The notes beneath the pieces were generated by a model, which ran no database searches, was not told the origin of the DNA, and saw only the letters and a list, made by a program, of their open reading frames with translations. Positions 1-64,000 of a DNA stretch of 64,000 bases are shown here, piece after piece. A program made the translations under genes and the position numbers. The DNA is from Halobacteriovorax sp. GB3. GTDB taxonomy: Bacteria > Bdellovibrionota > Bacteriovoracia > Bacteriovoracales > Bacteriovoracaceae. The stretch is from NCBI RefSeq assembly GCF_028649655.1, contig NZ_JAQSLN010000001.1:186001-250000 (forward strand), read 5' to 3'. The first letter of the stretch is position 1, and each line of letters begins with the position of its first letter.

Positions 1-38
1 ATTCAACTTAAACTAAAAAACAAACAAACCGAAACCAA

Positions 39-1160
39 ATGAACCAAAACCCAAAAAGACATGAAAACCTAATCAACATAAACTGGAACAAAACCAAGGT
101 CATCAATTCCATAGAATCAATTTTCAAAGACACCCAAAAAAACTTCCACACCATCGAAAAACAAACAATGTACTTTGGAAAAGCAGGCGCTCTTTTTGGT
201 TTATTAAAAATATCAAAGTTCTTAAATCGTCCTTTGTCCCTAGATTCTAAAAACATAATTTCAGAAGTTCATAAAGCTTACTTAGAAAATCCTGATACTG
301 AAAATGTAGTACCGTCTTTGTATTTGGGAGAAGTAGGAATTTTACTCGTTGAGTACTTGGTAAATCCATCTGAAGATTTAGAGGAGGAAATATTTCAATT
401 AGTTCAAAGTAATATTGAAAATCCAACTTTAGAGGCCTTGTGGGCCGCGCCGGGGACAATGATCGCTGCGAATTGGTTTTATAACAAAACTAAAAAGCAT
501 GAATGGAAAGAACTGTTTGTTGATAATGCTGAATACCTTATTAAAAAGTTAAAAGAAGAAAGGGAAGAGGACTTAATTTGGCAGCAGGACTTGTATGGTA
601 AGAAGGTTCGCTATGTTGGGGCCGGGCATGGTTACTTTGGTAATATGTTTGGGATTTTAAAAAATATCGAGCTATTAAAGTCTGACGACAAAGAGTATGT
701 CTTATCTCATATTAAAATGGTGCTAGATAAATTAGCAATTGAAAAAGACGGTACAGTTAATTGGGCCCCTGTATATCCTAAAAATCCTGAAATTAAACCT
801 CTGACTCAATGGTGCCATGGGGCGCCAGGTATCGTTAATAGTTTGAAGCTATATCCTAAACATGACCCAGTTGTAGAAGATTTACTAGTTAAAGCTGGTG
901 AGCTTATATGGAAAGCTGGACCACTCACTAAAGGAATTGGAATCTGCCATGGAACAGATGGAAATGGTTTTTCATTCTTGCAGCTCTATAAAAGAACGGG
1001 CAATGGGATGTGGTTAGAAAGAGCGAGAATGTTTGCTATGCACTGCCTTTCTCAGCGTAAAAATGAGTACACTCTCTTTACTGGTGATATCGGCTTGGCC
1101 TTGTATCTGATAGCTTGCGTTGAAGAGACTGATAATTTTTCGTTTCTTGATGATTTTTAG
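39..1160 (+). CDS. LanC-like (lanthionine synthetase C-like) protein
   Basis: A 373-aa alpha/alpha-barrel protein of the LanC/LanCL superfamily. The zinc-site motifs are visible: GAGHG (His197), WCHGAPG (Cys259-His260) and GICHGT (Cys303-His304), matching the Cys/Cys/His ligands of LanC cyclases. No LanB or LanM dehydratase, precursor peptide or transporter lies next to it, so it is a stand-alone LanC-like protein rather than part of a visible lantibiotic cluster. LanC enzymes add cysteine thiols to dehydroamino acids; eukaryotic LanCL proteins add glutathione to dehydrated residues. Which of these applies is unknown. No signal peptide is seen, so it is probably cytoplasmic. The start is the first ATG and lacks a clear Shine-Dalgarno. 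Family assignment is firm, function open. Confidence 0.85.
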   Translation: MNQNPKRHENLININWNKTKVINSIESIFKDTQKNFHTIEKQTMYFGKAGALFGLLKISKFLNRPLSLDSKNIISEVHKAYLENPDTENVVPSLYLGEVGILLVEYLVNPSEDLEEEIFQLVQSNIENPTLEALWAAPGTMIAANWFYNKTKKHEWKELFVDNAEYLIKKLKEEREEDLIWQQDLYGKKVRYVGAGHGYFGNMFGILKNIELLKSDDKEYVLSHIKMVLDKLAIEKDGTVNWAPVYPKNPEIKPLTQWCHGAPGIVNSLKLYPKHDPVVEDLLVKAGELIWKAGPLTKGIGICHGTDGNGFSFLQLYKRTGNGMWLERARMFAMHCLSQRKNEYTLFTGDIGLALYLIACVEETDNFSFLDDF

Positions 1161-1198
1161 AGGTACAGCTAATTTTTTTGGATTTCAGTCGCTAAGAT

Positions 1199-2050
1199 TC
1201 ACTCACCAAAATAAAAATCAAACCTCGAAGCATAATCAATAAATCGACGAACATGCTTTTCTAATAAATTTTTAGAAGGATATACCAGGTAGATCTTTTT
1301 AGATTTAAAGCTAATATCTGAATCTATTCTTTGTAGTATTTTTAACTTTATTTCTTTTTCACAAAGACTGTTTGGTAGAAATGATATTGCCATTGAATTG
1401 ATTGCAAATTCTTTTGCCATTTCAAAATTATTTGTCTTTAAGGACTTGTTGCACTTAGAGCTTTTTAATAGGCCATGACAATCAAGGACCTGAGGATAGT
1501 CTTTCTTAGAGACCATAGTGATTTTATTCTTTCTTATAAATTCTTTGGATGCGAAAAAGCTGAATGATGTATCGCCGATTGATTTACAGATAAAGTCTTT
1601 TTGAGTCGGCATTCCTACTCTTATAGCGATATCGAAATCTTTATCAGTAAGGCTTTCAACTCTGTCATCTAAAATTAGTTCAAAATTAATTAAAGGGTAA
1701 TCCGCTTGAAAGCTCTTTATCAATTTGGTGAAGGACGCTCTCGGTATATCAATAGGGAGAGTTAGTTTTATATTTCCTTCAAGAGGTGCATCTATTTCGT
1801 TAATGCTCTGGGCTTCTTTTAAGATGGTATAGGCCTTAAGAGCGGATTCTTTATAGGCCAGTCCTTTGTCGGTTAAAGTGACCATGCGAGAAGTGCGTTT
1901 AAATAGTTTGAAGCCGAGTTCTTTTTCGAGGCTTGAAATTTGAGAACTGACAGTTGTTGCAGGTAATCTTAGTTTTTCAGCGGCCTTTGAAAAATTAAGA
2001 TAGTAAGCAACTTTTAGGAATGTTTCTAATTGTTGAAATGTGATTTTCAT
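1199..2050 (-). CDS. LysR-family transcriptional regulator
   Basis: A 283-aa LysR-type regulator. The N-terminal winged helix-turn-helix is clear (about residues 3-62, with FSKAAEKLRL and a second helix around VSSQISSLEKELG), followed by a periplasmic-binding-like effector domain. It is divergently transcribed from the MBL-fold gene at 2141, with 90 bp between them holding palindromes of LysR type (see 2052-2082). By the usual logic of divergent LysR pairs it probably controls the 2141 gene and itself. The inducer is unknown. Confidence 0.88.
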   Translation of the reverse strand: MKITFQQLETFLKVAYYLNFSKAAEKLRLPATTVSSQISSLEKELGFKLFKRTSRMVTLTDKGLAYKESALKAYTILKEAQSINEIDAPLEGNIKLTLPIDIPRASFTKLIKSFQADYPLINFELILDDRVESLTDKDFDIAIRVGMPTQKDFICKSIGDTSFSFFASKEFIRKNKITMVSKKDYPQVLDCHGLLKSSKCNKSLKTNNFEMAKEFAINSMAISFLPNSLCEKEIKLKILQRIDSDISFKSKKIYLVYPSKNLLEKHVRRFIDYASRFDFYFGE

Positions 2051-2051
2051 A

Positions 2052-2082
2052 ATTGTACAATATTATCGTATAGTCTGTACGA
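2052..2082. promoter_or_regulatory. Candidate LysR operator region
   Basis: Between the divergent LysR and MBL genes there is a perfect 10-bp palindrome, ATTGTACAAT (2052-2061), immediately followed by TCGTA-N7-TACGA (2066-2082), a dyad with a T-N-A framework as in LysR binding sites. They lie directly upstream of the regulator start codon, where autoregulation would act. This is positional inference with no footprint data. Confidence 0.5.
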
Positions 2083-2140
2083 AAACAAACGATATTATTA
2101 ATTCTTCTTCTGCCTTATAGTTTCTATAAAAGGAGAAAAT

Positions 2141-3004
2141 ATGAAAAATTTATTCGCTATTATTCTAACCACATTCGCATTAAGTAATTATTCTTTGGCC
2201 GACGTTCAAGTAAAATGGCTCGGTGGACCAACTCTTTTAATTAAATTTGATGATGTAACAATTATTACTGATCCGATACTAGGAGAGGGAGATAAAGCTT
2301 ATTTTATGGGAGATCCTAACGAGCCGTTTGATCTAAATAAAGGCCCCAATATGAAATTCCATAAAAGACATACTAGCGTTCCAAAATTTGACAAAAGTGA
2401 TGTGGATTATGTTCTTCTAAGTCATGGCCATGAAGATCACCTCGATCAGAAAGCGCTAAAGACATTTAACAAAACGAAGTTTATAGGCGCCCCTAATGAC
2501 TCTTCAAAGAAACTAGAGTTGTTTTCAATACTTGATTGGGGGCAAAGTCTAAAATTGCATACTAAAAATAATGGAAGGATTGAAATTAAAGCCGTTCCGG
2601 CATACCACTCTTTAAATCCATCAATAAATAAGATCCTAGGTAAAGGTAACTCCTATTTCATTAAATTTATAAAAGAAGATAAAAGCTATGGGGTTTATTG
2701 GAGTGGAGATTCTTTTTATCGAGATGAAATTAAAATGGCCTTGAAGAAAGATAAGATTGATCTCTTCATCCCTCATCTGGGAAAGGTTGGCATGAAAGGC
2801 CCTCTAGGACAAATTAGTATGAGCAATAAAGATGCTATTGCTATGGCAAAATCGCTAAAAATAAAGAGAGTCTTGCCAATTCATCATTCAACTTTAGAAC
2901 TTTATCAGGAAAAAATTGATAGTATTGTAGAGCATGCTCGAAATACTAATTTGTTACTGGATCTAATTGCAGAGGGCTCAACGCTTTTCTTGGAGCTAGA
3001 TTAA
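2141..3004 (+). CDS. Exported MBL-fold metal-dependent hydrolase (UlaG / NAPE-PLD-like)
   Basis: A 287-aa metallo-beta-lactamase-fold protein with an N-terminal signal peptide (about residues 1-20), so probably periplasmic. The metal motif HGHEDHLD is intact, followed by the later ligand segments around YWSGDS and LPIHHST. The sequence resembles the branch containing UlaG lactonase and NAPE-type phospholipase D (beta-lactamase superfamily domain 2). An AAAGGAG Shine-Dalgarno precedes the ATG. It is divergent from the LysR gene and followed by a phosphodiesterase, so a role in phospholipid breakdown is plausible but unproven. Confidence 0.8.
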   Translation: MKNLFAIILTTFALSNYSLADVQVKWLGGPTLLIKFDDVTIITDPILGEGDKAYFMGDPNEPFDLNKGPNMKFHKRHTSVPKFDKSDVDYVLLSHGHEDHLDQKALKTFNKTKFIGAPNDSSKKLELFSILDWGQSLKLHTKNNGRIEIKAVPAYHSLNPSINKILGKGNSYFIKFIKEDKSYGVYWSGDSFYRDEIKMALKKDKIDLFIPHLGKVGMKGPLGQISMSNKDAIAMAKSLKIKRVLPIHHSTLELYQEKIDSIVEHARNTNLLLDLIAEGSTLFLELD

Positions 3005-3055
3005 TTAGCAGATGTATTATCCAATGCTCTTTCTTATTGAATAATTAGTTTTCAC

Positions 3056-3077
3056 GAGGATTTTCTTGAAAATCCTC
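3056..3077. repeat. Perfect 10-bp inverted repeat
   Basis: GAGGATTTTC, a 2-base loop, then GAAAATCCTC. The outer bases ATTAG and CTAAT can extend it discontinuously. It lies between the MBL gene and the phosphodiesterase. No T-run follows, so it is either a weak terminator of the MBL transcript or a processing/stabilising hairpin. Confidence 0.55.
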
Positions 3078-3126
3078 ACTAGCTAATCCAACCCCCAAAT
3101 GAGACAATCACCCAAAGGAGACTGTC

Positions 3127-3921
3127 TTGAAAATCACTATATTCACATTACTATTCACTATTATTCACGCCAAAATCGCCGTTGCAAATGTTCTACCAAT
3201 CGCACACCGAGGAGCATCGGCCTATGCACCAGAAAATACAGTTAGTGCGATAAAAAAAGCAATAGAGCTTGGAGCGAAGTATATTGAAATTGATGTTCAT
3301 ATGACTAAGGATGGGGAGGTCGTAGCGATTCATGATTCCACTATCGATAGAACTTCAAGTGGAAGTGGTAAAGTCTCTGATTTGAATCTCACCAAATTGA
3401 AAGAGATTGATTTTGGTTCTTGGTTTTCGAGTAAATTTAAAGATGAAAGAATTCCAACTCTTGAAGAGGTGCTAAAAATTACTGGTAATAAGAGCGTTTT
3501 AATTATTGAATTAAAAAATGGTCATGATGATTATCCTAATATTGAGAAAAAAATTGTCAATCTCGTTGAGAAAATGGGACTGGGTGAATCTGTCATTTTA
3601 AAATCATTTTCTTTTGAAATCCTAAATCGCTTTAAACAGCTCGCACCTGATTTAGAAAGACTCTATTGTACATTTGGTGGGACAAGTTGGGTGACTCTCG
3701 ATAATTTTTTGCGATTTAAAAATATCTTTAAAGGAAGCTCGTTTCAATATCTGCAAGTGCACAAGTATTTCTTAACGGATTGGATTGTGAGCGAAGCTAG
3801 AAAAAGAAATATCAAAGTTGTTGTTTGGGATGTGCATGATAAAGCCACGATGAGCGAGATGGTCGAGAAGGGCGTTGACTTTATTGAGTCGGATAATCCA
3901 GATTATGTGATAAATCTTTGA
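3127..3921 (+). CDS. Exported glycerophosphodiester phosphodiesterase
   Basis: A 264-aa GDPD-family TIM-barrel enzyme that hydrolyses glycerophosphodiesters to glycerol-3-phosphate and an alcohol. Catalytic motifs are intact: AHRGASAYAPENT, EIDVHMTKDGE and the HD of AIHDSTIDRT. A signal peptide (about residues 1-20) predicts periplasmic location. The start is TTG at 3127, supported by an AAAGGAG Shine-Dalgarno six bases upstream; there is no suitable ATG. It fits periplasmic lipid-headgroup scavenging next to the phospholipase-like MBL protein. An imperfect T-rich hairpin follows the stop. Confidence 0.9.
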   Translation: MKITIFTLLFTIIHAKIAVANVLPIAHRGASAYAPENTVSAIKKAIELGAKYIEIDVHMTKDGEVVAIHDSTIDRTSSGSGKVSDLNLTKLKEIDFGSWFSSKFKDERIPTLEEVLKITGNKSVLIIELKNGHDDYPNIEKKIVNLVEKMGLGESVILKSFSFEILNRFKQLAPDLERLYCTFGGTSWVTLDNFLRFKNIFKGSSFQYLQVHKYFLTDWIVSEARKRNIKVVVWDVHDKATMSEMVEKGVDFIESDNPDYVINL

Positions 3922-3956
3922 AAAATTATAGCAAAAAAATAGCATAATTTTTATTA
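3921..3956 (+). terminator. Probable intrinsic terminator
   Basis: An A/T-rich stem (AAAAATTATaGC pairing with GCATAATTTTT, one bulge) begins at the stop codon of the phosphodiesterase gene and ends in a T-rich tract. Confidence 0.45.
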
Positions 3957-4149
3957 GTTCAGTTATTGCATATATCGTTTGCGGCTTCACGTCGAACCGA
4001 GAAGACTCTGCTTGTGGAAGATTACATTGGAGCTTTAAAAACAATCAAGTATAATTAGAGAAATAAAACATGGGATAACTTATGAAAATTATCAACCTTT
4101 TTAGTTCTTTCAATTATCTTTTTCGAACGTGCGATATAAGTCTATAAAA

Positions 4150-4908
4150 ATGAACTGTTTAATTAATAAATATTTTCTTTTCTTCTTGCTCATCGTGTTT
4201 TCGCACCCTCTGAGGGCATGGGATAAGTTGGCTCTCTTTGAATTTCAAACTTTTTCTGTCGAAGGAGCTAATGAAGGGAATGAACAACGAATTCAATATC
4301 AAAAGAAATTGGATTATTCGGGGTCTTTCTTTCGAAGGGATAGGTTTGATAAGACTGAGTATTTACTCAATGGAGAAAAAAGCTTCGAGCCTATTAAAAA
4401 ACTGTTCTTACACCCTGGAGCAACCGTAGGTATAAATAGTGAAACTTTCGAAAAATATTCTTTAAGCCTGAATGCAGACTATTATGGGATCATTCCTTTT
4501 AATTTTTCAGGATTCATTAGCTTTAAAAAATATGATTTAGCTGATGTCATTTTGTTTTCTCCAAGTGTCCATTGGGAAACAAAAATAGGCCTACTTCTTA
4601 TGGGTCAAGTTTTTTACGGTAATTTGATTGCAGATAGAGGAAGTAAAGCAACGATGGCCTATAGTTTAAAAGCTGTTTATCTCAATTCTGTTTTTCGTCC
4701 CTATGCTTTTTATAGCATCGGAGAAGAAGCCGCTGTTCTATTAGAAAACCTCAAGCTTACGGATTATGAGGTTCGGTCTTTTGGTATTGGTGGGAAGTTC
4801 CCATTGGGAAAAGAGTTTGCTCTCGAAGGTGATTATCAGAACTTAGACCTGAAGGATTTTGATAGAACCTTGGAATATTTCACTATCAGAGTGGTTCGGA
4901 AATGGTAG
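4150..4908 (+). CDS. Probable outer-membrane beta-barrel protein (YaiO-like context)
   Basis: A 252-aa exported protein. I chose the ATG at 4150 over an upstream GTG (4129) because the signal peptide (ending LRA-WD) then starts correctly. The mature part alternates polar and aromatic/hydrophobic residues in short strands, as in small outer-membrane barrels, and ends in Trp. The stop overlaps the start of the glycosyltransferase at 4902. Pairing of a barrel with a membrane glycosyltransferase recalls YaiO-type and polysaccharide-export loci, so it may be a secretion pore for that product. Barrel prediction is by eye. Confidence 0.55.
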   Translation: MNCLINKYFLFFLLIVFSHPLRAWDKLALFEFQTFSVEGANEGNEQRIQYQKKLDYSGSFFRRDRFDKTEYLLNGEKSFEPIKKLFLHPGATVGINSETFEKYSLSLNADYYGIIPFNFSGFISFKKYDLADVILFSPSVHWETKIGLLLMGQVFYGNLIADRGSKATMAYSLKAVYLNSVFRPYAFYSIGEEAAVLLENLKLTDYEVRSFGIGGKFPLGKEFALEGDYQNLDLKDFDRTLEYFTIRVVRKW

Positions 4909-6284
4909 CTCCTACTTGGTTGACCATCTCCTTTCAGTTTCTTGGCCATTATTACACAATTCTTTTTTTGATATATGTTGCTCTAATATGGAAGGCCAGT
5001 CGACAAGTAAAAAAAGACGTCTTTCAAGAAAGTGTTCTCAACCATTTGGTTAATGATAAAACAAATTTTCCAAGCTTTACTATCATTATTCCGGCCTACA
5101 ACGAAGAGCTTCTTATTTATCAAACCGTAATGTCTTTCATAAAGCTTAATTACAGCAATTTTGAAGTGATCGTTGTCGATGACGGATCAACTGATAAAAC
5201 GATGGATGTATTGAAAGAAAAATTTTGTCTTGTTGCATCTAATGAAGAGCCTATCAATAAAATTGGAAGGAAATCTTGCCATAGCGTTCAGGTTTCAAAG
5301 ACTTTTAAAAATCTCAAGGTTCTCGGCCAAGACAATGGTCGTAAAGGTTCGGCCATTAATCAAGGAGTAGCCTTTGCTAAAAATGATTGGGTTTGTGTTG
5401 TTGATGCGGACACCATCCCAGAAGTTGATGCTCTTTATAAGATGGCCCTTTATATTCTCAATCACCCCAATTATCATGGGATTGGTTGTTCTTTAAGAAT
5501 TGCCAACGGAGCAGAGATTAAAGACTTTTCAATTAGTACAGGAAAGCTTCCTAAGAATCATATTTCTAATTTTCAAATTATTGAATACATCCGCTCTTTT
5601 TTTGGCGGTCGTATTGGGTGGGATGCTTTTAGGGCAACGTTGTTATTGTCGGGTGCTTTCTCGGCCATAAGAAAAGACTTGATATTAGAAGTAGGAGGGT
5701 TCTCTACGACTTCTATTGTAGAAGATCTCAATTTTTGTATGAAGTGCTATCGTGCTCGTGGGAGGAGTCTGAACTTTAAAATCTACCCAGAACCTTTGGC
5801 ATGGACTCAGGCCCCTTTAGATTATCGCTCCCTTGCTGCTCAGAGGTTGCGATGGCAAAGAGGACTAATTGACTCTGTTTGGAGATTTAGAGGCTTATTT
5901 TTGAATCCGAAGATCGGAAGAGTTGGATTCATACACTTTCCCTATTTAATTTATGGAATGATAATTGAGCCATTTATTGAGGTCTATTCCTTTTTTGTTA
6001 TGGTGTATTCTTATCTCTATGGATTTATCTCTACTGAACAGCTATTAGTTCTAACTGGCTTTACTCTTTTTTTAGTGGTGCTCATCAATATTAGCGCTCT
6101 TTCTATTGAAGAAAATTATTTTTCCCGTCAAAAATCTTTGAAAAGCCGCTTTCGTATTATTTTTTATTCCGTTTTCGAAATTATTTATTATCATCAACTT
6201 TTAACACTCTTGAATATTTATGCTACCTTTACCACGTTCGGTTTTAAGCCTAAATGGGGCTACATGAAACGAAATAAATTTTAA
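4902..6284 (+). CDS. Membrane processive family-2 glycosyltransferase
   Basis: A 460-aa GT2 enzyme of the BcsA/PgaC/HasA type. There is one N-terminal membrane segment (about 10-30), a catalytic domain with IIPAYNEE (62-69), VDDGST, the metal-binding VDAD (167-170), the base motif VED (273-275) and QRLRW (314-318), then several C-terminal membrane segments from about residue 345. These motifs mark a processive synthase that polymerises and translocates a polysaccharide. The start ATG overlaps the barrel gene, implying translational coupling. Sugar specificity cannot be read here; no c-di-GMP PilZ domain is present. Confidence 0.88.
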   Translation: MVAPTWLTISFQFLGHYYTILFLIYVALIWKASRQVKKDVFQESVLNHLVNDKTNFPSFTIIIPAYNEELLIYQTVMSFIKLNYSNFEVIVVDDGSTDKTMDVLKEKFCLVASNEEPINKIGRKSCHSVQVSKTFKNLKVLGQDNGRKGSAINQGVAFAKNDWVCVVDADTIPEVDALYKMALYILNHPNYHGIGCSLRIANGAEIKDFSISTGKLPKNHISNFQIIEYIRSFFGGRIGWDAFRATLLLSGAFSAIRKDLILEVGGFSTTSIVEDLNFCMKCYRARGRSLNFKIYPEPLAWTQAPLDYRSLAAQRLRWQRGLIDSVWRFRGLFLNPKIGRVGFIHFPYLIYGMIIEPFIEVYSFFVMVYSYLYGFISTEQLLVLTGFTLFLVVLINISALSIEENYFSRQKSLKSRFRIIFYSVFEIIYYHQLLTLLNIYATFTTFGFKPKWGYMKRNKF

Positions 6285-6330
6285 TAGTGCATAGACAAAT
6301 CCCTAGAGAACGAAAAAGCACAAATTAAAT

Positions 6331-6837
6331 ATGAATTTTTATAAAGTGGTGAATACAATGGCAACCTGGTCCAATAGAAAACTAATCAGTAAAACAGAAA
6401 GAAGACTTAGAATAAAGATTCTAACTGATTTGATTCATAGTTATCATGTACATTTAGGAGGTCGTGGCTGGCATAGTCGGCTATCTGACGTTATTCTTTT
6501 TAATGACATGCTTGTTGTTGGAGAAGATCTTTCTGAAGGGATTTCTAAGCAGAGAGAGCATGTTGTTCCATGCAAATTACTGTTTGAAGAATGTTTCAAA
6601 ATATTTGAGCAGAAGAAAGAATCGGCTAAGGTTGAAGTTGAATCTTTATTAGATAAGTACCTAAAAGTCGTAATTATTGATGAAAGAGTCTCTAAAGTAA
6701 TAGATACTACTCTAGGTTTAAAAACATCTATGCCTGAGGGACATGATTTGCCAAATTGCTCTCCTTATTGTCGTATTAATATCGGTTATAGTTCTGTCTC
6801 GGAAAGCTCCTATAATAATATAGTTTGGTTCGAGTAA
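6331..6837 (+). CDS. Uncharacterised protein with EHVVP and MPEG motifs
   Basis: A 168-aa cytoplasmic-looking protein that I cannot place firmly. It contains EHVVPCKLL near residue 75 and a later DERV...GLKTSMPEGHD. I recall a similar EHxVP...MPEGxD arrangement in scattered small bacterial and phage proteins of unknown function. An internal ATG at 6358 is an alternative start. Neither start has a strong Shine-Dalgarno. No neighbour suggests a role. Confidence 0.5.
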   Translation: MNFYKVVNTMATWSNRKLISKTERRLRIKILTDLIHSYHVHLGGRGWHSRLSDVILFNDMLVVGEDLSEGISKQREHVVPCKLLFEECFKIFEQKKESAKVEVESLLDKYLKVVIIDERVSKVIDTTLGLKTSMPEGHDLPNCSPYCRINIGYSSVSESSYNNIVWFE

Positions 6838-7025
6838 AATACATGGTTAACTTATAAAGTGGTGGCCGTAGAGTTGAGATTTGAATCAACATTTCCTGAT
6901 TATTCTATTTATCCGATACTTCCCTCGCAATAAATGTCCAAAAAATTAAATGGCCCACTATCATTTTTTCAAACCCATTACTCTTTTTAAATTTAGATAT
7001 ATTATGTTTAAAAGAGGAGTCTAGA

Positions 7026-7481
7026 ATGAAGAAGATGAAACTTGTGCTTTTAATTATGCTGGTGGGACAAAGTTCTCTGGCCGCATTATTCCCACTCAAA
7101 TGCCATAAAGAAGAGACTGGTGAAAGTCTCTATTTAGAAAGTCCTAAGTATATTAGAGGACATTTTACTCTTCTGCTTGAGTATACGAAAATGGAAAATG
7201 GTGAAGAATTAATATTCAATGCTGGTCGAAAAGAAGTTAAAAATAAGATCGAGCAATATACGGATGAAGAGGGATTGACTAAGTTACAGTGGTCAGCGCG
7301 AAGTGCGACGGATTTTAGACGTGAGACGGGAGAGCATCCGAATGTTGCTGGTTATTACCGATTTCAGCTTTTTGTTGACGAGCAGGATGATATCTCAACA
7401 GTGACTTCTCTTGAAGTTGTATTAGATAGTAGACGATCTGTTCATTTTGAAAATGGGGAGTGCTCCTTATCAAAGAAATAA
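7026..7481 (+). CDS. Small exported protein, function unknown
   Basis: A 151-aa protein with a clear signal peptide (about residues 1-20, ending SSLAA) and an AGGAG Shine-Dalgarno before the ATG. The mature part has two cysteines, one near each end, that could form a disulfide. It is rich in beta-strand-like segments. No family was recognised. It stands alone, followed by the long leader of the RRM gene. Confidence 0.65.
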   Translation: MKKMKLVLLIMLVGQSSLAALFPLKCHKEETGESLYLESPKYIRGHFTLLLEYTKMENGEELIFNAGRKEVKNKIEQYTDEEGLTKLQWSARSATDFRRETGEHPNVAGYYRFQLFVDEQDDISTVTSLEVVLDSRRSVHFENGECSLSKK

Positions 7482-7803
7482 AGTCTCGAAGTCAAGGCCA
7501 TGTAATTGCACAAATAGTCGTCCGCTTGCTTTTAATTCTTTAGTAGGCTATATTGAATGAGTCGAAAGTTTCTTTATAGCTCAAGTAGCTAATCATCACT
7601 GAAATATAAACATGTTTTTGACTATAGAAATCATTCATATTTGGTTTCTAGGTTATTTTCTCTATTAGCAACAGTTTAAGTAATTTTAACATTTATGTAT
7701 ATGCACATGTTCTGTGCAACAGAGACAATACGTCTCTACTGAATAATATTGAACACTAGAGTTTGTGACCCTAGTGTTTGTAGTATTTACCTTGGAGGTA
7801 AAA
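7482..7803 (+). promoter_or_regulatory. Long structured leader of the first RRM gene
   Basis: A 322-base non-coding stretch. A TTGCTT (7526-7531) - 17 bp - TATATT (7549-7554) pair is a plausible promoter, giving a leader of about 240 nt. Near the gene there are three successive perfect hairpins: TGCACA/TGTGCA (7702-7718), AGAGAC/GTCTCT (7721-7737) and AACACTAG/CTAGTGTT (7752-7778). A GGAGG Shine-Dalgarno lies at 7794-7798. Hairpins are seen in the sequence; the promoter and any regulatory function are inferred. Confidence 0.5.
7752..7778 (+). promoter_or_regulatory. Stem-loop 15 nt upstream of the RRM ribosome binding site
   Basis: A perfect 8-bp stem (AACACTAG with CTAGTGTT) around an 11-nt loop. 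It ends 15 nt before the GGAGG of the RRM gene. The second RRM gene has a CTAG-containing stem in the equivalent place (20746-20777), ending 16 nt before its Shine-Dalgarno, which suggests a shared post-transcriptional or autoregulatory element. Confidence 0.55.
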
Positions 7804-8073
7804 ATGAACACAAAAATTTATGTAGGAAATCTTTCATATGAAGTTGAAAATTCTGATTTGGAAACTCTTTTCGCTAAGGTTGGAGAAGTTATAGCAGTGA
7901 ATGTTGTGAAAGACAGAGACTCTGGACGAGCAAGAGGTTTTGGTTTTGTAGAAATGCAAAAGAGTAATGAGGCCAAAGAGGCCATAAGTAACTTCCATGA
8001 AAAAGACTTTATGGGAAGATCATTAATTGTAAACCTTGCTAAGAATGATAAAACTAGAAGCAACTATCGTTAA
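7804..8073 (+). CDS. RRM-domain RNA-binding protein
   Basis: An 89-aa single RRM protein. RNP2 (IYVGNL, residues 4-9) and RNP1 (RGFGFVEM) are intact, with only a short basic C-terminal tail. The ATG at 7804 follows a GGAGG Shine-Dalgarno; an in-frame upstream start at 7765 falls inside the leader stem-loop and is unlikely. Such small bacterial RRM proteins, known from cyanobacterial Rbp, bind single-stranded RNA and are often cold-regulated. It is followed 65 bp downstream by a CarD-like gene, the same arrangement as at 20806-21673. Confidence 0.92.
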   Translation: MNTKIYVGNLSYEVENSDLETLFAKVGEVIAVNVVKDRDSGRARGFGFVEMQKSNEAKEAISNFHEKDFMGRSLIVNLAKNDKTRSNYR

Positions 8074-8138
8074 GAAAATCCTTTCTTTTAAATAGGCGTC
8101 ATAAAATGGCGCCTCTACAATCAAGTAAGGAGAATGTG

Positions 8139-8618
8139 ATGATTATAGATTTACAAAAACATATAAAAAAGAAAACAAAGGTCTATTCAATAGAAGATGG
8201 AGCTGGTGAGATTACTGGTGTTCTTCAGCTATATGACGGTATAGATGACTATTTTGAAGTTCATTTCTTTAATAGTGATGTAAAAAAATATTTCCCTGTA
8301 CGATCAAATGACAAGATTAGGATTAGCTCTAATCAGAGTGTGCTATCTAAAGCTCTAATCGATTTAGGTCAGAAACTTAACCGAAAAGATTTTAAGTTTG
8401 AGCTCAATTTTTATCGCTTATTACATTCTAAATTAGATGTCTTATTTATAGTTAATGTCATTGCATCATTAAGTAATCAAAATTCTTTTAGTGACGAAAG
8501 TAGGCTAATGCTTTCAAGGTGTATCAGTAGTCTCGTTCTTGAAGTCTCTCATGTCTATGGCACTTCTATTGATAATGCTAAGGGAATTGTTGGAGACCAT
8601 ATGAGGTATGTGTCGTAA
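8139..8618 (+). CDS. CarD/CdnL-like protein, partner of the first RRM gene
   Basis: A 159-aa protein starting at the ATG at 8139, six bases after AAGGAG. Residues about 12-70 follow the pattern of the CarD/CdnL RNA-polymerase-interaction domain: a DGAGEITGV strand-turn, a YFEVHF strand, KKYFPV and an IRISS ending. The rest is helical, as in CarD. It is clearly related to the protein at 21194 (same length, same positions of the G-x-G turn and YF motif) but diverged. By family it may bind the RNAP beta subunit and stabilise open complexes. The match is by eye and the sequence is a remote member. Confidence 0.55.
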   Translation: MIIDLQKHIKKKTKVYSIEDGAGEITGVLQLYDGIDDYFEVHFFNSDVKKYFPVRSNDKIRISSNQSVLSKALIDLGQKLNRKDFKFELNFYRLLHSKLDVLFIVNVIASLSNQNSFSDESRLMLSRCISSLVLEVSHVYGTSIDNAKGIVGDHMRYVS

Positions 8619-8760
8619 TCGAGAAAACTGAAAAAAACTTCTCATCTATTCTCATAATCAGCAGCACATTAAGAAATAAATATATTGATAAATTCTTATT
8701 AGACATCGCCATTTAGTTAATTCAAAATATAGTTTATCACTACATTTATCGGAGAACGAA

Positions 8761-9657
8761 ATGAAGAAGTTTCAATGGACTAATGAAGATTTTCAAGCAT
8801 GGAAATCAAGACATAAAATTCTAAGATCATATCAAGAAGAAGTCGTAAGTAAGATTGAAAAACTCAAAGAAGACTTTGATGTTGATTGCTACGGAGAGTT
8901 GCATTACGGAGATAAAAATTATCCACTCTATAGAATTATGACTAAGAACTATGACTCGTCAAAGAAGAATGTCTTAATCACAGGGGGAGTTCATGGATAT
9001 GAAACAAGCGGCGTTCAAGGGGCCTTGATGTTCTTGGCCGAAAAGGCAAAAGAGTGGCAAAAGAACTTTAACCTTGTGGTCTTTCCTTGTATCAGTCCGT
9101 GGGGCTATGAAACAATCAATCGTTGGAACCCAGATGCAATCGACCCTAATAGAAGTTTTATAGAAAATAGTGATTCCAAAGAATGCGCTGCTGTTTATGA
9201 ATCTTTAAAAGAGCTTGGACTAGATTTTCACGCCCACTTTGATCTCCACGAAACAACAGATACAGATAATACCGTTTTTAGACCTGATCTTGAAAAGCGC
9301 GATGGTATTCCACAAGACTTGTGGGAGATTCCAGATGGATTTTATACTGTAGGGGATTCGAGCAGAGATGAAATTGAATTTCAAAAGGCCATCATAGAGA
9401 GTGTTTCTAAAGTAACTCATATCGCTCCTAGTGATGAGCAAGGAATGATTATTGGCGAGCCAACTAAGGCGCCTGGTATCATTAATTACGATGTTAAAAA
9501 GCTAAACCTGTGTGCAGGCCTTACTAATGCCAAATATGTGACAACGACTGAGGTTTATCCAGATAGTCCGAAAGTTGATGATGATGAGTGCAATCGCGCT
9601 CAAGTTGCAGCTGTTGATGGTGGGTTAGGTTATATATTAAGTAAACTCTCTTCATAA
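8761..9657 (+). CDS. M14-family zinc carboxypeptidase-like protein
   Basis: A 298-aa protein of the M14 / succinylglutamate desuccinylase-aspartoacylase superfamily. The zinc motif HGYE (in GGVHGYETSG, near residue 78), the substrate-binding DPNRSF and the third ligand region FDLHETTD are present. No signal peptide is seen, so it probably acts in the cytoplasm on a small peptide or N-acyl amino acid. A GGAG Shine-Dalgarno precedes the ATG. It stands alone. Fine specificity is not determinable. Confidence 0.8.
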   Translation: MKKFQWTNEDFQAWKSRHKILRSYQEEVVSKIEKLKEDFDVDCYGELHYGDKNYPLYRIMTKNYDSSKKNVLITGGVHGYETSGVQGALMFLAEKAKEWQKNFNLVVFPCISPWGYETINRWNPDAIDPNRSFIENSDSKECAAVYESLKELGLDFHAHFDLHETTDTDNTVFRPDLEKRDGIPQDLWEIPDGFYTVGDSSRDEIEFQKAIIESVSKVTHIAPSDEQGMIIGEPTKAPGIINYDVKKLNLCAGLTNAKYVTTTEVYPDSPKVDDDECNRAQVAAVDGGLGYILSKLSS

Positions 9658-9668
9658 AAGAAGAGAGT
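9645..9668. terminator. Hairpin overlapping the M14 gene stop
   Basis: A perfect 9-bp stem (ACTCTCTTC with GAAGAGAGT) around a 6-nt loop that contains the TAA stop. It has no T-tract and lies between convergent genes, so it may terminate or stabilise either transcript. Confidence 0.4.
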
Positions 9669-9692
9669 CACTATTGTTATTGATTTTGAGAA

Positions 9693-10247
9693 TTAGAAAG
9701 GTTCACTTTCATTACATCTAGGATTTTCTCTTGCAATTTTTGCAAGGTGGAGAAAAGCATTCTCTAAACGATTAACTAAATTACTCTCTTGATTGTTATA
9801 GTTAAAATGAATATCCATTTCAGATGTTGCACTTCTGTATGTTTTTCCTCTTCGCGTGTGTGTATTAACTCTTGTTCCTGCATTGTAATTATGTTCTACT
9901 ACTAGTCGAGGGTATCCCGTGTAGGTCTCTCTATCTTTTCTTATGTAAAAAATGCGTTTTATTTCTTTTAATGGAAAACTCTCATGTCTTTCGTATGAAT
10001 ATGAACTTTTTCCATTACTTCTTTTTCTTAATTCGACTTGAGTAGTCATATGACACTCAGAAAAACTAATAACTGGTCCATCTCCCTGAAACCAAGTATA
10101 GTCTGCTCCTGAGTCAGCATAGATACTCGTGTCGTCGGAGTACTTTAATAATTTACTGTTTATCCAATCCTGAGTTTCTCTAGCACTTGGACTCGCAATA
10201 GTTTGTACACTTAATAGTGTTAAAATGAAAAATAGGGATTTAAACAT
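9693..10247 (-). CDS. Exported protein, function unknown
   Basis: A 184-aa protein with an N-terminal signal peptide (about residues 1-18, ending TIAS) and a strong AGGAGAGA Shine-Dalgarno. The mature part contains two cysteines and a middle rich in Arg/Tyr/Thr strands; no family was recognised. It lies 15 bp downstream of the 388-aa exported protein at 10263 and is surely in the same operon. Confidence 0.6.
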   Translation of the reverse strand: MFKSLFFILTLLSVQTIASPSARETQDWINSKLLKYSDDTSIYADSGADYTWFQGDGPVISFSECHMTTQVELRKRSNGKSSYSYERHESFPLKEIKRIFYIRKDRETYTGYPRLVVEHNYNAGTRVNTHTRRGKTYRSATSEMDIHFNYNNQESNLVNRLENAFLHLAKIARENPRCNESEPF

Positions 10248-10262
10248 ACTCTCTCCTGTCTT

Positions 10263-11429
10263 TTAATTTTTGGCCTGAACGTGGACTTGAATAATATTGC
10301 TAAAAGCGTATGAACGAAACATTTTTGCTGCTCCGTTGTATTTGCGAATAAGGTTTCCATAAACATCGTAATAGTAGGTTTCTGATCTCTCATTTTTATA
10401 GTCGTATTCTTCTTTTTCAAAGACACCTAGTTGATGCAATAGCTCACCCTCTACACTGCAAGGTGCTTTCGAATCGTCGAAGTTGATAATTACACATTCT
10501 TCTGTTTCTCGATTAAAGGTAAATAGTGTTTCGTAAGAGTCAATTGATAAAATGCCATCAACTGTATGAGTGTTTCCATTTCTAATATAGATAGACTTTT
10601 GTTGGTTATAACCACTAAGAATCGTTGTATCTCCAACTCTTTTGATGAAATTCACTGAGAGATTATCCCCAAGGATATAGTCTTTGATATCATCTGATAT
10701 GCTCATCTCTTTTGTTTGATTCGTAAGAAAGTTATGAATGTATAACTTATACTTAGTGTTCCAAGTTATTAAATCACCACCAATTGTAATTGAGTTCTTC
10801 TCATCACTTTTAAAATGAGCTCTTTCAAGATCTATAAAAAAAGTAGGCGCCTTTCTTTTTCTTAGGATTCCATTATCAAAAGTGATTTGCTCAATTTGCA
10901 CTCTCTCTTTTGTTCTTTTAATATTTTCTCCGCTACTAGCCTTTACGAGTGTAGCAAAGTCCAAAATAAGAAGTTTGTTATCTTGGAAGCGAATATATGT
11001 TTTTGCAGATGTCTTTTTTAGGAGTTTATTAATTTGAATAGAGCCATCCTCCATTCTGTCATCTACTCCTTCATGTTTTTCAAAAACCCTTCGGTAGACG
11101 ATTTTATTCTTTTTACTAACAATTATAAGTTGTTTCTTTCCTTGAGTATTTTCACAAACAACGACTTGCCCATGTTTAAATCCAAATACCGGTGAACTTG
11201 CGGATGAGCGTTTTCCTGATTGGAGGTATGAATTATTTCCTGCGCGATAGGAAGATGTTACGGCATAAAAAGGTGATAGTTTGGGACATTCTTGAGTCAG
11301 ATTGATATCAATTTCTTTGGAGTAGGTTAAAGCCCTATACTCATCAAAAACAAAAGACGCCTTAATATTTGTTGCAAGTGAAAATGTAATTGTTAAAAGT
11401 AGTAACTTTAAATAAGCATTTCTATTCAT
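10263..11429 (-). CDS. Exported protein, function unknown (possible beta-propeller)
   Basis: A 388-aa protein with a signal peptide (about residues 1-24). The mature chain has many short beta-strand segments with repeated hydrophobic-x-hydrophobic patterns and paired D/N-G turns, which would suit a beta-propeller, but I see no defined repeat. It is the first gene of a two-gene operon with 9693-10247. Lineage-specific, with no assigned function. Confidence 0.55.
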   Translation of the reverse strand: MNRNAYLKLLLLTITFSLATNIKASFVFDEYRALTYSKEIDINLTQECPKLSPFYAVTSSYRAGNNSYLQSGKRSSASSPVFGFKHGQVVVCENTQGKKQLIIVSKKNKIVYRRVFEKHEGVDDRMEDGSIQINKLLKKTSAKTYIRFQDNKLLILDFATLVKASSGENIKRTKERVQIEQITFDNGILRKRKAPTFFIDLERAHFKSDEKNSITIGGDLITWNTKYKLYIHNFLTNQTKEMSISDDIKDYILGDNLSVNFIKRVGDTTILSGYNQQKSIYIRNGNTHTVDGILSIDSYETLFTFNRETEECVIINFDDSKAPCSVEGELLHQLGVFEKEEYDYKNERSETYYYDVYGNLIRKYNGAAKMFRSYAFSNIIQVHVQAKN

Positions 11430-11681
11430 ATGAAGCCCTAGGGAAATAGGTTTATTTACTAAAAATCAATTTCAATTAAAGATATTCTCTTGAGTCTAGC
11501 AGTTATTGGAGCTTTGATGCCCTAAATTGTAGTTTTTTCTCTAAGTGTTTAATGTTGATATAGTTTTGCTTAGGTCTTTGAGACTAACTTTGGCCTATTT
11601 GTAAAAATTACTCATCCACACAATTCAAAATGCAATACGTGCTAGTGATTTCCCTTTAATATTTAAACTAAGGAAACTTCA

Positions 11682-12074
11682 ATGAAAAAGGCACTTTTAG
11701 CACTAGGATTACTTGTTTCAATCTCATCATTTGCAGATACATATACTTGCTATGTTTATGGCTCTTTTGAAAGTATGGATGGTGAAGTGGCCAAAGTTGA
11801 TGCTAAGGACATTCAAGTTACAGTGGATGCCAATAGAAGTGTTCTCTTTGGTAGAGAAGAAGAGCCTCAATTTGATGGTGACACTCGTCCTGAGACAATG
11901 CCATGGTCGCTCTCTATTAGAAATAAAAGAGATGGTGGACTGAATCCACTAGTTCTAAGTCTTGGGGCTCCTAATCAGAACTCTCGAATTGCTTATGCCT
12001 ACGCTGAGGCGGGATCGAAATATATTGGATTAATTTACAACGATGATATCGAAGCTCTTTGTATTAAGAATTAG
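11682..12074 (+). CDS. Small exported protein, function unknown
   Basis: A 130-aa protein with a classic signal peptide (residues 1-18, ending SSFA-D) and a TAAGGAA Shine-Dalgarno. The mature protein starts with a YTCYVYG strand and ends in a cysteine four residues from the C-terminus, suggesting one disulfide. No family was recognised. Monocistronic between a divergent exported-protein operon and a hairpin at 12106. Confidence 0.65.
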   Translation: MKKALLALGLLVSISSFADTYTCYVYGSFESMDGEVAKVDAKDIQVTVDANRSVLFGREEEPQFDGDTRPETMPWSLSIRNKRDGGLNPLVLSLGAPNQNSRIAYAYAEAGSKYIGLIYNDDIEALCIKN

Positions 12075-12105
12075 TTTCGTTCTCACTTTTGAGAGTCAAA
12101 AATTT

Positions 12106-12136
12106 GTTGGGCCAGAAATAGTGTTGCTGGCCCAGC
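12106..12136. terminator. GC-rich hairpin between convergent genes
   Basis: TGGGCCAG pairs with CTGGCCCA around an 11-nt loop, extended by a G-T and a G-C pair. It lies after the 130-aa exported protein and 80 bp from the end of the convergent merR-like gene. There is no clear T-run, so termination is only likely. Confidence 0.45.
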
Positions 12137-12213
12137 ACTGTGACGATTGTTGAAAACAAGATCAATTTTTAATGTTCTTACTCTACAATTTTCTACACAA
12201 TCAAGGGCAGCTT

Positions 12214-12555
12214 CTATTTCATCTCTTTAAGTAGTTTATCTATTTCTTTGAGAGCAAACTCTCTCTCTTTTATTTCATCTTTCAATTTCATTTTTTTATT
12301 TTTTAAATCTTCTTTAACACCTTCACAAAGCCGGCCTAGTCTTTTCATATTATCAAGGGCCAGTTTAATTTCTTCTAAGGTTAATCCTATCTTCTTACTC
12401 GTTATTATAAACTTTATGTCTTTCAGGTGTTGATTGTTATAGTCACGATATCCATTAGATGTTCTCAAAGGAGGTTCTAAGAGGTTGATTTTCTCATAAT
12501 ATCGAATTGTATCGCGTGTAAGTCCTGATTTTTGTTCGAGTTCTTTTATCTTCAT
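12214..12555 (-). CDS. MerR-family transcriptional regulator
   Basis: A 113-aa MerR regulator starting at the ATG at 12555. The winged HTH is clear (IKELEQKSGLTRDTIRYYEK...GYRDY), followed by a coiled dimerisation helix rich in Lys/Glu. There is only one cysteine (in LGRLCEGV), so a metal-binding MerR site is unlikely; it resembles small MerR activators of oxidative or organic stress. It is divergent from the MBL gene at 12617, and the promoter between them has MerR geometry. Confidence 0.85.
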   Translation of the reverse strand: MKIKELEQKSGLTRDTIRYYEKINLLEPPLRTSNGYRDYNNQHLKDIKFIITSKKIGLTLEEIKLALDNMKRLGRLCEGVKEDLKNKKMKLKDEIKEREFALKEIDKLLKEMK

Positions 12556-12563
12556 AAGAGTCC

Positions 12564-12594
12564 TTGACTGTGGAGTTACTCCATAGATTACCAT
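12564..12594 (+). promoter_or_regulatory. MerR-type promoter with 19-bp spacer
   Basis: TTGACT (12564-12569) and TACCAT (12589-12594) are separated by exactly 19 bp, the lengthened spacer typical of MerR-activated promoters. The spacer contains the dyad TGGAGT-T-ACTCCA (12571-12583). It faces the MBL-fold gene at 12617 and sits next to the divergent merR-like start, so the MerR protein is the natural activator. Confidence 0.75.
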
Positions 12595-12616
12595 AGTTTT
12601 AAATAAGGAGAAAACT

Positions 12617-13396
12617 ATGAAGAATAAATCGGGAATCCAACAAATTAGAAATGCAACAGTTATCATTCATTATGCAGGTAAAAAGATCCTAGTCGATCCT
12701 ATGCTTGCTCCAAAGGGAGCTTTTCCTGGCTTTGAGGGAACTGTTAACTCGCATCTTAGAAACCCACTCGTTGAGCTACCCATTTCAATCAAAGAAATCG
12801 TTGATGTCGATGCGGTGATTCTTACGCATGTGCATCCTGATCATTGGGATGATGAGGCCACGAAGAACATTGCAAAAAATAAATTGATTTTCAGCCAGAA
12901 TGAGAAAGAAAAGGCCTTTTTAGAAAGTGCAGGTTTTACTAACGTAACCGTCGTTGAAGATAGAGTTTACTGGGAGGGGATTGAAGTGATTAAAACTCCT
13001 GGGCTCCACGGTACGCCTGAGGTGGTTGAAGCTGTTGATCTACTAGATGATGTCTGTGGTTTTGTTTTTAAAAATAAAGATGAAAAAACAATCTACCTTG
13101 CAGGTGATACCGTTTGGAATGAGGATGTTAAAAATAATATTAATAGCTATGGGCCAGATGTTATCATTCTAAATGCAGGAGGAGCAGTTGTAGGTGATTT
13201 ACCTCCTATTATTATGGATGAAAAAGATGTTGAGCGTGTTCTTGATTATTCAAAGGAAGCTCAAATTATAACAACCCATCACGAAGCCGTTAATCATTGT
13301 CTCACAACACGATCAAGTTTAGAGTCATTTTTAAAAGAAAGAGGCAAAGAAGAGAGGGTGAAATCTCCGGTAGATGGTACATTTGTTTTTTTCTAG
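12617..13396 (+). CDS. Cytoplasmic MBL-fold metallo-hydrolase, MerR-controlled
   Basis: A 259-aa metallo-beta-lactamase-fold protein without a signal peptide. Ligand motifs: HVHPDHWD (first metal site), LAGDT (bridging Asp) and TTHHEAVNH. It resembles UlaG/L-ascorbate-lactonase-like hydrolases. AAGGAG precedes the ATG. Transcription probably starts from the MerR-type promoter directly upstream. Substrate unknown; a detoxification role would fit a MerR target. Its 3' end overlaps the convergent Rrf2 gene by 4 bp. Confidence 0.8.
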   Translation: MKNKSGIQQIRNATVIIHYAGKKILVDPMLAPKGAFPGFEGTVNSHLRNPLVELPISIKEIVDVDAVILTHVHPDHWDDEATKNIAKNKLIFSQNEKEKAFLESAGFTNVTVVEDRVYWEGIEVIKTPGLHGTPEVVEAVDLLDDVCGFVFKNKDEKTIYLAGDTVWNEDVKNNINSYGPDVIILNAGGAVVGDLPPIIMDEKDVERVLDYSKEAQIITTHHEAVNHCLTTRSSLESFLKERGKEERVKSPVDGTFVFF

Positions 13397-13824
13397 AAAA
13401 TGCCTAACGAAGAAGAGAGCTTGTCTTTATTAACGAGAATATCTTCTAAAGTATAGCCATCGAGGGCCTCGTAAAACTTGTTTTCAGCAACTTTTAGCGC
13501 GGCCTTCAGCTTACAGCTTGGATTGATGGCACAATTGGATGAATTGCCAAAGCATTCAACTAAGTTAGAATCACTCTCAAGTTCCTTAATTAATTTTCCT
13601 ATCTTCAAACTAACGGGCTCTTTTGAAAGAACAATTCCTCCACCTTTTCCTTTGAAAGAGGTAATGACACCCATATTCGAAAGATTGTGAACGACTTTAA
13701 CGAGGTGGTTCCTTGAAATCTTATATTTATCAGCAATCTCAGACACAGTTGAGCGCTCTTGCCCTTTAATGGCAAGGTAGATGAGTACTCTTAAACTATA
13801 GTCTGTAAAACTTGCTAATCTCAT
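13393..13824 (-). CDS. nsrR: Rrf2-family regulator, NsrR type
   Basis: A 143-aa Rrf2 protein. N-terminal winged HTH (FTDYSLRVLIYLA...ISRNHLVKVVHNL) and the cluster-binding cysteines Cys91, Cys98 and Cys104 in ECFGNSSNC...SCKL, the arrangement used by NsrR to hold an Fe-S cluster that senses nitric oxide. It is divergent from a truncated haemoglobin and NnrS, both typical NO-response genes, with an 11-1-11 palindrome between them. The regulon prediction is strong from context. Confidence 0.85.
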   Translation of the reverse strand: MRLASFTDYSLRVLIYLAIKGQERSTVSEIADKYKISRNHLVKVVHNLSNMGVITSFKGKGGGIVLSKEPVSLKIGKLIKELESDSNLVECFGNSSNCAINPSCKLKAALKVAENKFYEALDGYTLEDILVNKDKLSSSLGIF

Positions 13825-13869
13825 AAAACATTCCTGATAACTAAAATACCATCTTGCATTAGGAATTAT

Positions 13870-13892
13870 AATATGTATATTATATGCATATT
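13870..13892. promoter_or_regulatory. Putative NsrR operator
   Basis: A 23-bp palindrome of 11-1-11 form with one mismatched pair; the left arm begins AATATGTATA and the right arm ends TATGCATATT. This size and layout match known NsrR sites. It lies 20 bp upstream of the haemoglobin start and 46 bp from the divergent regulator, so it could repress both. Confidence 0.7.
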
Positions 13893-13911
13893 ATGAAAAA
13901 GGAGAGTGAAA

Positions 13912-14277
13912 ATGACGAATTTATTTGAAAAAATTGGTGGTAGGGAAGCCGTTAATGCAGCAGTAGATGTTTTTTATAACAAGGTCTTAGCTGATGAGAG
14001 AATCAATAAATTCTTTGAAGGAGTCGATATGGCCTCTCAAAGAAGAAAACAGATCTTATTTTTAACGTACGCCTTTGGTGGACCAAATAATTATGACGGC
14101 GACAATATGAGAGAGGCCCACGCGAAACTTGTAGAGCAGGGACTCAATGAATCTCACTTTGATGCCGTACTGGAAAACTTAGGAGCAACTCTAAAAGAGT
14201 TAGGTGTTTCTGACGAGCTTATTGGTGAGGCCGCGGCCATTGCCGAGTCAACTAGAGCGGATGTTCTAGGGAAGTAA
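13912..14277 (+). CDS. Truncated haemoglobin (group I-like)
   Basis: A 121-aa truncated globin. The B-helix FY (residues 21-22, Tyr at B10), the glycine motif near the N-terminus (KIGGREAV) and the proximal His70 (REAHAKL) are present. I start it at the ATG at 13912; an upstream GTG at 13906 would be too close to the AAGGAG. It probably detoxifies NO by dioxygenation. First gene of an operon with nnrS, 8 bp apart, behind the putative NsrR operator. Confidence 0.9.
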   Translation: MTNLFEKIGGREAVNAAVDVFYNKVLADERINKFFEGVDMASQRRKQILFLTYAFGGPNNYDGDNMREAHAKLVEQGLNESHFDAVLENLGATLKELGVSDELIGEAAAIAESTRADVLGK

Positions 14278-14285
14278 GAGCGAGT

Positions 14286-15431
14286 ATGCTAAAAGATCGC
14301 GCGCTTCTATCAATTAGTTTTAGACCGTTTTTCTTATTGGCAGCATTGATTGCTTTTATCAATCCGAATTTGTGGGTCGTTAGCTACCTTGGTCGATTGA
14401 ATCTTCCTCTAAGCTTAGTCGATCCACTTTTTTGGCATGCTCACGAAATGCTCTTTGGTTTTACTGGAGCACTCATCGCTGGTTTTATTTTAACGGCCAG
14501 TGCAAATTGGACAAATTCGAAACCCTATCAAGGCTGGCCATTACTTATTCTGATTCTATTTTGGCTAATTGAGAGGGGGAGTTACTTTTTAATTTCTAGT
14601 ACTCATCTTCAATTTGTTTTTGGAAATATCTTCTTTCCATTACTCATGATCATGCTATTAGTTAAGCTTTGGAATTTTAAAAAACAAAGAAATGTCTTTG
14701 TCACAATTCTTTTCGGGCTAACCATTTCAAAAACTCTTCATAGCTACGGTTATTTCTATGCAAAGGGAGAAGTTGAAATCATGGGACGCGAGATGGCGAT
14801 CGCTCTCATTCGCTTGATAGTCTTGTTAATTGCAGGAAGAATTCTTCCCTTTTTTAGCTCTAAAAAAATTGATGAAATAAAGATTCAGGTTCCTAAGTGG
14901 ATTAATGCCATTTCTCTTGCAAGTTTAGTTACTCTAGTTCTTCCTTTTTCAAAAGGGATTGAGATTACACTATACTTGATTGCTTTCTTGTCCAATATGA
15001 CAAGGCAGCTCTATTGGAAACCCCATTTAACTTGGCGCTTTCCAATTCTTTTTATTCTACATATTGGGATTTTTCTCATTAATATTGAACTCCTCCTAGA
15101 GGTTATTTCTTTTTTTAACGAGCAAGTTCATTTCACTCAAGCAAGTCTCCATCTTTTGATGTCCGGAGGACTTGGAGTCATTGGTGTGGGAATCATGAGT
15201 CGGGTATCTCTTGGCCACACAGGGAGAGTGATACGCGCTGATTTATGGACGAGACTATCCTATGCTTTCATTTTAATAGGGAGCCTCATTCGTGTCATTG
15301 TCCCCATTTTCTATTCCGATTATTTTGAGCGAAGCCTTCATTTTGCGAGTGGTTTTTGGACGCTTGGTTTTTTGATCTTTTTAATTCGCTATTTTTTGAT
15401 TTTGGTTTGTAAAAGACCTGATGGAAGATAG
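14286..15431 (+). CDS. nnrS: NnrS family membrane protein
   Basis: A 381-aa polytopic membrane protein with about twelve hydrophobic segments. The family signatures are clear: SFRPFFL at the N-terminus, WHAHEMLFGF and GFILTASANWT, plus a later LLMSGGLGVIGVGIMSR. NnrS is a haem- and copper-containing membrane protein that protects against nitrosative stress. It follows the truncated haemoglobin with 8 bp between, under the same NsrR-type control. Confidence 0.9.
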   Translation: MLKDRALLSISFRPFFLLAALIAFINPNLWVVSYLGRLNLPLSLVDPLFWHAHEMLFGFTGALIAGFILTASANWTNSKPYQGWPLLILILFWLIERGSYFLISSTHLQFVFGNIFFPLLMIMLLVKLWNFKKQRNVFVTILFGLTISKTLHSYGYFYAKGEVEIMGREMAIALIRLIVLLIAGRILPFFSSKKIDEIKIQVPKWINAISLASLVTLVLPFSKGIEITLYLIAFLSNMTRQLYWKPHLTWRFPILFILHIGIFLINIELLLEVISFFNEQVHFTQASLHLLMSGGLGVIGVGIMSRVSLGHTGRVIRADLWTRLSYAFILIGSLIRVIVPIFYSDYFERSLHFASGFWTLGFLIFLIRYFLILVCKRPDGR

Positions 15432-15458
15432 TATTAATAAAGTGATTTTTATATTATC

Positions 15459-15490
15459 TTGACTCTGTACCATGGTACGTCCTGTATCAT
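15459..15490 (+). promoter_or_regulatory. arsH promoter with embedded 12-bp palindrome
   Basis: TTGACT (15459-15464) and TATCAT (15485-15490) are separated by 20 bp, or TGTATC by 18. The spacer holds the perfect palindrome GTACCATGGTAC (15467-15478). A long spacer over a dyad suggests MerR-like activation or simple repression. No cognate regulator is adjacent; the nearest MerR gene is 3 kb away. Confidence 0.5.
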
Positions 15491-15507
15491 CTAGGAAAGG
15501 AGCCATC

Positions 15508-16170
15508 ATGAAATACTTAGAATCGGAAACATTCAACCTCATTGCAGATAATTCAAACACTCTTGATCATAAACCTCGAATTCTAATTCTCTATGGTTCT
15601 CTACGAGAACGATCTTATTCTAGGCTCCTGGCCGAAGAGGCAGGAAAAATTCTAGAGTATATGGGAGCTGAAGTTAAGTATTTTAATCCTGATGGACTTC
15701 CTACCTATGATTATGATCGTTCACTAGAGCATCCTAAAGTACAAGAGCTTCGAGAGCTTTCACTTTGGTCGGAAGGGCAAGTTTGGTCATCTCCTGAGCT
15801 TCATGGAAATATGTCTGGCCTGATGAAAACACAAATTGACTGGATTCCACTTACCCTTGGTGCCGTTCGACCTACTCAAGGAAAGACTTTGGCCGTCATG
15901 CAAGTTAGTGGAGGTTCTCAAAGTTTCAATGCCGTCAATAATATGCGTGTTCTTGGAAGATGGATGCGTATGATTACGATTCCAAATCAGTCATCAGTGG
16001 CGAAGGCCTATCAAGAATTTGAAGAAGATGGTTCAATGAAAGAGTCTTCTTTTCGAGACCGTGTGGTTGATGTAATGGAAGAACTTATGCGCTTTACTTA
16101 TCTCACTCGATCTCATTCCGAATTTTTGGTGGATCGCTATAGTGAGAGAAAAGAAAAAGCTTCTACTTAA
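15508..16170 (+). CDS. arsH: ArsH NADPH-dependent flavin reductase
   Basis: A 220-aa ArsH flavoprotein. Near-consensus blocks are visible: [12 protein letters not shown] (FMN phosphate loop), [28 protein letters not shown] and VLGRWMRM. The ATG at 15508 follows AAAGGAG. ArsH proteins oxidise trivalent organoarsenicals or reduce quinones and metals with NADPH. No arsR, arsB or arsC is nearby, so a general redox-stress role beside the NO-response genes is possible. It has its own promoter and ends in an 8-bp overlap with the convergent gene. Confidence 0.93.
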
Positions 16171-16990
16171 CAATCGAAGTAACCATACAAGAACTAAACC
16201 CGATAGCAGAAACGTGACCTTCTTTTAAAACGACTTGGCCCGTACATTCTTTATAGCTATCGAGACTACATTTTTGTAGAGCCTCTTGTTTCGCACAGAG
16301 AATGGCCTGCTTTACTTCTTGGGTATTATTAGAGCAAGCTGGTCCATAGTAGGCAAGTGCGTGTTTTGCCTGACAGCTTCCGTAGTAGGGTTGGATATTT
16401 TTCTCTTTTAAGATCGATACTTGTTCGTCAAAGAATTTATTAAATTTGATCGAAGTCTTGTAGACATTTCTTTCATTATCAATAATTCCAAGATACTCAT
16501 GGAAAACGAGGCGAATTTTCTGAGAGATTGTCATCTCTCTCCAACGTTTTCTGCTAATAAGAATTTTCTTATCTTTTGGAAAGTTAAGGGCATCGACGAG
16601 CTGACCATTCACTTTAACATATTTCCCTTCATCAGAGTAGACGACCACTTCTTCAGTTGCCTTTAAAAAGGCATTGGCATCAATGATATTATTTTCTAAT
16701 TTAGTAAGTGATTTTGCCAATTCAAAACCAATTGAAGCGAATTCACTTCCATAGGAATCACCACCGTTTGGCCCATCGTTACCAAGACTTGCTTCGGGGT
16801 TGAATCCTCGATGTTCTTTTAGAAAATCAGTGAAGCTCTCAAGCTTTGTTTCTTTGTCTTTTTTATTCAACTTGGCTTCTGTATAAGCAGTGAGCCAGTC
16901 TGGTATTTCATTTGAATTGGTTTTTTGCTCTTCTTTAGCAAATGACAATTGTAGCGATAGGAATACGAGAATGAATAATAAATTTTTCAT
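16163..16990 (-). CDS. Exported protein in the TIGR02147 operon
   Basis: A 275-aa protein with a signal peptide (about residues 1-18, ending LSFA). A glycine/asparagine-rich stretch near residue 65 ([12 protein letters not shown]) and a C-terminal cysteine-containing domain (cysteines near SCQAK, ACSNN, LCAK, KCSL, ECTG and SSCM) are seen. [17 protein letters not shown] contains an HExxG-like helix, not a full HExxH. It overlaps the TIGR02147 regulator by 4 bp, so the two are co-translated. Function unknown; the pairing with that regulator is typical of Bdellovibrionota. Confidence 0.6.
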
Positions 16991-17775
16991 TGTAATTTCT
17001 CTTGGCTAATTTGTGTTAAAGGAAAAAGTTGAACACTTAGTGTGTATACCTCTTCTTGCTCATCCATACTTTCCAATTCTTCAGATAAATTTCTTCTAAA
17101 TTCTTTAATCTTTGAAATAGCGTATGGGATGTGTTTAGGATTGAGTGTAAATGTTGTCGATGAGATGCTTCTCTTATCAAAATCACATTCTTCCATTGAG
17201 TTACTGGCCTTCTTTAAAAGAGTCTTATTAAATTTCTTTCCAGCTTCAAAGGCAATGTCGTTATCTACGACAATTTTCAAAGGCTTTTGAGTAAATTGTC
17301 CCTTAGAGTTTTTCTCGATGACATCGAGACTTTTAAGTCTCGCCATGGCCGTTTTGACTTTATTTTGACTTGTTCCTAATCGATTGGCGATCCACTGAGC
17401 ATTCCACTGAAAGTTTGGAATTTCTGTAAGACTTAGAATCGCATAGTGAATCCAATCGGACATCATTTCAGATTGTTCCAAAGAAAGCTTTTGAAAACTC
17501 TCTTCAGGTGTTGGCTCTCTTTCAAGACCAAGAGCTAAGACTTCTCTAGTTTTTTTTGTAAGGACTTTGTTGTCTTTTACTTTCTTAGAAAAAGTATCTG
17601 TAACTCTTCTTTTTCCTTTAAAGATGAGGCTTAAAAGAGTGTGGCTTACGCCAAGATCTCTTGCAAAGGAGCGAAGTGAGTAGAGCTCATTTCTCCTTTG
17701 CTTGAGATGATATTCATCTTTAAGAACTTTTACTTTCTCATCGTGAATGTTGTAGTTTTCGGCAGTATTCATCAT
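16987..17775 (-). CDS. TIGR02147 / DUF4423 family regulator-like protein
   Basis: A 262-aa protein of the TIGR02147 family, abundant in Bdellovibrio relatives and Fibrobacter. Features seen: an N-terminal HTH (YSLRSFARDLGVSHTLLSLIFKGKR, about residues 30-55), the DWIHYAILSLTE segment that opens DUF4423, a second winged-helix part (IANRLGTSQNKVKTAMARL) and a C-terminal acidic/Leu-rich stretch. No signal peptide. It sits third in a four-gene operon with three exported proteins, overlapping the last by 4 bp. A DNA-binding role is inferred. Confidence 0.85.
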   Translation of the reverse strand: MMNTAENYNIHDEKVKVLKDEYHLKQRRNELYSLRSFARDLGVSHTLLSLIFKGKRRVTDTFSKKVKDNKVLTKKTREVLALGLEREPTPEESFQKLSLEQSEMMSDWIHYAILSLTEIPNFQWNAQWIANRLGTSQNKVKTAMARLKSLDVIEKNSKGQFTQKPLKIVVDNDIAFEAGKKFNKTLLKKASNSMEECDFDKRSISSTTFTLNPKHIPYAISKIKEFRRNLSEELESMDEQEEVYTLSVQLFPLTQISQEKLQ

Positions 17776-17778
17776 TGT

Positions 17779-18261
17779 CTAATTTAAAACCTTACAGTCT
17801 TTACCCTTGTGCTTATAAACAAACTCAGTCGGCTTGATCGCATCAAGTTTTTCTAGAAGAGTTTCATTAAAACAAGCTTCTGTTGGGTTTTCTTCACAGC
17901 GCTTGGCCATTGAATACATCGCCTTTTCCGAGAGCTTTCTCTGCTCACAGCTAACGGCGATTTGAATTTTGAACATTCTTAAGATGTATGGGCTCCATTG
18001 AGTACGTTTAAGATCTGTTTCTGTAGAAACGAGAACTTTAGAGCATTCATAATCAAAACCTTTTTCAAATCTTTGAGTTAATCTTACTTCGACATGATTA
18101 ATTATTTCAGTAAGCTTACTTGTACAGCGATTTTTTACATCGTATTTTGAGTCTCTTTTTTCGGATGATTCAATAAAGTCCCTATAAATAACTTTCATCT
18201 CTCCAGCCACTGAGCTTAGTGAAAGAAGAGCAATTGAAATTGCAAGTATCTGTTTTTTCAT
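17779..18261 (-). CDS. Exported cysteine-containing protein in the TIGR02147 operon
   Basis: A 160-aa protein with a signal peptide (about residues 1-19, ending SSVAG) and an AGGAGAAT Shine-Dalgarno. The mature part has six cysteines (RCTSK, ECSK, SCEQ, RCEE, ACFN, DCKV), suggesting disulfides outside the cytoplasm. Only 3 bp separate it from the TIGR02147 gene downstream. No family recognised. Confidence 0.6.
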   Translation of the reverse strand: MKKQILAISIALLSLSSVAGEMKVIYRDFIESSEKRDSKYDVKNRCTSKLTEIINHVEVRLTQRFEKGFDYECSKVLVSTETDLKRTQWSPYILRMFKIQIAVSCEQRKLSEKAMYSMAKRCEENPTEACFNETLLEKLDAIKPTEFVYKHKGKDCKVLN

Positions 18262-18328
18262 AATATTCTCCTGTTTCTTAATAGATGTAACATGGATTCA
18301 AATATTGGTTATTGAACATGTAAAAATG

Positions 18329-18661
18329 TTAGAATCCATAGCCGTGAACAGTGGCCTCGGCCTTACACGACTTGAAACCTGGGAATTCGAAGCTTGTCTT
18401 TTCGCTCACTTCCACAGCGACTTTTACACAGTCGATATTGTCATCGAGCTCACATTTGTTGAAGGCCTTCTCAAGTGCACACTGAGCAATTTCATGTTTG
18501 TAATAACGACTTCTTTGACAAGACTCATAAACGTTAAGTGGAGTACCGAGGCTACAGTTTTCTTTGTAAACTCTCTTTTTGTACATTGACTCAGCTGTGT
18601 CTGCTTTAGCGATTAAGCTGATTGATGATAGTGCCATGATTGTAATAAGTGCTAATTTCAT
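18329..18661 (-). CDS. Small exported cysteine-rich protein
   Basis: A 110-aa protein. The ATG at 18661 follows GGGAGAGAAA and begins a clear signal peptide (ending IAKA-D), which rules out the longer in-frame start. Five mature cysteines (ENCSL, ESCQR, QCALE, KCELD, DCVK) plus one near the end (KSCKA) resemble the spacing in the 160-aa neighbour and in the C-terminal domain at 16163, so the three exported proteins of this operon may share a cysteine-rich fold. Confidence 0.6.
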   Translation of the reverse strand: MKLALITIMALSSISLIAKADTAESMYKKRVYKENCSLGTPLNVYESCQRSRYYKHEIAQCALEKAFNKCELDDNIDCVKVAVEVSEKTSFEFPGFKSCKAEATVHGYGF

Positions 18662-18886
18662 TTTCTCTCCCTGTTGTTTTGCGTGTTGGTTACGCTTTGT
18701 AAGTTGGAGCGAATTTAGAATTTGTAACCGCGTTCGTCTAGGGGGTGATTTCACTAAGTGGTAACGGCCTTGTAACCGTGGCCATTTTTACACAAGTAGG
18801 AGTTATCATTTGGAAATCTTTACGAAAAGATCACTTATAGATGACTTATAATGGAGGTGATTGGCCTAATCTAAGCTTAGAAAAAG

Positions 18887-18922
18887 AAAGGATTAAAAAA
18901 AGGATTAAAAAAAGGATTAAAG
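18887..18922 (+). repeat. Three tandem 12-bp repeats overlapping the yghU ribosome binding site
   Basis: AAAGGATTAAAA is repeated three times (18887-18898, 18899-18910, and 18911-18921 with a G in place of the last base), ending directly at the ATG of the YghU gene. Each unit carries an AAAGGA Shine-Dalgarno; the last is correctly spaced. Copy number could vary by slippage and change translation. Confidence 0.85.
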
Positions 18923-19780
18923 ATGAAATCAAATTATACAGTACCCAAAGTTTGGAAAAATGACTCTGAAAATGGAGGTCAATTCGCCTCGATAAATAGA
19001 CCTACAGCAGGAGCTCGTTTTGAAAGAGAGTTACCTGTTGGAGAGAATCCATTACAGTTATATTCCCTTGGAACTCCTAACGGCGTAAAAGTCACTATTA
19101 TGCTCGAAGAACTTTTGGCCCTTGGAATTAAAGAAGCTGAGTACGATGCCTTTCTGATCAATATCGGTGAAGGTGATCAATTCTCTAGTGGCTTTGTAAA
19201 TATTAATCCTAATTCAAAAATACCAGCATTAGTTGATAAGAATAATGGTAATCCCATTTCTATTTTCGAATCCGGTTCAATTCTAATCTATCTTGCAGAA
19301 AAGTTTGGGCACTTCTTACCAAAAGATTTAAAGGAAAGAACTGAAGTCCTCAATTGGTTATTTTGGCAAGTCGGTAGTGGCCCATACATTGGTGGGGGCT
19401 TTGGCCATTTCTATTCATATGCTCCAGAGAAATTTGAATACCCAATTAATCGATTTACTATGGAAGCGAAAAGACAGTTAGATGTCTTAGATAAACAACT
19501 CGAAAAGACAACTTACATTGCTGGTGAACAATATTCAATCGCCGATATGGCAATCTTCCCTTGGTATGGTGCTCTTGTAAAAGGCAAGCTTTATGATGCC
19601 GGTGAATTTTTAGCCGTTCACGAATATAAGAATGTTTTGAGATGGGCCGATGAACTTTTAACACGTAAAGCGCTTTTAAAGGGACGCTTGGTTAACCGCT
19701 CTTGGGGTGATGAGGATCAACAACTGAAAGAAAGACATAGCGATCAAGATTTTGAAAATCTCAATTTGAAGTTTAAATAG
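18923..19780 (+). CDS. yghU: YghU-type glutathione S-transferase / disulfide reductase
   Basis: A 285-aa GST-family protein of the Ure2p-like Nu class. The N-terminal extension (FASINRPTAGARFE) is diagnostic of YghU/YfcG relatives. The thioredoxin-like domain (LYSLGTPNGVKVTIMLEEL...NPNSKIPALVD...FESGSILIYLAEKFG) precedes a helical C-terminal domain. E. coli homologues reduce disulfides using two bound glutathiones. The ATG follows three tandem repeats containing Shine-Dalgarno sequences. Its stop overlaps the convergent rhomboid gene by 8 bp. Confidence 0.92.
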   Translation: MKSNYTVPKVWKNDSENGGQFASINRPTAGARFERELPVGENPLQLYSLGTPNGVKVTIMLEELLALGIKEAEYDAFLINIGEGDQFSSGFVNINPNSKIPALVDKNNGNPISIFESGSILIYLAEKFGHFLPKDLKERTEVLNWLFWQVGSGPYIGGGFGHFYSYAPEKFEYPINRFTMEAKRQLDVLDKQLEKTTYIAGEQYSIADMAIFPWYGALVKGKLYDAGEFLAVHEYKNVLRWADELLTRKALLKGRLVNRSWGDEDQQLKERHSDQDFENLNLKFK

Positions 19781-20480
19781 AGTTATCATTTTCAGATGCA
19801 CCAAGTGCTTCTCGCTCATACTCGGGATCAATTACTGTGATAACACTTTTCCATTGTTCGAATGAATGAAGGTTTTTAGCGTTTAAATAGTAATAGAAAA
19901 GACCAGTAATCATTCCTAGAAGTAGTCCTACAAAGTGGGCCAGGTAACTCACATTTGGGCTAAGTTTTGTAGGAAAAAGAATGACGAGACCTACAATAAC
20001 AATCTTCATGATTCTTCTTGTTAGAGGGATATGTCTTTGAACTTTGAAATAGAGAATGAACCAAAATCCCCACAGCCAGTGAACAACTCCTGATGCGCCT
20101 ACGAGATGAGTTTTCTCTGGAAGATTTAAAATGACGATGAAGTTAATGATCGCACCACTGAGAAAGGCAACAAGGGGAAAGAGTTTTGCGCCAAAGTGAT
20201 AGTGAACATAGTGGCCCATTATGACGAGCATTAATGAATTGGAGAGAAAGTGCTCGAGATCTCCATGCACAAAAGTTGAAGTGAATAAGCGGTACCAATC
20301 ATTTTTTAGAAAAACATTTTCACCGGATGCAGCTAAAAGATGAGACCAATCCGAACCCCAATAGAGCGAACTCATTATATAACAAACGAGAAGTGTTCCA
20401 AGTGACCATGCAAGTGAATTGGGACTTGTTTTTTTAAGGCTTAGAAAATTACTTATGAGTTCTCTTTTAACTTCAATCAT
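19773..20480 (-). CDS. Rhomboid-family intramembrane serine protease
   Basis: A 235-aa membrane protein with six or so hydrophobic segments. The catalytic dyad is present: Ser130 in GASG and His182 in YLAHFVG. The conserved RLFTSTFVHGDLEHFLSNS segment in the loop/second helix also matches rhomboids. It should cleave membrane protein substrates within or near the bilayer. The gene stands alone and converges on yghU. Confidence 0.88.
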   Translation of the reverse strand: MIEVKRELISNFLSLKKTSPNSLAWSLGTLLVCYIMSSLYWGSDWSHLLAASGENVFLKNDWYRLFTSTFVHGDLEHFLSNSLMLVIMGHYVHYHFGAKLFPLVAFLSGAIINFIVILNLPEKTHLVGASGVVHWLWGFWFILYFKVQRHIPLTRRIMKIVIVGLVILFPTKLSPNVSYLAHFVGLLLGMITGLFYYYLNAKNLHSFEQWKSVITVIDPEYEREALGASENDNSI

Positions 20481-20805
20481 TGAAATAAGATGGGAGCGAT
20501 GTCATATATGTCAATATTTGAGGTGATTTTTAAAGATGAATTTGTATTAAAACAATCAGTTATAACTATATTAATAATATTATTAATAAAGATATCTTTT
20601 AATACGAATAACTGGTAGAGTGCTTCTAGAATAAAGTTTTTCTTTTCGTTTAAATTTTTCTTTTTCAAGTCAAGTCTTCAAACTAATCGCAAAATTTATT
20701 TCAAAAATTCAATTATGTGCCACAGAACTTTTCTGGATGGCATTTTCGCTAGTTCCTCTTATTCAATGAACTAGCGAGTTACATACAAATATCAAAGGAG
20801 ATAGT
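20481..20805 (+). promoter_or_regulatory. Non-coding region and structured leader of the second RRM gene
   Basis: A 325-base stretch, very A/T-rich on its left side, with no convincing gene. Near its right end are two hairpins: TGCCA-CAGAA with TTCTG-GA-TGGCA (20718-20742, ten pairs with a 2-nt bulge and a 3-nt loop) and TCGCTAGTTC with GAACTAGCGA (20746-20777). The RRM Shine-Dalgarno AAAGGAG is at 20794-20800. The layout parallels the first RRM leader at 7702-7798. Confidence 0.5.
20746..20777 (+). promoter_or_regulatory. Stem-loop 16 nt upstream of the second RRM ribosome binding site
   Basis: A perfect 10-bp stem (TCGCTAGTTC with GAACTAGCGA) and a 12-nt loop, ending 16 nt before AAAGGAG. 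Its counterpart before the first RRM gene is 7752-7778. Both stems centre on CTAG, though their flanking sequences differ. Confidence 0.6.
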
Positions 20806-21090
20806 ATGAGTAATAAGCTTTATGTAGGAAATTTATCATTTAACCTTCAAGAAGATTCTCTAAGAGAAACTTTCGCACAACACGGTAGCGTTGTTTCATG
20901 TAAAATCATTTCGGATAGAGACACTGGAAGAAGTAAAGGTTTTGCTTTTGTTGAAATGAGCTCTGTTCAAGAAGCTCAAGATGCAATCAGCTCACTAGAT
21001 GGTAGTGATCTTGATGGTCGTGGTCTAAGAGTTAGCGAAGCTAAGCCACAAGAAAAAAGAGAACGTGGTTTCAGCTCAAACCGTTGGTAA
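20806..21090 (+). CDS. RRM-domain RNA-binding protein
   Basis: A 94-aa single RRM protein with RNP2 (LYVGNL) and RNP1 (KGFAFVEM) intact and a short Arg/Ser-containing tail. AAAGGAG precedes the ATG. It is a paralogue of the protein at 7804 and heads the same two-gene arrangement, with a CarD-like gene 103 bp downstream. By family it binds RNA; cyanobacterial relatives respond to cold. The hairpins before its ribosome binding site suggest regulation at the mRNA level. Confidence 0.92.
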   Translation: MSNKLYVGNLSFNLQEDSLRETFAQHGSVVSCKIISDRDTGRSKGFAFVEMSSVQEAQDAISSLDGSDLDGRGLRVSEAKPQEKRERGFSSNRW

Positions 21091-21193
21091 TTGAAGCTCT
21101 TTAGCTAATTGATTCGAAGAAGGACTGTTATTTCTGTAATGATGGTCCTCTTTGAGCTTTTTTTCTTGAATTGAAGTCTCTATAAGGATGTGT

Positions 21194-21673
21194 ATGAGTA
21201 CTAAGAAAGCAATAGTTGGTCAGAATATTATTTGTGGAAGTATTGGTATTGGAAAAATTATTGATGTAGCTCCTCTACAAGATGGTGGTGAAGAATTTTA
21301 TAAAGTTACTTTTCCAAAAGAGAAGTGCATCAATTATTTTTCTATTACTAACGATAGCAATTATAGAGTTCTTTCTACTAAAGATGATATCGAAAAAGCC
21401 GTCAAAATTTTTAAATCTGATTTCGACGAAATTGAATACTCATCAACACAAGAGAGAATCAATTCTCAAAAAGAACTGTTAAAAGAGTCTGATGTTTTTA
21501 AACTCGCTGAAACTCTATCACTTCTTAGCCGTGAAAAGAATCTACACGCTCAAATCTCAAAACCTTATAAAGATTCACTAAGAACCTTTGTTGAAGAAGT
21601 ATCATTTGTTTTACAAGTTTCTAAAAATGAAACATATAAGTTACTAGGAATTGAAAAGCCTAAGAAAATGTAA
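21194..21673 (+). CDS. CarD/CdnL-like protein, partner of the second RRM gene
   Basis: A 159-aa protein. I use the ATG at 21194, since AAGGA overlaps the earlier ATG at 21188. The N-terminal part fits the CarD/CdnL RNAP-interaction domain: VGQNIICGSIGIGKIIDV, then FYKVTFP, NYFSI and YRVLSTKDDIEKAV. A helical C-terminal half follows. This copy is the more recognisable of the two. It aligns along its length with the 8139 protein. Family members bind the RNAP beta subunit at promoters; here the RRM neighbour hints at a transcription/RNA-fate link. Confidence 0.62.
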   Translation: MSTKKAIVGQNIICGSIGIGKIIDVAPLQDGGEEFYKVTFPKEKCINYFSITNDSNYRVLSTKDDIEKAVKIFKSDFDEIEYSSTQERINSQKELLKESDVFKLAETLSLLSREKNLHAQISKPYKDSLRTFVEEVSFVLQVSKNETYKLLGIEKPKKM

Positions 21674-21676
21674 GAT

Positions 21677-22168
21677 TTATGAAAGGTTGATGTGCTCGAT
21701 ACCAAGACCTTGGTTTTGAAACTCTTTTTTAAGAAATAAGTTCTTCACTGATCTTCCTGCAACAATGGAATTTGATTTTCCTTTATTGCTTTCTGAGAGC
21801 TTATTTGAAAATTCAATGACAGCACATGCATGACCTTTAAATATTCCAAAGGCAAAGTTTGAAAGATTGTCTTCTGTAATATGATGAGTTCTAAGTTTAT
21901 CTTTTTTTCCAAAAGCACTCGCAAGGAGCATCTTACTTATATCAGACTGCTCAACTGGCTTATTGTCGCGAATAATCTCATTTGCGAATTTAAGGTGTTT
22001 CAGTTTCATCTCTTCAACTTCGATACTGTAATTTTTAATAGTAAAATCAAAAGGGCAGTGAAGACAATTCGTTTTACAGCAGGTCCCTCTCTTTTTTAAA
22101 AATGCAGAGGTAAAGACGGTATCACCATCACTATTGATATATGTTAATTCGTTTTCATTTTCACTCAT
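21677..22168 (-). CDS. DUF5522-domain protein with C-terminal extension
   Basis: A 163-aa protein. Residues about 11-40 carry the DUF5522 pattern: VFTSAFLKKRG-TCC-KTNC-LHCPF, a compact cysteine cluster that probably binds metal. The remaining 110 residues are unfamiliar. The start is uncertain: the ATG at 22168 gives a natural N-terminus but lacks a Shine-Dalgarno, whereas an in-frame ATG at 22234 follows AAGGA yet lies inside the palindrome at 22222-22241. Function unknown. It converges on the CarD-like gene and is divergent from the propeller gene. Confidence 0.65.
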   Translation of the reverse strand: MSENENELTYINSDGDTVFTSAFLKKRGTCCKTNCLHCPFDFTIKNYSIEVEEMKLKHLKFANEIIRDNKPVEQSDISKMLLASAFGKKDKLRTHHITEDNLSNFAFGIFKGHACAVIEFSNKLSESNKGKSNSIVAGRSVKNLFLKKEFQNQGLGIEHINLS

Positions 22169-22222
22169 ATATTCACTGTCTTTGAAATTTACAATTTTGT
22201 AAAGAATAGATAGAAGAAATGG

Positions 22223-22240
22223 AGTTTGACACATCAAACT
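22223..22240. promoter_or_regulatory. Operator-like palindrome, copy 1
   Basis: AGTTTGACA-CAT-CAAACT, part of a perfect 8-bp dyad (GAGTTTGA/TCAAACTC, 4-bp gap). It contains TTGACA (22226-22231), a consensus -35 box, with a weak TACGCT -10 at 22250, facing the propeller gene at 22286. A near-identical 18-mer is found at 26693-26710. Confidence 0.65.
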
Positions 22241-22285
22241 CGTCCTTGATACGCTTTCCCAAATTCTATTTACTAGGAGAGAGAA

Positions 22286-24163
22286 GTGTTTCGTAATGCA
22301 CTATTAATACTTGGTTTACTCATTTGTTCTCAGACTTTTTCAAATGAAAAAATTGTCTTTTTAAAAGAGTCAGATAAAGGCGCATCTCTAACTGTTGTTA
22401 ACACGAAAACAAAAGTAGAAACGCTTATCGATGTTGGAAATTTGAATGTCATTTATCCAACAATTTCTACAGATGGAAAGTTACTTGCATTCTCTGGATC
22501 AAAAGATCAAAGAGAGTGGGCAATCTTTCTCTACGATCTTAAATCTAAGAAGATGACAGAAGTTATTCCTGCAAATGGACTGACAATTCAACCAAGCTTC
22601 TCTGGTAATACTCATAAAATGGCCTTCACAGCTCCAGTTGAAGGAAAAAATCAAATTCATATTCTTGATTTCAAAAAATGGCTACAAACAAAAGAATTAA
22701 GCATTGAAGTAATCAAGACTGATCTCCCTGCTTACTATCCGTATATGTCTTCTGGTGGGTTTAACGTTACTTTTCATCAAAGTCATAAAGTTGATGGAAA
22801 GAGCATTCAAGAAATCGCGATGTACAATCTTCAAGAAAAGAAATTGACTGTACTTAAAGATCAGAATGGACAGTCCCTTAAAGGAAAAGCGCCTTGTTTT
22901 AATCTCGATGATAGTAAGATTGCCTATGTCACTTCGATGGGAGATGACAAGTGGGCCGTTAATGAATTTAATATTGATAATAAAACGCTTCGAAATTTAA
23001 CAGCAGGTGAGTATAAGGACTATTCTCCACGCTATATTTCAAATGGAAGACTACTTTTTTCATCAAATCGCTCTGGTAAATTTAAATTTTATACTCGAGA
23101 GATGAATTCACAGGGACCAAATCAAGCTGATCTAACGATCCTTCACGAATCAGAGAGTAATATCTGGGACCCAAGAGCAAGTGGTGATCTTTCTTATAAG
23201 CAAAAACAACTTGAAAATATTGGGGGAGAGGAGCGATCTTCTTTTGGTGCCGTCTCTGTTGGTGATTCAATCTATGTTGTTGGTGGGCACAAAGGTTTTG
23301 AGCACACATATCCACCAGAATCATTCAGTAAAGAAGTCTATCGTTACGACTTAAAAAGTAACTCTTGGACAAGGCTTGCTGATAAAATTTCACCAGTTCA
23401 CGGTGTTACAATTTCTTATTACAACGGTTACATTTACGCCTTTGGTGGCTTTGCCTATTCAGAAAATTATAAACCAAAGTGGAAGTCATTAAAGACAATT
23501 GAGCGCTACGATATCGCACGTAATAAATGGGAAGTGATTGGAGAGTTGCCTGAGCCAAGATCAAGTAATGCTATTGCGACAATCGGATCTAAAGTTTATC
23601 TCATCGGTGGTTGGGATGCCACACCAAAACACATTGGAGATAAAGATGGAACTTTTCATCAATCGGTTGTTATCTATGATATGAAAACTGAAAGTGCTCG
23701 TTACGCTCTCTTTGAAGTTCCTGCTAAAGCAAGAAGGGCCTTCACTGCGGCAACAAGAGACGGACATATCATTATTGGTGGTGGAATCACTCAGGGTGGA
23801 AGACACTTTGATATGCTCGATGAAGTTTGGAGTATCAATCCTAAAAATGAAATTTTATGGACACGTCTTCCAAGCCTTCCATTCGCTAACTTTGCACCAG
23901 CGATGCTAAGCCTCGATGGAGAGCTCCATATGTTCGGTGGGATGAAACTTACAAAGACGGGTTATGGTTATGTTAATCATGTCTATAAACTCGATAAGAA
24001 GAAAAACAAGTGGCTTCACACGGGGCGCTTTCTAAAAGAGAGAAAAGGTTTTATTCAACCTGTTCAATTTAAAAACTATGCAGGACTTCTCGGTGGTCAC
24101 ACTTATGATCGTGTTGGAAAGGATGGGCCTGTGAGTACGTTTGAAATTTTTTACCGTAAATAG
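22286..24163 (+). CDS. Exported TolB-like plus Kelch beta-propeller protein
   Basis: A 625-aa protein starting with GTG after AGGAGAGA, with a signal peptide (about residues 1-18, ending QTFSN). Residues about 20-300 form TolB/PD40-type propeller blades (ISTDGKLLAFSGSKD, FSGNTHKMAFTAP, LDDSKIAYVTS, SNGRLLFSSNRSG). Residues about 315-625 are Kelch repeats (IYVVGGHKG, IYAFGGFAY, VYLIGGWDA, LHMFGGMK), each with the GG and the following Tyr/Trp. It is thus a fusion of two propellers in the periplasm or at the surface, probably a binding scaffold. Leads an operon with the pentapeptide and Nudix genes. Confidence 0.85.
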   Translation: MFRNALLILGLLICSQTFSNEKIVFLKESDKGASLTVVNTKTKVETLIDVGNLNVIYPTISTDGKLLAFSGSKDQREWAIFLYDLKSKKMTEVIPANGLTIQPSFSGNTHKMAFTAPVEGKNQIHILDFKKWLQTKELSIEVIKTDLPAYYPYMSSGGFNVTFHQSHKVDGKSIQEIAMYNLQEKKLTVLKDQNGQSLKGKAPCFNLDDSKIAYVTSMGDDKWAVNEFNIDNKTLRNLTAGEYKDYSPRYISNGRLLFSSNRSGKFKFYTREMNSQGPNQADLTILHESESNIWDPRASGDLSYKQKQLENIGGEERSSFGAVSVGDSIYVVGGHKGFEHTYPPESFSKEVYRYDLKSNSWTRLADKISPVHGVTISYYNGYIYAFGGFAYSENYKPKWKSLKTIERYDIARNKWEVIGELPEPRSSNAIATIGSKVYLIGGWDATPKHIGDKDGTFHQSVVIYDMKTESARYALFEVPAKARRAFTAATRDGHIIIGGGITQGGRHFDMLDEVWSINPKNEILWTRLPSLPFANFAPAMLSLDGELHMFGGMKLTKTGYGYVNHVYKLDKKKNKWLHTGRFLKERKGFIQPVQFKNYAGLLGGHTYDRVGKDGPVSTFEIFYRK

Positions 24164-24178
24164 TGATTAAGAGAAGAG

Positions 24179-24736
24179 ATGGATTATTTCAACGAACAAG
24201 AGTTTAATACAAGTGATACATTGAATTTAAGCGACAGTGAATTTGAAAACTGTCGCTTTCACAATATAAATTTTTCTGAGCGAGAATTTGAGAACGTTGT
24301 TTTTAATGATTGTTCATTTGATACCTGTAATTTCTCGAATCTTCCTCTCTATTCGATTTCATTTAGAGATTGTTTCTTTAAAAATTGCAAGATGGTTGGG
24401 CTCGTTTGGCAGCAATGTCGAAATTTGAATTTTGTAACCTTTGAACAGTCTCAACTTAATTATAGCTCCTTTTCTGAAGGGAAGTTTCACCAACTTGTTT
24501 TTAATGACTGCTCTCTAAGAGATGCCGATTTTTCTAATAGTGTTTTAAAGAATTCTTCATTCGCTAATAGTGATCTTCAAGGGGCGCAATTTATTGAAAG
24601 TGACTTAACTAACGCAGATTTCAGAGCGGCGAGAAATTATTCTATAGATCCAAGTCAAACCCGTATAAAAAATGCTAAGTTTTCCATGCCTGAAGTAGTA
24701 GGTCTACTTCATCATCTAGATATAATAATCGAATAA
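24179..24736 (+). CDS. Pentapeptide-repeat protein
   Basis: A 185-aa protein built largely of pentapeptide repeats with a central Phe or Leu (for example CRFHN, INFSE, CSFDT, CNFSN, ADFSN, ADFRA) forming a right-handed quadrilateral beta-helix. The ending (SIDPSQTRIKNAKFSMPEV) with a short terminal helix is common in Qnr-like and related proteins, but it is shorter than Qnr. Cytoplasmic. It lies 15 bp after the propeller gene. DNA mimicry is known for some members; the role here is unknown. Confidence 0.88.
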   Translation: MDYFNEQEFNTSDTLNLSDSEFENCRFHNINFSEREFENVVFNDCSFDTCNFSNLPLYSISFRDCFFKNCKMVGLVWQQCRNLNFVTFEQSQLNYSSFSEGKFHQLVFNDCSLRDADFSNSVLKNSSFANSDLQGAQFIESDLTNADFRAARNYSIDPSQTRIKNAKFSMPEVVGLLHHLDIIIE

Positions 24737-24746
24737 AGAGAACTCA

Positions 24747-25265
24747 TTGAAACTTTTAAAATCCACTATTCATCCTGAAATTGAAAACCTAGAGACTGTC
24801 TCGAAATTTACTAGAAAAGCAACGCGTGCGATCACTTTAAAAGGAGAGAATATTCTCCTTCTTTATACTGATCGATACCATGATTATAGTTTGCCTGGTG
24901 GAGGTCTCGATGAGGGAGAGGATTTAATTTCTGGAATGATTCGTGAGCTTAAAGAAGAAACAGGGGCCAAGAATATTTCTAATGTGGAAGCGTTTGGTCT
25001 CTATGAGGAATTTAGACCTTGGTATAAAGAAGATTTTGATGTTGTTCATATGCTTTCTTATTGCTTCACATGTACTGTTGATGATGAACTAGGTTCTACG
25101 AAACTAGAGCATTATGAAGTTTCTAATGGAATGAAGCCTGTTTGGATTAATATTCATGAGGCGATTTCTCATAATGAAAAGACGATTGCTGAAAGTGATA
25201 AAAAAGGGATGTCCATTGAGCGTGAGACCTATCTTTTAAGACTGATTCGATCAACTTTTCTTTAA
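24747..25265 (+). CDS. Nudix hydrolase
   Basis: A 172-aa Nudix protein. The Nudix box is complete: GGGLDEGED followed by RELKEETGA. The start is TTG at 24747, preceded by AAAGAG. The substrate, a nucleoside diphosphate linked to some moiety, cannot be told from the sequence. It lies 10 bp after the pentapeptide gene, in the same operon. Confidence 0.9.
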   Translation: MKLLKSTIHPEIENLETVSKFTRKATRAITLKGENILLLYTDRYHDYSLPGGGLDEGEDLISGMIRELKEETGAKNISNVEAFGLYEEFRPWYKEDFDVVHMLSYCFTCTVDDELGSTKLEHYEVSNGMKPVWINIHEAISHNEKTIAESDKKGMSIERETYLLRLIRSTFL

Positions 25266-25340
25266 TTATTTAATAGAAAATAACTATTCTTTACCTCGCA
25301 TCAATTTCAGGATTCCTTTCAATAATCCGATAAAGTTGCT

Positions 25341-26654
25341 ATGATTTACTCCAATATGCTGAAAATACTTATACCGTTAGTAATATCTAGTTGCCTTTAT
25401 AGTTGTAGCCAATCCAATAGCGCTGAACATGCACCTAAGCATGTTCCCTTGAAGCTCGTTCGTGATGTGAAGATTATTAAAAAGGGCGAAGTTCAACGTG
25501 GTCAGGGTCTTTATCAGGCCCTAAAAAATATTTCAATTGAAAATGAAATGGCCCTCAATCTGATTAATCAGCTTCGTGATGAAGTTGAGTTTTCCAAACT
25601 GAAAGTTGGGGATAAGTTAGAGGCCATCTTTAATCAAAGAAATGATCTTCTTCGATTTTCATTCTCTCAAAATTCTTATGAAACTCATGTTGTGACATTT
25701 AATAAGTCGACGAATAAGTGGGACTACTCGCTTGAAACGCTTGAAACTTATTGGCAACCACGCATGATTGAAGGATCACTCAAGGCCGGCTCTAGTTTAG
25801 AACAAGACCTATTGGCAATGGGACTTGAGCGCTCTGTTGTTAATGAAGTTGTGAATGTTCTTTTGTGCAAAGTGAACTTTAGAATGAATGCCCGCCAAGG
25901 GGATAATTATCAAGTTCTACTAAACGAAAGAAAGCACGACGATAAGACAGTTCAAACTCAAGTTCTCTACACTTCATATGAAGGAATAAGAGCAGGAAAG
26001 CACAAGAGTTACTACTACGAAGACGAAGAAAAAAGTTCTACCTATAGTGCTCATTACACTTCAAACGGTCAGGCCCTCATAAACTCTGGTTTACGTTATC
26101 CTCTTTCTAGACTTCACGTTAGATCGGGCTATGGATGGAGAAGACATCCTGTTACAGGAAAAAGGGCCATGCACAGAGGTGTTGATTTACGTGGAAGAGC
26201 TGGGGCAAGTGTTCACGCTGTAGCCGCAGGTAAAGTTGTTATTTCAAGTTACAATCAATTTGCTGGAAATAAAGTCGCTATTAGACATAAAGACAAATCC
26301 ACTTCATTTTACTATCACCTTTCTAAAAGACACGTAAAAGTAGGTGACTGGGTTCGCTCACATCAAGTGATTGGAAAAGTCGGTGCTACAGGTCGTGTTA
26401 CGGGGGCCCACTTACACTTTGGTTTCAAAGATACACGTGGACGCTGGATGAATCCTCTCAACAAGAGAATGATTGCCACTCCAAAACTTAGTGGTAGCCG
26501 ATTAGTAAAACTTCAAAATCAAGTTGCAAGTATTGAAGGAACGATTGCTGATATTAAAATTAGCGAGAAAACGAACTACCTTGTAGCTAATCTAAGAGAA
26601 ATCAAAGGGCCATCAAAGTATGATGATCTCGCAAGCTACTATTTAGAACTGTAG
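25341..26654 (+). CDS. M23-family peptidoglycan endopeptidase, lipoprotein
   Basis: A 437-aa LytM/M23 metallopeptidase. The N-terminus has a hydrophobic stretch ending VISSC (Cys18), a lipobox, so it is probably a lipoprotein. Residues about 45-150 resemble the OapA/LysM-like front part of MepM-type enzymes. The catalytic domain has HRGVD (His278, Asp282) and HLHFG (His357, His359), all zinc ligands. It should cleave peptidoglycan cross-links. An in-frame ATG at 25356 is an alternative start. Its C-terminal tail of about 60 residues after the domain is unassigned. Confidence 0.9.
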   Translation: MIYSNMLKILIPLVISSCLYSCSQSNSAEHAPKHVPLKLVRDVKIIKKGEVQRGQGLYQALKNISIENEMALNLINQLRDEVEFSKLKVGDKLEAIFNQRNDLLRFSFSQNSYETHVVTFNKSTNKWDYSLETLETYWQPRMIEGSLKAGSSLEQDLLAMGLERSVVNEVVNVLLCKVNFRMNARQGDNYQVLLNERKHDDKTVQTQVLYTSYEGIRAGKHKSYYYEDEEKSSTYSAHYTSNGQALINSGLRYPLSRLHVRSGYGWRRHPVTGKRAMHRGVDLRGRAGASVHAVAAGKVVISSYNQFAGNKVAIRHKDKSTSFYYHLSKRHVKVGDWVRSHQVIGKVGATGRVTGAHLHFGFKDTRGRWMNPLNKRMIATPKLSGSRLVKLQNQVASIEGTIADIKISEKTNYLVANLREIKGPSKYDDLASYYLEL

Positions 26655-26692
26655 TTGGTTCTTTTTAATAAAAATTAGATTTTTGATATAAA

Positions 26693-26710
26693 AGTTTGAC
26701 ATGCCAAACT
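26693..26710. promoter_or_regulatory. Operator-like palindrome, copy 2
   Basis: AGTTTGACA-TGC-CAAACT, inside the dyad AAAGTTTG/CAAACTTT. It overlaps a good promoter, TTGACA (26696-26701) - 17 bp - TATCTT (26719-26724), for the exported protein at 26758. It matches copy 1 (22223) at every base except the central three. Confidence 0.7.
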
Positions 26711-26757
26711 TTGTTTCATATCTTATCTCCACCAACAAACCTAATAGGAGATAACAT

Positions 26758-27252
26758 ATGAAAAAAATGATCTTAGCTACATTGGTATTAGTATCACTCA
26801 CAGGAACGGCTTCGGCTGAATTAGTATTAGATGGTGAGCGCTGGCTTGCAAAGTGGACAGCATACGTATGTGATGATGGACACACAGAATCTCAAGTTGT
26901 TCCAGCAGAGCTTGCTGAGTACAATGTTCAATTTGGGCACTTTGGTGCTGATTACACACTAGATAACGGAATTACAAAAGCTACATTTGTTGAAAATGGA
27001 GTTGAGTGTAATTACTCTGCCATTCTTTTTGCTGATAACGATGCTAAGACTGTTGAGCTTGTTCAATCTGAAGCAACTCCAGCACTTGAGTGTGCTAACG
27101 GTAAAGCCGTTATTGATAATGTTTTAAATTTTAATGAGTATAAGTACCTACACGGTCGTATTGCGATTTATGTTCCATTTTCTAACTCTGCTGAAGGTTG
27201 TGCAAACGAATCAAAGATTGGTCTACACTACCAAGTTTATGGACGTAAATAA
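26758..27252 (+). CDS. Small exported protein, function unknown
   Basis: A 164-aa protein with a textbook signal peptide (residues 1-20, ending ASA-E) and TAGGAG before the ATG. The acidic mature chain has four cysteines (VCDD, ECNY, ECAN, GCAN), likely paired in the periplasm. Codon use is regular and the promoter strong, suggesting good expression. Single gene, ended by the strong terminator at 27285, with a palindrome over its -35 box. Confidence 0.7.
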   Translation: MKKMILATLVLVSLTGTASAELVLDGERWLAKWTAYVCDDGHTESQVVPAELAEYNVQFGHFGADYTLDNGITKATFVENGVECNYSAILFADNDAKTVELVQSEATPALECANGKAVIDNVLNFNEYKYLHGRIAIYVPFSNSAEGCANESKIGLHYQVYGRK

Positions 27253-27284
27253 TACGTAGAGTTTTTCTCTAGAATTCCCAAAAA

Positions 27285-27315
27285 AAAGGCCCTCAATCGA
27301 GGGCCTTTGTTTTTT
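27285..27315. terminator. Bidirectional intrinsic terminator
   Basis: A perfect 10-bp stem (AAAGGCCCTC with GAGGGCCTTT) with a 4-nt loop, A-run on the left and T-run on the right. It serves the exported-protein gene on the plus strand and acnB on the minus strand. Confidence 0.9.
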
Positions 27316-27327
27316 ATAAACTCGAAA

Positions 27328-30084
27328 TTAGCTCAATGGTGGAGCGTAGCTTGTAAGCTTGATACCATCAACTGCAGCTTTGTACTCTTCAATCGTTGGA
27401 ACTCTTCCTAGGAAAGTTGAAAGAACAACAAGTGGAGTAGAGGCGAGTAGTGATTCACCTTTTTTCTCATTAGAGTCAGCAACAACACGACCTTGGAAAA
27501 GGCGAGTTGAAGTTGCCATAACAGTGTCACCTTTTTCAGCTTTTTCTTGGTTACCCATACAAAGGTTACAACCAGGTCTTTCAAGGTACATCATATTTTG
27601 GTACTTCGTACGCGCTTCGTTCTTTGGAGCATTGTCATCAAATTCAAATCCAGAGTACTTTTGAAGAACTTCCCAGTCTCCCTCTTTTTTGAGCTCATCA
27701 ACAATATTGTATGTCGGAGGTGCAACAACCAGAGGTGCCTTAAATTCAACTTTACCGTGAATCTTTTCAAGGTTTCTTAGCATTTGAGAAAGAATCTGTA
27801 GGTCACCTTTGTGAACCATACAAGAACCAACAAAACCAAGATCAACTTGCTTTGTTCCCTCATAGTAAGAAACTGGTCTGATGATATCGTGAGTGTATCT
27901 CTTAGAAACATCTTCGTTATTTACATCTGGGTCAGCAATCATTGGCTCAACGATTTGATCGAGATCTACAACGAACTCAGCTGCATACTTTGCGTTTGCA
28001 TCTGGAGTTAGAGGTGGTTTTGAACCTGATTTGATTTCTTCAATTCTCTGTGATGCTTTATCAACAAGTCCTTGAAGAGTCTTAGCTTCATTGTCCATTC
28101 CCTTATCAATCATGATTTGAATTCTGCTCTTTGCAATTTCAAGAGATTCAATAAGTGTGTCTGGCTCAGAAATACAGATAGAAGCTTTCGCTTTCATCTC
28201 AGCTGTCCAGTCAGTGAAAGTGAAGGCCTGGTCAGAAAGAAGTGTTCCAATATGAACTTCGATAATACGCCCTTGGAAAACGTTTTCTCCAAATTGCTTA
28301 AGCATCTGAGCTTGAGTTGCGTGAACAACATCACGGAAGTCCATGTGATCTTTTAAAGTTCCTTTGAAAGTTACTTTAACAGATTGTGGAATAGGCATTG
28401 AAGCTTCACCTGTTGCAAGTGCAAGAGCAACTGTTCCTGAGTCAGCACCAAAAGCTACACCTTTTGACATTCTTGTATGTGAGTCACCACCGATAATGAT
28501 GGCCCAGTCATCAATTGTAATATCGTTTAGAACCTTGTGAATAACGTCTGTCATGGCATGGTATTTTCCTTTTGGATCACGTGCCGTGATAAGACCAAAC
28601 TTATTCATGAAGTTCATAAGCTTAGGGATATTTGTTTGCGCTTTTTTGTCCCATACAGAAGCTGTGTGACAACCTGATTGGTAAGCACCATCAAGTGTTG
28701 GAGCAATAACTGTTGCGGCCATTGATTCAAGTTCTTGAGAAGTCATAAGACCAGTCGTATCTTGAGAACCTACGATATTAACTTGAACTCTTACATCTGA
28801 ACCTGCGTGAAGAGTTGTCCCTTCAGCTACACCAAGAGCATTTTTGTTGAAGATCTTTTCAACTGCTGTTAGTCCTTGACCTTCTTTGCTTACAACTTTT
28901 GAAGGAGCAAATACTGTTGGAGCTTCGATACCAAGAGTTGAAGCAGCAAAGCTTTGAAGCTTTTTTCCAAAAACGATAGCGTATGATCCACCAGCTTTGA
29001 TGAACTCAAGCTTTTGCGGCGTAAGTGACGCTGACATATCGATGAGTTCTTGGTCACCGTTATAAAGTTTCTTTTCTTTTGTATTGATTGTAAGGATTGT
29101 TCCTGTGTCTACAGAGTAAGCTTGCTCAAGAACTGGATCTCCATTTTCATCGAGAACTACATTTCCATCGGCATCAACTTTTTTAACCCAGTTTTTAAGG
29201 TCAATTCCAATACCACCAGTTACATCAACAGTTGTTAGGAAGATAGGTGAAATACCATTTGTTCCTGCAACGATTGGTGCGATGTTGATGAAAGGAACGT
29301 ATGGGCTAGCTTGCTTTCCTGTCCAAAGAGCAACGTTGTTAACACCAGACATTCTTGAAGAACCAACACCCATTGTTCCTTTTTCAGCAACGAGCATAAC
29401 TCTTTTGTCTGGGTGAAGTTTTTGAAGTTCTTTAATTTTTGATTGAGCAACTTCATCAATAAGACATTGTCCGTGAAGTTCTCTATCTGAACGTGAGTGA
29501 GCTTCACTCCCCGGAGAGAGAAGGTCAGTTGAAATATCACCTTCAGCGGCAACATAAGTGATAACTTTAATTTCTTCGTCAACTTCTGGAAGTTTTGTGA
29601 AGAACTCTGCTTTTGCATAACTTTCAAGAATTTCTTTTGCAATGGCATTACCAGCTTTGAAGGCCTCTTTAAGTCTTGCCGTATCAGCATCGTAAAGGAA
29701 AACCTGAGTCTTAAGAACTTCAGCAGCTTCTTTTGCTGTTGCTTCATCGCTGCCAAGAGCAAGGTCAAGAAGAACTTCAACAGAAGGTCCACCTTTCATG
29801 TGTGATAGAAGTTCAAAAGCAAAAGTAGGAGTGATCTCTTCTACCTTAGCTTCACCTAGAATAATTTCTTTTAGGAAGTCAGCTTTTACTGAAGCCGCGC
29901 TCGTTGTTCCTGGAAGTGTATTATAGATAAAAAAGTTGAGAGATTCTTTTCTGTGCTCGTTATTAGTATCTTTAATTTGAGCAATGATTTCATTTAGAAG
30001 TGCACTGTCGTCAATTGGCTTCGGGTGAAGGTTTTGACCTTTACGCTCTTCAATTTCTTTTAAGTAGTCTAAGTATAAGCTCAT
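27328..30084 (-). CDS. acnB: Aconitate hydratase B
   Basis: A 918-aa AcnB, slightly longer than the E. coli enzyme. It has the N-terminal HEAT-like domain and swivel domain in front of the catalytic domains, the AcnB order. The 4Fe-4S cysteines are present: Cys755 (FVGSC) and Cys839/Cys842 (GCNLC). GGDSHTRMSKGVAFGADSGT is the active-site region. It interconverts citrate and isocitrate in the TCA cycle and may act on 2-methylisocitrate. Single gene, ended by the shared terminator. Confidence 0.97.
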   Translation of the reverse strand: MSLYLDYLKEIEERKGQNLHPKPIDDSALLNEIIAQIKDTNNEHRKESLNFFIYNTLPGTTSAASVKADFLKEIILGEAKVEEITPTFAFELLSHMKGGPSVEVLLDLALGSDEATAKEAAEVLKTQVFLYDADTARLKEAFKAGNAIAKEILESYAKAEFFTKLPEVDEEIKVITYVAAEGDISTDLLSPGSEAHSRSDRELHGQCLIDEVAQSKIKELQKLHPDKRVMLVAEKGTMGVGSSRMSGVNNVALWTGKQASPYVPFINIAPIVAGTNGISPIFLTTVDVTGGIGIDLKNWVKKVDADGNVVLDENGDPVLEQAYSVDTGTILTINTKEKKLYNGDQELIDMSASLTPQKLEFIKAGGSYAIVFGKKLQSFAASTLGIEAPTVFAPSKVVSKEGQGLTAVEKIFNKNALGVAEGTTLHAGSDVRVQVNIVGSQDTTGLMTSQELESMAATVIAPTLDGAYQSGCHTASVWDKKAQTNIPKLMNFMNKFGLITARDPKGKYHAMTDVIHKVLNDITIDDWAIIIGGDSHTRMSKGVAFGADSGTVALALATGEASMPIPQSVKVTFKGTLKDHMDFRDVVHATQAQMLKQFGENVFQGRIIEVHIGTLLSDQAFTFTDWTAEMKAKASICISEPDTLIESLEIAKSRIQIMIDKGMDNEAKTLQGLVDKASQRIEEIKSGSKPPLTPDANAKYAAEFVVDLDQIVEPMIADPDVNNEDVSKRYTHDIIRPVSYYEGTKQVDLGFVGSCMVHKGDLQILSQMLRNLEKIHGKVEFKAPLVVAPPTYNIVDELKKEGDWEVLQKYSGFEFDDNAPKNEARTKYQNMMYLERPGCNLCMGNQEKAEKGDTVMATSTRLFQGRVVADSNEKKGESLLASTPLVVLSTFLGRVPTIEEYKAAVDGIKLTSYAPPLS

Positions 30085-30265
30085 ACGTATCCCTCTGAAA
30101 TATGATTGATATAAAAGTTAATTTAAATATATGAATATGATCGCTACAATAGCATAGATAGGGATAAACTGGGAAGGGGAAAGGCATCTGTGAGGGTTTA
30201 TCTAACAAGAGTTTTAAATAGAATTTGTCGTCGCTTTGTGCGCTGCTTTTTGAGCGCTAACAGGC

Positions 30266-31819
30266 TTAGGCCTTTTCCTCACAAGAACTTTTAGCAAACC
30301 CTGTTCCCGCCTCAGCATAGAGATTAAAAACACTATCTATTTCATGATCTAAGAGAACCGGTTCGTCATCTGGAAACTTGGCAATAGAAGAGATTGTACC
30401 CTTAAAGCCTTGCTTCCTAATTAGTTGCGCTGCAACGCAGTTCTGTCTGACAAGAGGCATCGCTAGGAGAATGAGAGAGACAGAAGTCTTTTTGAGCTGA
30501 ACTCTCTGCCAGAAGTCGGGACTTGTGGCGTTTCCATAAATGGCATTGACTTCTTTTTCACTCAAGGTGTTTAGAACTTGGTCATCGACTTCAATGGCAA
30601 GGGGTGAGCGTTTATTGTCATCTACAAAGTACTTATAGGCCCCTTGCCCAACTCTTCCCATGCCAATAATGAGAACATTGGCCTTTTGGAGATCCACATC
30701 TTTCTCTTTATTGTGCAGATCCTTTCTTTGGAAACTTCCTAAGATATCAGCATATCTTTGAGAAAGTTTCTCTGCATAGTGATTGAAAAATGCTGAGGTA
30801 ATAAAAGAAAATGAAATGGTAATTGCTAGGGTTGTAAGCCAAGAGCTATCAAGTAATCCCTTACCAACGGCAAATGAGCAGACAATAAGTCCAAATTCAC
30901 TAAAGTTTGTTAAAGAGGCACTAGTAAGAAATGAAGTTCGACTTCTTAGTCCAAATCTTGAAAAAGAAAAGAAGTAGATAAACATTCTAAGGGGAAGAAA
31001 GAGATTAATAAGAATAGCTATTCCAATTTGTTCAATCGTAGGCAGTCCAATCATTCCAACGGAAAGAAAGAAGCCAAGGAGAAAAAAATCTTTAAAGGAA
31101 ATGAGCCAGCGGTTAAGTTCTAGGGCCCGATGGTGCTTTGAGAGAAGTATCCCTAAAATAAGGGCACCAATATCACCTTTAACGTTAACTTGATCAAAAA
31201 GAAAAGCTCCACCAAAGGAAACCGTTAGGCCAAAGAGAACCATTAACTCTGATTGGCGAATACGAGTTAGAATTTCTGAAAGAATTATTCTTAGAGGCCA
31301 AAGAGAAGTTATTAAAAGAAGTAGCCATGCCGAAGGGGTTTTCTGTGTACTAAAGGCCATAAAGAGAACGGCAAAGATATCTTGGATAATAAGAACACCA
31401 ATAGACATACGTCCATAATTTGTCGTGAAGTCTCCTCGTTGTTCTAAAATTTTTACAGCAAAAATCGTGCTAGAAAAAGTTAAGGCAAAAGCAATAATAC
31501 TACCGCTTACAATGAACTCAGATCCTATCAAAAAATAATTAACAAGAAAGATAACACAAAAACTAATGATCGTTTGGGCAACGGTGACTCCTAAGATTTC
31601 AGGTTTACCCAACGTTTTAAGATCTAATTTTAAACCGATACTAAAAAGCAGAAGACTGATTCCAAGTTCGGAGAGTTCACTGAGACCACTAAACTTTTCT
31701 ACGCCGATAAAATGGAGAATAAATCCCGCTCCAATATAACCTATCATCGGAGGCAATTTACCGAGAACGACAAGAAGTCCTGAAAGAAAAGAAATACTGA
31801 TCCATATGATATCGAACAT
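30266..31819 (-). CDS. Kef-type cation/proton antiporter with RCK domain
   Basis: A 517-aa protein. Residues about 1-370 hold some twelve membrane segments of the CPA2 Na/H exchanger domain. A TrkA-N/RCK nucleotide-binding domain follows (VLIIGMGRVGQGAY, about residue 388 on), ending with YAEAGTGFA as in YbaL/KefB relatives. It probably moves K+ or Na+ against protons, gated by nucleotide or thiol ligands. Divergent from the small exported protein at 31910. Confidence 0.9.
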   Translation of the reverse strand: MFDIIWISISFLSGLLVVLGKLPPMIGYIGAGFILHFIGVEKFSGLSELSELGISLLLFSIGLKLDLKTLGKPEILGVTVAQTIISFCVIFLVNYFLIGSEFIVSGSIIAFALTFSSTIFAVKILEQRGDFTTNYGRMSIGVLIIQDIFAVLFMAFSTQKTPSAWLLLLITSLWPLRIILSEILTRIRQSELMVLFGLTVSFGGAFLFDQVNVKGDIGALILGILLSKHHRALELNRWLISFKDFFLLGFFLSVGMIGLPTIEQIGIAILINLFLPLRMFIYFFSFSRFGLRSRTSFLTSASLTNFSEFGLIVCSFAVGKGLLDSSWLTTLAITISFSFITSAFFNHYAEKLSQRYADILGSFQRKDLHNKEKDVDLQKANVLIIGMGRVGQGAYKYFVDDNKRSPLAIEVDDQVLNTLSEKEVNAIYGNATSPDFWQRVQLKKTSVSLILLAMPLVRQNCVAAQLIRKQGFKGTISSIAKFPDDEPVLLDHEIDSVFNLYAEAGTGFAKSSCEEKA

Positions 31820-31909
31820 ACTAGATTATCGGAAAATAATAGAGATTATTGAGAACGAGAACCTTTATATAAATTGAATTTTAGCTTCAATTTTTCTAAG
31901 ATGGGCCAT

Positions 31910-32209
31910 ATGAAAAAAATCGCTCTCTCATTAGTCATTTCTCTACTTTCTTTTAACGTTCTTAGCTGTGATTTTGAAATCGATCATCTGGCAATTGATA
32001 TCAAAGACAAGTCTCAATATTCAGTTGAAGTCTGTCGTTTACTTGAAAATCGTATGGTGGAGCTGAGTGAGCGTTTTAATAAGTCGGACAAGCTTCAGCA
32101 GCAAAACCAAGAAAAGTACACGTATCCAAACTTTATCCTTAGTCTTCAATTACAATTAGTCCGAGATATGGATGGACCGAGTGGACAAGTCCTAATAAGA
32201 CGAATCTAA
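31910..32209 (+). CDS. Small exported protein, function unknown
   Basis: A 99-aa protein. The ATG at 31910 begins a signal peptide (ending NVLS-C), so an upstream start at 31874 is rejected. Two cysteines are present, at the mature N-terminus (SCDFEI) and in EVCRLL. The Cys directly after the signal hints at a lipoprotein (FNVLSC), though the lipobox is weak. No family was recognised. Confidence 0.5.
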   Translation: MKKIALSLVISLLSFNVLSCDFEIDHLAIDIKDKSQYSVEVCRLLENRMVELSERFNKSDKLQQQNQEKYTYPNFILSLQLQLVRDMDGPSGQVLIRRI

Positions 32210-32360
32210 GTAACGTTATTTCAGTAGTTTAAGAACTCTCTTTTTGTTGCTCTTGTGCAACAATGATTTTCAGTTTTGTCCTCTCCTGCAACAATCCCTT
32301 TATGGCGATAATTAGAGATAACAATTATGTTGGAGTTTCTATGACGTCTAGGATGTGCTC

Positions 32361-33230
32361 TTGAAAAAGTTTAGTAGAAGGTCAGCTCTTGCAGCAGGAG
32401 TATTTACTCTTGCAACAATGGCCTTTTGGAGAAAAAAAGAAATGAATAAGAAAAAGAAAATGCCTGTGCTCTTTTTAGGCCATGGCTCACCAATGAATGC
32501 AATTTCAAATAATACATTTACTCAAAAGCTTGAAGAGATCGGACAAATCGTTGAGAAACCAAAGGCCATTCTCATTATCTCAGCTCACTGGGAAACACGA
32601 GGTTCTTGGGTTACTGGCATGGAGTGGCCAAAGACGATCCATGATTTCTACGGCTTTCCAAAAGAACTCTATGAAGTTCAATATGTCGCTCCAGGTTCGC
32701 CTGAAATGGCCAATGAAATAGCTAAGAAAATTAATGACCCGCGAATTAATGTTGATCAAAAAGAGTGGGGTCTCGACCATGGAACGTGGTCGGTTTTAAA
32801 ATTTCTTTATCCCAAGGCCGATGTACCGATCGTACAATTGAGTTTAGATGCAACTAAGCCTATGAGTTATCACTTTGAACTTGGAAAGAAGTTGAAATTT
32901 TTAAGAGAGCAAGGTGTGCTTATAGTTGGTAGTGGAAATATCGTTCACAACCTAAGACAGATTAACTTTGATAAAGAGGCCAGACCTCATGATTGGGCCA
33001 TCGAATTTGATAACTGGGTTAAAGAAAAACTTACAAGAAGAGACTTCAAACCTCTTTATGAAAATGCACTTGATACACAAGCGGGAAGACTTAGCATTCC
33101 TTCGATTGAACACTACACACCACTTCTCTACATTCTTGGAGCAAGTGATCAATCAGACAAATTGACCTTTGATTACGAGGGGATAGAGAGTGCTTCTCTT
33201 TCTATGAGATGCGTGAGGTTTGGTGTTTAA
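32361..33230 (+). CDS. ygiD: DODA-type extradiol aromatic ring-opening dioxygenase (YgiD-like) with Tat-like leader
   Basis: A 289-aa LigB-superfamily protein. Metal-binding histidines appear in GHGSPMNA, ISAHWE, LDHGTW and EHYTPLLY. E. coli YgiD opens the ring of DOPA. I start at TTG 32361, since AGGA at 32350 is seven bases away; a GTG at 32355 is too close. The N-terminus KFSRRSALAAGV looks like a twin-arginine signal, which ordinary cytoplasmic YgiD lacks. Export is inferred from that motif only. Single gene. Confidence 0.85.
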   Translation: MKKFSRRSALAAGVFTLATMAFWRKKEMNKKKKMPVLFLGHGSPMNAISNNTFTQKLEEIGQIVEKPKAILIISAHWETRGSWVTGMEWPKTIHDFYGFPKELYEVQYVAPGSPEMANEIAKKINDPRINVDQKEWGLDHGTWSVLKFLYPKADVPIVQLSLDATKPMSYHFELGKKLKFLREQGVLIVGSGNIVHNLRQINFDKEARPHDWAIEFDNWVKEKLTRRDFKPLYENALDTQAGRLSIPSIEHYTPLLYILGASDQSDKLTFDYEGIESASLSMRCVRFGV

Positions 33231-33317
33231 GTTCGATTTGTTTAGTCGATAGAGTCTTTTTTACATGTAAATATATTAGGTTTTGACGATTGGTGGTTCC
33301 AATTGATAGCTAGCAGT

Positions 33318-34094
33318 ATGAAGAATTTTACACCAACACTAATTCTAACATACCTCATTCTATTCTTACCGAACTCAATTAAGGCATCAGTCACTTATGA
33401 AGAGTTTAAGCAATTAAAAGAAATCACATTCAAAGTTTTTGAGGAGTTAAAACCCTCTGACGATTATCATCTTTTTATTAATAAGCAGCCGACTTCTTAT
33501 TCGAATCCAAACTCTACTGAAGAAAAGTATTGGTGGAATCTTGATTTGATAAATGCAAGCTTCTTTAAAATTGAAAACAAAGAGAAAAAAGAGTTTTATC
33601 TAACTGTCTTTGGTGGTTTTGCAAAGCAAGAGTTTATGGAGCCAGATGCTCTGGCCGTTACTCTATGTCATGAACTTGCTCACGGCCTTGGGGGAGATCC
33701 TGTTAAAGAGAATGGGACGACTACAGAGGGACAGGCCGACTACTTTGCAACAAATATCTGCCTTCCTCTTTTTTATGAATATTATCCAAGAATAATCGAT
33801 GCTGTTGCATCAAATCCTTATATTGAAGATCTCTGTTCTAGAGAAGATACAAGAGGGAATAAGAAGTATTGTATTAGAGCAATGAATGCCCTCCATGCCG
33901 ATATGAAGTTCTTTGAGTTATTAGGAGGAAAATCAAGGTATGATGGAGCCTCTACTATTCGAGCGAAAGAATTTAATTTGAGTTCTACATTTTACCCAGA
34001 TGCCCAATGTCGAATTGATATTATGATTCATGGAATTCTCGATCAGTTAAGACCTAATTGCTTTGACCCCTTTGGAATTGAACGAATTTTGTAA
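33318..34094 (+). CDS. Exported zinc metalloprotease-like protein (HELAH)
   Basis: A 258-aa protein with a signal peptide (about residues 1-24, ending IKAS). It has HELAH (His118, Glu119, His122) and a downstream EGQADYFA (Glu137), a gluzincin-like HExxH + ExxxD arrangement also seen in M48-like proteins. Several cysteines follow (NICLP, DLCSRE, KYCIRA, AQCRID, NCFDP). It is probably a periplasmic or secreted protease. I used ATG 33318 rather than the TTG at 33303 for the signal peptide. Family not pinned down. Confidence 0.7.
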   Translation: MKNFTPTLILTYLILFLPNSIKASVTYEEFKQLKEITFKVFEELKPSDDYHLFINKQPTSYSNPNSTEEKYWWNLDLINASFFKIENKEKKEFYLTVFGGFAKQEFMEPDALAVTLCHELAHGLGGDPVKENGTTTEGQADYFATNICLPLFYEYYPRIIDAVASNPYIEDLCSREDTRGNKKYCIRAMNALHADMKFFELLGGKSRYDGASTIRAKEFNLSSTFYPDAQCRIDIMIHGILDQLRPNCFDPFGIERIL

Positions 34095-34164
34095 ATGGTT
34101 TTCATTGTTTAACGTCAAGAATTTATCTAGATTCATTCTGAACGTTTTCAGTTAGAATCGTTAT

Positions 34165-35439
34165 ATGAAAAAGATAAGTAAGTTAAAAAATAAATTCCTT
34201 GAACGTCAATTCTCTGTCGCTAAGATGGCCATTAAAATGGGAAAAGATGTTTGGGACAATCGTAATGAAGAATTCAAAAATAAATTAACTGGCGGCATCG
34301 CCCCTCACGTGGAATTAATCGCCAATGAATTAGGTGTTATGAAAGGCTCACTGATGAAGGCCGGCCAATTACTTTCAACTTATGGTGGAGCTTTTCTTCC
34401 TAAGGAAGCGCAGAATATTCTTAAACAACTTGAAAATCAGTCCTTCTACCTCGACTGGTCACAGGTTATAGACCAAATCCCACAGGCCATTTTAGATCGT
34501 TTAGAAATTGAACAAACGCCACTTGCAGCTGCAAGCTTAGGTCAAGTTCATCTAGCGCGAGAAAAAGATTCTGAGCAGCCTTCAACGCTTGCAATGAAGA
34601 TTCAGTACAAAGGTGTTCGTAAGGCCATAAAAAATGATATTAAAGCGCTGAAACTTCTCGTGAAGCTGATGAATATCGTTCCAAAAGAAATTGATTTGAA
34701 AGAAGTGTATCTTGAAATTGAAGAAATGCTTTATCATGAAACAGATTATTTGGAAGAAGCAAAATCCCTTCAAACTTTCTATGATCTTTTAAGCGATTAT
34801 CCACAATTTGTTGTTCCAAAAGTTTATCCCGATTTTTGTAATGATCGAGTTTTGACCATGGACTTTTTAGATGGTGAGAGTTTACGCGATCTGGAGTCGA
34901 TGAATCTTTCACAAGAACAAAGGAATAGACTAGGCCTGGAGTTTATGCGCTTGATGTTCTTAGAGATCTTTGTTTTCGAAAAAGTTCAAACTGATGTTCA
35001 CATGGGAAATTACATTTTGCTTCCTAATGAAAAGTGGGGGCTTATTGATTTTGGTGCTTCGAAATCACCACCAAAGTCTTTTTTGAAAAAGTATCAAAAA
35101 CTTTTAATCGCTTGTGCTAACTTAGATCGAAAACTCTTTTTTGATACTCTCTATGATATGCATTATCTCTCTAAGAATAAGAAAACTAATGAAGATTTTT
35201 TCTGGGAATATGCCACAGTTATTTCAGCTCCTTTTCAAGGAGGGGTTTATGATTGGGGAAAATCAACGGTTGCTGATCAGGTCATGGATATGATTCCAAG
35301 ACTAATGAAAGAAGTTGCTGTTGGAAATCCTCCACGCCACTCCCTTTTTATCGATCGAAAGATTGGTGGAGTATTCTTTATTCTACAAAAGCTTGGAGCT
35401 AGGTTTGATGTTAAAGAGCTCTTTAGTGAGTATCACTAA
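34165..35439 (+). CDS. UbiB/ABC1-family atypical kinase-like protein
   Basis: A 424-aa ADCK/UbiB-like protein. Diagnostic motifs: KAGQ (65-68), the alanine-rich nucleotide loop AAAS (121-124), Lys145 in LAMKIQY, the catalytic-loop region TDVHMGNY (usually DPHPGN) and LIDFGASK in place of DFG. No C-terminal membrane pair is seen, unlike E. coli UbiB. Relatives act in ubiquinone synthesis or lipid homeostasis as ATPases. No ubi gene is adjacent, so the pathway is uncertain. Confidence 0.85.
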   Translation: MKKISKLKNKFLERQFSVAKMAIKMGKDVWDNRNEEFKNKLTGGIAPHVELIANELGVMKGSLMKAGQLLSTYGGAFLPKEAQNILKQLENQSFYLDWSQVIDQIPQAILDRLEIEQTPLAAASLGQVHLAREKDSEQPSTLAMKIQYKGVRKAIKNDIKALKLLVKLMNIVPKEIDLKEVYLEIEEMLYHETDYLEEAKSLQTFYDLLSDYPQFVVPKVYPDFCNDRVLTMDFLDGESLRDLESMNLSQEQRNRLGLEFMRLMFLEIFVFEKVQTDVHMGNYILLPNEKWGLIDFGASKSPPKSFLKKYQKLLIACANLDRKLFFDTLYDMHYLSKNKKTNEDFFWEYATVISAPFQGGVYDWGKSTVADQVMDMIPRLMKEVAVGNPPRHSLFIDRKIGGVFFILQKLGARFDVKELFSEYH

Positions 35440-35463
35440 GCCTAGCTACCAAAGTATAAGAAA

Positions 35464-36927
35464 TTACTTTTTTGAATAATTTTTTCTATCAAAATAGATA
35501 AGAGCAATCAGACATAAAAGTCCAGCGGTAAGTCCTATTGGTTTTCCCATCTTCTCAGGAAGATTGATTCCAATTGAAGCAGTCATAATATAAGAGACTG
35601 TCACAGCAGTTCCTGCGATGGCCGGAAGACTGGCAATCCAGTGACATGTCTTCTTTGTAAAAAGATACTTCGTCGCAAGCCACATAACACTTGTTGAAAG
35701 AAGCATATTGGAAAAGGCAAAGTAGCGCCAAATCAATGAAAAATCGATTTTAGTCATAAAATAGGCTATCGTTAAAATTGGAATTGAAACGAGTAGACGA
35801 TTTTTAATACTCTGTGAAATTTTAAAAGCATCAATGATTGTTAATCTTAGTGAGCGAAAGGCCGTATCACCAGAAGTGATTGGGAAGATTGCCACTGCAA
35901 GAATCGCCATGATTCCACCAAAAGTTCCAAGATAAGTTGTTGCTACTTTGTTAACAACGAGTCCTGGTCCGCCTTGGGCAATGAGTGCTTTTAGTTCAAC
36001 GTAGCCTCCTGGGAATGCTGCAATTCCTGCAAGGGCCCAAACCGCTGCTACGACACCTTCTGCTAACATCGCTCCATAGTACACGGGGCGAACATACTTT
36101 TCATTTGTAAGACATCTCGCAATGATAGGAGCTTGAGTAGAGTGAAAACCACTAATGGCCCCGCAAGTAATAGTTACAAAGAGAAGAGGCCAAACAGGAG
36201 GTCCATTTGGGTCACGATCGAGAAGCTCGTGGCTTAGGTGATTGTGATCTAAGAAGGCAAAAATATTTTTAATCTCAGGTAGGTGTGGAGCATTAACTAA
36301 AAGAGCAATCGCAATTGAACTTGTCATGACAACCATGAGAAGACCAAAGACAGGATAGAATTTTGTAATGATTTTATCGATAGGAAGAAGTGTCGCAAGA
36401 AGATAGTAGCCAAGAATAACGAGTACCCAAAATGTATTATCAGCAAACATTGTTCCACTAAATGTATCAAGATTGCTAATGAGTCCGGCTGGACTCATTA
36501 TAAAGACAACACCAACAAAAAAGAGAAGCATCGCTGTAAAGAGCAGCATAATCCCTTTGAAGTAGATATTGAGATAGTGACCAGCAATTTCAGGAAGACT
36601 TTTACCATCTTCTTTAATACTTAAAACACCAGAGAAAAAGTCGTGAACAGAGCCGCCTATGATATTTCCTAGGACAATCCAAACCAAGGCAACCGGTCCA
36701 TAGAGAGCACCAAGAATTGGCCCGAAAATCGGACCAACTCCAGCGATATTTAAAAATTGAATGAGAAAGGCCTTTAATGGTGAAATCGCCACATAATCAA
36801 CTCCGTCTTCAAAACGCGTTGCTGGGGTTTGGGCCTTCGGGTCGATGCCAGCTTGTTTCTCGACAAAAGGGCTATAGAGCCAATAGGCGAGAGCTAGCGA
36901 GAGAATACAGATAATAAAAATAAGCAT
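35464..36927 (-). CDS. cstA: CstA-family peptide/pyruvate transporter
   Basis: A 487-aa polytopic protein of the carbon starvation family. Signatures seen: the N-terminal FLNIAGVGPIFGPILGA and HDFFSG, then GFHSTQAPIIARCL. It is shorter than E. coli CstA and matches the compact variant found in several phyla; the C-terminal soluble part is missing. Family members import peptides or pyruvate. Single gene, converging on the UbiB-like gene. Confidence 0.9.
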   Translation of the reverse strand: MLIFIICILSLALAYWLYSPFVEKQAGIDPKAQTPATRFEDGVDYVAISPLKAFLIQFLNIAGVGPIFGPILGALYGPVALVWIVLGNIIGGSVHDFFSGVLSIKEDGKSLPEIAGHYLNIYFKGIMLLFTAMLLFFVGVVFIMSPAGLISNLDTFSGTMFADNTFWVLVILGYYLLATLLPIDKIITKFYPVFGLLMVVMTSSIAIALLVNAPHLPEIKNIFAFLDHNHLSHELLDRDPNGPPVWPLLFVTITCGAISGFHSTQAPIIARCLTNEKYVRPVYYGAMLAEGVVAAVWALAGIAAFPGGYVELKALIAQGGPGLVVNKVATTYLGTFGGIMAILAVAIFPITSGDTAFRSLRLTIIDAFKISQSIKNRLLVSIPILTIAYFMTKIDFSLIWRYFAFSNMLLSTSVMWLATKYLFTKKTCHWIASLPAIAGTAVTVSYIMTASIGINLPEKMGKPIGLTAGLLCLIALIYFDRKNYSKK

Positions 36928-36997
36928 ATTTTCTTTCCAGATTTAAGAGAATTCTTATTTTTATTATAGCTACAAGCTTTGATATTCTCCAAGAATT

Positions 36998-37333
36998 TTA
37001 ATGTTTTTTATAGTTTCTAAACATCTCGCGTCCACGAGTGTTACAAGTCTTTTTCTCCCAAGCATCAACTGCATATTCAACTTCAGAGAATCTTTCTGCA
37101 AGATCGTAAACATCGTAGTCATTACTTTCAGCAAGTCTTTCATATTCGTCGAAATCAACATTGATAATTTCAAATTGCGTCTCTGTATCATAGGCATCAT
37201 AGAGTTCTGAATAGAGCTCTCCCGTAGGATCTTCTCTACAGAAGTCTTCAAGTGTGTATGAAGGAATTCTATCCTCGTAAGCGAATGAAGATGTGAGCAT
37301 GAGAAATGCTGAGATCGTCAGTAGTAATTTCAT
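36998..37333 (-). CDS. Small exported acidic protein
   Basis: A 111-aa protein starting at the ATG at 37333 after GGGAGAATT, with a signal peptide (ending SSFA-Y). The mature chain is very rich in Asp/Glu/Tyr and has two cysteines (DFCRE, KTCNT). Unknown family; single gene. Confidence 0.6.
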   Translation of the reverse strand: MKLLLTISAFLMLTSSFAYEDRIPSYTLEDFCREDPTGELYSELYDAYDTETQFEIINVDFDEYERLAESNDYDVYDLAERFSEVEYAVDAWEKKTCNTRGREMFRNYKKH

Positions 37334-37497
37334 ATAATTCTCCCTTTTGTGTTGTGGCCTAGTTATGGCCTTTTTGTTTGCGTTTGGCATCAACAATTAG
37401 TATTTTGTAAAAACTTTATGTGCTAAATCGCCAATATTCGGTTGCTTTGAAGAATGTTCAAGATCTTGTATATTAGGTGAGGAAAAAGGAACGAGGT

Positions 37498-39336
37498 ATG
37501 ATTCAAATAGATACAATAAACTTTATTAAGAATGTTATTACTCATATGCCAAGTGATTGGTTAAAGCTTACAACTCACAGACTCGATATTTATAATGAGT
37601 CTCTAGCAAAAGTTGAATTTCTAGAGAAGTTTCAGGCCCTAGAAAAAGTTGAGATTGCTAAGTTAGCTAGTGAACTGAATCATCTGCCTACGGCCTTTGA
37701 TTATATTCGTCTTGGACATCCTCTTTCATGTGTCCTTGAATGGACACTTTCTAAAGATAAAGAAGTCGCGGTTGAAAATGTTATTTCTTTTTCATCTCAA
37801 TCAATGCCAATCTTTGCCATCCTAAGAAAGAATCTCTTCTCTAAAAAGAAGACAAATATTTTCTATACAGATTTTCTTCCTAAACATTTTGATGAATCAC
37901 TATTGAAAGAAGTTTATGGTTACAAATTTGAACTTTTAAGAGGTGAGATTGAGAAACCTAATATAAAAGAAAGCTCAATTCTTATTACAAGTCTTGATGC
38001 TCTATTTAATAATGAAATCAATTCTCAATATGACTTTATATTGGGGATAGATGACGCTCTTGGAAGTGTTGTTATTGTTAATTCGCCAGAGAGTGAATCC
38101 TATGTAAAAGAAATTCAACACGTCAGAAGAAGAGAGTCAATTGCAATGACTCCTGATTGTTGTTTAGAACTTCTAAAGAGAGTCTCGGGTGAGACTACAA
38201 GTGAGTTAACTCAGACATCTAAAAGAACTGAACTTGCGAAAATGATTCGAGACATTACAAAATCTAAATGTGATGCTCTTGTTGGATCAAGTGGATTATC
38301 TGTTCAATATGCGATTATGATGGGACTTGTCGATTACGCACAACAAGTTCATAAAAATAAAGAAATCAAATTCATTGTCCCTCCAAATTGCTATGGAGGA
38401 ACAAATGATCAGGCCAGAAGAGTCGCGGCTTGTTTGGAAAATGTTGAAATTATCGATCTTCCTGTTGATAGCGGAAAAGATATGGTTTCAAGTGTTTCGT
38501 CAATTTTAGATGACGTTGCTAAAAATGATGCTGTTGCTTATATCATCGCTGAAATTCCAACGAATCCTCGTGTTGAAATACCTCATTTATTAAAGCTACA
38601 AGAAACTCTTTGCAAAGAGAGATTAACTAGTAATCAGGACAAGGCCGTAGCTCCTGTTTTTATTCTTGATCAGACCTTTTGCCCAAATGTCGAATTTTTA
38701 GGGGAGAGTGATTACCTTGCCGGTGTTCAGACGATTGCTTATGTTAGTGGGTCTAAATTTCCAAGTGGTGGTCTGTGTACAGCTGGCTATTGTGTTTCTA
38801 ACGCCGAAGGTTCCCATTTGATGAACTTTGTCGAAAAGCATTTAAAGCTTAATGAAAATGAGGCCACTGATTTTCAAGTTGAAACACTTATTGCTCAAAT
38901 GCCATCAATGATTGAAAGAATTGCCAAGGCCTACACAAATACAAGGGCCTTCGTCGATCATATTGAAAAAGAACTACCTGAGGCAAAAATAAATTTCGTC
39001 TCACGCGAATTGGCCTCTCAAGGCTTTACACCTTCCGTCTTTTCTCTTGATTTACCTACTAAAGGGGAGAGTTTCGAAGAGAGGGAAAAGCTTAAGCGTG
39101 AACTCAATTTAAAGCTTATTAATCTAATGATCGAATCTATTCCTAGTGAGAGTAAGTTTTGTGTTAGTTATGGTCAGTTAAAAGGTTGTTATTGGACAAT
39201 TCCTGCGACTTCTACTCAAGGGACAACAAAAGAAGGCGATAAAGATTATATTGTTCGAGTATCGCTCTCTCCGCAATTTGATCTAGAGGCGCACAAGAGC
39301 GTATTTACAAAGTTTTGTCAGACTTTTTTAAAATAA
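37498..39336 (+). CDS. Large Cys/Met-metabolism PLP enzyme (cystathionine gamma-synthase-like)
   Basis: A 612-aa protein. The C-terminal part, from about residue 250, is a Cys/Met-metabolism PLP-dependent fold-type I enzyme. Seen are SSGLSVQYAIMMGL (PLP phosphate region), NCYGGTNDQARR, the EIPTNPRVEIPHL segment and the Schiff-base Lys420 in SGSKFPSGG. The first 240 or so residues are an extra domain, unlike the 380-400-aa bacterial MetB but reminiscent of long fungal cystathionine gamma-synthases. AAGGA precedes the ATG at 37498. The likely role is trans-sulfuration or methionine synthesis; the substrate is unproven. Confidence 0.75.
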   Translation: MIQIDTINFIKNVITHMPSDWLKLTTHRLDIYNESLAKVEFLEKFQALEKVEIAKLASELNHLPTAFDYIRLGHPLSCVLEWTLSKDKEVAVENVISFSSQSMPIFAILRKNLFSKKKTNIFYTDFLPKHFDESLLKEVYGYKFELLRGEIEKPNIKESSILITSLDALFNNEINSQYDFILGIDDALGSVVIVNSPESESYVKEIQHVRRRESIAMTPDCCLELLKRVSGETTSELTQTSKRTELAKMIRDITKSKCDALVGSSGLSVQYAIMMGLVDYAQQVHKNKEIKFIVPPNCYGGTNDQARRVAACLENVEIIDLPVDSGKDMVSSVSSILDDVAKNDAVAYIIAEIPTNPRVEIPHLLKLQETLCKERLTSNQDKAVAPVFILDQTFCPNVEFLGESDYLAGVQTIAYVSGSKFPSGGLCTAGYCVSNAEGSHLMNFVEKHLKLNENEATDFQVETLIAQMPSMIERIAKAYTNTRAFVDHIEKELPEAKINFVSRELASQGFTPSVFSLDLPTKGESFEEREKLKRELNLKLINLMIESIPSESKFCVSYGQLKGCYWTIPATSTQGTTKEGDKDYIVRVSLSPQFDLEAHKSVFTKFCQTFLK

Positions 39337-39378
39337 GTGAGTCAAAGGGTTAGCTTCGACTCACATGTATTTCATTTT

Positions 39379-40956
39379 TTAAGCAGCTCTTTTTCCAAGA
39401 ATGACCGTTTCAATATCGTAAATAGAGTTATTGACGATAGAAACTTGTCCCTGCAATTCTTTCGCAATTTGTGATGCATTTCTTGCTATACTCGTATTAT
39501 CTTTTGAAGCACTATCAACTTGAGAAATTGAATCTTGTATTTCAATGATATCCCTTGATTGCTGATCTGTCGCACGAGAGATTTCTGAGATGGATGTCGA
39601 TACATTGGTAACGCTATCTAAAATCTCTTCGAGTATCGATCCACAATTATTTGCGATATCTGATCCAGAATGGACATTTCTTTTCACTTCTTCACTAAGT
39701 GATTGAACACGTTCTTCCGATTCTTTGATGATACTGTGAACCTGGCTTACTGTTGATTTAACGAGGTTCTCAATCTCAACAGAGGCCTCTCCACTCATTT
39801 GGGCGAGCTTTCCAACTTCTTGTGCAACAACGGCAAAACCAGAACCTGCATTTCCTGCACGAGCAGCTTCTACAGATGCATTGAATGAAAGAAGTTTTGT
39901 TTGAAAAACAATATCATTAATCAATTTTGTCTTCTCATCAATACTTGTTATGAGAGTACCAATTTGCTCCATTTTATCATTGTTCTCATGAAGCTCAGAG
40001 ACGATAAGGTCGATATCTCTATTAATCGTATCAATTGAAGAGATTACTTGATCGACAGATTCTTTTCCAACAGATGCCTTTTCTAAACTCTCGTGAGCAA
40101 GATCATTGGAAATTTTAGCATTCTCTGCAGTTAGATTGACCATGGCACTAATTTGTTTCAACGAGCTAGAAGATTCTTGTAGTGAAGTATCTTGTTGTAC
40201 TGTAGATGTTGAAAGATTTTGAGAGGTCGTTGCAATATGGTTCGCGCTTTCAAAAAGTGAGTGCGAACTCCCCGTAAGGTTTTTTAGAGCTTCTTGGATC
40301 GATTGAACGATTTTATTGGAAAAAAGAATTCCTGCAATAAGACCAAAAATTACACCTAAAGAAGATATAATAATAAGAGTCATGTTAAGACTGTTGGTCG
40401 TCTTTTGAACGAGCTTTGAAGTCATTTTAATTTCATTGTTAATATAGTTATTGTATCGATCGAGTGCTTTTTGAAAATGAGCAGCAGCTTCTGGACAATG
40501 AACAAGGAAAATCTCAAGAAGCTTTTCTCTCGCATTCTCATCATAGACCTTCGCAAATGTAATTGCTTCGACTCCAACTTTTTTAAAGTCGTGCCACTCT
40601 TTTTGAAGAAGTTGAAAAATTTCTTTTTCTTCTTTGTTGGTAATCATTTTTTCCAACTGATTTGCATTCTTTTCATATAATGCGACAGCGCCAAGTGAAG
40701 ATTGAATGGCCTTCTCTCTTTCTTTTGCATTAAGTTTTGCAAGTCCGAGAGTTCTGACTTCAATACGAGTTTTTTGGTAACTGACATCCATATTAGTAAG
40801 GAGGGTATTCCTAGGAATAACATCTTCAACAACAAGGTTTGAGAGGCCAATAAATTTTTGGAATCCAAAATAGGAAACTCCACCAATAGTGATACTAACT
40901 GCACAAAGCATAAAACATAGAAGTAGAATTTTAATCTTAATATTTTTATTTTTCAT
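39379..40956 (-). CDS. Methyl-accepting chemotaxis protein
   Basis: A 525-aa chemoreceptor. There is an N-terminal membrane segment, a four-helix-bundle ligand domain of about 150 residues (FQKFIG...NKEEKEIFQ), a second membrane segment (about 190-212), then the cytoplasmic signalling domain with the hairpin tip [26 protein letters not shown] canonical HAMP is not obvious. It senses a periplasmic ligand and signals through CheW/CheA. A sigma-28-like promoter lies upstream. Single gene. Confidence 0.93.
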
Positions 40957-40984
40957 ATTTCCCCCGCGGGTGAGCTTAACATAG

Positions 40985-41012
40985 GTATCGTACTGAAAAA
41001 GAACTTTCTTTA
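40985..41012 (-). promoter_or_regulatory. Possible flagellar sigma-28 promoter for the chemoreceptor
   Basis: On the minus strand TAAAG (41008-41012) is followed by an A/T-rich spacer and TACGATAC (40985-40992), near the FliA consensus TAAA-N15-GCCGATAA but with one extra base and three -10 mismatches. It sits about 30 bp before the chemoreceptor start. Confidence 0.4.
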
Positions 41013-41202
41013 AGTTTTCTTGAGCTTGTCTTGCTATTGTCTAGTAAATAAATAGTTACTAGCTTAGTGAGCGTTTAGTTCTTTAAGGTTTGATCAATAA
41101 TTATCTAATTGTTAAAACTTTGGGCGAATACCTGAGAAAAAGAAGAGTAAATGGCCGTAATGAATTCTATTTAATGGCACGCCGTTTGCTTAACTTATCT
41201 TC

Positions 41203-42384
41203 ATGAATAAAAAACTAAGTTTTGTGATTTCTCTCTATTTATTGGCAACTTCTTCATGGAGTTCGAGTTGTATTGATAAGGCCCATGCCTTTTTCAAAGG
41301 CAATCCTACAGTGAATCGACTTGAGTCGATTGCAAAATCACGATTAAAAGCAAGAAAGTTTCTAACAATGGGACCAACGAGGGCCCTCGTTAGAGAAAAT
41401 AATCTGATGCTCTCGACAACGGGTCATGAGAGTTTAAGAGAGTTGATTCTTGAAGATGGTTTCCATTTTAAAAATGCTTATTCCCAAGGAGTTAAAACTT
41501 CTGCTGCGGCAACAGGAATAGCACGTCTTGAAACTGAAGAAATACGTCTAGGTAAAGCACGAGCTGAAACAGAAATTCATGAGAGACCTTTCTATGGGTT
41601 CTTGATGTTTAAACGAGGTCTTAAAATTGAAGATGGACCCCAATTACTATCAATTCCACAATTTGGTGAAGATATTTGGGTTTTTAAAACTGATAAGTTA
41701 ATAGAAGATACGACATTCACTATTGGCGATTCAATGGATAGCTATCATAATTATCATCCACTAGTTTTTAACCAAGACCAAGAAGATAAACTCTATGATC
41801 TCTTTCTTCCTTTAAAGAAGATGAATTATATTCTTGAAGATCACTTTGTAAGAAATAGAGAACAATTAAAAAAGAATGAAACTTTAGCAGAGCCTTTTGC
41901 TAAAAAACGCGATCAACAAAGAGCAAATTATATTGAACTTCAATTCTTCAATCAAGAAAAGTTGAATGTTCAAAATATTGAAAAATTCTATTTCACTAAA
42001 AAATCACCTTCTAAAGAACTTTTTGATTACCTTAGAAGTTATGGAATAAAAGTCTATGATTGGCGTATTAAAAGTCTTGAGCCGAGAATCGTTACAAGTT
42101 TTGAATTGATGAATGGTAGAGCATTTAAAAAGTTAGAACTTGAACAAAAAGTTAAAGAAGTTCTTCGAAAAAAAGTTTATCTCAATGAAAAAGAGTTTTC
42201 GAAAATCGAACAACAAATAAACACCTTGCTAGAAAAGGGGATGGACGGACAATTAGAAGTTGAACAAGTGAAAGAAGAATTTTTAAAAATTGTGACTTCG
42301 CTGCCATATTATAATAAATTTCATCTTCACGCTTATATTGGTGACGACTTAGCCAGAGATTTGGCGATTGCTCGTGAAAATTAA
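41203..42384 (+). CDS. Exported protein with DUF3626/ART-like segment, function unknown
   Basis: A 393-aa protein with a signal peptide (about residues 1-20). The central block has an HE-RPFYGFLMF stretch, GEDIWVFKTD (155-164) and TTFTIGDS (170-177). This order recalls DUF3626-type proteins with an ADP-ribosyltransferase-like fold, but I am not sure. The last 150 residues are highly charged and helical. It could be a secreted enzyme or effector. Single gene between the chemoreceptor and a membrane protein. Confidence 0.5.
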   Translation: MNKKLSFVISLYLLATSSWSSSCIDKAHAFFKGNPTVNRLESIAKSRLKARKFLTMGPTRALVRENNLMLSTTGHESLRELILEDGFHFKNAYSQGVKTSAAATGIARLETEEIRLGKARAETEIHERPFYGFLMFKRGLKIEDGPQLLSIPQFGEDIWVFKTDKLIEDTTFTIGDSMDSYHNYHPLVFNQDQEDKLYDLFLPLKKMNYILEDHFVRNREQLKKNETLAEPFAKKRDQQRANYIELQFFNQEKLNVQNIEKFYFTKKSPSKELFDYLRSYGIKVYDWRIKSLEPRIVTSFELMNGRAFKKLELEQKVKEVLRKKVYLNEKEFSKIEQQINTLLEKGMDGQLEVEQVKEEFLKIVTSLPYYNKFHLHAYIGDDLARDLAIAREN

Positions 42385-42497
42385 TGACTTTTAAAAGTAT
42401 TTTTAAGAACTAGCTTGGATTAATGGAAAATTGGTTTAGTTTACAAATACTTGATTCGCAAAGAAAATAATAGATAGACTTTTTTTGTGGATTGGGA

Positions 42498-43160
42498 ATG
42501 ACTTTTAATCGATTAAATTCTTTATTCTTTTTTATTATTTTAGTTGTTCAAATTGGCATTATTTTTTTTCAATATCATGAACCAATAAATGGAACATTTC
42601 CAAAGTACTTAGTTTTCAATGAAGATGGTTTTGTTGAACTTCTTACGTTTTTTCTTTTATTGATATCTAGTTTCATAATGCTTTCACAAAGCGTAAAGGT
42701 TAAGGGGGCGCTTTTTTTCTTTTGTGTTACCTTTTTCTGGGCGTTAGAAGAAGTCTCTTGGGGACAGTGGCTAATAGAGTTTCACACACCAAATTTCTTT
42801 TCGACCTGGAATGTTCAAAGAGAATTAAATTTTCACAATCTAATCTTTCCTTTTTTTGACCTCGGTCTATTTCTTGCTCTTTCATTTTTTATTTATATGA
42901 AGTGGAGACTTCGTTACAAAGGGGATGAGATTAAATATCTTTGGCTCTCTAAAAAGCAAGTCTTATATATTATCGTTTCAATAACTCTCGTCATCATTTC
43001 ACAAGAATTAACTTATTATCAATTTAGATTCAGTGCCAATCGATGGGGCAATCCAATGGAAGAGGTTTCTGAGTTACTCTTGGCCCTTTTTGTTCTTAAT
43101 TACGCACTTTTTTATGTTAAAAGTAACTTTAGACTAACTCGTAATACGTCAATTTTATAA
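42498..43160 (+). CDS. Polytopic membrane protein, function unknown
   Basis: A 220-aa integral membrane protein with about six hydrophobic segments. It contains ALEEVSWGQW, followed by TPNFF and ELNFHNL, a combination that recurs in an unnamed family of small bacterial membrane proteins (EEISWGQ...NLHN). The acidic EE and the His between membrane segments look functional. The ATG at 42498 has a weak Shine-Dalgarno. Confidence 0.6.
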   Translation: MTFNRLNSLFFFIILVVQIGIIFFQYHEPINGTFPKYLVFNEDGFVELLTFFLLLISSFIMLSQSVKVKGALFFFCVTFFWALEEVSWGQWLIEFHTPNFFSTWNVQRELNFHNLIFPFFDLGLFLALSFFIYMKWRLRYKGDEIKYLWLSKKQVLYIIVSITLVIISQELTYYQFRFSANRWGNPMEEVSELLLALFVLNYALFYVKSNFRLTRNTSIL

Positions 43161-43271
43161 GCGTTGTTTATTTCATAGACAAATTTCGTTATGAAAGTCC
43201 TAGAAATCCCGTATTTATATGGCACAGAAATTGCTTCTCTATATTTACTTATAGACAAAAGGACTTTAGGA

Positions 43272-43760
43272 ATGCGCTTACTTCTCTGTACGATAATTTT
43301 TCTATCATTTTCTTCCCATGCTGGAGGAATAGAAGGGCTTAATAAACTTCAAAAAAAACAGGCAACAAAGTGTCTGCAAATGCTTCATGGGATAAGCTAT
43401 GAGCAAATTGATCGCGTTCCAAATGGTATAAGAGAGGTTTATAGCAAAAATAAAGTGAGTCGTATTCTCATGCATAATTTCATTCATCAAATCGATTATA
43501 AGAAAGCTGAAATTGTTGATTCAGCTATCTTGAGTGGAAGTCTTATTATTGATGGTACTGAGTTAAGTTTAAAAAATACAGTCGTTGCTAATGCCACTCT
43601 TGCCGGAGATGTATCTAAGGTCGACTTTAGTGGAGCCTGTCTTATTAATGTGAGTCTACCGACGCGCACTTCATGGTGGGAATATTTTAAAATTAGAAAT
43701 CAGGTTAAGCATTCATCCAATATTGAGTTTGACGATAATATTTATAAGTGGCAACCATGA
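43272..43760 (+). CDS. Exported protein with possible pentapeptide-like turns
   Basis: A 162-aa protein starting at the ATG at 43272, which follows AAAAGGA and begins a signal peptide (ending SSHAG); the longer in-frame start is rejected. The second half (VDSAILSGSLIIDGTELSLKNTVVANATLAGDVSKVDFSG, read in pieces) has regular five-to-six residue turns like a short beta-helix. The stop overlaps the next start as ATGA, so the two genes are coupled. Confidence 0.6.
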   Translation: MRLLLCTIIFLSFSSHAGGIEGLNKLQKKQATKCLQMLHGISYEQIDRVPNGIREVYSKNKVSRILMHNFIHQIDYKKAEIVDSAILSGSLIIDGTELSLKNTVVANATLAGDVSKVDFSGACLINVSLPTRTSWWEYFKIRNQVKHSSNIEFDDNIYKWQP

Positions 43761-44926
43761 AGACTATTTTAACAAGTCTAATCCTCTTATTTAGTCTCAA
43801 ATCTTTTAGTTCTAATGTCATAGTGAATCCTATGAATGGACAAAAAGTAACGCCAGAAAACTTTGAAAGACAAGTGACTCGTTATATGGCGAGGTATTAT
43901 CTTTCTGGTCATCTTCCACAATCTCTCGATTATACTATTGAACAATTTGTAAATCAAAATCCAGACCATGCGAACCTTATCATGACTGCTTTTGTACAAA
44001 GCTTGGAAAAAGAATACTTTTCTAATTTTTTTAAAAAAGAGCAGCGTACATCTCTTGATCTTTCCCAGGTAAAAAAGATCATTGAACAGCGTTTAGGGCA
44101 AAGTAGTTTCGAAGCGAATATGATCGTGAAAAAGATCGTTGAGGCCGAAGAATATTCTACTACTGGTCAGTATGACGGCCTATCTCTTATGACAAAAATT
44201 AGTGTTGCCGAATCTGCTACGAGCGTTGATGAGATGATCAAAGTTCTAAACGAGCTAGGAAAACAAGTCGATGAAAGGGTTCTTCCTATGGCCCTTGAAA
44301 GTCTCTATAAAGGTAAACTCGATCAACGCTTAATTCATGAAATTGAAAAAAGAAAAGATAGAGCGATCGATGGTCTTTGCCATCTTATTAAGAGTGAATT
44401 AGAGATTATTACCGAAGATGAATTTAACGGTCATAAGATGGGTCTCAAAATATCTGAGGAAACAGGGGATTCAACTGTCGTTGAACAATCTAAAATTAGT
44501 TATGTTAAAAATTATCAAAATATTGAAAAGCTAATTGATATTACAAGGAGAATTGGTTTAGATGAATCGACTCATTGTAAAAATGATAAAAAGGCCATCT
44601 TTGAGTTAGTGAGAGATTTCGGCATCTTTTTTGACGATGATCTTTCGAAATTATTTCAAAATGGTTGGAAGAAAGTCGATACTGCGCCAATGAATTTTGG
44701 TGGCTGTGAAGCAGATGATATTAGATATCTTGTGAATAAATATTATAATCGGGCAAAGAAAAATGGCGTTGTTTACAATTTTGGAGAGGGGAACTCTGAT
44801 TGTCAGGTTCTCATTGAAGTGCGACCAACACCCCTTCGAAAGTTAGTTTATTTGACGATAAAAACAAAATCCAGTGTTTCAACGACACAAGGAAGCCTAA
44901 AAGAGGTTCTTTCTTCGATTAAATGA
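43757..44926 (+). CDS. Exported protein, paralogue of the 51349 protein
   Basis: A 389-aa protein with a signal peptide (about residues 1-18). The mature N-terminus VNPMNGQKV and the C-terminal block RAKKNGVVYNFGEG...C...TPLRK match the exported protein at 51349 (VNPFTGEKF; RAKKINVQYNFGES...C...TPMRK). Both also share GLDEST/GFNEST followed by a Cys. No known family. Coupled to the 162-aa exported protein upstream by a 4-bp overlap. Confidence 0.65.
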   Translation: MKTILTSLILLFSLKSFSSNVIVNPMNGQKVTPENFERQVTRYMARYYLSGHLPQSLDYTIEQFVNQNPDHANLIMTAFVQSLEKEYFSNFFKKEQRTSLDLSQVKKIIEQRLGQSSFEANMIVKKIVEAEEYSTTGQYDGLSLMTKISVAESATSVDEMIKVLNELGKQVDERVLPMALESLYKGKLDQRLIHEIEKRKDRAIDGLCHLIKSELEIITEDEFNGHKMGLKISEETGDSTVVEQSKISYVKNYQNIEKLIDITRRIGLDESTHCKNDKKAIFELVRDFGIFFDDDLSKLFQNGWKKVDTAPMNFGGCEADDIRYLVNKYYNRAKKNGVVYNFGEGNSDCQVLIEVRPTPLRKLVYLTIKTKSSVSTTQGSLKEVLSSIK

Positions 44927-44990
44927 GAGAGAAAAGGCCTTTTTTTTTAGCACTTTTTTAGTATATAGTAGCTAAAAGTTTGGAGAGATC

Positions 44991-45494
44991 ATGTTAGAAG
45001 AAATATATAGTAATATTATTGAAAGAGCTGAAGCATTCAAAGGCTCTGATAAATTTGAGACGTTAATCAGAAAATCAATTACCATTGCCGTACTATCTGA
45101 TCATGATCCTAAGCCACATATCAAAAATGTTTCTTTCAAATTAAAAGAACTTTTAGAAGGTCTTACAACTCTTACGAATTCTAAAGGAAAGGGCGTCGCC
45201 CTAAAGATTGGTACAGAAACATTTCTTATTATTGCAGAAGAACTACAATTTGAGTTTGACGAGAGCGAAGCTTTCCTGATGTTCCATCTTAGAAAACTTG
45301 GAAAATTTAGAAAAAGAGAAGCTGACTTATTGAGTGAGTTAACGGGTCTTTGGAAAGAATATCCTGAATATGAAATGGCCAAAATAGACTTCTCTCGTTC
45401 GCTAAAAGATCTTATGCGCGCTAAATTTATTCATTACAGAAGAGGGAATATCTTATTAAATCCTTCTTTTGTTATTCGTTATCGTGAGAGCTAA
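44991..45494 (+). CDS. Uncharacterised cytoplasmic protein
   Basis: A 167-aa protein with no signal peptide, mostly helical. The end (FSRSLKDLMRAKFIHYRRGNILLNPSFVIRY) resembles a winged-helix wing, so a DNA-binding or replication-initiator-like fold is possible, but this is weak. GGAGAG precedes the ATG. The next gene starts inside its last codons. Confidence 0.5.
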   Translation: MLEEIYSNIIERAEAFKGSDKFETLIRKSITIAVLSDHDPKPHIKNVSFKLKELLEGLTTLTNSKGKGVALKIGTETFLIIAEELQFEFDESEAFLMFHLRKLGKFRKREADLLSELTGLWKEYPEYEMAKIDFSRSLKDLMRAKFIHYRRGNILLNPSFVIRYRES

Positions 45495-46425
45495 GAATAG
45501 TATTGTTGTCTTTTCAAAGCGAAGTACACAAGGACTCAAACAATCGGCTCAATACCTTTTTGAGTATCTAAGTTTAGAGTTTGATGTAAATCTAGTTTTT
45601 GAAGATCAGTTGCAGTCTGTTGAACTTTATCAAATCGATAGTGATGCCGTTGTCATTGTCCATGATTTTGTTTCATTTCCAATTGAAAAATATAAATCTC
45701 ATTTTAAAAATTCCTTTTACTATTTTGTCCCAGGTAAACTGCACCTAGATCATTATGCTTTTTATTCCCATTATGATGGAATTCTTTGCCCTTATCGCGA
45801 TATTATTCTTCCTGAGTGGGAGGTTGATACCAAAGTTATACGTTGGTGCTATGACTTAGAGAGATTACATAAAAAAGTACAGGACACTCATTTAGAAGAA
45901 TATAAAAAAAGAAGAGATGAGCTTCTCTTTGTAGGGCGCATTTTTTCAGATAAACTGAGCTATCAATTTCTAGAGGAGTTTGTCGAGCGAGGGCACCGAA
46001 TTGTTATCGTAGGTGATTTCTTAATTGAACAGACTAAAGAAGATATACTTCTCAAAGAGCTTATTCTCGATCATACAAATATTTTCTACCGTGAAAGTGC
46101 TCCCCACGAAAATATCTTAAAATTGATGGGAGAATTTAAGGCCACTATCTTACCATCAAATATTGATATTTTCTCTTTGGCATCTCTTGAGAGTATCTAC
46201 TGCGGTAATATTCCAATATTCTTACAGCGAAAGCACTTAAGTTATATATGGAAAGTTGAGGAGAGTCTTTCTTGTCCTGACGTGATTTCACTTATCGATT
46301 GTTATGAAGACTTTTTAGCAAAAGATGATCTAGAGAAATTGGAATTACGAAATCGTCATCTCACTCAAGTTCAAATGAAGATGAGTGAGATAAGTTCATT
46401 AGAGATTATTCACTCTTTATTTTAG
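45484..46425 (+). CDS. Glycosyltransferase-like protein (GT-B type)
   Basis: A 313-aa protein from GTG at 45484 (a TTG at 45469 is also possible); neither has a Shine-Dalgarno, so translation is probably coupled to the overlapping upstream gene. ELLFVGRIFSDKLSYQFLEEF, the ESAPHENILKLMGEFKATILPSN segment and SLASLESIYCGNIPIFL resemble the nucleotide-sugar half of group-1 GT-B transferases (EALACG-like motif). The N-terminal half is divergent. The product is unknown. Confidence 0.6.
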   Translation: MRAKNSIVVFSKRSTQGLKQSAQYLFEYLSLEFDVNLVFEDQLQSVELYQIDSDAVVIVHDFVSFPIEKYKSHFKNSFYYFVPGKLHLDHYAFYSHYDGILCPYRDIILPEWEVDTKVIRWCYDLERLHKKVQDTHLEEYKKRRDELLFVGRIFSDKLSYQFLEEFVERGHRIVIVGDFLIEQTKEDILLKELILDHTNIFYRESAPHENILKLMGEFKATILPSNIDIFSLASLESIYCGNIPIFLQRKHLSYIWKVEESLSCPDVISLIDCYEDFLAKDDLEKLELRNRHLTQVQMKMSEISSLEIIHSLF

Positions 46426-47406
46426 TTCTTCCATAATTTCACTCAATAATTTTAAAGAATAGATCTTTTTATCAACATCAAAAATAGATGTCACAACCAT
46501 TAATTCATCTGGATGATAACGAGTTAGAAATGTGGAGAGTTTTTCTTTTACAGTTTTTTTTGATCCAATGAATGAGAAATAGAGCATATGATTGGCCATT
46601 TGCTTTTCTGCTTCATTCCAGTATTCATCCATATTCTCAATTGGTGGTTGAAACTTTCTTTTCACACCTCTTCTTAGGTTTACAAAAGATTGTTTCTGAC
46701 TTGTTGAGAGATATTGTGCCTGTTCATCGGTATCAGCAATAATGATATTCACGCCCAGCATAACATAGGGCCTTACTTGTTGCTTTGAAGGTCTAAAGTC
46801 ACTTCGGTAAAAGTTGAGAGCATCGGCGATTGCATCTGGAGCAAAGTGGGAGGCAAAGGCGTAAGGCAGACCGAAGTGTGCTGCTAGTTGAGCACCGAAA
46901 GTACTTGATCCTAAAATCCATAGAGGAATATCTTGACCCATTCCCGGTGTTGCAACAATGGGATCTTCAAAACTTTCCTTTGAAAAGTAGCGTTGAAGTT
47001 CTTGAACATCGCTAGGAAAATTCTGTGAATTCTTTTGATCAGTGCGAAGGGCCTGAACTGTTTTTTGATCCGTTCCTGGAGCTCTACCAAGACCAAGATC
47101 AATTCTTCCTGGATAAAGTGCTTCTAGTGTTCCAAATTGCTCTGCGATGACGAGAGGCGAGTGGTTTGGCAGCATTATCCCACCGGCACCAATTCTGATC
47201 TTTTCAGTATTGGCCGCCAAATGAGAGATGACTACTGAAGTCGCAGCACTGGCGATGGCCGGCATATTATGGTGTTCTGCCGCCCATATTCTTTTAAACC
47301 CAAAATGTTCGACAGCTTTAGCTACTTTTACAGCGCTATCAAAAGCTTCTTTTAAACTTTGATCTTCATTAACAAAGATAAGATCGAGAAGTGATAAATT
47401 TGCCAT
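46417..47406 (-). CDS. LLM-class flavin-dependent oxidoreductase
   Basis: A 329-aa luciferase-like monooxygenase family protein. WAAEHHNMPAIAS, RIGAGGIMLPNHSPLVIAEQFGTLEALYPGRIDLGLGRAPG and LGSSTFGAQLAAHFGLPYAFASHF are near-consensus for the single-component YhbW/bacterial-luciferase-like group. It needs reduced FMN. It lies 11 bp downstream of the Old Yellow Enzyme gene and shares its ArsR-controlled promoter, suggesting a joint role in detoxifying electrophiles. Confidence 0.92.
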   Translation of the reverse strand: MANLSLLDLIFVNEDQSLKEAFDSAVKVAKAVEHFGFKRIWAAEHHNMPAIASAATSVVISHLAANTEKIRIGAGGIMLPNHSPLVIAEQFGTLEALYPGRIDLGLGRAPGTDQKTVQALRTDQKNSQNFPSDVQELQRYFSKESFEDPIVATPGMGQDIPLWILGSSTFGAQLAAHFGLPYAFASHFAPDAIADALNFYRSDFRPSKQQVRPYVMLGVNIIIADTDEQAQYLSTSQKQSFVNLRRGVKRKFQPPIENMDEYWNEAEKQMANHMLYFSFIGSKKTVKEKLSTFLTRYHPDELMVVTSIFDVDKKIYSLKLLSEIMEELK

Positions 47407-47417
47407 GAACCTTCCTT

Positions 47418-48467
47418 TTAAAGCGTTGGATAGTCGGTATAACCGATGTGATCAGGGCCATAAAAAGTATCATAAACCGGTTCATTGAGAGCGGCATTCT
47501 TTTCAAATCTTGAAACGAGATCAGGGTTGGCTATAAAGGGAACACCAAAGGAAATAGCATCAGCAATTCCTTCTTCAATGGCCTTCTCTCCACTTTCTTT
47601 TGTGAACTTTTCATTGGCAATAAAAGTTCCCTTGAAAAGCTTTTTCATTTTAGGAGCAATGCTATCTTCTTGTAGTGACTCTCTGGTAAATATAAATGCG
47701 ACATTCTTTTTATCAAGCTCTTTAGTAACGTAGCGAAAGAGTTCAAGTGGGTTTGAGTCTCCCATATCGTGGCTATCGCATCTAGGTGCTAAGTGGACTC
47801 CAACGCGATTACTCGTCCAAACATCAATAAGTTCGTCAGCAATTTCCATGAGAAACCTTGCTCTATTTTCAATAGAACCACCATAGATATCATCTCTTTT
47901 ATTTGTTGAGTCTTGTAGAAATTGATCAATAAGATAGCCATTGGCCGCATGAATTTCGACACCATCAAAACCAGCTTCTTTAGCATTAATGGCCGCTTGA
48001 CGATAGTCTTGAACAATCTGCTTAACTTCTTCGGTCGATAGAGCACGGGGAGTTTGATAATTTGTTAATGGTCGAACGAGTGAGACATGCCCTTTGGGAG
48101 CAATCGCACTTGGAGCCACGGGAAGCTCGCCATCTAAGAACATTGAGTGAGAAATTCTCCCTACGTGCCATAATTGAAGATAGATCTTTGATCCTCTCTC
48201 TTGCACGGCCTTTGTTATTTTCTTCCAACCAGCGATTTGTTCTTTTGACCAAATTCCTGGTGTGTTGGCATAGCCTACGGCACTTGGAGTAATTGCTGTC
48301 GCTTCAGTGATAATAAGTCCTGCCCCAGCTCTTTGTGTATAGTATTCCAGCATAAGGTCATTGGGAGTCCTGTTTTCAAAGGCCCTTGCACGAGTAAGTG
48401 GTGCCATGACAATTCTATTTTTAAGTTCACTATTTCCTATTTTTATGGGTGTAAGTAAATTACTCAT
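47418..48467 (-). CDS. Old Yellow Enzyme family NADH:flavin oxidoreductase
   Basis: A 349-aa FMN TIM-barrel ene-reductase, NemA/XenA type. IVMAPLTRARA, QLWHVGRISH, GFDGVEIHAANGYLIDQFLQ and the NKRDDIYGGS segment are intact. It reduces activated alkenes, nitro compounds or quinones. AAAGGA precedes the ATG. First gene of an operon with the LLM flavoprotein, divergent from an ArsR-family regulator; palindromes over its promoter suggest repression released by electrophiles. Confidence 0.93.
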   Translation of the reverse strand: MSNLLTPIKIGNSELKNRIVMAPLTRARAFENRTPNDLMLEYYTQRAGAGLIITEATAITPSAVGYANTPGIWSKEQIAGWKKITKAVQERGSKIYLQLWHVGRISHSMFLDGELPVAPSAIAPKGHVSLVRPLTNYQTPRALSTEEVKQIVQDYRQAAINAKEAGFDGVEIHAANGYLIDQFLQDSTNKRDDIYGGSIENRARFLMEIADELIDVWTSNRVGVHLAPRCDSHDMGDSNPLELFRYVTKELDKKNVAFIFTRESLQEDSIAPKMKKLFKGTFIANEKFTKESGEKAIEEGIADAISFGVPFIANPDLVSRFEKNAALNEPVYDTFYGPDHIGYTDYPTL

Positions 48468-48479
48468 TTATCAATCCTT

Positions 48480-48552
48480 TGTTTGATATATTTCAAACAA
48501 TAAGACCCTGCTTGAAAAAAATCAAGTAATTTGTTAGAATTTTATCTAACAA
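48480..48552. promoter_or_regulatory. Divergent oye/arsR control region with three related palindromes
   Basis: Three dyads with 6-bp gaps: TGTTTGA-N6-TCAAACA (48480-48499), CTTGA-N6-TCAAG (48511-48526) and TTGTTAGA-N6-TCTAACAA (48531-48552). Promoters fit around them: plus-strand TTGAAA (48512-48517)-17 bp-TAGAAT (48535-48540) for the regulator, and minus-strand TTGATT-17 bp-TATTGT for the flavoprotein. The third dyad covers the regulator's -10 box and start site. Confidence 0.7.
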
Positions 48553-48839
48553 TGAACAAATGCAAAGAAATTCCACTAGATAAGATTTTTAAGTCTCTGG
48601 GTGACCCCATACGAATGGGAGTCATTAAACAGCTCATCCAACATGAAGATGGCGAGCTTTCTTGCGGCCAATTTGATTATTGTGTGAATAAGGCTACATT
48701 TTCTCATCACATTAAAATACTTCTTGAATCACATATCTTGTGTGAAAGGACAGAAGGGGTTAAGAAATTTCTCTTTCTTAATCCAAATATTAAAAAGCTC
48801 TATCCTGGCTTGATTGAAACAATAAAAACAAGTTTATAA
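48552..48839 (+). CDS. ArsR-family transcriptional regulator
   Basis: A 95-aa ArsR-type winged-helix repressor (FKSLGDPIRMGVIKQL; CVNKATFSHHIKILLESHIL). Four cysteines (Cys4, Cys31, Cys37 and Cys57) could sense thiol-reactive compounds or metal, though the classic ELCVCDL metal site is absent. ATG 48552 has no Shine-Dalgarno, and the predicted transcription start is only a few bases upstream, so the mRNA may be nearly leaderless. Divergent from the Old Yellow Enzyme gene, its likely target. Confidence 0.87.
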   Translation: MNKCKEIPLDKIFKSLGDPIRMGVIKQLIQHEDGELSCGQFDYCVNKATFSHHIKILLESHILCERTEGVKKFLFLNPNIKKLYPGLIETIKTSL

Positions 48840-48841
48840 AA

Positions 48842-48869
48842 AAGGCCCAATGATATGGGCCTTAGTTTT
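48842..48869. terminator. Bidirectional intrinsic terminator
   Basis: AAGGCCCA pairs with TGGGCCTT around a 6-nt loop, with A-run before and T-run after. It separates the convergent ArsR and SDR genes. Confidence 0.88.
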
Positions 48870-49613
48870 TTAAGGGAGATATGCACCGCCACAAACTGGC
48901 ATATATGTTCCTGTGATGTGTCCTGATTCTTTCTTAGCTAAAAATTGAATCGTATTAGCGATGTCCTCGGGAGTTGCAATTTCTTTTGTTGGAGTCATCT
49001 CTTTAATAAAATCTTTGAACTCTTCTGGCGAATTTTTTGTCGCATCAGTAAGAACGAGTCCTGGAGCAACGATATTAGATGTCACACCGTAAGGTCCAAG
49101 CTCTTGGGCCAAGTATTTGCTAAATGAATCGAGTGCTCCTTTGGCCGACCCGTGAGCAATAAAAGTTGGTGCTGGACTTTCTGAAAGTGTACTAGAAATA
49201 AAGATTAATCTTCCATACTTATTTCTTTTCATACTGGCCGCTGCATATTTTGCTGTCACGTATGAGGCGAACATTTCATTGTTTAACTTCTCTTGAAACT
49301 CTTCCCAGCTTTGCTCTAAAAATGGCTTAGGAGTAAAGTTCATATTGGCGTTTGAAACAAGAATATCAACGCTTCCATACTCTTGTTCAATTTTTTGAAA
49401 CATTGCTGCTATGGCCTTTTCATCGCGAACATCGGCCTGAATAGGGAAAGCTTCTCCACCAGCAGTTCTAATTTCTTTAGCAAGCGCACTCGCAACGTCT
49501 TCACTTCTTAAATAATTAATAAAAACACGGTGCCCATCTTTAGCTAGTGCTTTCGCTGTTGCTGCGCCGATACCTCTTGCTCCACCTGTAACTAAAGCAT
49601 TGAATTTTTTCAC
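48870..49613 (-). CDS. SDR-family oxidoreductase with altered active site, SoxR-controlled
   Basis: A 247-aa short-chain dehydrogenase/reductase. The cofactor motif TGGARGIG (9-16) and Ser140/Ser141 are present, but the catalytic YxxxK reads HGSAK: His154 stands where Tyr is expected, Lys158 is kept. The NNAG motif is also altered (SNAN). It starts with GTG after GGAGG. A SoxR-type promoter lies upstream on its strand, so it is probably induced by redox-cycling agents through the divergent soxR. It may work on an unusual substrate or be non-catalytic. Confidence 0.87.
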   Translation of the reverse strand: MKKFNALVTGGARGIGAATAKALAKDGHRVFINYLRSEDVASALAKEIRTAGGEAFPIQADVRDEKAIAAMFQKIEQEYGSVDILVSNANMNFTPKPFLEQSWEEFQEKLNNEMFASYVTAKYAAASMKRNKYGRLIFISSTLSESPAPTFIAHGSAKGALDSFSKYLAQELGPYGVTSNIVAPGLVLTDATKNSPEEFKDFIKEMTPTKEIATPEDIANTIQFLAKKESGHITGTYMPVCGGAYLP

Positions 49614-49666
49614 ATATCCTCCAAATTAAGGCCTGGTAATTGCCTCATAAGCTGTACTGGGTTAGG

Positions 49667-49697
49667 ATTGTAAAACCTAAAGTAAGGTTGAGGTCAA
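49667..49697 (-). promoter_or_regulatory. SoxR-type promoter of the SDR gene with SoxR box
   Basis: On the minus strand TTGACC and TACAAT are separated by exactly 19 bp, the SoxR/MerR geometry. The spacer overlaps a 20-bp dyad (49675-49694, ACCTAAAGTA...GGTTGAGGT) that I align to the enterobacterial SoxR box with about 16 of 20 matches. It sits between the SDR and soxR starts. Confidence 0.8.
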
Positions 49698-49705
49698 GAG
49701 GGTCT

Positions 49706-50161
49706 ATGAAAATTGAAAAAGAATATTTATCGGTTGGAGAAATTGCAAAGAGAAGTGGTTTGGCCATTTCGGCAATCCATTTCTATGAGTCAAAAGGACT
49801 TCTTCGCTCATATCGAAATAGTGGGAATCAAAGGCGCTTTCATCGAAGAGAGTTGCGAATTCTAAGCTATATAAAAGTCGCTCAAAAGATTGGTCTTACA
49901 TTAGGCGAGATAAAAGAGGCCTTTAAAAATATAGAAAACAAAGAGCACCTCAGTGCTAGTGATTGGAAGAAACTTGGCCGCAGTTGGGAGAGAGTCTTAA
50001 AAAAGAGAGTTGAGCTAATCGAAAATATGCGCTCTCAACTAAGTCTTTGTATTGGCTGTGGTTGTCTTTCGCTTAAAGATTGCCCTCTTCGAAATCCTGA
50101 AGATCGACTGGCAAAAGAGGGTGGTGGAGCTCGTCTACTTCTTCCTGAAGAAGAGTATTAA
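49706..50161 (+). CDS. soxR: Redox-sensing MerR-family activator SoxR
   Basis: A 151-aa SoxR. N-terminal MerR HTH (LSVGEIAKRSGLAISAIHFYESKGLL) and the 2Fe-2S signature C-x2-C-x-C-x5-C at Cys115, 118, 120 and 126 are exact. It starts at the ATG at 49706 after GAGGG; the earlier in-frame ATG at 49640 would run through the SoxR box. No soxS is present, so it probably activates the SDR gene directly, as in non-enteric bacteria. The stop overlaps the convergent cca gene. Confidence 0.95.
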   Translation: MKIEKEYLSVGEIAKRSGLAISAIHFYESKGLLRSYRNSGNQRRFHRRELRILSYIKVAQKIGLTLGEIKEAFKNIENKEHLSASDWKKLGRSWERVLKKRVELIENMRSQLSLCIGCGCLSLKDCPLRNPEDRLAKEGGGARLLLPEEEY

Positions 50162-51222
50162 TAATTCATTTTTATTTTTTCAATTTCTCGAAGGTAAGTG
50201 TTTTCAATTTTTTGGGCATTAATTGGCCCTTGAATAACTTTATGTATTTTAAGCGTTGAAAGTACAGTCTGGCACTCTAAAAGAAATTCTCCTTCTTTTG
50301 GAGTTGCACCCTTGAGAGTTAAGACTTGTATAAAATCATTTGTAAGAGATTGTTCACGTTTAAAGTTTGCATCTCTTAGAAAGTGAATGATCTCACTTGA
50401 GTCGGCCTCTATCGCTCTAAAATAGAAGTCTTGCCAAGTATGAACTAGAATTGAAAGCTTCATTGTAGGATTATCCAATTTGTAACGCTGACAGAATTCC
50501 ATAACAGATTGTGAGGGAATATGGCTCAAGAGAGTGGCCATAAGAACTTTAAAACGGTCTGTTTTTAGGCGCATTCGATCAAGATTTTCCATAGCGATAA
50601 GAAATTGATCTTCGTCTAGATTTAATTGAGGAAATGTTTGTAATAAAACATTTATTTTTTTTAGTGAATTAAAAAAGAGTGATGGATGATTTGTCTTAAA
50701 TGCCTTTTCTATTTCTTTTAGTATCCTTTCTCCTGGAATCTTCGAGAGATCATTCTTGCTGCAAAGCTCTTTGATTTTACTCTTTGTTTCTTTTGCAATT
50801 TTAAATGAACAGAGTTTTGCCTGAAATCTAGCAAGCCGAAAGATGCGAATGAGATCTTGCTCAAAAAGATCACTCGAATGACGAAGAATCTTCTTTTTAA
50901 TATCATTTTGACCGTGACAAGGATCGATAATTTCTCCCTGATAATTCATGGCCATACTATTGATGGTTAGATCTCTTGCTTTTAAGTCCTCTTCAAGGGA
51001 GTACTTATTTTGTCCTCTTAAGAGGGCATATTCATTCTTAGTTTTTGGATGTAAAAAGACATCAAATGATTTACCAACTTTTGTGAAACCAGCATCAATG
51101 AGTTCCTGACTGTTTATACCAATAAGAACGTAGTCAAAGTCTGAGACTTCTAAACCAAGAAGTTTGTCGCGAACGGCCCCACCAACTAAAAATGCTTTTT
51201 TTTCAATATCTTCAAGCTTCAT
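50158..51222 (-). CDS. cca: CCA tRNA nucleotidyltransferase / poly(A) polymerase family
   Basis: A 354-aa class-II nucleotidyltransferase. VGGAVRDKLLG, the metal-binding SDFDYVLIG (DxD), FLHPKTKNEYALLR, RDLTINSMAM and the FRLARFQAKL motif follow the bacterial Cca order, closest in style to the gamma-proteobacterial type. It adds or repairs the 3' CCA of tRNAs. The HD domain of the E. coli enzyme is not obvious. Single gene. Confidence 0.9.
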   Translation of the reverse strand: MKLEDIEKKAFLVGGAVRDKLLGLEVSDFDYVLIGINSQELIDAGFTKVGKSFDVFLHPKTKNEYALLRGQNKYSLEEDLKARDLTINSMAMNYQGEIIDPCHGQNDIKKKILRHSSDLFEQDLIRIFRLARFQAKLCSFKIAKETKSKIKELCSKNDLSKIPGERILKEIEKAFKTNHPSLFFNSLKKINVLLQTFPQLNLDEDQFLIAMENLDRMRLKTDRFKVLMATLLSHIPSQSVMEFCQRYKLDNPTMKLSILVHTWQDFYFRAIEADSSEIIHFLRDANFKREQSLTNDFIQVLTLKGATPKEGEFLLECQTVLSTLKIHKVIQGPINAQKIENTYLREIEKIKMNY

Positions 51223-51348
51223 GAAGTTATTTTACACAGAGATAAGCGCCTGAGCGAAGGATTTTATTTCGGCCGTCTAAATAGCTTACACTCCTTGTTA
51301 AATTTTCAAATGAAACTGCTAAACTGAAAGAATTGGTAGGATGAGCGT

Positions 51349-52545
51349 ATGAAATTATTTCTACTAAGCACCATATTTTTGAGTTCACTCTTTTCTTTTG
51401 AAAAGGCCTACGGCCAAGATGATGATCTTGTTAATCCCTTTACCGGAGAGAAATTTAAACTCTACGAGTTGAGTGAAGGGATGTTAGAGGTTTCTAAGGC
51501 GCTAATTTTCAATCAAATAGATCGTCCTGTAAGTGAAATTATTGGTGACTTTATTAAGGCCAATCCTACTTTTAAAGATCAAATTGCATCACGTTTTATT
51601 GAAAAGTTCAAAGACGTTTACATTTCAAATACACTCATTGGACGGAATACTTCACACATTGTTATCGCAGATATTGAAAAAGTTCAGCAGGACTTTCTTA
51701 GTGAGAAGAAGGCCTATACTAAAAAGGCATTAGAAGACATTCGCAAATTTAGTGCTTTCTCCACAGAAAGAAATCTCTCGAATGTTTCACCAGAAGTTAA
51801 AGAAATCATTCTCGATCAACTCTATCACCCTGATTTAATCGCAAAGTATTTTGAATTTTTTAATGAACAAGAAATGGAGACCCTGGCAGCAAGGTCGATA
51901 ACAAATTATTTAAACCTAGGAACTGATCAGAGAATTATTGAACTCTCTCATCGCTATAGAAATGCTTTTCTTAAAAGCTCATGTGGACAGGTTGAAAGTC
52001 GTCTCGCTTTTATTGAAGAAGATGATGAATATGGGAATAAGATTGGTATTGAATACCTCTCTGAAGGACTAGATAGTGCTCACTATGGAGTTGAGCATGG
52101 TTTAGTTGCCTACAGAAATAATCTCGATAGATTTAAAAAGCTATATACTTATGTAGAAGAGCTTGGCTTTAATGAATCAACGATGTGCCCACGAGAAGGG
52201 AAGACCATTGGTGAAATGATTAGACAGTCGGAAGCGTTTTTTCTCGAAGATATCGAATCAATTCTCTACGGCTTTTCAGGAAAAGAAGTTCAGATAGAAA
52301 AGAGTAAAGACCTCAATTTTAAGGACTGTGATTCCTCTTCACTTGAATATCAACTTCAAAAATATGCGAAGAGGGCCAAGAAGATTAATGTTCAATATAA
52401 TTTTGGTGAATCCAGTGGCAAATGTGATGTCTACTTTGATATTAAAAGCACTCCTATGCGTAAGAAAATTAAAATGACTATCGTCGATGGAAGTACACGC
52501 ACTGTCCTAAGGGGTGATATTGACGATATTTTAAGGCAACTTTAA
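51349..52545 (+). CDS. Exported protein, paralogue of the 43757 protein
   Basis: A 398-aa protein with a signal peptide (about residues 1-22, ending AYGQ). It shares the mature start LVNPFTGEKF, an SCGQVE/CHLIK Cys position, NEST-MC, and the end block YAKRAKKINVQYNFGESSGKCDVYF...TPMRKK with the exported protein at 43757. Its middle is helical and charged. Neither belongs to a family I know. Single gene. Confidence 0.65.
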   Translation: MKLFLLSTIFLSSLFSFEKAYGQDDDLVNPFTGEKFKLYELSEGMLEVSKALIFNQIDRPVSEIIGDFIKANPTFKDQIASRFIEKFKDVYISNTLIGRNTSHIVIADIEKVQQDFLSEKKAYTKKALEDIRKFSAFSTERNLSNVSPEVKEIILDQLYHPDLIAKYFEFFNEQEMETLAARSITNYLNLGTDQRIIELSHRYRNAFLKSSCGQVESRLAFIEEDDEYGNKIGIEYLSEGLDSAHYGVEHGLVAYRNNLDRFKKLYTYVEELGFNESTMCPREGKTIGEMIRQSEAFFLEDIESILYGFSGKEVQIEKSKDLNFKDCDSSSLEYQLQKYAKRAKKINVQYNFGESSGKCDVYFDIKSTPMRKKIKMTIVDGSTRTVLRGDIDDILRQL

Positions 52546-52758
52546 GAGTGATGAGAAGAAAGTAGCTAGGTTAAGTGTTTGAAAACTCGTACTTTTTGGC
52601 GATGAGCGAAAACAGTTGCGCAAAGTGTAGATTAAACGTATAAGAGATTATTGTTTTTGAATATTTTTAGTTAGATTCTTTAAGTTCCTACCTATTTAAT
52701 ACCTTAAGCAGTTTTATTAATTTAGCAGTTTTTGAGTACAATTTTGATTGAGCGTAAA

Positions 52759-53484
52759 ATGGATTCTCTTTGTGACGCAGCAAGAAATCCTCGTACATAC
52801 ATGAGACAATCTGGTCTCCATCCGAGAATTCATTCTAAGAATTTGGATCGCACTTTTGGTTACAAAATCCCAAAAATTGAGCAGAAACTTACGCAAAAGT
52901 ACCGTTCGTACTATCAATGTCCTGATGAGAGCAATAAGAAGAAGCACTACTCAGGGACTCAGACTTGGATTGGACTCCATCCACAGGCGCTACAAACAAC
53001 ATATAACGATATTTTCGAGGCCCTCTATATAATACAAGAGCATAATATTGATAAAATCGTCGATATTGGCGCTGGATATGGCAGGGTAGGTCTTGTTATG
53101 AGTTCTCTCTTTCCGGAGGCTAGATTCATCGGTTTTGAGATTCTCAAGCAACGTCAGCAAGAGGGAAATAGAGTTTTCGAGAAGTTGAAACTTGTTAATT
53201 GCGAGATTCTCTTAGAAAATGTTCTCGAAGAAAAATTTATCTTGCCCCAAGCGCAAGTTTATTTTATTTATGACTTTAGTGAAGCTGAAGATATTTGCAA
53301 AATACTAGACGAACTGGTTTCACGCATAGAAGAATATAACTTCTTTTTAATTACTAAGGGTGATCTTGTTGATTACTTATTAGAAAAAAAATATAAACAA
53401 TTTTGGCAAACTAATGGATATTTAAGTTCTGGAGAAATAAAAATTTATAGTTCGAATACAGACTTAAAGGCAATGAAAAACTAG
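52759..53484 (+). CDS. SAM-dependent methyltransferase-like protein
   Basis: A 241-aa class I methyltransferase. The SAM motif VDIGAGYGRVGLVM and the acidic FIGFEIL after it are clear, preceded by a DIFEAL helix; the QVYFIYDFSEAE strand acts as motif IV. The start is uncertain: ATG 52759 was chosen over TTG 52732, and neither has a good Shine-Dalgarno. The cold-shock gene starts 9 bp after its stop, with its Shine-Dalgarno overlapping it, so the two are probably co-transcribed. Target unknown. Confidence 0.7.
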   Translation: MDSLCDAARNPRTYMRQSGLHPRIHSKNLDRTFGYKIPKIEQKLTQKYRSYYQCPDESNKKKHYSGTQTWIGLHPQALQTTYNDIFEALYIIQEHNIDKIVDIGAGYGRVGLVMSSLFPEARFIGFEILKQRQQEGNRVFEKLKLVNCEILLENVLEEKFILPQAQVYFIYDFSEAEDICKILDELVSRIEEYNFFLITKGDLVDYLLEKKYKQFWQTNGYLSSGEIKIYSSNTDLKAMKN

Positions 53485-53493
53485 GAGAAAGTT

Positions 53494-53688
53494 ATGGCCA
53501 CAGGTACAGTAAAGTTTTTTAATGATGAGAAAGGTTTTGGATTTATCAAGCCTGACGATGGTGGACAGGACATTTTTGTTCACATCACTGGAGTTGAAGG
53601 TACAACTCTTAAAGAAGATGAAAAAGTTTCTTACGAAGTTGGTGAAGGTCAAAAAGGACCTTGCGCTGTTCAAGTAAAAACTATTTAA
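53494..53688 (+). CDS. Cold-shock-domain protein (CspA family)
   Basis: A 64-aa CspA-type OB-fold RNA chaperone. The RNP motifs are intact: KGFGFI (RNP1) and DIFVHI (RNP2). It starts with the usual MATGTVKFF. The AGGAG Shine-Dalgarno overlaps the upstream methyltransferase stop, so there is no long cspA-type leader; expression may come by read-through. A strong terminator follows. Confidence 0.97.
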
Positions 53689-53694
53689 TCTAAG

Positions 53695-53737
53695 TAGAGA
53701 TGAGCGGAGTTTCTGCTCATGCTCATCTCTAGTTTTC
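53695..53737 (+). terminator. Intrinsic terminator of the cold-shock gene
   Basis: A perfect 11-bp stem (TAGAGATGAGC with GCTCATCTCTA) with a 15-nt loop, followed by GTTTTC. Confidence 0.85.
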
Positions 53738-53885
53738 TCTTCGTTCTTTATTTTCAACAAAAAATTTCCACGTGTATAAAAAGCTAACATCTTGAGATTT
53801 AATTAAGATAACTTAGCTCCATTTCTTATGGCATAGAATTTGCTTCAATTTCTTTAAAAATCTTTATTAGAAATTGGGAGCATTC

Positions 53886-55094
53886 ATGAAAATACCTTTA
53901 GTTTTGGCAACGAGCTTTTTCTTGCAAATGGCAAGTGCTTCGACTTTATATATTGAAAGGCTAAATGAGATTCCTACAAAAGGCGATATTTTTAAAGTCG
54001 CTCGCGATGTGAATCGTGAGGTTTCTAAGATCAAGACGAAAGATCAAGCAGAAAAAGCGATAGATCTCATGCTTCAGCTTACTGTTCCCCCTGAATTTGA
54101 GCAGGAGTTATCGGCCTCTAGTTTGAGTCCTCAAGATCAAAAGAAAATTGCACAGCGACTGAATCGAAATATTTCCGAACGCTATCATACTGTTAAAAAT
54201 ATTATTGAGCTTTCAATAAAATTTAATATCAAATCTAACTTTGTTTTAAGTGGCCTTGAGAAGATTGCAAAATATGATTATGTCACTCGAACACGTCGTC
54301 TGGCCATGATTGGACTTCTTTCTCTCTATGAATATGAGATGCTGAGAGAAGATTTTCTGAGAAAAATTTCTCTTTCTGATGGAGAACTCATTTTCGATGG
54401 TGAGGCCCAATCAGATGGACAGGTGAAGTATGCTTCATTTGATCGTGGGCGAACAGAGTCAGAAAAAAGAGATATTTTTAAATACGATGATATCAATATC
54501 AAAGAGAGCATTCTTAATATAAAGGCCGATCGCGGAGAATCTACTTTAGATCTTCCTATTCTCGATACGAAAATCCACCAAGGTCTCGTTGTTGTAGAAA
54601 ACTCTCTTGATAAGCTCTATAAAAAAAGAGAAAGCGATATTGATTCGACTTTAGAACGCCTGAGAAGTGATGCCTCTTTCAATGACCAATTTATCGATTC
54701 TGATTTGCATATTCTTACAAACCCTGCTGAAGACTTTAATTTTGGTAATGAAAAAAGATATTACGTTAAAAACAATGTCACTCTTTCTTTAACAAAAGAA
54801 GAGAGAGATTCGATTGTTGAAGAAATTCGAGAAGAACAGAAACCACTGTGGACAATTCAAAACTTAGAGAATATTAGAAAGTATATTAAGCGCAGTTACT
54901 ATGAATCAAAGAAAAGTCTGGCAAACGGTGTGACAGTATCTCTAAGAGATAATACTGTGATTTGGGCCAAGAATCTTTTAGAGAGAAATGAAAAAGGTGA
55001 GGCATTCAACTTTCACGAAATCTACTCGAATGCTGTTCGTGGAGAGTGTGAAGACAAGACAAAATTTGAATGTTCAATGGATTTACTAAAATAA
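53886..55094 (+). CDS. Exported protein, function unknown
   Basis: A 402-aa protein from the ATG at 53886 (GGGAG upstream) with a signal peptide (about residues 1-19, ending ASAS). The mature protein is helical in the first half (QAEKAIDLMLQLT, VKNIIELSIKFN) and charged throughout, with cysteines only at the very end (GECEDKTKFECSM). No known family. Resembles the 43757 and 51349 proteins in size and style but with no alignable block. Confidence 0.6.
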   Translation: MKIPLVLATSFFLQMASASTLYIERLNEIPTKGDIFKVARDVNREVSKIKTKDQAEKAIDLMLQLTVPPEFEQELSASSLSPQDQKKIAQRLNRNISERYHTVKNIIELSIKFNIKSNFVLSGLEKIAKYDYVTRTRRLAMIGLLSLYEYEMLREDFLRKISLSDGELIFDGEAQSDGQVKYASFDRGRTESEKRDIFKYDDINIKESILNIKADRGESTLDLPILDTKIHQGLVVVENSLDKLYKKRESDIDSTLERLRSDASFNDQFIDSDLHILTNPAEDFNFGNEKRYYVKNNVTLSLTKEERDSIVEEIREEQKPLWTIQNLENIRKYIKRSYYESKKSLANGVTVSLRDNTVIWAKNLLERNEKGEAFNFHEIYSNAVRGECEDKTKFECSMDLLK

Positions 55095-55105
55095 TAAAGA
55101 AAAGG

Positions 55106-55132
55106 CCTTGAAGAGTTTTTTACTCTTCAAGG
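55106..55132 (-). terminator. Hairpin terminator containing a stop codon
   Basis: CCTTGAAGAGT pairs with ACTCTTCAAGG (11 bp, 5-nt loop). On the minus strand it is followed by CCTTTTCTTT. The stop codon and last codons of the 55120 gene lie inside the stem; it also lies after the 53886 gene. Confidence 0.7.
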
Positions 55133-55551
55133 TATTTAATATTAAGTGACGCTGGTTTTCTGATTTTTTTGAAAAACTCACTGTGATCATAATCATTAAT
55201 ATAAAATGATCCAACGAGACCTGAATTATTTTTCTTGGCGGGAAAGAGCTTTCCCTTATATTTAATTTTATCACCTTTTTTCCATTTGAAATCTTCTCCC
55301 ATTTTTTCGCCCCAGACAATTTCTTTGAAAGTTACTAGAACGTATTGGTCTCCATATTTACTTTCTTTTTGATCAGATATCTTAAATGAGTAGCTTTTAT
55401 ATTTTCCATCTTTCGATTCATATACGCGGGGATTATCTTGAATATATCCTTCAATCTCTACTTTCTTGTATTCATTCATCTTCTCGTAAGAGAAGCTGTA
55501 AAAGGCATGTAATAGAGAAATTATGAAAAGAAGTAATTTAAATGGATTCAT
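55120..55551 (-). CDS. Exported protein with possible OB-fold
   Basis: A 143-aa protein with an N-terminal signal or anchor (about residues 1-21). The mature part (VEIEGYIQDNPRVY, YKSYSFKISD, YVLVTFKEIV, KGDKIKYKGKLF, read as separate strands) has the strand order and spacing of an OB-fold. Exported OB-fold proteins of this size are known (BOF family), but I cannot confirm membership. The stop lies in a terminator stem. Confidence 0.5.
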   Translation of the reverse strand: MNPFKLLLFIISLLHAFYSFSYEKMNEYKKVEIEGYIQDNPRVYESKDGKYKSYSFKISDQKESKYGDQYVLVTFKEIVWGEKMGEDFKWKKGDKIKYKGKLFPAKKNNSGLVGSFYINDYDHSEFFKKIRKPASLNIKYLEE

Positions 55552-55807
55552 TTTTTCCTCATTTTTTTAATTGATGAAATGATTGTAGAGGAGGTGCTGA
55601 AAAACGAAGAGAAATTTCTTAAAGGCTCTAGATTTGAGAGAGTTATGGGCGAAAGCTTATGCATTCATAGGCACAAAAAGTTGTCTTCTACATACTGTCT
55701 AACTTTTTTCAGCTCATAAAAAAAATTCAAAAATAAATAAATAATTCAGAGAAGGGTTGAGAATAGAAATAGTGAACAATAAGTCTTTATTTAGGTAGTG
55801 AGTGAGT

Positions 55808-57244
55808 ATGAAGCGAAGTGAGAAGCATTCTTTTAGGAGATATAAGAGTTTATACTTATTGCTTGTTCTTATTAGCTTTAACCTTAATGCCGCATCTAAA
55901 TATCCCCACAACGACTTTAAAAGTTGTAATGAACTCCTTCAGGTCTTTTTTAATCCAGATAAAGGCTATCAGGCCTATGAGATTCCTCAAAGAGAGATCG
56001 ATAGATCCACAAAGAGATTAGAAGAAATACAGGCGAGTTTTAGAAATCATAAATTGCTAGAAGAAGCTTATATCGACCCAGATGGTAATCTTCACAAATT
56101 GGGAAGAAGCTATGAGCTCAGACTTGATTCTGATGTCTATGACCTTTTATATATCTTTGGTCCCCCTGTTAAAAAGAAAAACGAATTCTATGTAAATTTT
56201 AAAATTTGGCGAAAGGGTCCTCGTGATTATGTAGGACGCAAGGACCGAGTTCTTCGCAGAATGCCTATTGACCAGTTTTATGAGCTTGCTCAAACATCCT
56301 TTTTCAAATGGGATATTAAGCCTTCTGAATATATCATTTTGAGGTCCAGCAAGGCAAAGCATGGAAAAGATGTAAAAGAACCTTTTGAAGTTGTTGAAGT
56401 TAGTCATAAGAGCGTAAAAGTGAGATCCCTTGAAGGTAAGCTTCTTTGGGTTTCAAAAAGAGATGTGTTCTTTGAGAATATGGGAGTAACTTTACCAGAA
56501 AGAGAGTTACTAAAAGACTTTTTTGGCAACGGAGGTCAAGGAGATGTTGTTTTTCATCAATTTCGAGAGCATCTTTATTATCAAAAAAGTGGTCTTTATA
56601 TTCAAATGACTAAAGTTCCAAGAGGTGGGGTTTTTGCACATGATACTTCTTTAATCTTGGAAGAATATCTTGATGAAGGCATTAAATTTTTACTTACGAC
56701 TAATGAACATGGAATTCATGGTGCCTTTGTTCCTAAAGGGAATAACCTTGTTACTAGTATCTCAAAGAATTTGGGTAAAGAGGCGGATAACTATATTGTG
56801 TTAACTCCTAAAATTGATGATTCTTTCATCGTTCATGAAGTAAAGCATTATGAAGACTTTATACAAAAGAAAAATGCAGAGATTGTAGAATTCTTTAAAT
56901 CAAAATTTACAAAAGAGAGTGGATTTGATTTTCAAAATAAAGATCTTCTTCCTATTTTTCAAGTAATCAAAGAACAACGTGCTTATGCTACTCAAGCTAT
57001 TTATCTTCGTTCAAAAGATAGTGAAACAAAAGTCATTGAGGGCATGTTTGAAAATAAAGAAGTTCCTTATATGGAATGGGCCGATTCATTTATTCAAACG
57101 CAAAAAGATATTTATGAATCTCGATATCTAAGACCTTATCAAAGTTTTGTAACTTCTTTGAGAGATGGCGGAGCTTCGAAGCTTGCTGCTGAGGTCGATC
57201 TATTTGTTCGCTCTCGCTTTATTGAAAGTGAGGACTTCAAGTGA
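55808..57244 (+). CDS. Exported zincin-like protein (HEVKH)
   Basis: A 478-aa protein from the ATG at 55808, with a signal peptide behind a basic N-terminus (ending NLNA). It has HEVKH (His343, Glu344, His347) and a later EQRAYA (Glu389), which would suit a gluzincin. The first 250 residues hold basic, strand-rich segments. It is possibly a secreted peptidase; no family name is certain, and HExxH alone can occur by chance. A terminator follows. Confidence 0.6.
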   Translation: MKRSEKHSFRRYKSLYLLLVLISFNLNAASKYPHNDFKSCNELLQVFFNPDKGYQAYEIPQREIDRSTKRLEEIQASFRNHKLLEEAYIDPDGNLHKLGRSYELRLDSDVYDLLYIFGPPVKKKNEFYVNFKIWRKGPRDYVGRKDRVLRRMPIDQFYELAQTSFFKWDIKPSEYIILRSSKAKHGKDVKEPFEVVEVSHKSVKVRSLEGKLLWVSKRDVFFENMGVTLPERELLKDFFGNGGQGDVVFHQFREHLYYQKSGLYIQMTKVPRGGVFAHDTSLILEEYLDEGIKFLLTTNEHGIHGAFVPKGNNLVTSISKNLGKEADNYIVLTPKIDDSFIVHEVKHYEDFIQKKNAEIVEFFKSKFTKESGFDFQNKDLLPIFQVIKEQRAYATQAIYLRSKDSETKVIEGMFENKEVPYMEWADSFIQTQKDIYESRYLRPYQSFVTSLRDGGASKLAAEVDLFVRSRFIESEDFK

Positions 57245-57254
57245 CATTAAGTTT

Positions 57255-57284
57255 AAATAAGGCCAATATTGATCGGCCTTATTT
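57255..57284. terminator. Bidirectional intrinsic terminator
   Basis: A perfect 10-bp stem (AAATAAGGCC with GGCCTTATTT) and a 10-nt loop between the convergent zincin-like and phnA-like genes. Confidence 0.85.
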
Positions 57285-57293
57285 CATGTATAC

Positions 57294-57644
57294 TTAAGCT
57301 TTTTTTACAACAGAGCACTTCAGATAAAGGGAGCCATGTCCGTCAATTTTACATGAAATATCATGACCATTAACTGGATCATCAAGAAGACGAATTTTCT
57401 TCACTTTTGTTCCCGATTTAATTGTCCCTTTACCGGCCTTTAAATCTTTGACGACTGTGACAGAGTCTCCATCTTGGAGTTGAACACCATTCACGTCTAG
57501 GAACTTTTGCTCGGCTTCAACTTGCTCGTTCTCGTTACTATCAAGACTCCACTCATGAAAACACTCTGGGCAATTCCATAATTGACCATCAAAGTATCCA
57601 TAAAGGGATTCACATTTTGGGCATGTTTTATTTTCTTCACTCAT
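57294..57644 (-). CDS. yjdM: PhnA/YjdM zinc-ribbon protein
   Basis: A 116-aa PhnA-family protein. The N-terminal zinc ribbon has CPKC...CPEC, and the C-terminal domain VQLQDGDSVTVVKDLKAGKG...KIDGHGSLYLK is near-consensus. Despite the name it is not required for phosphonate use; its function is unknown. Single gene. Confidence 0.95.
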   Translation of the reverse strand: MSEENKTCPKCESLYGYFDGQLWNCPECFHEWSLDSNENEQVEAEQKFLDVNGVQLQDGDSVTVVKDLKAGKGTIKSGTKVKKIRLLDDPVNGHDISCKIDGHGSLYLKCSVVKKA

Positions 57645-57691
57645 GGGTTTAGATTAATCCTTGGAACTTGGGATGTAAATAATGATTTATC

Positions 57692-58210
57692 TTATTTTAA
57701 AAAGCTCTCTGCTTGCCAAATTCCTGTGAAACTCATTCCTGACTTGATGTTGACGATCTTTCCATTTTCAAAATATACGGCCGTTGGAGTGGCATAAATT
57801 TGTAATTTTTCAGAAAGGTTATCTTCAAGAAGAAAATGAAAGGAAAAAGAGTTCTTTTTTAAATACTTGAGAATAAGTTGTTGAGATTCCCATGGATTGA
57901 TGGCTACAATCTTTTGGGCAGAGATGTGACCTTGATCGATCGATCGTTGGAGTCTTTTCATTTCCAATTTACAAGGAGCACAGGTTGTCGACCAGAACAA
58001 GGCAATGTTATTTTGCTCTTGCGAGGGAAAATCTAATTGAACCCTTTGTCCTTGAAAGTAACTAAAAGTCGGCTTTTGTTCTACTTTAAGATCGATATAG
58101 CGTTGATTTTCTCTATAGATCTCATATTGTTTATAGGCAAGTGTGCAAAGAAAGAGCACCATTATAAGATTAGTTAGATGTGAAAAGGCTGATTTCCATT
58201 GAGTTTTCAT
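57692..58210 (-). CDS. TlpA/ResA-like membrane-anchored thioredoxin
   Basis: A 172-aa protein starting at the ATG at 58210, with one N-terminal membrane segment (about 13-28). The thioredoxin fold has CAPC in STTCAPCKLEM and the cis-proline TPTAVYF. It is probably a periplasmic thiol reductase or TlpA-like electron donor for cytochrome or copper-protein maturation. The partner is not visible here. Confidence 0.82.
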   Translation of the reverse strand: MKTQWKSAFSHLTNLIMVLFLCTLAYKQYEIYRENQRYIDLKVEQKPTFSYFQGQRVQLDFPSQEQNNIALFWSTTCAPCKLEMKRLQRSIDQGHISAQKIVAINPWESQQLILKYLKKNSFSFHFLLEDNLSEKLQIYATPTAVYFENGKIVNIKSGMSFTGIWQAESFLK

Positions 58211-58303
58211 TGCCAAAGTATAGCTCGCTTGAGCTGACTTGGAAAAAAGATAAGCGTTTTCTTGGAAATTTGTTTAGAATACATAAGTAATTAAGGAGTC
58301 ATT

Positions 58304-58759
58304 ATGGAAGATAGAGTTCATGAATTTTGGGAAGAGTATTTAGAGACTCTTGAAGCGAGACCTGCACGGCCAAATGTCGAGATCGGAATAGCTGGAAATG
58401 AGGCGATCGCAGATGAATTGCTAGAACTGTACTTAAGTGGCAAGAAAACGGCAGGAAGTGGACTTGTAAAAGACTATGAGTTAGCGGGTGATGAATTACC
58501 AAAAGTTGGTAATTATTGGATCATTTTAAATTCCAAAGGCGAGCCCAAGTGTATTGTGAAAACAATTCGTGTTGAATTCACTCGTTTTGATCAAGTGACT
58601 GAAGAGATTGCTCGTGCTGAAGGGGAAGGTGATCTTTCAATTGAGCATTGGCGCAAGGCCCATGTTGAGTTTTTCACTCCGTATTTAAAGGATTGGCAGA
58701 TCTCAAACTTGGATGAAGAGACACTTGTGACTGAATTCTACGAGGTTGTCTATAAATAG
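58304..58759 (+). CDS. ASCH-domain protein
   Basis: A 151-aa ASCH-domain protein. The core GKKTAGSGL...VGNYWIILNSKGEPKCIVKTIRV...EGEGDLSIEHWRKAH is the characteristic ASCH/PUA-like fold. Members include E. coli YqfB (N4-acetylcytidine amidohydrolase) and Zymomonas ASCH ribonuclease. AAGGAG precedes the ATG. It is cytoplasmic and acts on RNA or a nucleoside by inference. Confidence 0.9.
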   Translation: MEDRVHEFWEEYLETLEARPARPNVEIGIAGNEAIADELLELYLSGKKTAGSGLVKDYELAGDELPKVGNYWIILNSKGEPKCIVKTIRVEFTRFDQVTEEIARAEGEGDLSIEHWRKAHVEFFTPYLKDWQISNLDEETLVTEFYEVVYK

Positions 58760-58866
58760 GACCTCTTTAGTCAAAATACTAAACAACTAGGTGATTTTTT
58801 CAAAGCATATATCTCTAAATAACTGTTTTCTATAAAATAATAGAAATTCAAATTAGGGATATTGCT

Positions 58867-59943
58867 TTGAAGATATTTTCGCTCCTTCTTTTCTTTTTCA
58901 GTCTTTCAAGTTTTTCAATGGATGTTTATTCAGCTCGTCCAGTTGGAAACTGCGTTGAAAGTATGTCTGCCTTTTCAAAGGCACCAACAAGAAATTCCTA
59001 TGAAATTGGCTATGGAGAGAATTCACTTTCTAAACAATTTGAAAATTATCAAGAGTTTAGATCTCAAATGCTCGCGTTTAGACCTTCAATAGAAAATTAT
59101 TTAAAAGAGCAGGAGGCTCTCGGAAGAAGAAAGAAAGTTACTTTCTCTGAGGTTACTGAATTCTACTTTGAGAGACATGAGAAATTTATCAAACATGTTG
59201 AAAGTGCTCTTGGAATTTCAGAAGAAATTGATCACTACCTTCTTAAGTTAATAAATGGAATCTCTATGCCAGCGAGAAAGTATCTTGCTTATGAAAAGCT
59301 ACAAGAGAATCCAAAGCTGATGAAAAGAAGATTCAACTTCAACGACCCAAGACAGGGGAGTTTTATCGATTCTCTTGGAATCAATGTCTATAAAGGTGAA
59401 ATTGGTGAATTTGATGTTGCGATGAGAATGAATCAAATTGTTGGCCACTCTTTTCAAGTTAAACATGACTATGTTGATAACGAGTATTTAAGTAATTTAA
59501 AGAAAATTATTGAAGAAGCTTTTAAGAGTGCAAAGAAAAAGGTTAGCTCATATTCTAATCGTGCTCTTACAACCAAGTATCCTCACGTTTTTAAATTTGA
59601 TCACAGACAAACGAGAAAAGAATTCTTCGAACAAACTTATGACTTTATTATCAATAAAGAGTTTGATCTCATTCGTTTTGTGGATGGGCAATATCAAATC
59701 TTAGAAGTTAAAAACTTAAAATCACCACTTAGAACAAATGATCTTTTTAAAGGATCTAAAAAGAAAACTCCTCTTGATCAATCTCTTGAAGACCTCGAAA
59801 TTCTCGACTTTCTTGGCATTCAAGACCGTGTTCAATTTTCTTTAGTACTCATGCGTGGAGTTACAAAAGATGCACTGGAAATCCTAAGTGAAAAGAAGAT
59901 TTCAGTCATCACAGATGTTGTTATTGAACAAGAGGCTAAATAA
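58867..59943 (+). CDS. Exported protein with PD-(D/E)xK nuclease-like motif
   Basis: A 358-aa protein starting with TTG and a signal peptide (about residues 1-22). Near the C-terminus EFDLIRF (Asp267) and QILEVKN (Glu280, Lys282) are 13 residues apart, the spacing and flanking hydrophobicity of a PD-(D/E)xK nuclease core. An earlier EFDVAM also occurs. An exported nuclease would fit a predator digesting prey DNA. The motif was read by eye with no homologue known. Its end overlaps the convergent gene by 8 bp. Confidence 0.55.
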   Translation: MKIFSLLLFFFSLSSFSMDVYSARPVGNCVESMSAFSKAPTRNSYEIGYGENSLSKQFENYQEFRSQMLAFRPSIENYLKEQEALGRRKKVTFSEVTEFYFERHEKFIKHVESALGISEEIDHYLLKLINGISMPARKYLAYEKLQENPKLMKRRFNFNDPRQGSFIDSLGINVYKGEIGEFDVAMRMNQIVGHSFQVKHDYVDNEYLSNLKKIIEEAFKSAKKKVSSYSNRALTTKYPHVFKFDHRQTRKEFFEQTYDFIINKEFDLIRFVDGQYQILEVKNLKSPLRTNDLFKGSKKKTPLDQSLEDLEILDFLGIQDRVQFSLVLMRGVTKDALEILSEKKISVITDVVIEQEAK

Positions 59944-61078
59944 AAATTTGCTCACTTATTGGGATAAGGACGGGGACTTTGAATTCAAAGCGAAAGGGGA
60001 CCCCAAGCGCTTCTTTAAAAGCAGTTTGAACTTCATCAATTAATCTCTCTGGATTTTCTTGAAAAACTTTATAACGGTAATGACCTGCTTTTCTAAGGCC
60101 GATGACCCATTCTGTGAGAGTCATTTTAACGAGCGTCTCGTAATCATTTGGCGTAAAGTCATACAAATGTAAAAGGTCCTTGTAGTACAGGATCTTCTCT
60201 TCATAGGATAAATCTAAAAGAATACTTCTATCGCGAACTGAATTACCGAAGACCATAAGCTCGTCTTGATACATAATAAAGGGAGAAACCCATCCATTTC
60301 GATAGAGAGTCTCTTCTTTGATTGTCATTTTATTTTTTCCATATTTCTTCACTTTTAAATGATCATTACTTTTCTGATTTTTCAACTCAGCAAAGAAAAA
60401 GATATTCCCATCTGATTGCATGACTTCTCGATTAAAATGAGCAGTGTTAAAGCCGCCACTACCAAGTATTTCTTGAATCATCATTGATGATAGAATAGGG
60501 GAGTAAAACTCGCTTTTAACAATGTGGGAATTATGAATGGGTTGAAGTTGAATTTGTGATATAAAGTCGTAAAGACTTTTATCTAGGTTTTCTTCTTGAT
60601 AACGAAATTTTTTAGAAATTCTCTCTAGGTTCTTCTGACTGATTTCTTTCAACTTTTCAGTTGAACTTTCATTGAAGTCTTCTACTCCGTGGTTTAATAA
60701 AGAGCGTTTTAATTCTTTTTCTCGAAGAGAATCGAGATTATTTTTAGTGATGTTTTTTAAGGATTCAATTTCTTCGTTTAAATAAGTAAGCGCAATTGCC
60801 CTTTTCTTATAAAGATCGAAGTCATTCCAATTTAATTGATAGTGATTAAGGAACTTTTGAAAAGCCTTTATTTTTGGAAGGGCCTTAAGTTCATCCTCCT
60901 CCCTCTTTGGAAAGATATGGAGAAAGAGTTTTTGCTCAATTGGTCCATGTAATCTCTCAAGGAGGACTGGGGAATCTGCTTGATGGATTTCTTTTATGAG
61001 CCGATAGCAATTCACTCCAGCTTGGGCGCTTGTTAAAAATAGCAAGGTATGGGTCGCGAAAAGAATGTATTTGAGCAT
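59936..61078 (-). CDS. Exported protein, function unknown
   Basis: A 380-aa protein with a signal peptide (about residues 1-20, ending AQAG). A helical, highly charged middle (coiled-coil-like around residues 95-170) is followed by a region rich in aromatic residues (GSGGFNTAHF, GNIFFFAEL, GWVSPFIMY) that could be an enzymatic domain. No family recognised. It converges on the exported PD-(D/E)xK-like protein. Its layout (signal, helices, C-terminal domain) resembles the 41203 protein mirrored, but I see no alignment. Confidence 0.55.
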   Translation of the reverse strand: MLKYILFATHTLLFLTSAQAGVNCYRLIKEIHQADSPVLLERLHGPIEQKLFLHIFPKREEDELKALPKIKAFQKFLNHYQLNWNDFDLYKKRAIALTYLNEEIESLKNITKNNLDSLREKELKRSLLNHGVEDFNESSTEKLKEISQKNLERISKKFRYQEENLDKSLYDFISQIQLQPIHNSHIVKSEFYSPILSSMMIQEILGSGGFNTAHFNREVMQSDGNIFFFAELKNQKSNDHLKVKKYGKNKMTIKEETLYRNGWVSPFIMYQDELMVFGNSVRDRSILLDLSYEEKILYYKDLLHLYDFTPNDYETLVKMTLTEWVIGLRKAGHYRYKVFQENPERLIDEVQTAFKEALGVPFRFEFKVPVLIPISEQIFI

Positions 61079-61261
61079 GGCTCTTCTTTATATAAAGAAG
61101 ATGAAAAAAGCTTAACTGTTGAAAATCTTTCATGTTTTGATGGGCAGTAAGTGCTTGATGATTAGAAAAAAACTAAGTGAAAGGGCAGATAAATCTATTA
61201 TTCAAAAGTTCATAGTGAAGTTAATTTAGTGCTAAAATTTCATCTTAAAAGGGGATTGATT

Positions 61262-62233
61262 ATGAGTGGTGAAATTTCAAAATTTATCGAACACAACTTC
61301 AGACATTTCAATGCAGCTTCACTTGTTGATGCGGCAAAGGCCTATAAAACCCATATTGAAGATGGGAAGAAAATGATGGTGACACTTGCAGGCGCGATGA
61401 GTAGTGCTGAGCTTGGGATTTCTTTGGCCCAAATGATTCGAGAAGATAAAATTTCTATCATCTCTTGTACTGGGGCAAACCTAGAAGAAGATATTATGAG
61501 TCTTGTCGCCTATAATTCTTATAAAAGAATACCAAACTACCGTGACCTCTCGCCTGAAGATGAAAAAGAGCTCTTAAATCAAGGCTACAACAGAGTGACT
61601 GATACATGTATCCCTGAGGAAGAGGCCTTTCGAAAGCTTCAGAGGCACCTAATTGAGCACTGGAAAAAAGCAGAACAAGAAGGGGAGAGACTCTTTCCCC
61701 ATGAGTTTATGTACAGGCTCCTTCTTAGTGGAGAGTTAGAACAATACTATGAAACAGATCCTGAACATTCGTGGATGCTAGCGGCCGCTAAAAAGAATAT
61801 ACCGATTGTTGTTCCAGGATGGGAAGATTCTACTATTGGAAATATATTTGCTAGTTATTGCCTGCAAGGCGAACTATCGGCTCAGACAATGAAAAGTGGT
61901 ATTGAATATATGGTTTGGCTTGCGAATTGGTATCTGGATGAGGCTGGAAAAGATGGTGTTGGTTTCTTTCAAATTGGAGGTGGGATCGCTGGTGATTTCC
62001 CAATTTGTGTTGTTCCTATGCTTTCTCAGGATCTAGATCAAAGAGAGATTCCTTGCTGGTCGTATTTCTGTCAAATATCAGACTCGACAACAAGTTATGG
62101 TTCTTATTCGGGAGCAGTTCCCAATGAGAAAATTACTTGGGGCAAGCTAGAGGTTTCTACACCTAAGTTTATCATTGAATCTGATGCTAGCATTGTCGCC
62201 CCACTTATCTTTGCCTATGTATTAGGACACTAA
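61262..62233 (+). CDS. Deoxyhypusine synthase-like protein
   Basis: A 323-aa protein of the DHS family, starting at the ATG at 61262 after AGGGG. TLAGAMSSAELG, ISCTGANLEED, VPGWEDSTIGN and FFQIGGGIAGDFPI follow the NAD-binding core. The catalytic Lys of eukaryotic DHS (GGGxxKH) is missing: the motif reads GGGIAGDFP, typical of bacterial DHS-like proteins. eIF5A is absent from bacteria, so polyamine metabolism (for example homospermidine formation) is the better guess. Single gene. Confidence 0.88.
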   Translation: MSGEISKFIEHNFRHFNAASLVDAAKAYKTHIEDGKKMMVTLAGAMSSAELGISLAQMIREDKISIISCTGANLEEDIMSLVAYNSYKRIPNYRDLSPEDEKELLNQGYNRVTDTCIPEEEAFRKLQRHLIEHWKKAEQEGERLFPHEFMYRLLLSGELEQYYETDPEHSWMLAAAKKNIPIVVPGWEDSTIGNIFASYCLQGELSAQTMKSGIEYMVWLANWYLDEAGKDGVGFFQIGGGIAGDFPICVVPMLSQDLDQREIPCWSYFCQISDSTTSYGSYSGAVPNEKITWGKLEVSTPKFIIESDASIVAPLIFAYVLGH

Positions 62234-62316
62234 AGCGAGAATATTTCTCAAAACCTTGATACTATAACAAGTCCTTGTTTTAATAGAGTGTACTCATTTA
62301 AAACAAGGACTCATCT

Positions 62317-62907
62317 ATGTCTCATTTTAATCATGTCGCCAATACATGGGATTCAAACGAAAAAATACTTTTGATGCAAGATCTTGCTAAGAAGACAATT
62401 GCTAAATTAAATATTCAAGAAAAGCTCTCTATTATGGACTTTGGCTGTGGAACGGGACTTTTTGGACTTGAATTTTCTGATTATATTCACAGTCTTGTTG
62501 GGGTTGATACATCTGCTGGAATGCTAGAGGTTTTCAATGAAAAGACTAAAGGGCTTGAGAATATAAGTTCGAGAATGCTTAATTTAGAATATGAAACTCT
62601 TGATCTAAAGTTTGATCTCATCATTAGTTCTATGGCCTTCCATCATCTTGAAGATCCAAAAAACATGATTGGTAAACTTCGTAATCTTCTAAATTCAGGA
62701 GGGCAAATTGCTATTGTTGATTTAGAAAAAGAAGATGGTAGCTTCCATCCTGATCCTATTGCAATGGGCGTAAAACACTTTGGGTTTACGAATGATGAAA
62801 TTGAATCTTGGGCCCAAGAACATGACATGTCTGTTCGAATTTCAACGATCAATACAAAAGAGAAAAATGAAAAAACCTACGATCAATTTTTAGCGGTTTT
62901 CTCTTAG
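62317..62907 (+). CDS. Class I SAM-dependent methyltransferase
   Basis: A 196-aa methyltransferase of the Methyltransf_11/25 type. Motif I IMDFGCGTGLFGLEF, the acidic VGVDTSAGML, motif IV LIISSMAFHHLEDP and GGQIAIVDLEKEDG are all present. AAGGA precedes the ATG. The target is unknown; small-molecule O- or N-methylation is usual for this group. Confidence 0.9.
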   Translation: MSHFNHVANTWDSNEKILLMQDLAKKTIAKLNIQEKLSIMDFGCGTGLFGLEFSDYIHSLVGVDTSAGMLEVFNEKTKGLENISSRMLNLEYETLDLKFDLIISSMAFHHLEDPKNMIGKLRNLLNSGGQIAIVDLEKEDGSFHPDPIAMGVKHFGFTNDEIESWAQEHDMSVRISTINTKEKNEKTYDQFLAVFS

Positions 62908-62910
62908 TCA

Positions 62911-64000
62911 TTAAATTCTTTTTGCTAATGATTCCTCTAAGAGCTCTTTAAAATAAAGGGCATCTTCATTTGATTCAAAAGGCCAAAAACCAATTTTTGT
63001 TTCATTTGAAATCAATGTGACATTGGCATGTGGAAGGCCAGAGATTGATTTTATTAATTTAACTATTGATGGGATATTTGCAATTTCTACAGAATGGATA
63101 TCATCAATTTCTCTAATCTCTATACTTTTCTTTCTTGGAATAAGTCCACGATAGAAAACTTGCAGCGTTGTCTTTGTGATTTTCACTTCAAAACCAGTAT
63201 TGAAAGATAAAAGTAATCTCAGGACTGTGGCGAATATGGGGAGAGCAAAGAAAGCCGTGATGGCCAGTTCAAACTGCCAAGAATTGTTGATTCCTTTATT
63301 TAAAAAAATGAGCCATATTGGACAAATAAAAATTAGAAGATAAAGTATTGGCAAAAAGCTTGTTAGAAATTTACTTGCGTAGTGACTTGTAATCCTTGTT
63401 TCGTTTTGAATTTCTTTAATTTCAATATTACTCTTTTCCGGCCGACTAAGATTGAAAGTTCTTGATCTAAGTTTTTCAAGAAAAGCTTGATCAATTTGTG
63501 AAGGATCAAGGATTTCTCCACCTTCAACTTCATTTTTAAGGCGCACCTGACAACGTCTAGCAATCTTTTCAGCTCGCTCTCTAGATATAATATAATCTCT
63601 TGAGTAATTCTCTATTTTTATGGGCTTACCTTGATAAGGAATTAGTGTCAGAGGATAAACGGTGTAAGAAGAGTTTTTATTACTTCTAAGCTCGCTACTA
63701 ATATTGATATAATCAACTTTTGATAAATCAAAGTGCTTCTTATAAAGAGGAATGAGAAGTCCTAGATAGAAATATCCCTTTTTCCTCCTCGTATCGATAA
63801 CATAGCCTGAGCGACCTACCATAACAGTGGCACCTATCAGAATAAAGACTAGTGAAAAAGGAATTCCAACATAGAGAGTCGGTCTTTCGCCATTCCATTT
63901 TACAGAACTTTCGAGCATAGCATATAAAAAGAAACAGCCTGCAGCAAAGAAGGGAAGCCCAAAAAGTGCGAGGCAGCCTGTTGTTTTTTTTGATTCAATT
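62911..64000 (-). CDS. Membrane protein, truncated by the window edge
   Basis: An open frame runs from the stop at 62911 to the right edge of the window; an internal Met at 63918 is not the true start, because an extra hydrophobic helix (LALFGLPFFAAGCFFLY) is encoded upstream in frame. Seen are that helix, a second at about 25 residues after it, a strand-rich soluble part, then two helices (TSFLPILYLLIFICPIWLIF; FELAITAFFALPIFATVL) and a C-terminal PH-like domain. Function unknown. Confidence 0.7.
   Translation of the reverse strand, partial: IESKKTTGCLALFGLPFFAAGCFFLYAMLESSVKWNGERPTLYVGIPFSLVFILIGATVMVGRSGYVIDTRRKKGYFYLGLLIPLYKKHFDLSKVDYINISSELRSNKNSSYTVYPLTLIPYQGKPIKIENYSRDYIISRERAEKIARRCQVRLKNEVEGGEILDPSQIDQAFLEKLRSRTFNLSRPEKSNIEIKEIQNETRITSHYASKFLTSFLPILYLLIFICPIWLIFLNKGINNSWQFELAITAFFALPIFATVLRLLLSFNTGFEVKITKTTLQVFYRGLIPRKKSIEIREIDDIHSVEIANIPSIVKLIKSISGLPHANVTLISNETKIGFWPFESNEDALYFKELLEESLAKRI

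Follow-up and report, generated by a model that had tools for sequence, protein, structure and literature searches.

A single stretch of 64,000 nucleotides of the Halobacteriovorax sp. GB3 genome (contig NZ_JAQSLN010000001.1, positions 186,001 to 250,000; referred to here as the window, with coordinates given within it) carries two small RRM genes, each followed by a gene for a protein resembling CarD/CdnL. CarD/CdnL proteins are promoter-opening factors, and the arrangement raises the question of whether an RNA-binding protein and a relative of these factors form a functional unit.

Two RRM-CarD gene pairs in the window

An original prediction, made from the sequence alone, described a pair of an RRM gene and a CarD-like gene present twice in the window. 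All four genes are open where it placed them, and Pfam RRM_1 is found in both RRM products.

7804..8073, + strand: RRM1, single-RRM RNA-binding protein, 89 aa (RRM_1, E=1.2e-20)
8094..8114, + strand: hairpin between RRM1 and CarD-A, AGGCGTCAT-AAA-ATGGCGCCT, resembled by hairpins of L154 and L156, from two further genomes
8139..8618, + strand: CarD-A, CarD/CdnL-fold paralogue, 159 aa, without the CdnL tryptophan and basic patch
20806..21090, + strand: RRM2, single-RRM RNA-binding protein, 94 aa (RRM_1, E=1.4e-22)
21091..21170, + strand: region between RRM2 and CarD-B, a long hairpin with a T run after it that by eye resembles a terminator
21188..21673, + strand: CarD-B, CarD/CdnL-fold paralogue, 161 aa (ATG 21188) or 159 aa (ATG 21194)

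The RNP1 and RNP2 motifs of the RRM domain can be read in the sequences (YVGNL, and RGFGFVEM or KGFAFVEM), and against the NCBIfam model NF058537 (Rbp_regulator; curated cut-off 100 bits) RRM2 scores over the cut-off at 108.3 bits and RRM1 under it at 96.3. The start of CarD-A is placed at ATG 8139 because this codon has a ribosome-binding site upstream and agrees with relatives; a longer frame from ATG 8106 starts within the hairpin. Joint transcription of RRM2 and CarD-B may be partial, since the terminator-like hairpin lies between them, although that hairpin is not called by a consensus terminator scan. Downstream of the second pair, window positions 22286-24163 encode a large protein containing both PD40/WD40-like repeats and Kelch repeats.

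The 3.62 Mb genome (G000) has one canonical CdnL gene, located beside a uvrB-like gene on contig C3, a long TRCF/Mfd-type RID protein (1178-aa frame) on contig C5, and three divergent CarD paralogues (A, B and C). The gene for CarD-C (L043 1016-1492) belongs to a third pair, on a different contig from the window (L043 1016-1773; C3, about 845.2-845.9 kb), in which the order is reversed and CarD-C overlaps the following RRM gene by 4 nt. Three of the four strong RRMs of the genome thus have a CarD-paralogue neighbour, and the fourth (L044) has none. There is also a degenerate copy of CarD-B that contains an in-frame TAG (C1:676395-676700; L157 about 5870-6140, also L026), which has the same upstream AAACYAATCGYAAARTTT element as RRM2.

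CarD identity of the second genes

Single-sequence Pfam searches give a sub-threshold match of CarD-A to CarD_TRCF_RID (E=0.064) and a match of CarD-B to CarD_C just above the cut-off (E=6.4e-5). A profile built from 19 relatives matches CarD/CdnL full length among solved structures (E=4.3e-13 at best); the top 13 rows all belong to the CarD family, and an hhalign comparison with the eleven canonical CdnL proteins reaches 98.6%. The predicted models (pLDDT 90.6 for CarD-A and 91.8 for CarD-B) align with known CarD/CdnL structures at Z 12.2 for CarD-A (6edt_M and 4l5g_A; 144 residues at 4.0 Å with 6edt_M) and Z 15.0 for CarD-B (4l5g_A; 151 residues at 3.1 Å), where unrelated rows reach Z of about 6; Foldseek on the CarD-A model is consistent with a full-length CarD match. 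The CarD arrangement, an N-terminal Tudor-like RNA-polymerase-interaction domain and a helical C-terminal domain, is complete in both models. As the original prediction had proposed, both second genes can be assigned to CarD, and the assignment, though weak in single-sequence Pfam, is secure by profile and predicted structure. CarD-A and CarD-B were also said to be alignable and of equal length; they align over 140 residues with 22% identity (one pairwise comparison, E=6e-7), and their lengths are equal if CarD-B starts at the second of its two ATG codons.

Residues altered and retained in the paralogues

Alignment of 53 paralogues from the same family shows a consistent change on the DNA side of the protein. 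The tryptophan and the basic motif WNRR(Y/H)R are present in 11/11 canonical CdnL proteins and in none of the 53; SKKDRI- or STQERI-like motifs occupy the site in C- and B-type paralogues, and a 3-residue gap is found there in the A-type. The position of Myxococcus xanthus CdnL F36 is F or Y in 51/53 paralogues. The P51-equivalent is proline in most C-type proteins, serine in most B-type and variable in the A-type, so that docking on RNA polymerase could be weaker or absent, especially in A; the M49-equivalent is variable across the set. In M. xanthus CdnL, RNA polymerase binding requires F36 and function requires R90, R91 and R93; the R90A/R91A/R93A protein still binds RNA polymerase and does not stabilise the open complex, and W88A on its own has no effect (PMC4182748). 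Judged from the alignment, the RNA-polymerase-facing N-terminal core is mostly retained and the C-terminal tryptophan and basic patch are gone, the simplest reading being that the paralogues would dock on RNA polymerase without the DNA-side contact of CdnL.

Pairing with RRM genes across the family

Profile scores over 129 genomes of the family separate the paralogues (>104 bits) from canonical CdnL (<79 bits). The 53 paralogues are the intact matches above 104 bits together with one truncated CarD-A (G012), none having been picked for an RRM, and their flanks were scanned for RRMs up to 6 kb on each side (1.5 kb for CarD-A and CarD-B themselves). The pairing seen in the window recurs in relatives: an RRM gene lies within 320 bp of 16/53 paralogues (14 genomes, 9 genera), with 0.064 expected if three RRMs per 3.5 Mb are placed uniformly, and 13 pairs in 13 genomes are left when this genome is removed. 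The pairing is not due to chance, and may be undercounted because some contigs end near the genes; roughly two in three paralogues lack an adjoining RRM.

Canonical CdnL loci have no nearby RRM (0/31; Fisher p=2e-4 versus paralogues). Nor is there a CarD gene in the fetched flanks (up to about 4 kb) of 80 RRM loci in other bacterial groups, which came from an RRM-profile scan of named genomes and serve as a control. Among 291 genomes across the phylum there are no strong paralogue matches outside the family, and the CarD paralogues are confined to this one family. No RRM-CarD fusion was seen in the loci read. A phage origin was considered and rejected, CarD-B having no match in 50,697 phage records. 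In G012 a TAG cuts CarD-A short (L156 5989-6201), and the RRM gene and its leader are intact there. Ten genomes (L142-L152) share a clade of unpaired CarD paralogues (96/96), whose surrounding genes are conserved and include no RRM.

Gene arrangements and history

The paired loci have several organizations: RRM-CarD, CarD-RRM with a 4-8 nt overlap, RRM-CarD-RRM, divergent, RRM-B-A and RRM-A-B. In two RRM-CarD-RRM sandwiches (L111 5726-6799 and L132 5932-6988) the genes overlap or abut.

A 100/100 branch separates the paralogues from the canonical CdnL of this genome, and A and B form sister clades (each 100/99) that are both present in several genera; the two stand in tandem in three genomes and behind one RRM in two genera. 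The co-occurrence of these sister clades in several genera indicates that the A/B split is old and that the two window modules do not stem from a recent duplication. The earlier description of the module as duplicated and diverged has to be amended accordingly, and the third pair of the genome is in reversed order. RRM adjacency switches at least 8 times on the paralogue tree. Cognate types stay together, in that each of the three pairs of this genome is nearest to its own type, and RRM and CarD distances are correlated over 15 pairs (r=0.64, p=5e-5), a correlation that comes partly from shared species history.

Other genes in the module loci

RRM proteins, CspA and DEAD-box helicases are classic cold-shock RNA chaperones, and CspA or DEAD-box genes are immediate neighbours in only a few of the loci. 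The order is RRM, 80-aa Tudor-like protein, DEAD-box helicase, CarD-B and CarD-A in L124; RRM, Tudor-like, DEAD-box helicase and CarD-A in L133; and RRM, CarD-B and CspA in L125. In L112, whose genome is congeneric with that of the window, the order is Tudor-like, CarD-B and CspA.

The protein of about 80 aa (GDYINHFKFGFGFI; L124 3044-3286, L112 5742-5987, L133 7975-8211, L153 7182-7460) has no significant match in Pfam and is called Tudor-like from its sequence pattern. It is also located next to RRMs without CarD (L301, L306, L308) and next to CspA or DEAD genes (L301, L310). In two genomes of one genus an opposite-strand DEAD-box helicase lies near an unpaired CarD paralogue (L139 5926-8483, L140 5998-8824).

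The CspA and DEAD-box neighbours provide a circumstantial link of the module to cold. A cyanobacterial RRM protein is required for growth in the cold, and such genes can have cold boxes in the 5'-UTR (PMC9333190).

Structured leaders of the RRM genes

Both RRM genes of the window are preceded by predicted RNA structures that enclose the ribosome-binding site (RBS).

7702..7803, + strand: RRM1 5' leader, structured, with hairpins at 7702-7718, 7721-7737 and 7750-7780, then an RBS-enclosing hairpin (z=-3.4)
7786-7792 and 7796-7802, + strand: arms of the RRM1 RBS hairpin, TTTACCT and AGGTAAA
20745..20805, + strand: RRM2 leader, structured, with the hairpin TCGCTAGTTC/GAACTAGCGA plus a small RBS hairpin TATC-AAAGGA-GATA (z=-4.5)

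Leaders of the A-type contain two or three hairpins followed by TTTACC-TTGG-AGGTAAA around the ribosome-binding site, and the other four of the RRM1 type have folding z-scores of -3.4 to -4.3; the RRM2-type leaders contain TATC-AAAGGA-GATA. Folding z is below -3 in 7/15 leaders that precede paired RRM genes or related ones, compared with 4/120 controls (3.3%) and 1/26 leaders of other RRMs. The long hairpins vary in sequence between genera and keep their place, and a MAFFT alignment of the leaders misaligned the diverged hairpins. As the hairpin arms were picked by hand for complementarity, counting their pairing is circular, and the weight is carried by the folding z-scores alone. Rfam has no match in window positions 7000-22300 at E<=1 and none at the gathering threshold in seven related loci.

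The possibility that the leaders mark a wider shared regulon was rejected. The RRM1 RBS-hairpin sequence TTACCTTGGAGGTAA has a single occurrence in this genome, and this type is found in 9/129 genomes, preceding RRMs of CarD-bearing loci in seven and not in the other two (L172, L177). The RRM2 version likewise occurs once in this genome and, over nine genomes, precedes an RRM in four and does not in five.

The DNA upstream of RRM2-type genes (window 20640-20740, L114, L125, L124 and L133) is alike between genera by eye and contains the element TTTTTCTTTTCGTTT ... CAAAC-AATCG-AAAATTT, a possible promoter or regulator site. Perfect copies of the promoter-proximal element in this genome lie only upstream of RRM2 and of the degenerate CarD-B remnant; as a wider site it was rejected, since two-mismatch counts in seven genomes are similar to those of a reversed-pattern control.

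A proposed role for the RRM-CarD module

We propose, with a probability of roughly 0.5, that the loci constitute a lineage-specific operon module in which RNA-chaperone genes are combined with a CdnL/CarD paralogue that would dock on RNA polymerase while lacking the DNA patch, RRM output being controlled through the leader. The paralogue would bind the beta lobe of RNA polymerase, instead of or beside CdnL, and would alter initiation at some promoters with no DNA-side contact of the CdnL type. The co-produced RRM protein, accompanied in some species by CspA and a DEAD-box helicase, would keep the resulting transcripts unstructured, and the leader hairpin could set RRM output in response to temperature or to the RRM protein itself. 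The original prediction had likewise suggested a coupled transcription/RNA-fate regulator, perhaps for cold or life-cycle switching. Cold acclimation would be the likeliest trigger; life-cycle switching finds no support in any of the analyses.

The chief alternative is that the genes are co-regulated but their products are not physically coupled: one stress response, probably cold shock, would act through a shared promoter on an RRM protein that is an RNA chaperone and on a CarD paralogue that is a separate transcription factor. We regard this as a serious possibility, though not the one we would back. It accommodates the interchangeable partners (an RRM in this genome, Tudor-like protein and CspA in its congener), the freely varying gene order and the two thirds of paralogues that are unpaired, but in several loci the genes overlap by 4-8 nt, which points to more than common timing, as does the matched divergence of cognate pairs, although species history adds to that correlation.

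A paralogue of this kind might instead be a dominant-negative competitor that holds the beta lobe without DNA contact and lowers CdnL-dependent promoters (e.g. those of rRNA), with the RRM stabilising selected mRNAs. The retained polymerase-facing core, the absence of the tryptophan and basic patch in 53/53 paralogues and the binding-competent, inactive R90A/R91A/R93A form of M. xanthus CdnL (PMC4182748) are as this account would predict; the conserved SKKDRI and STQERI motifs at the patch site in C- and B-type proteins suggest a different positive function rather than simple loss, and we consider the competitor improbable. Least credible by far is that the genes are chance neighbours or a few inherited duplications of no functional meaning: the loci are not fully independent, as all cases fall in one family, but 16 pairs against 0.064 expected, at least 8 state changes on the tree and several gene orders speak strongly against it.

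A broader form of the proposed module can be imagined as a new class of bacterial coupling factor, in which patch-less CarD-fold proteins on RNA polymerase and dedicated RRM, CspA or DEAD-box chaperones would set promoter choice and transcript folding jointly, and the RRM leader would hold a new cis-regulatory RNA that completes a feedback loop; this extension is speculative and we think it rather unlikely. If the module acts as proposed, it would be a new use of the CarD fold, with paralogues throughout a family shedding DNA-side residues and travelling with RNA chaperones. The loci also provide named genes for testing whether initiation factors and RNA folding are coupled in bacteria, and the RRM leaders are a candidate new regulatory RNA that is open to testing.

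Comparison with known systems

No description of RRM and CarD/CdnL together was found in the open-licence literature, and the module resembles several known systems in its parts. Like CdnL/CarD of Myxococcus, Mycobacterium and Thermus (family CarD_CdnL_TRCF), the paralogues have a Tudor-like N-terminal and a helical C-terminal domain in about 160 aa, match these proteins structurally over their full length and share core glycine residues and the RNA-polymerase-facing aromatic. They differ in being 14-23% identical to the solved structures, in lacking the tryptophan and WNRR(Y/H)R, and in being paired with RRMs. M. xanthus CarD is likewise a second, specialised family member alongside CdnL (PMC4182748); it has an HMGA-like DNA-binding tail, whereas CarD-A and CarD-B have about the length of CdnL and their models extend no further than the CarD fold.

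Cyanobacterial Rbp1/RbpA1 and Bacteroides RbpB are single-RRM proteins, as here (NCBIfam Rbp_regulator), and the cyanobacterial proteins are stress-linked, with 5'-UTR elements tied to the cold response (PMC9333190). The difference lies in the CarD neighbour, absent within about 4 kb from all 80 RRM loci of other bacteria. Finally, the CspA and DEAD-box helicase genes familiar from cold shock are present in some of the module loci, where they are clustered with paralogues of an RNA polymerase accessory factor.
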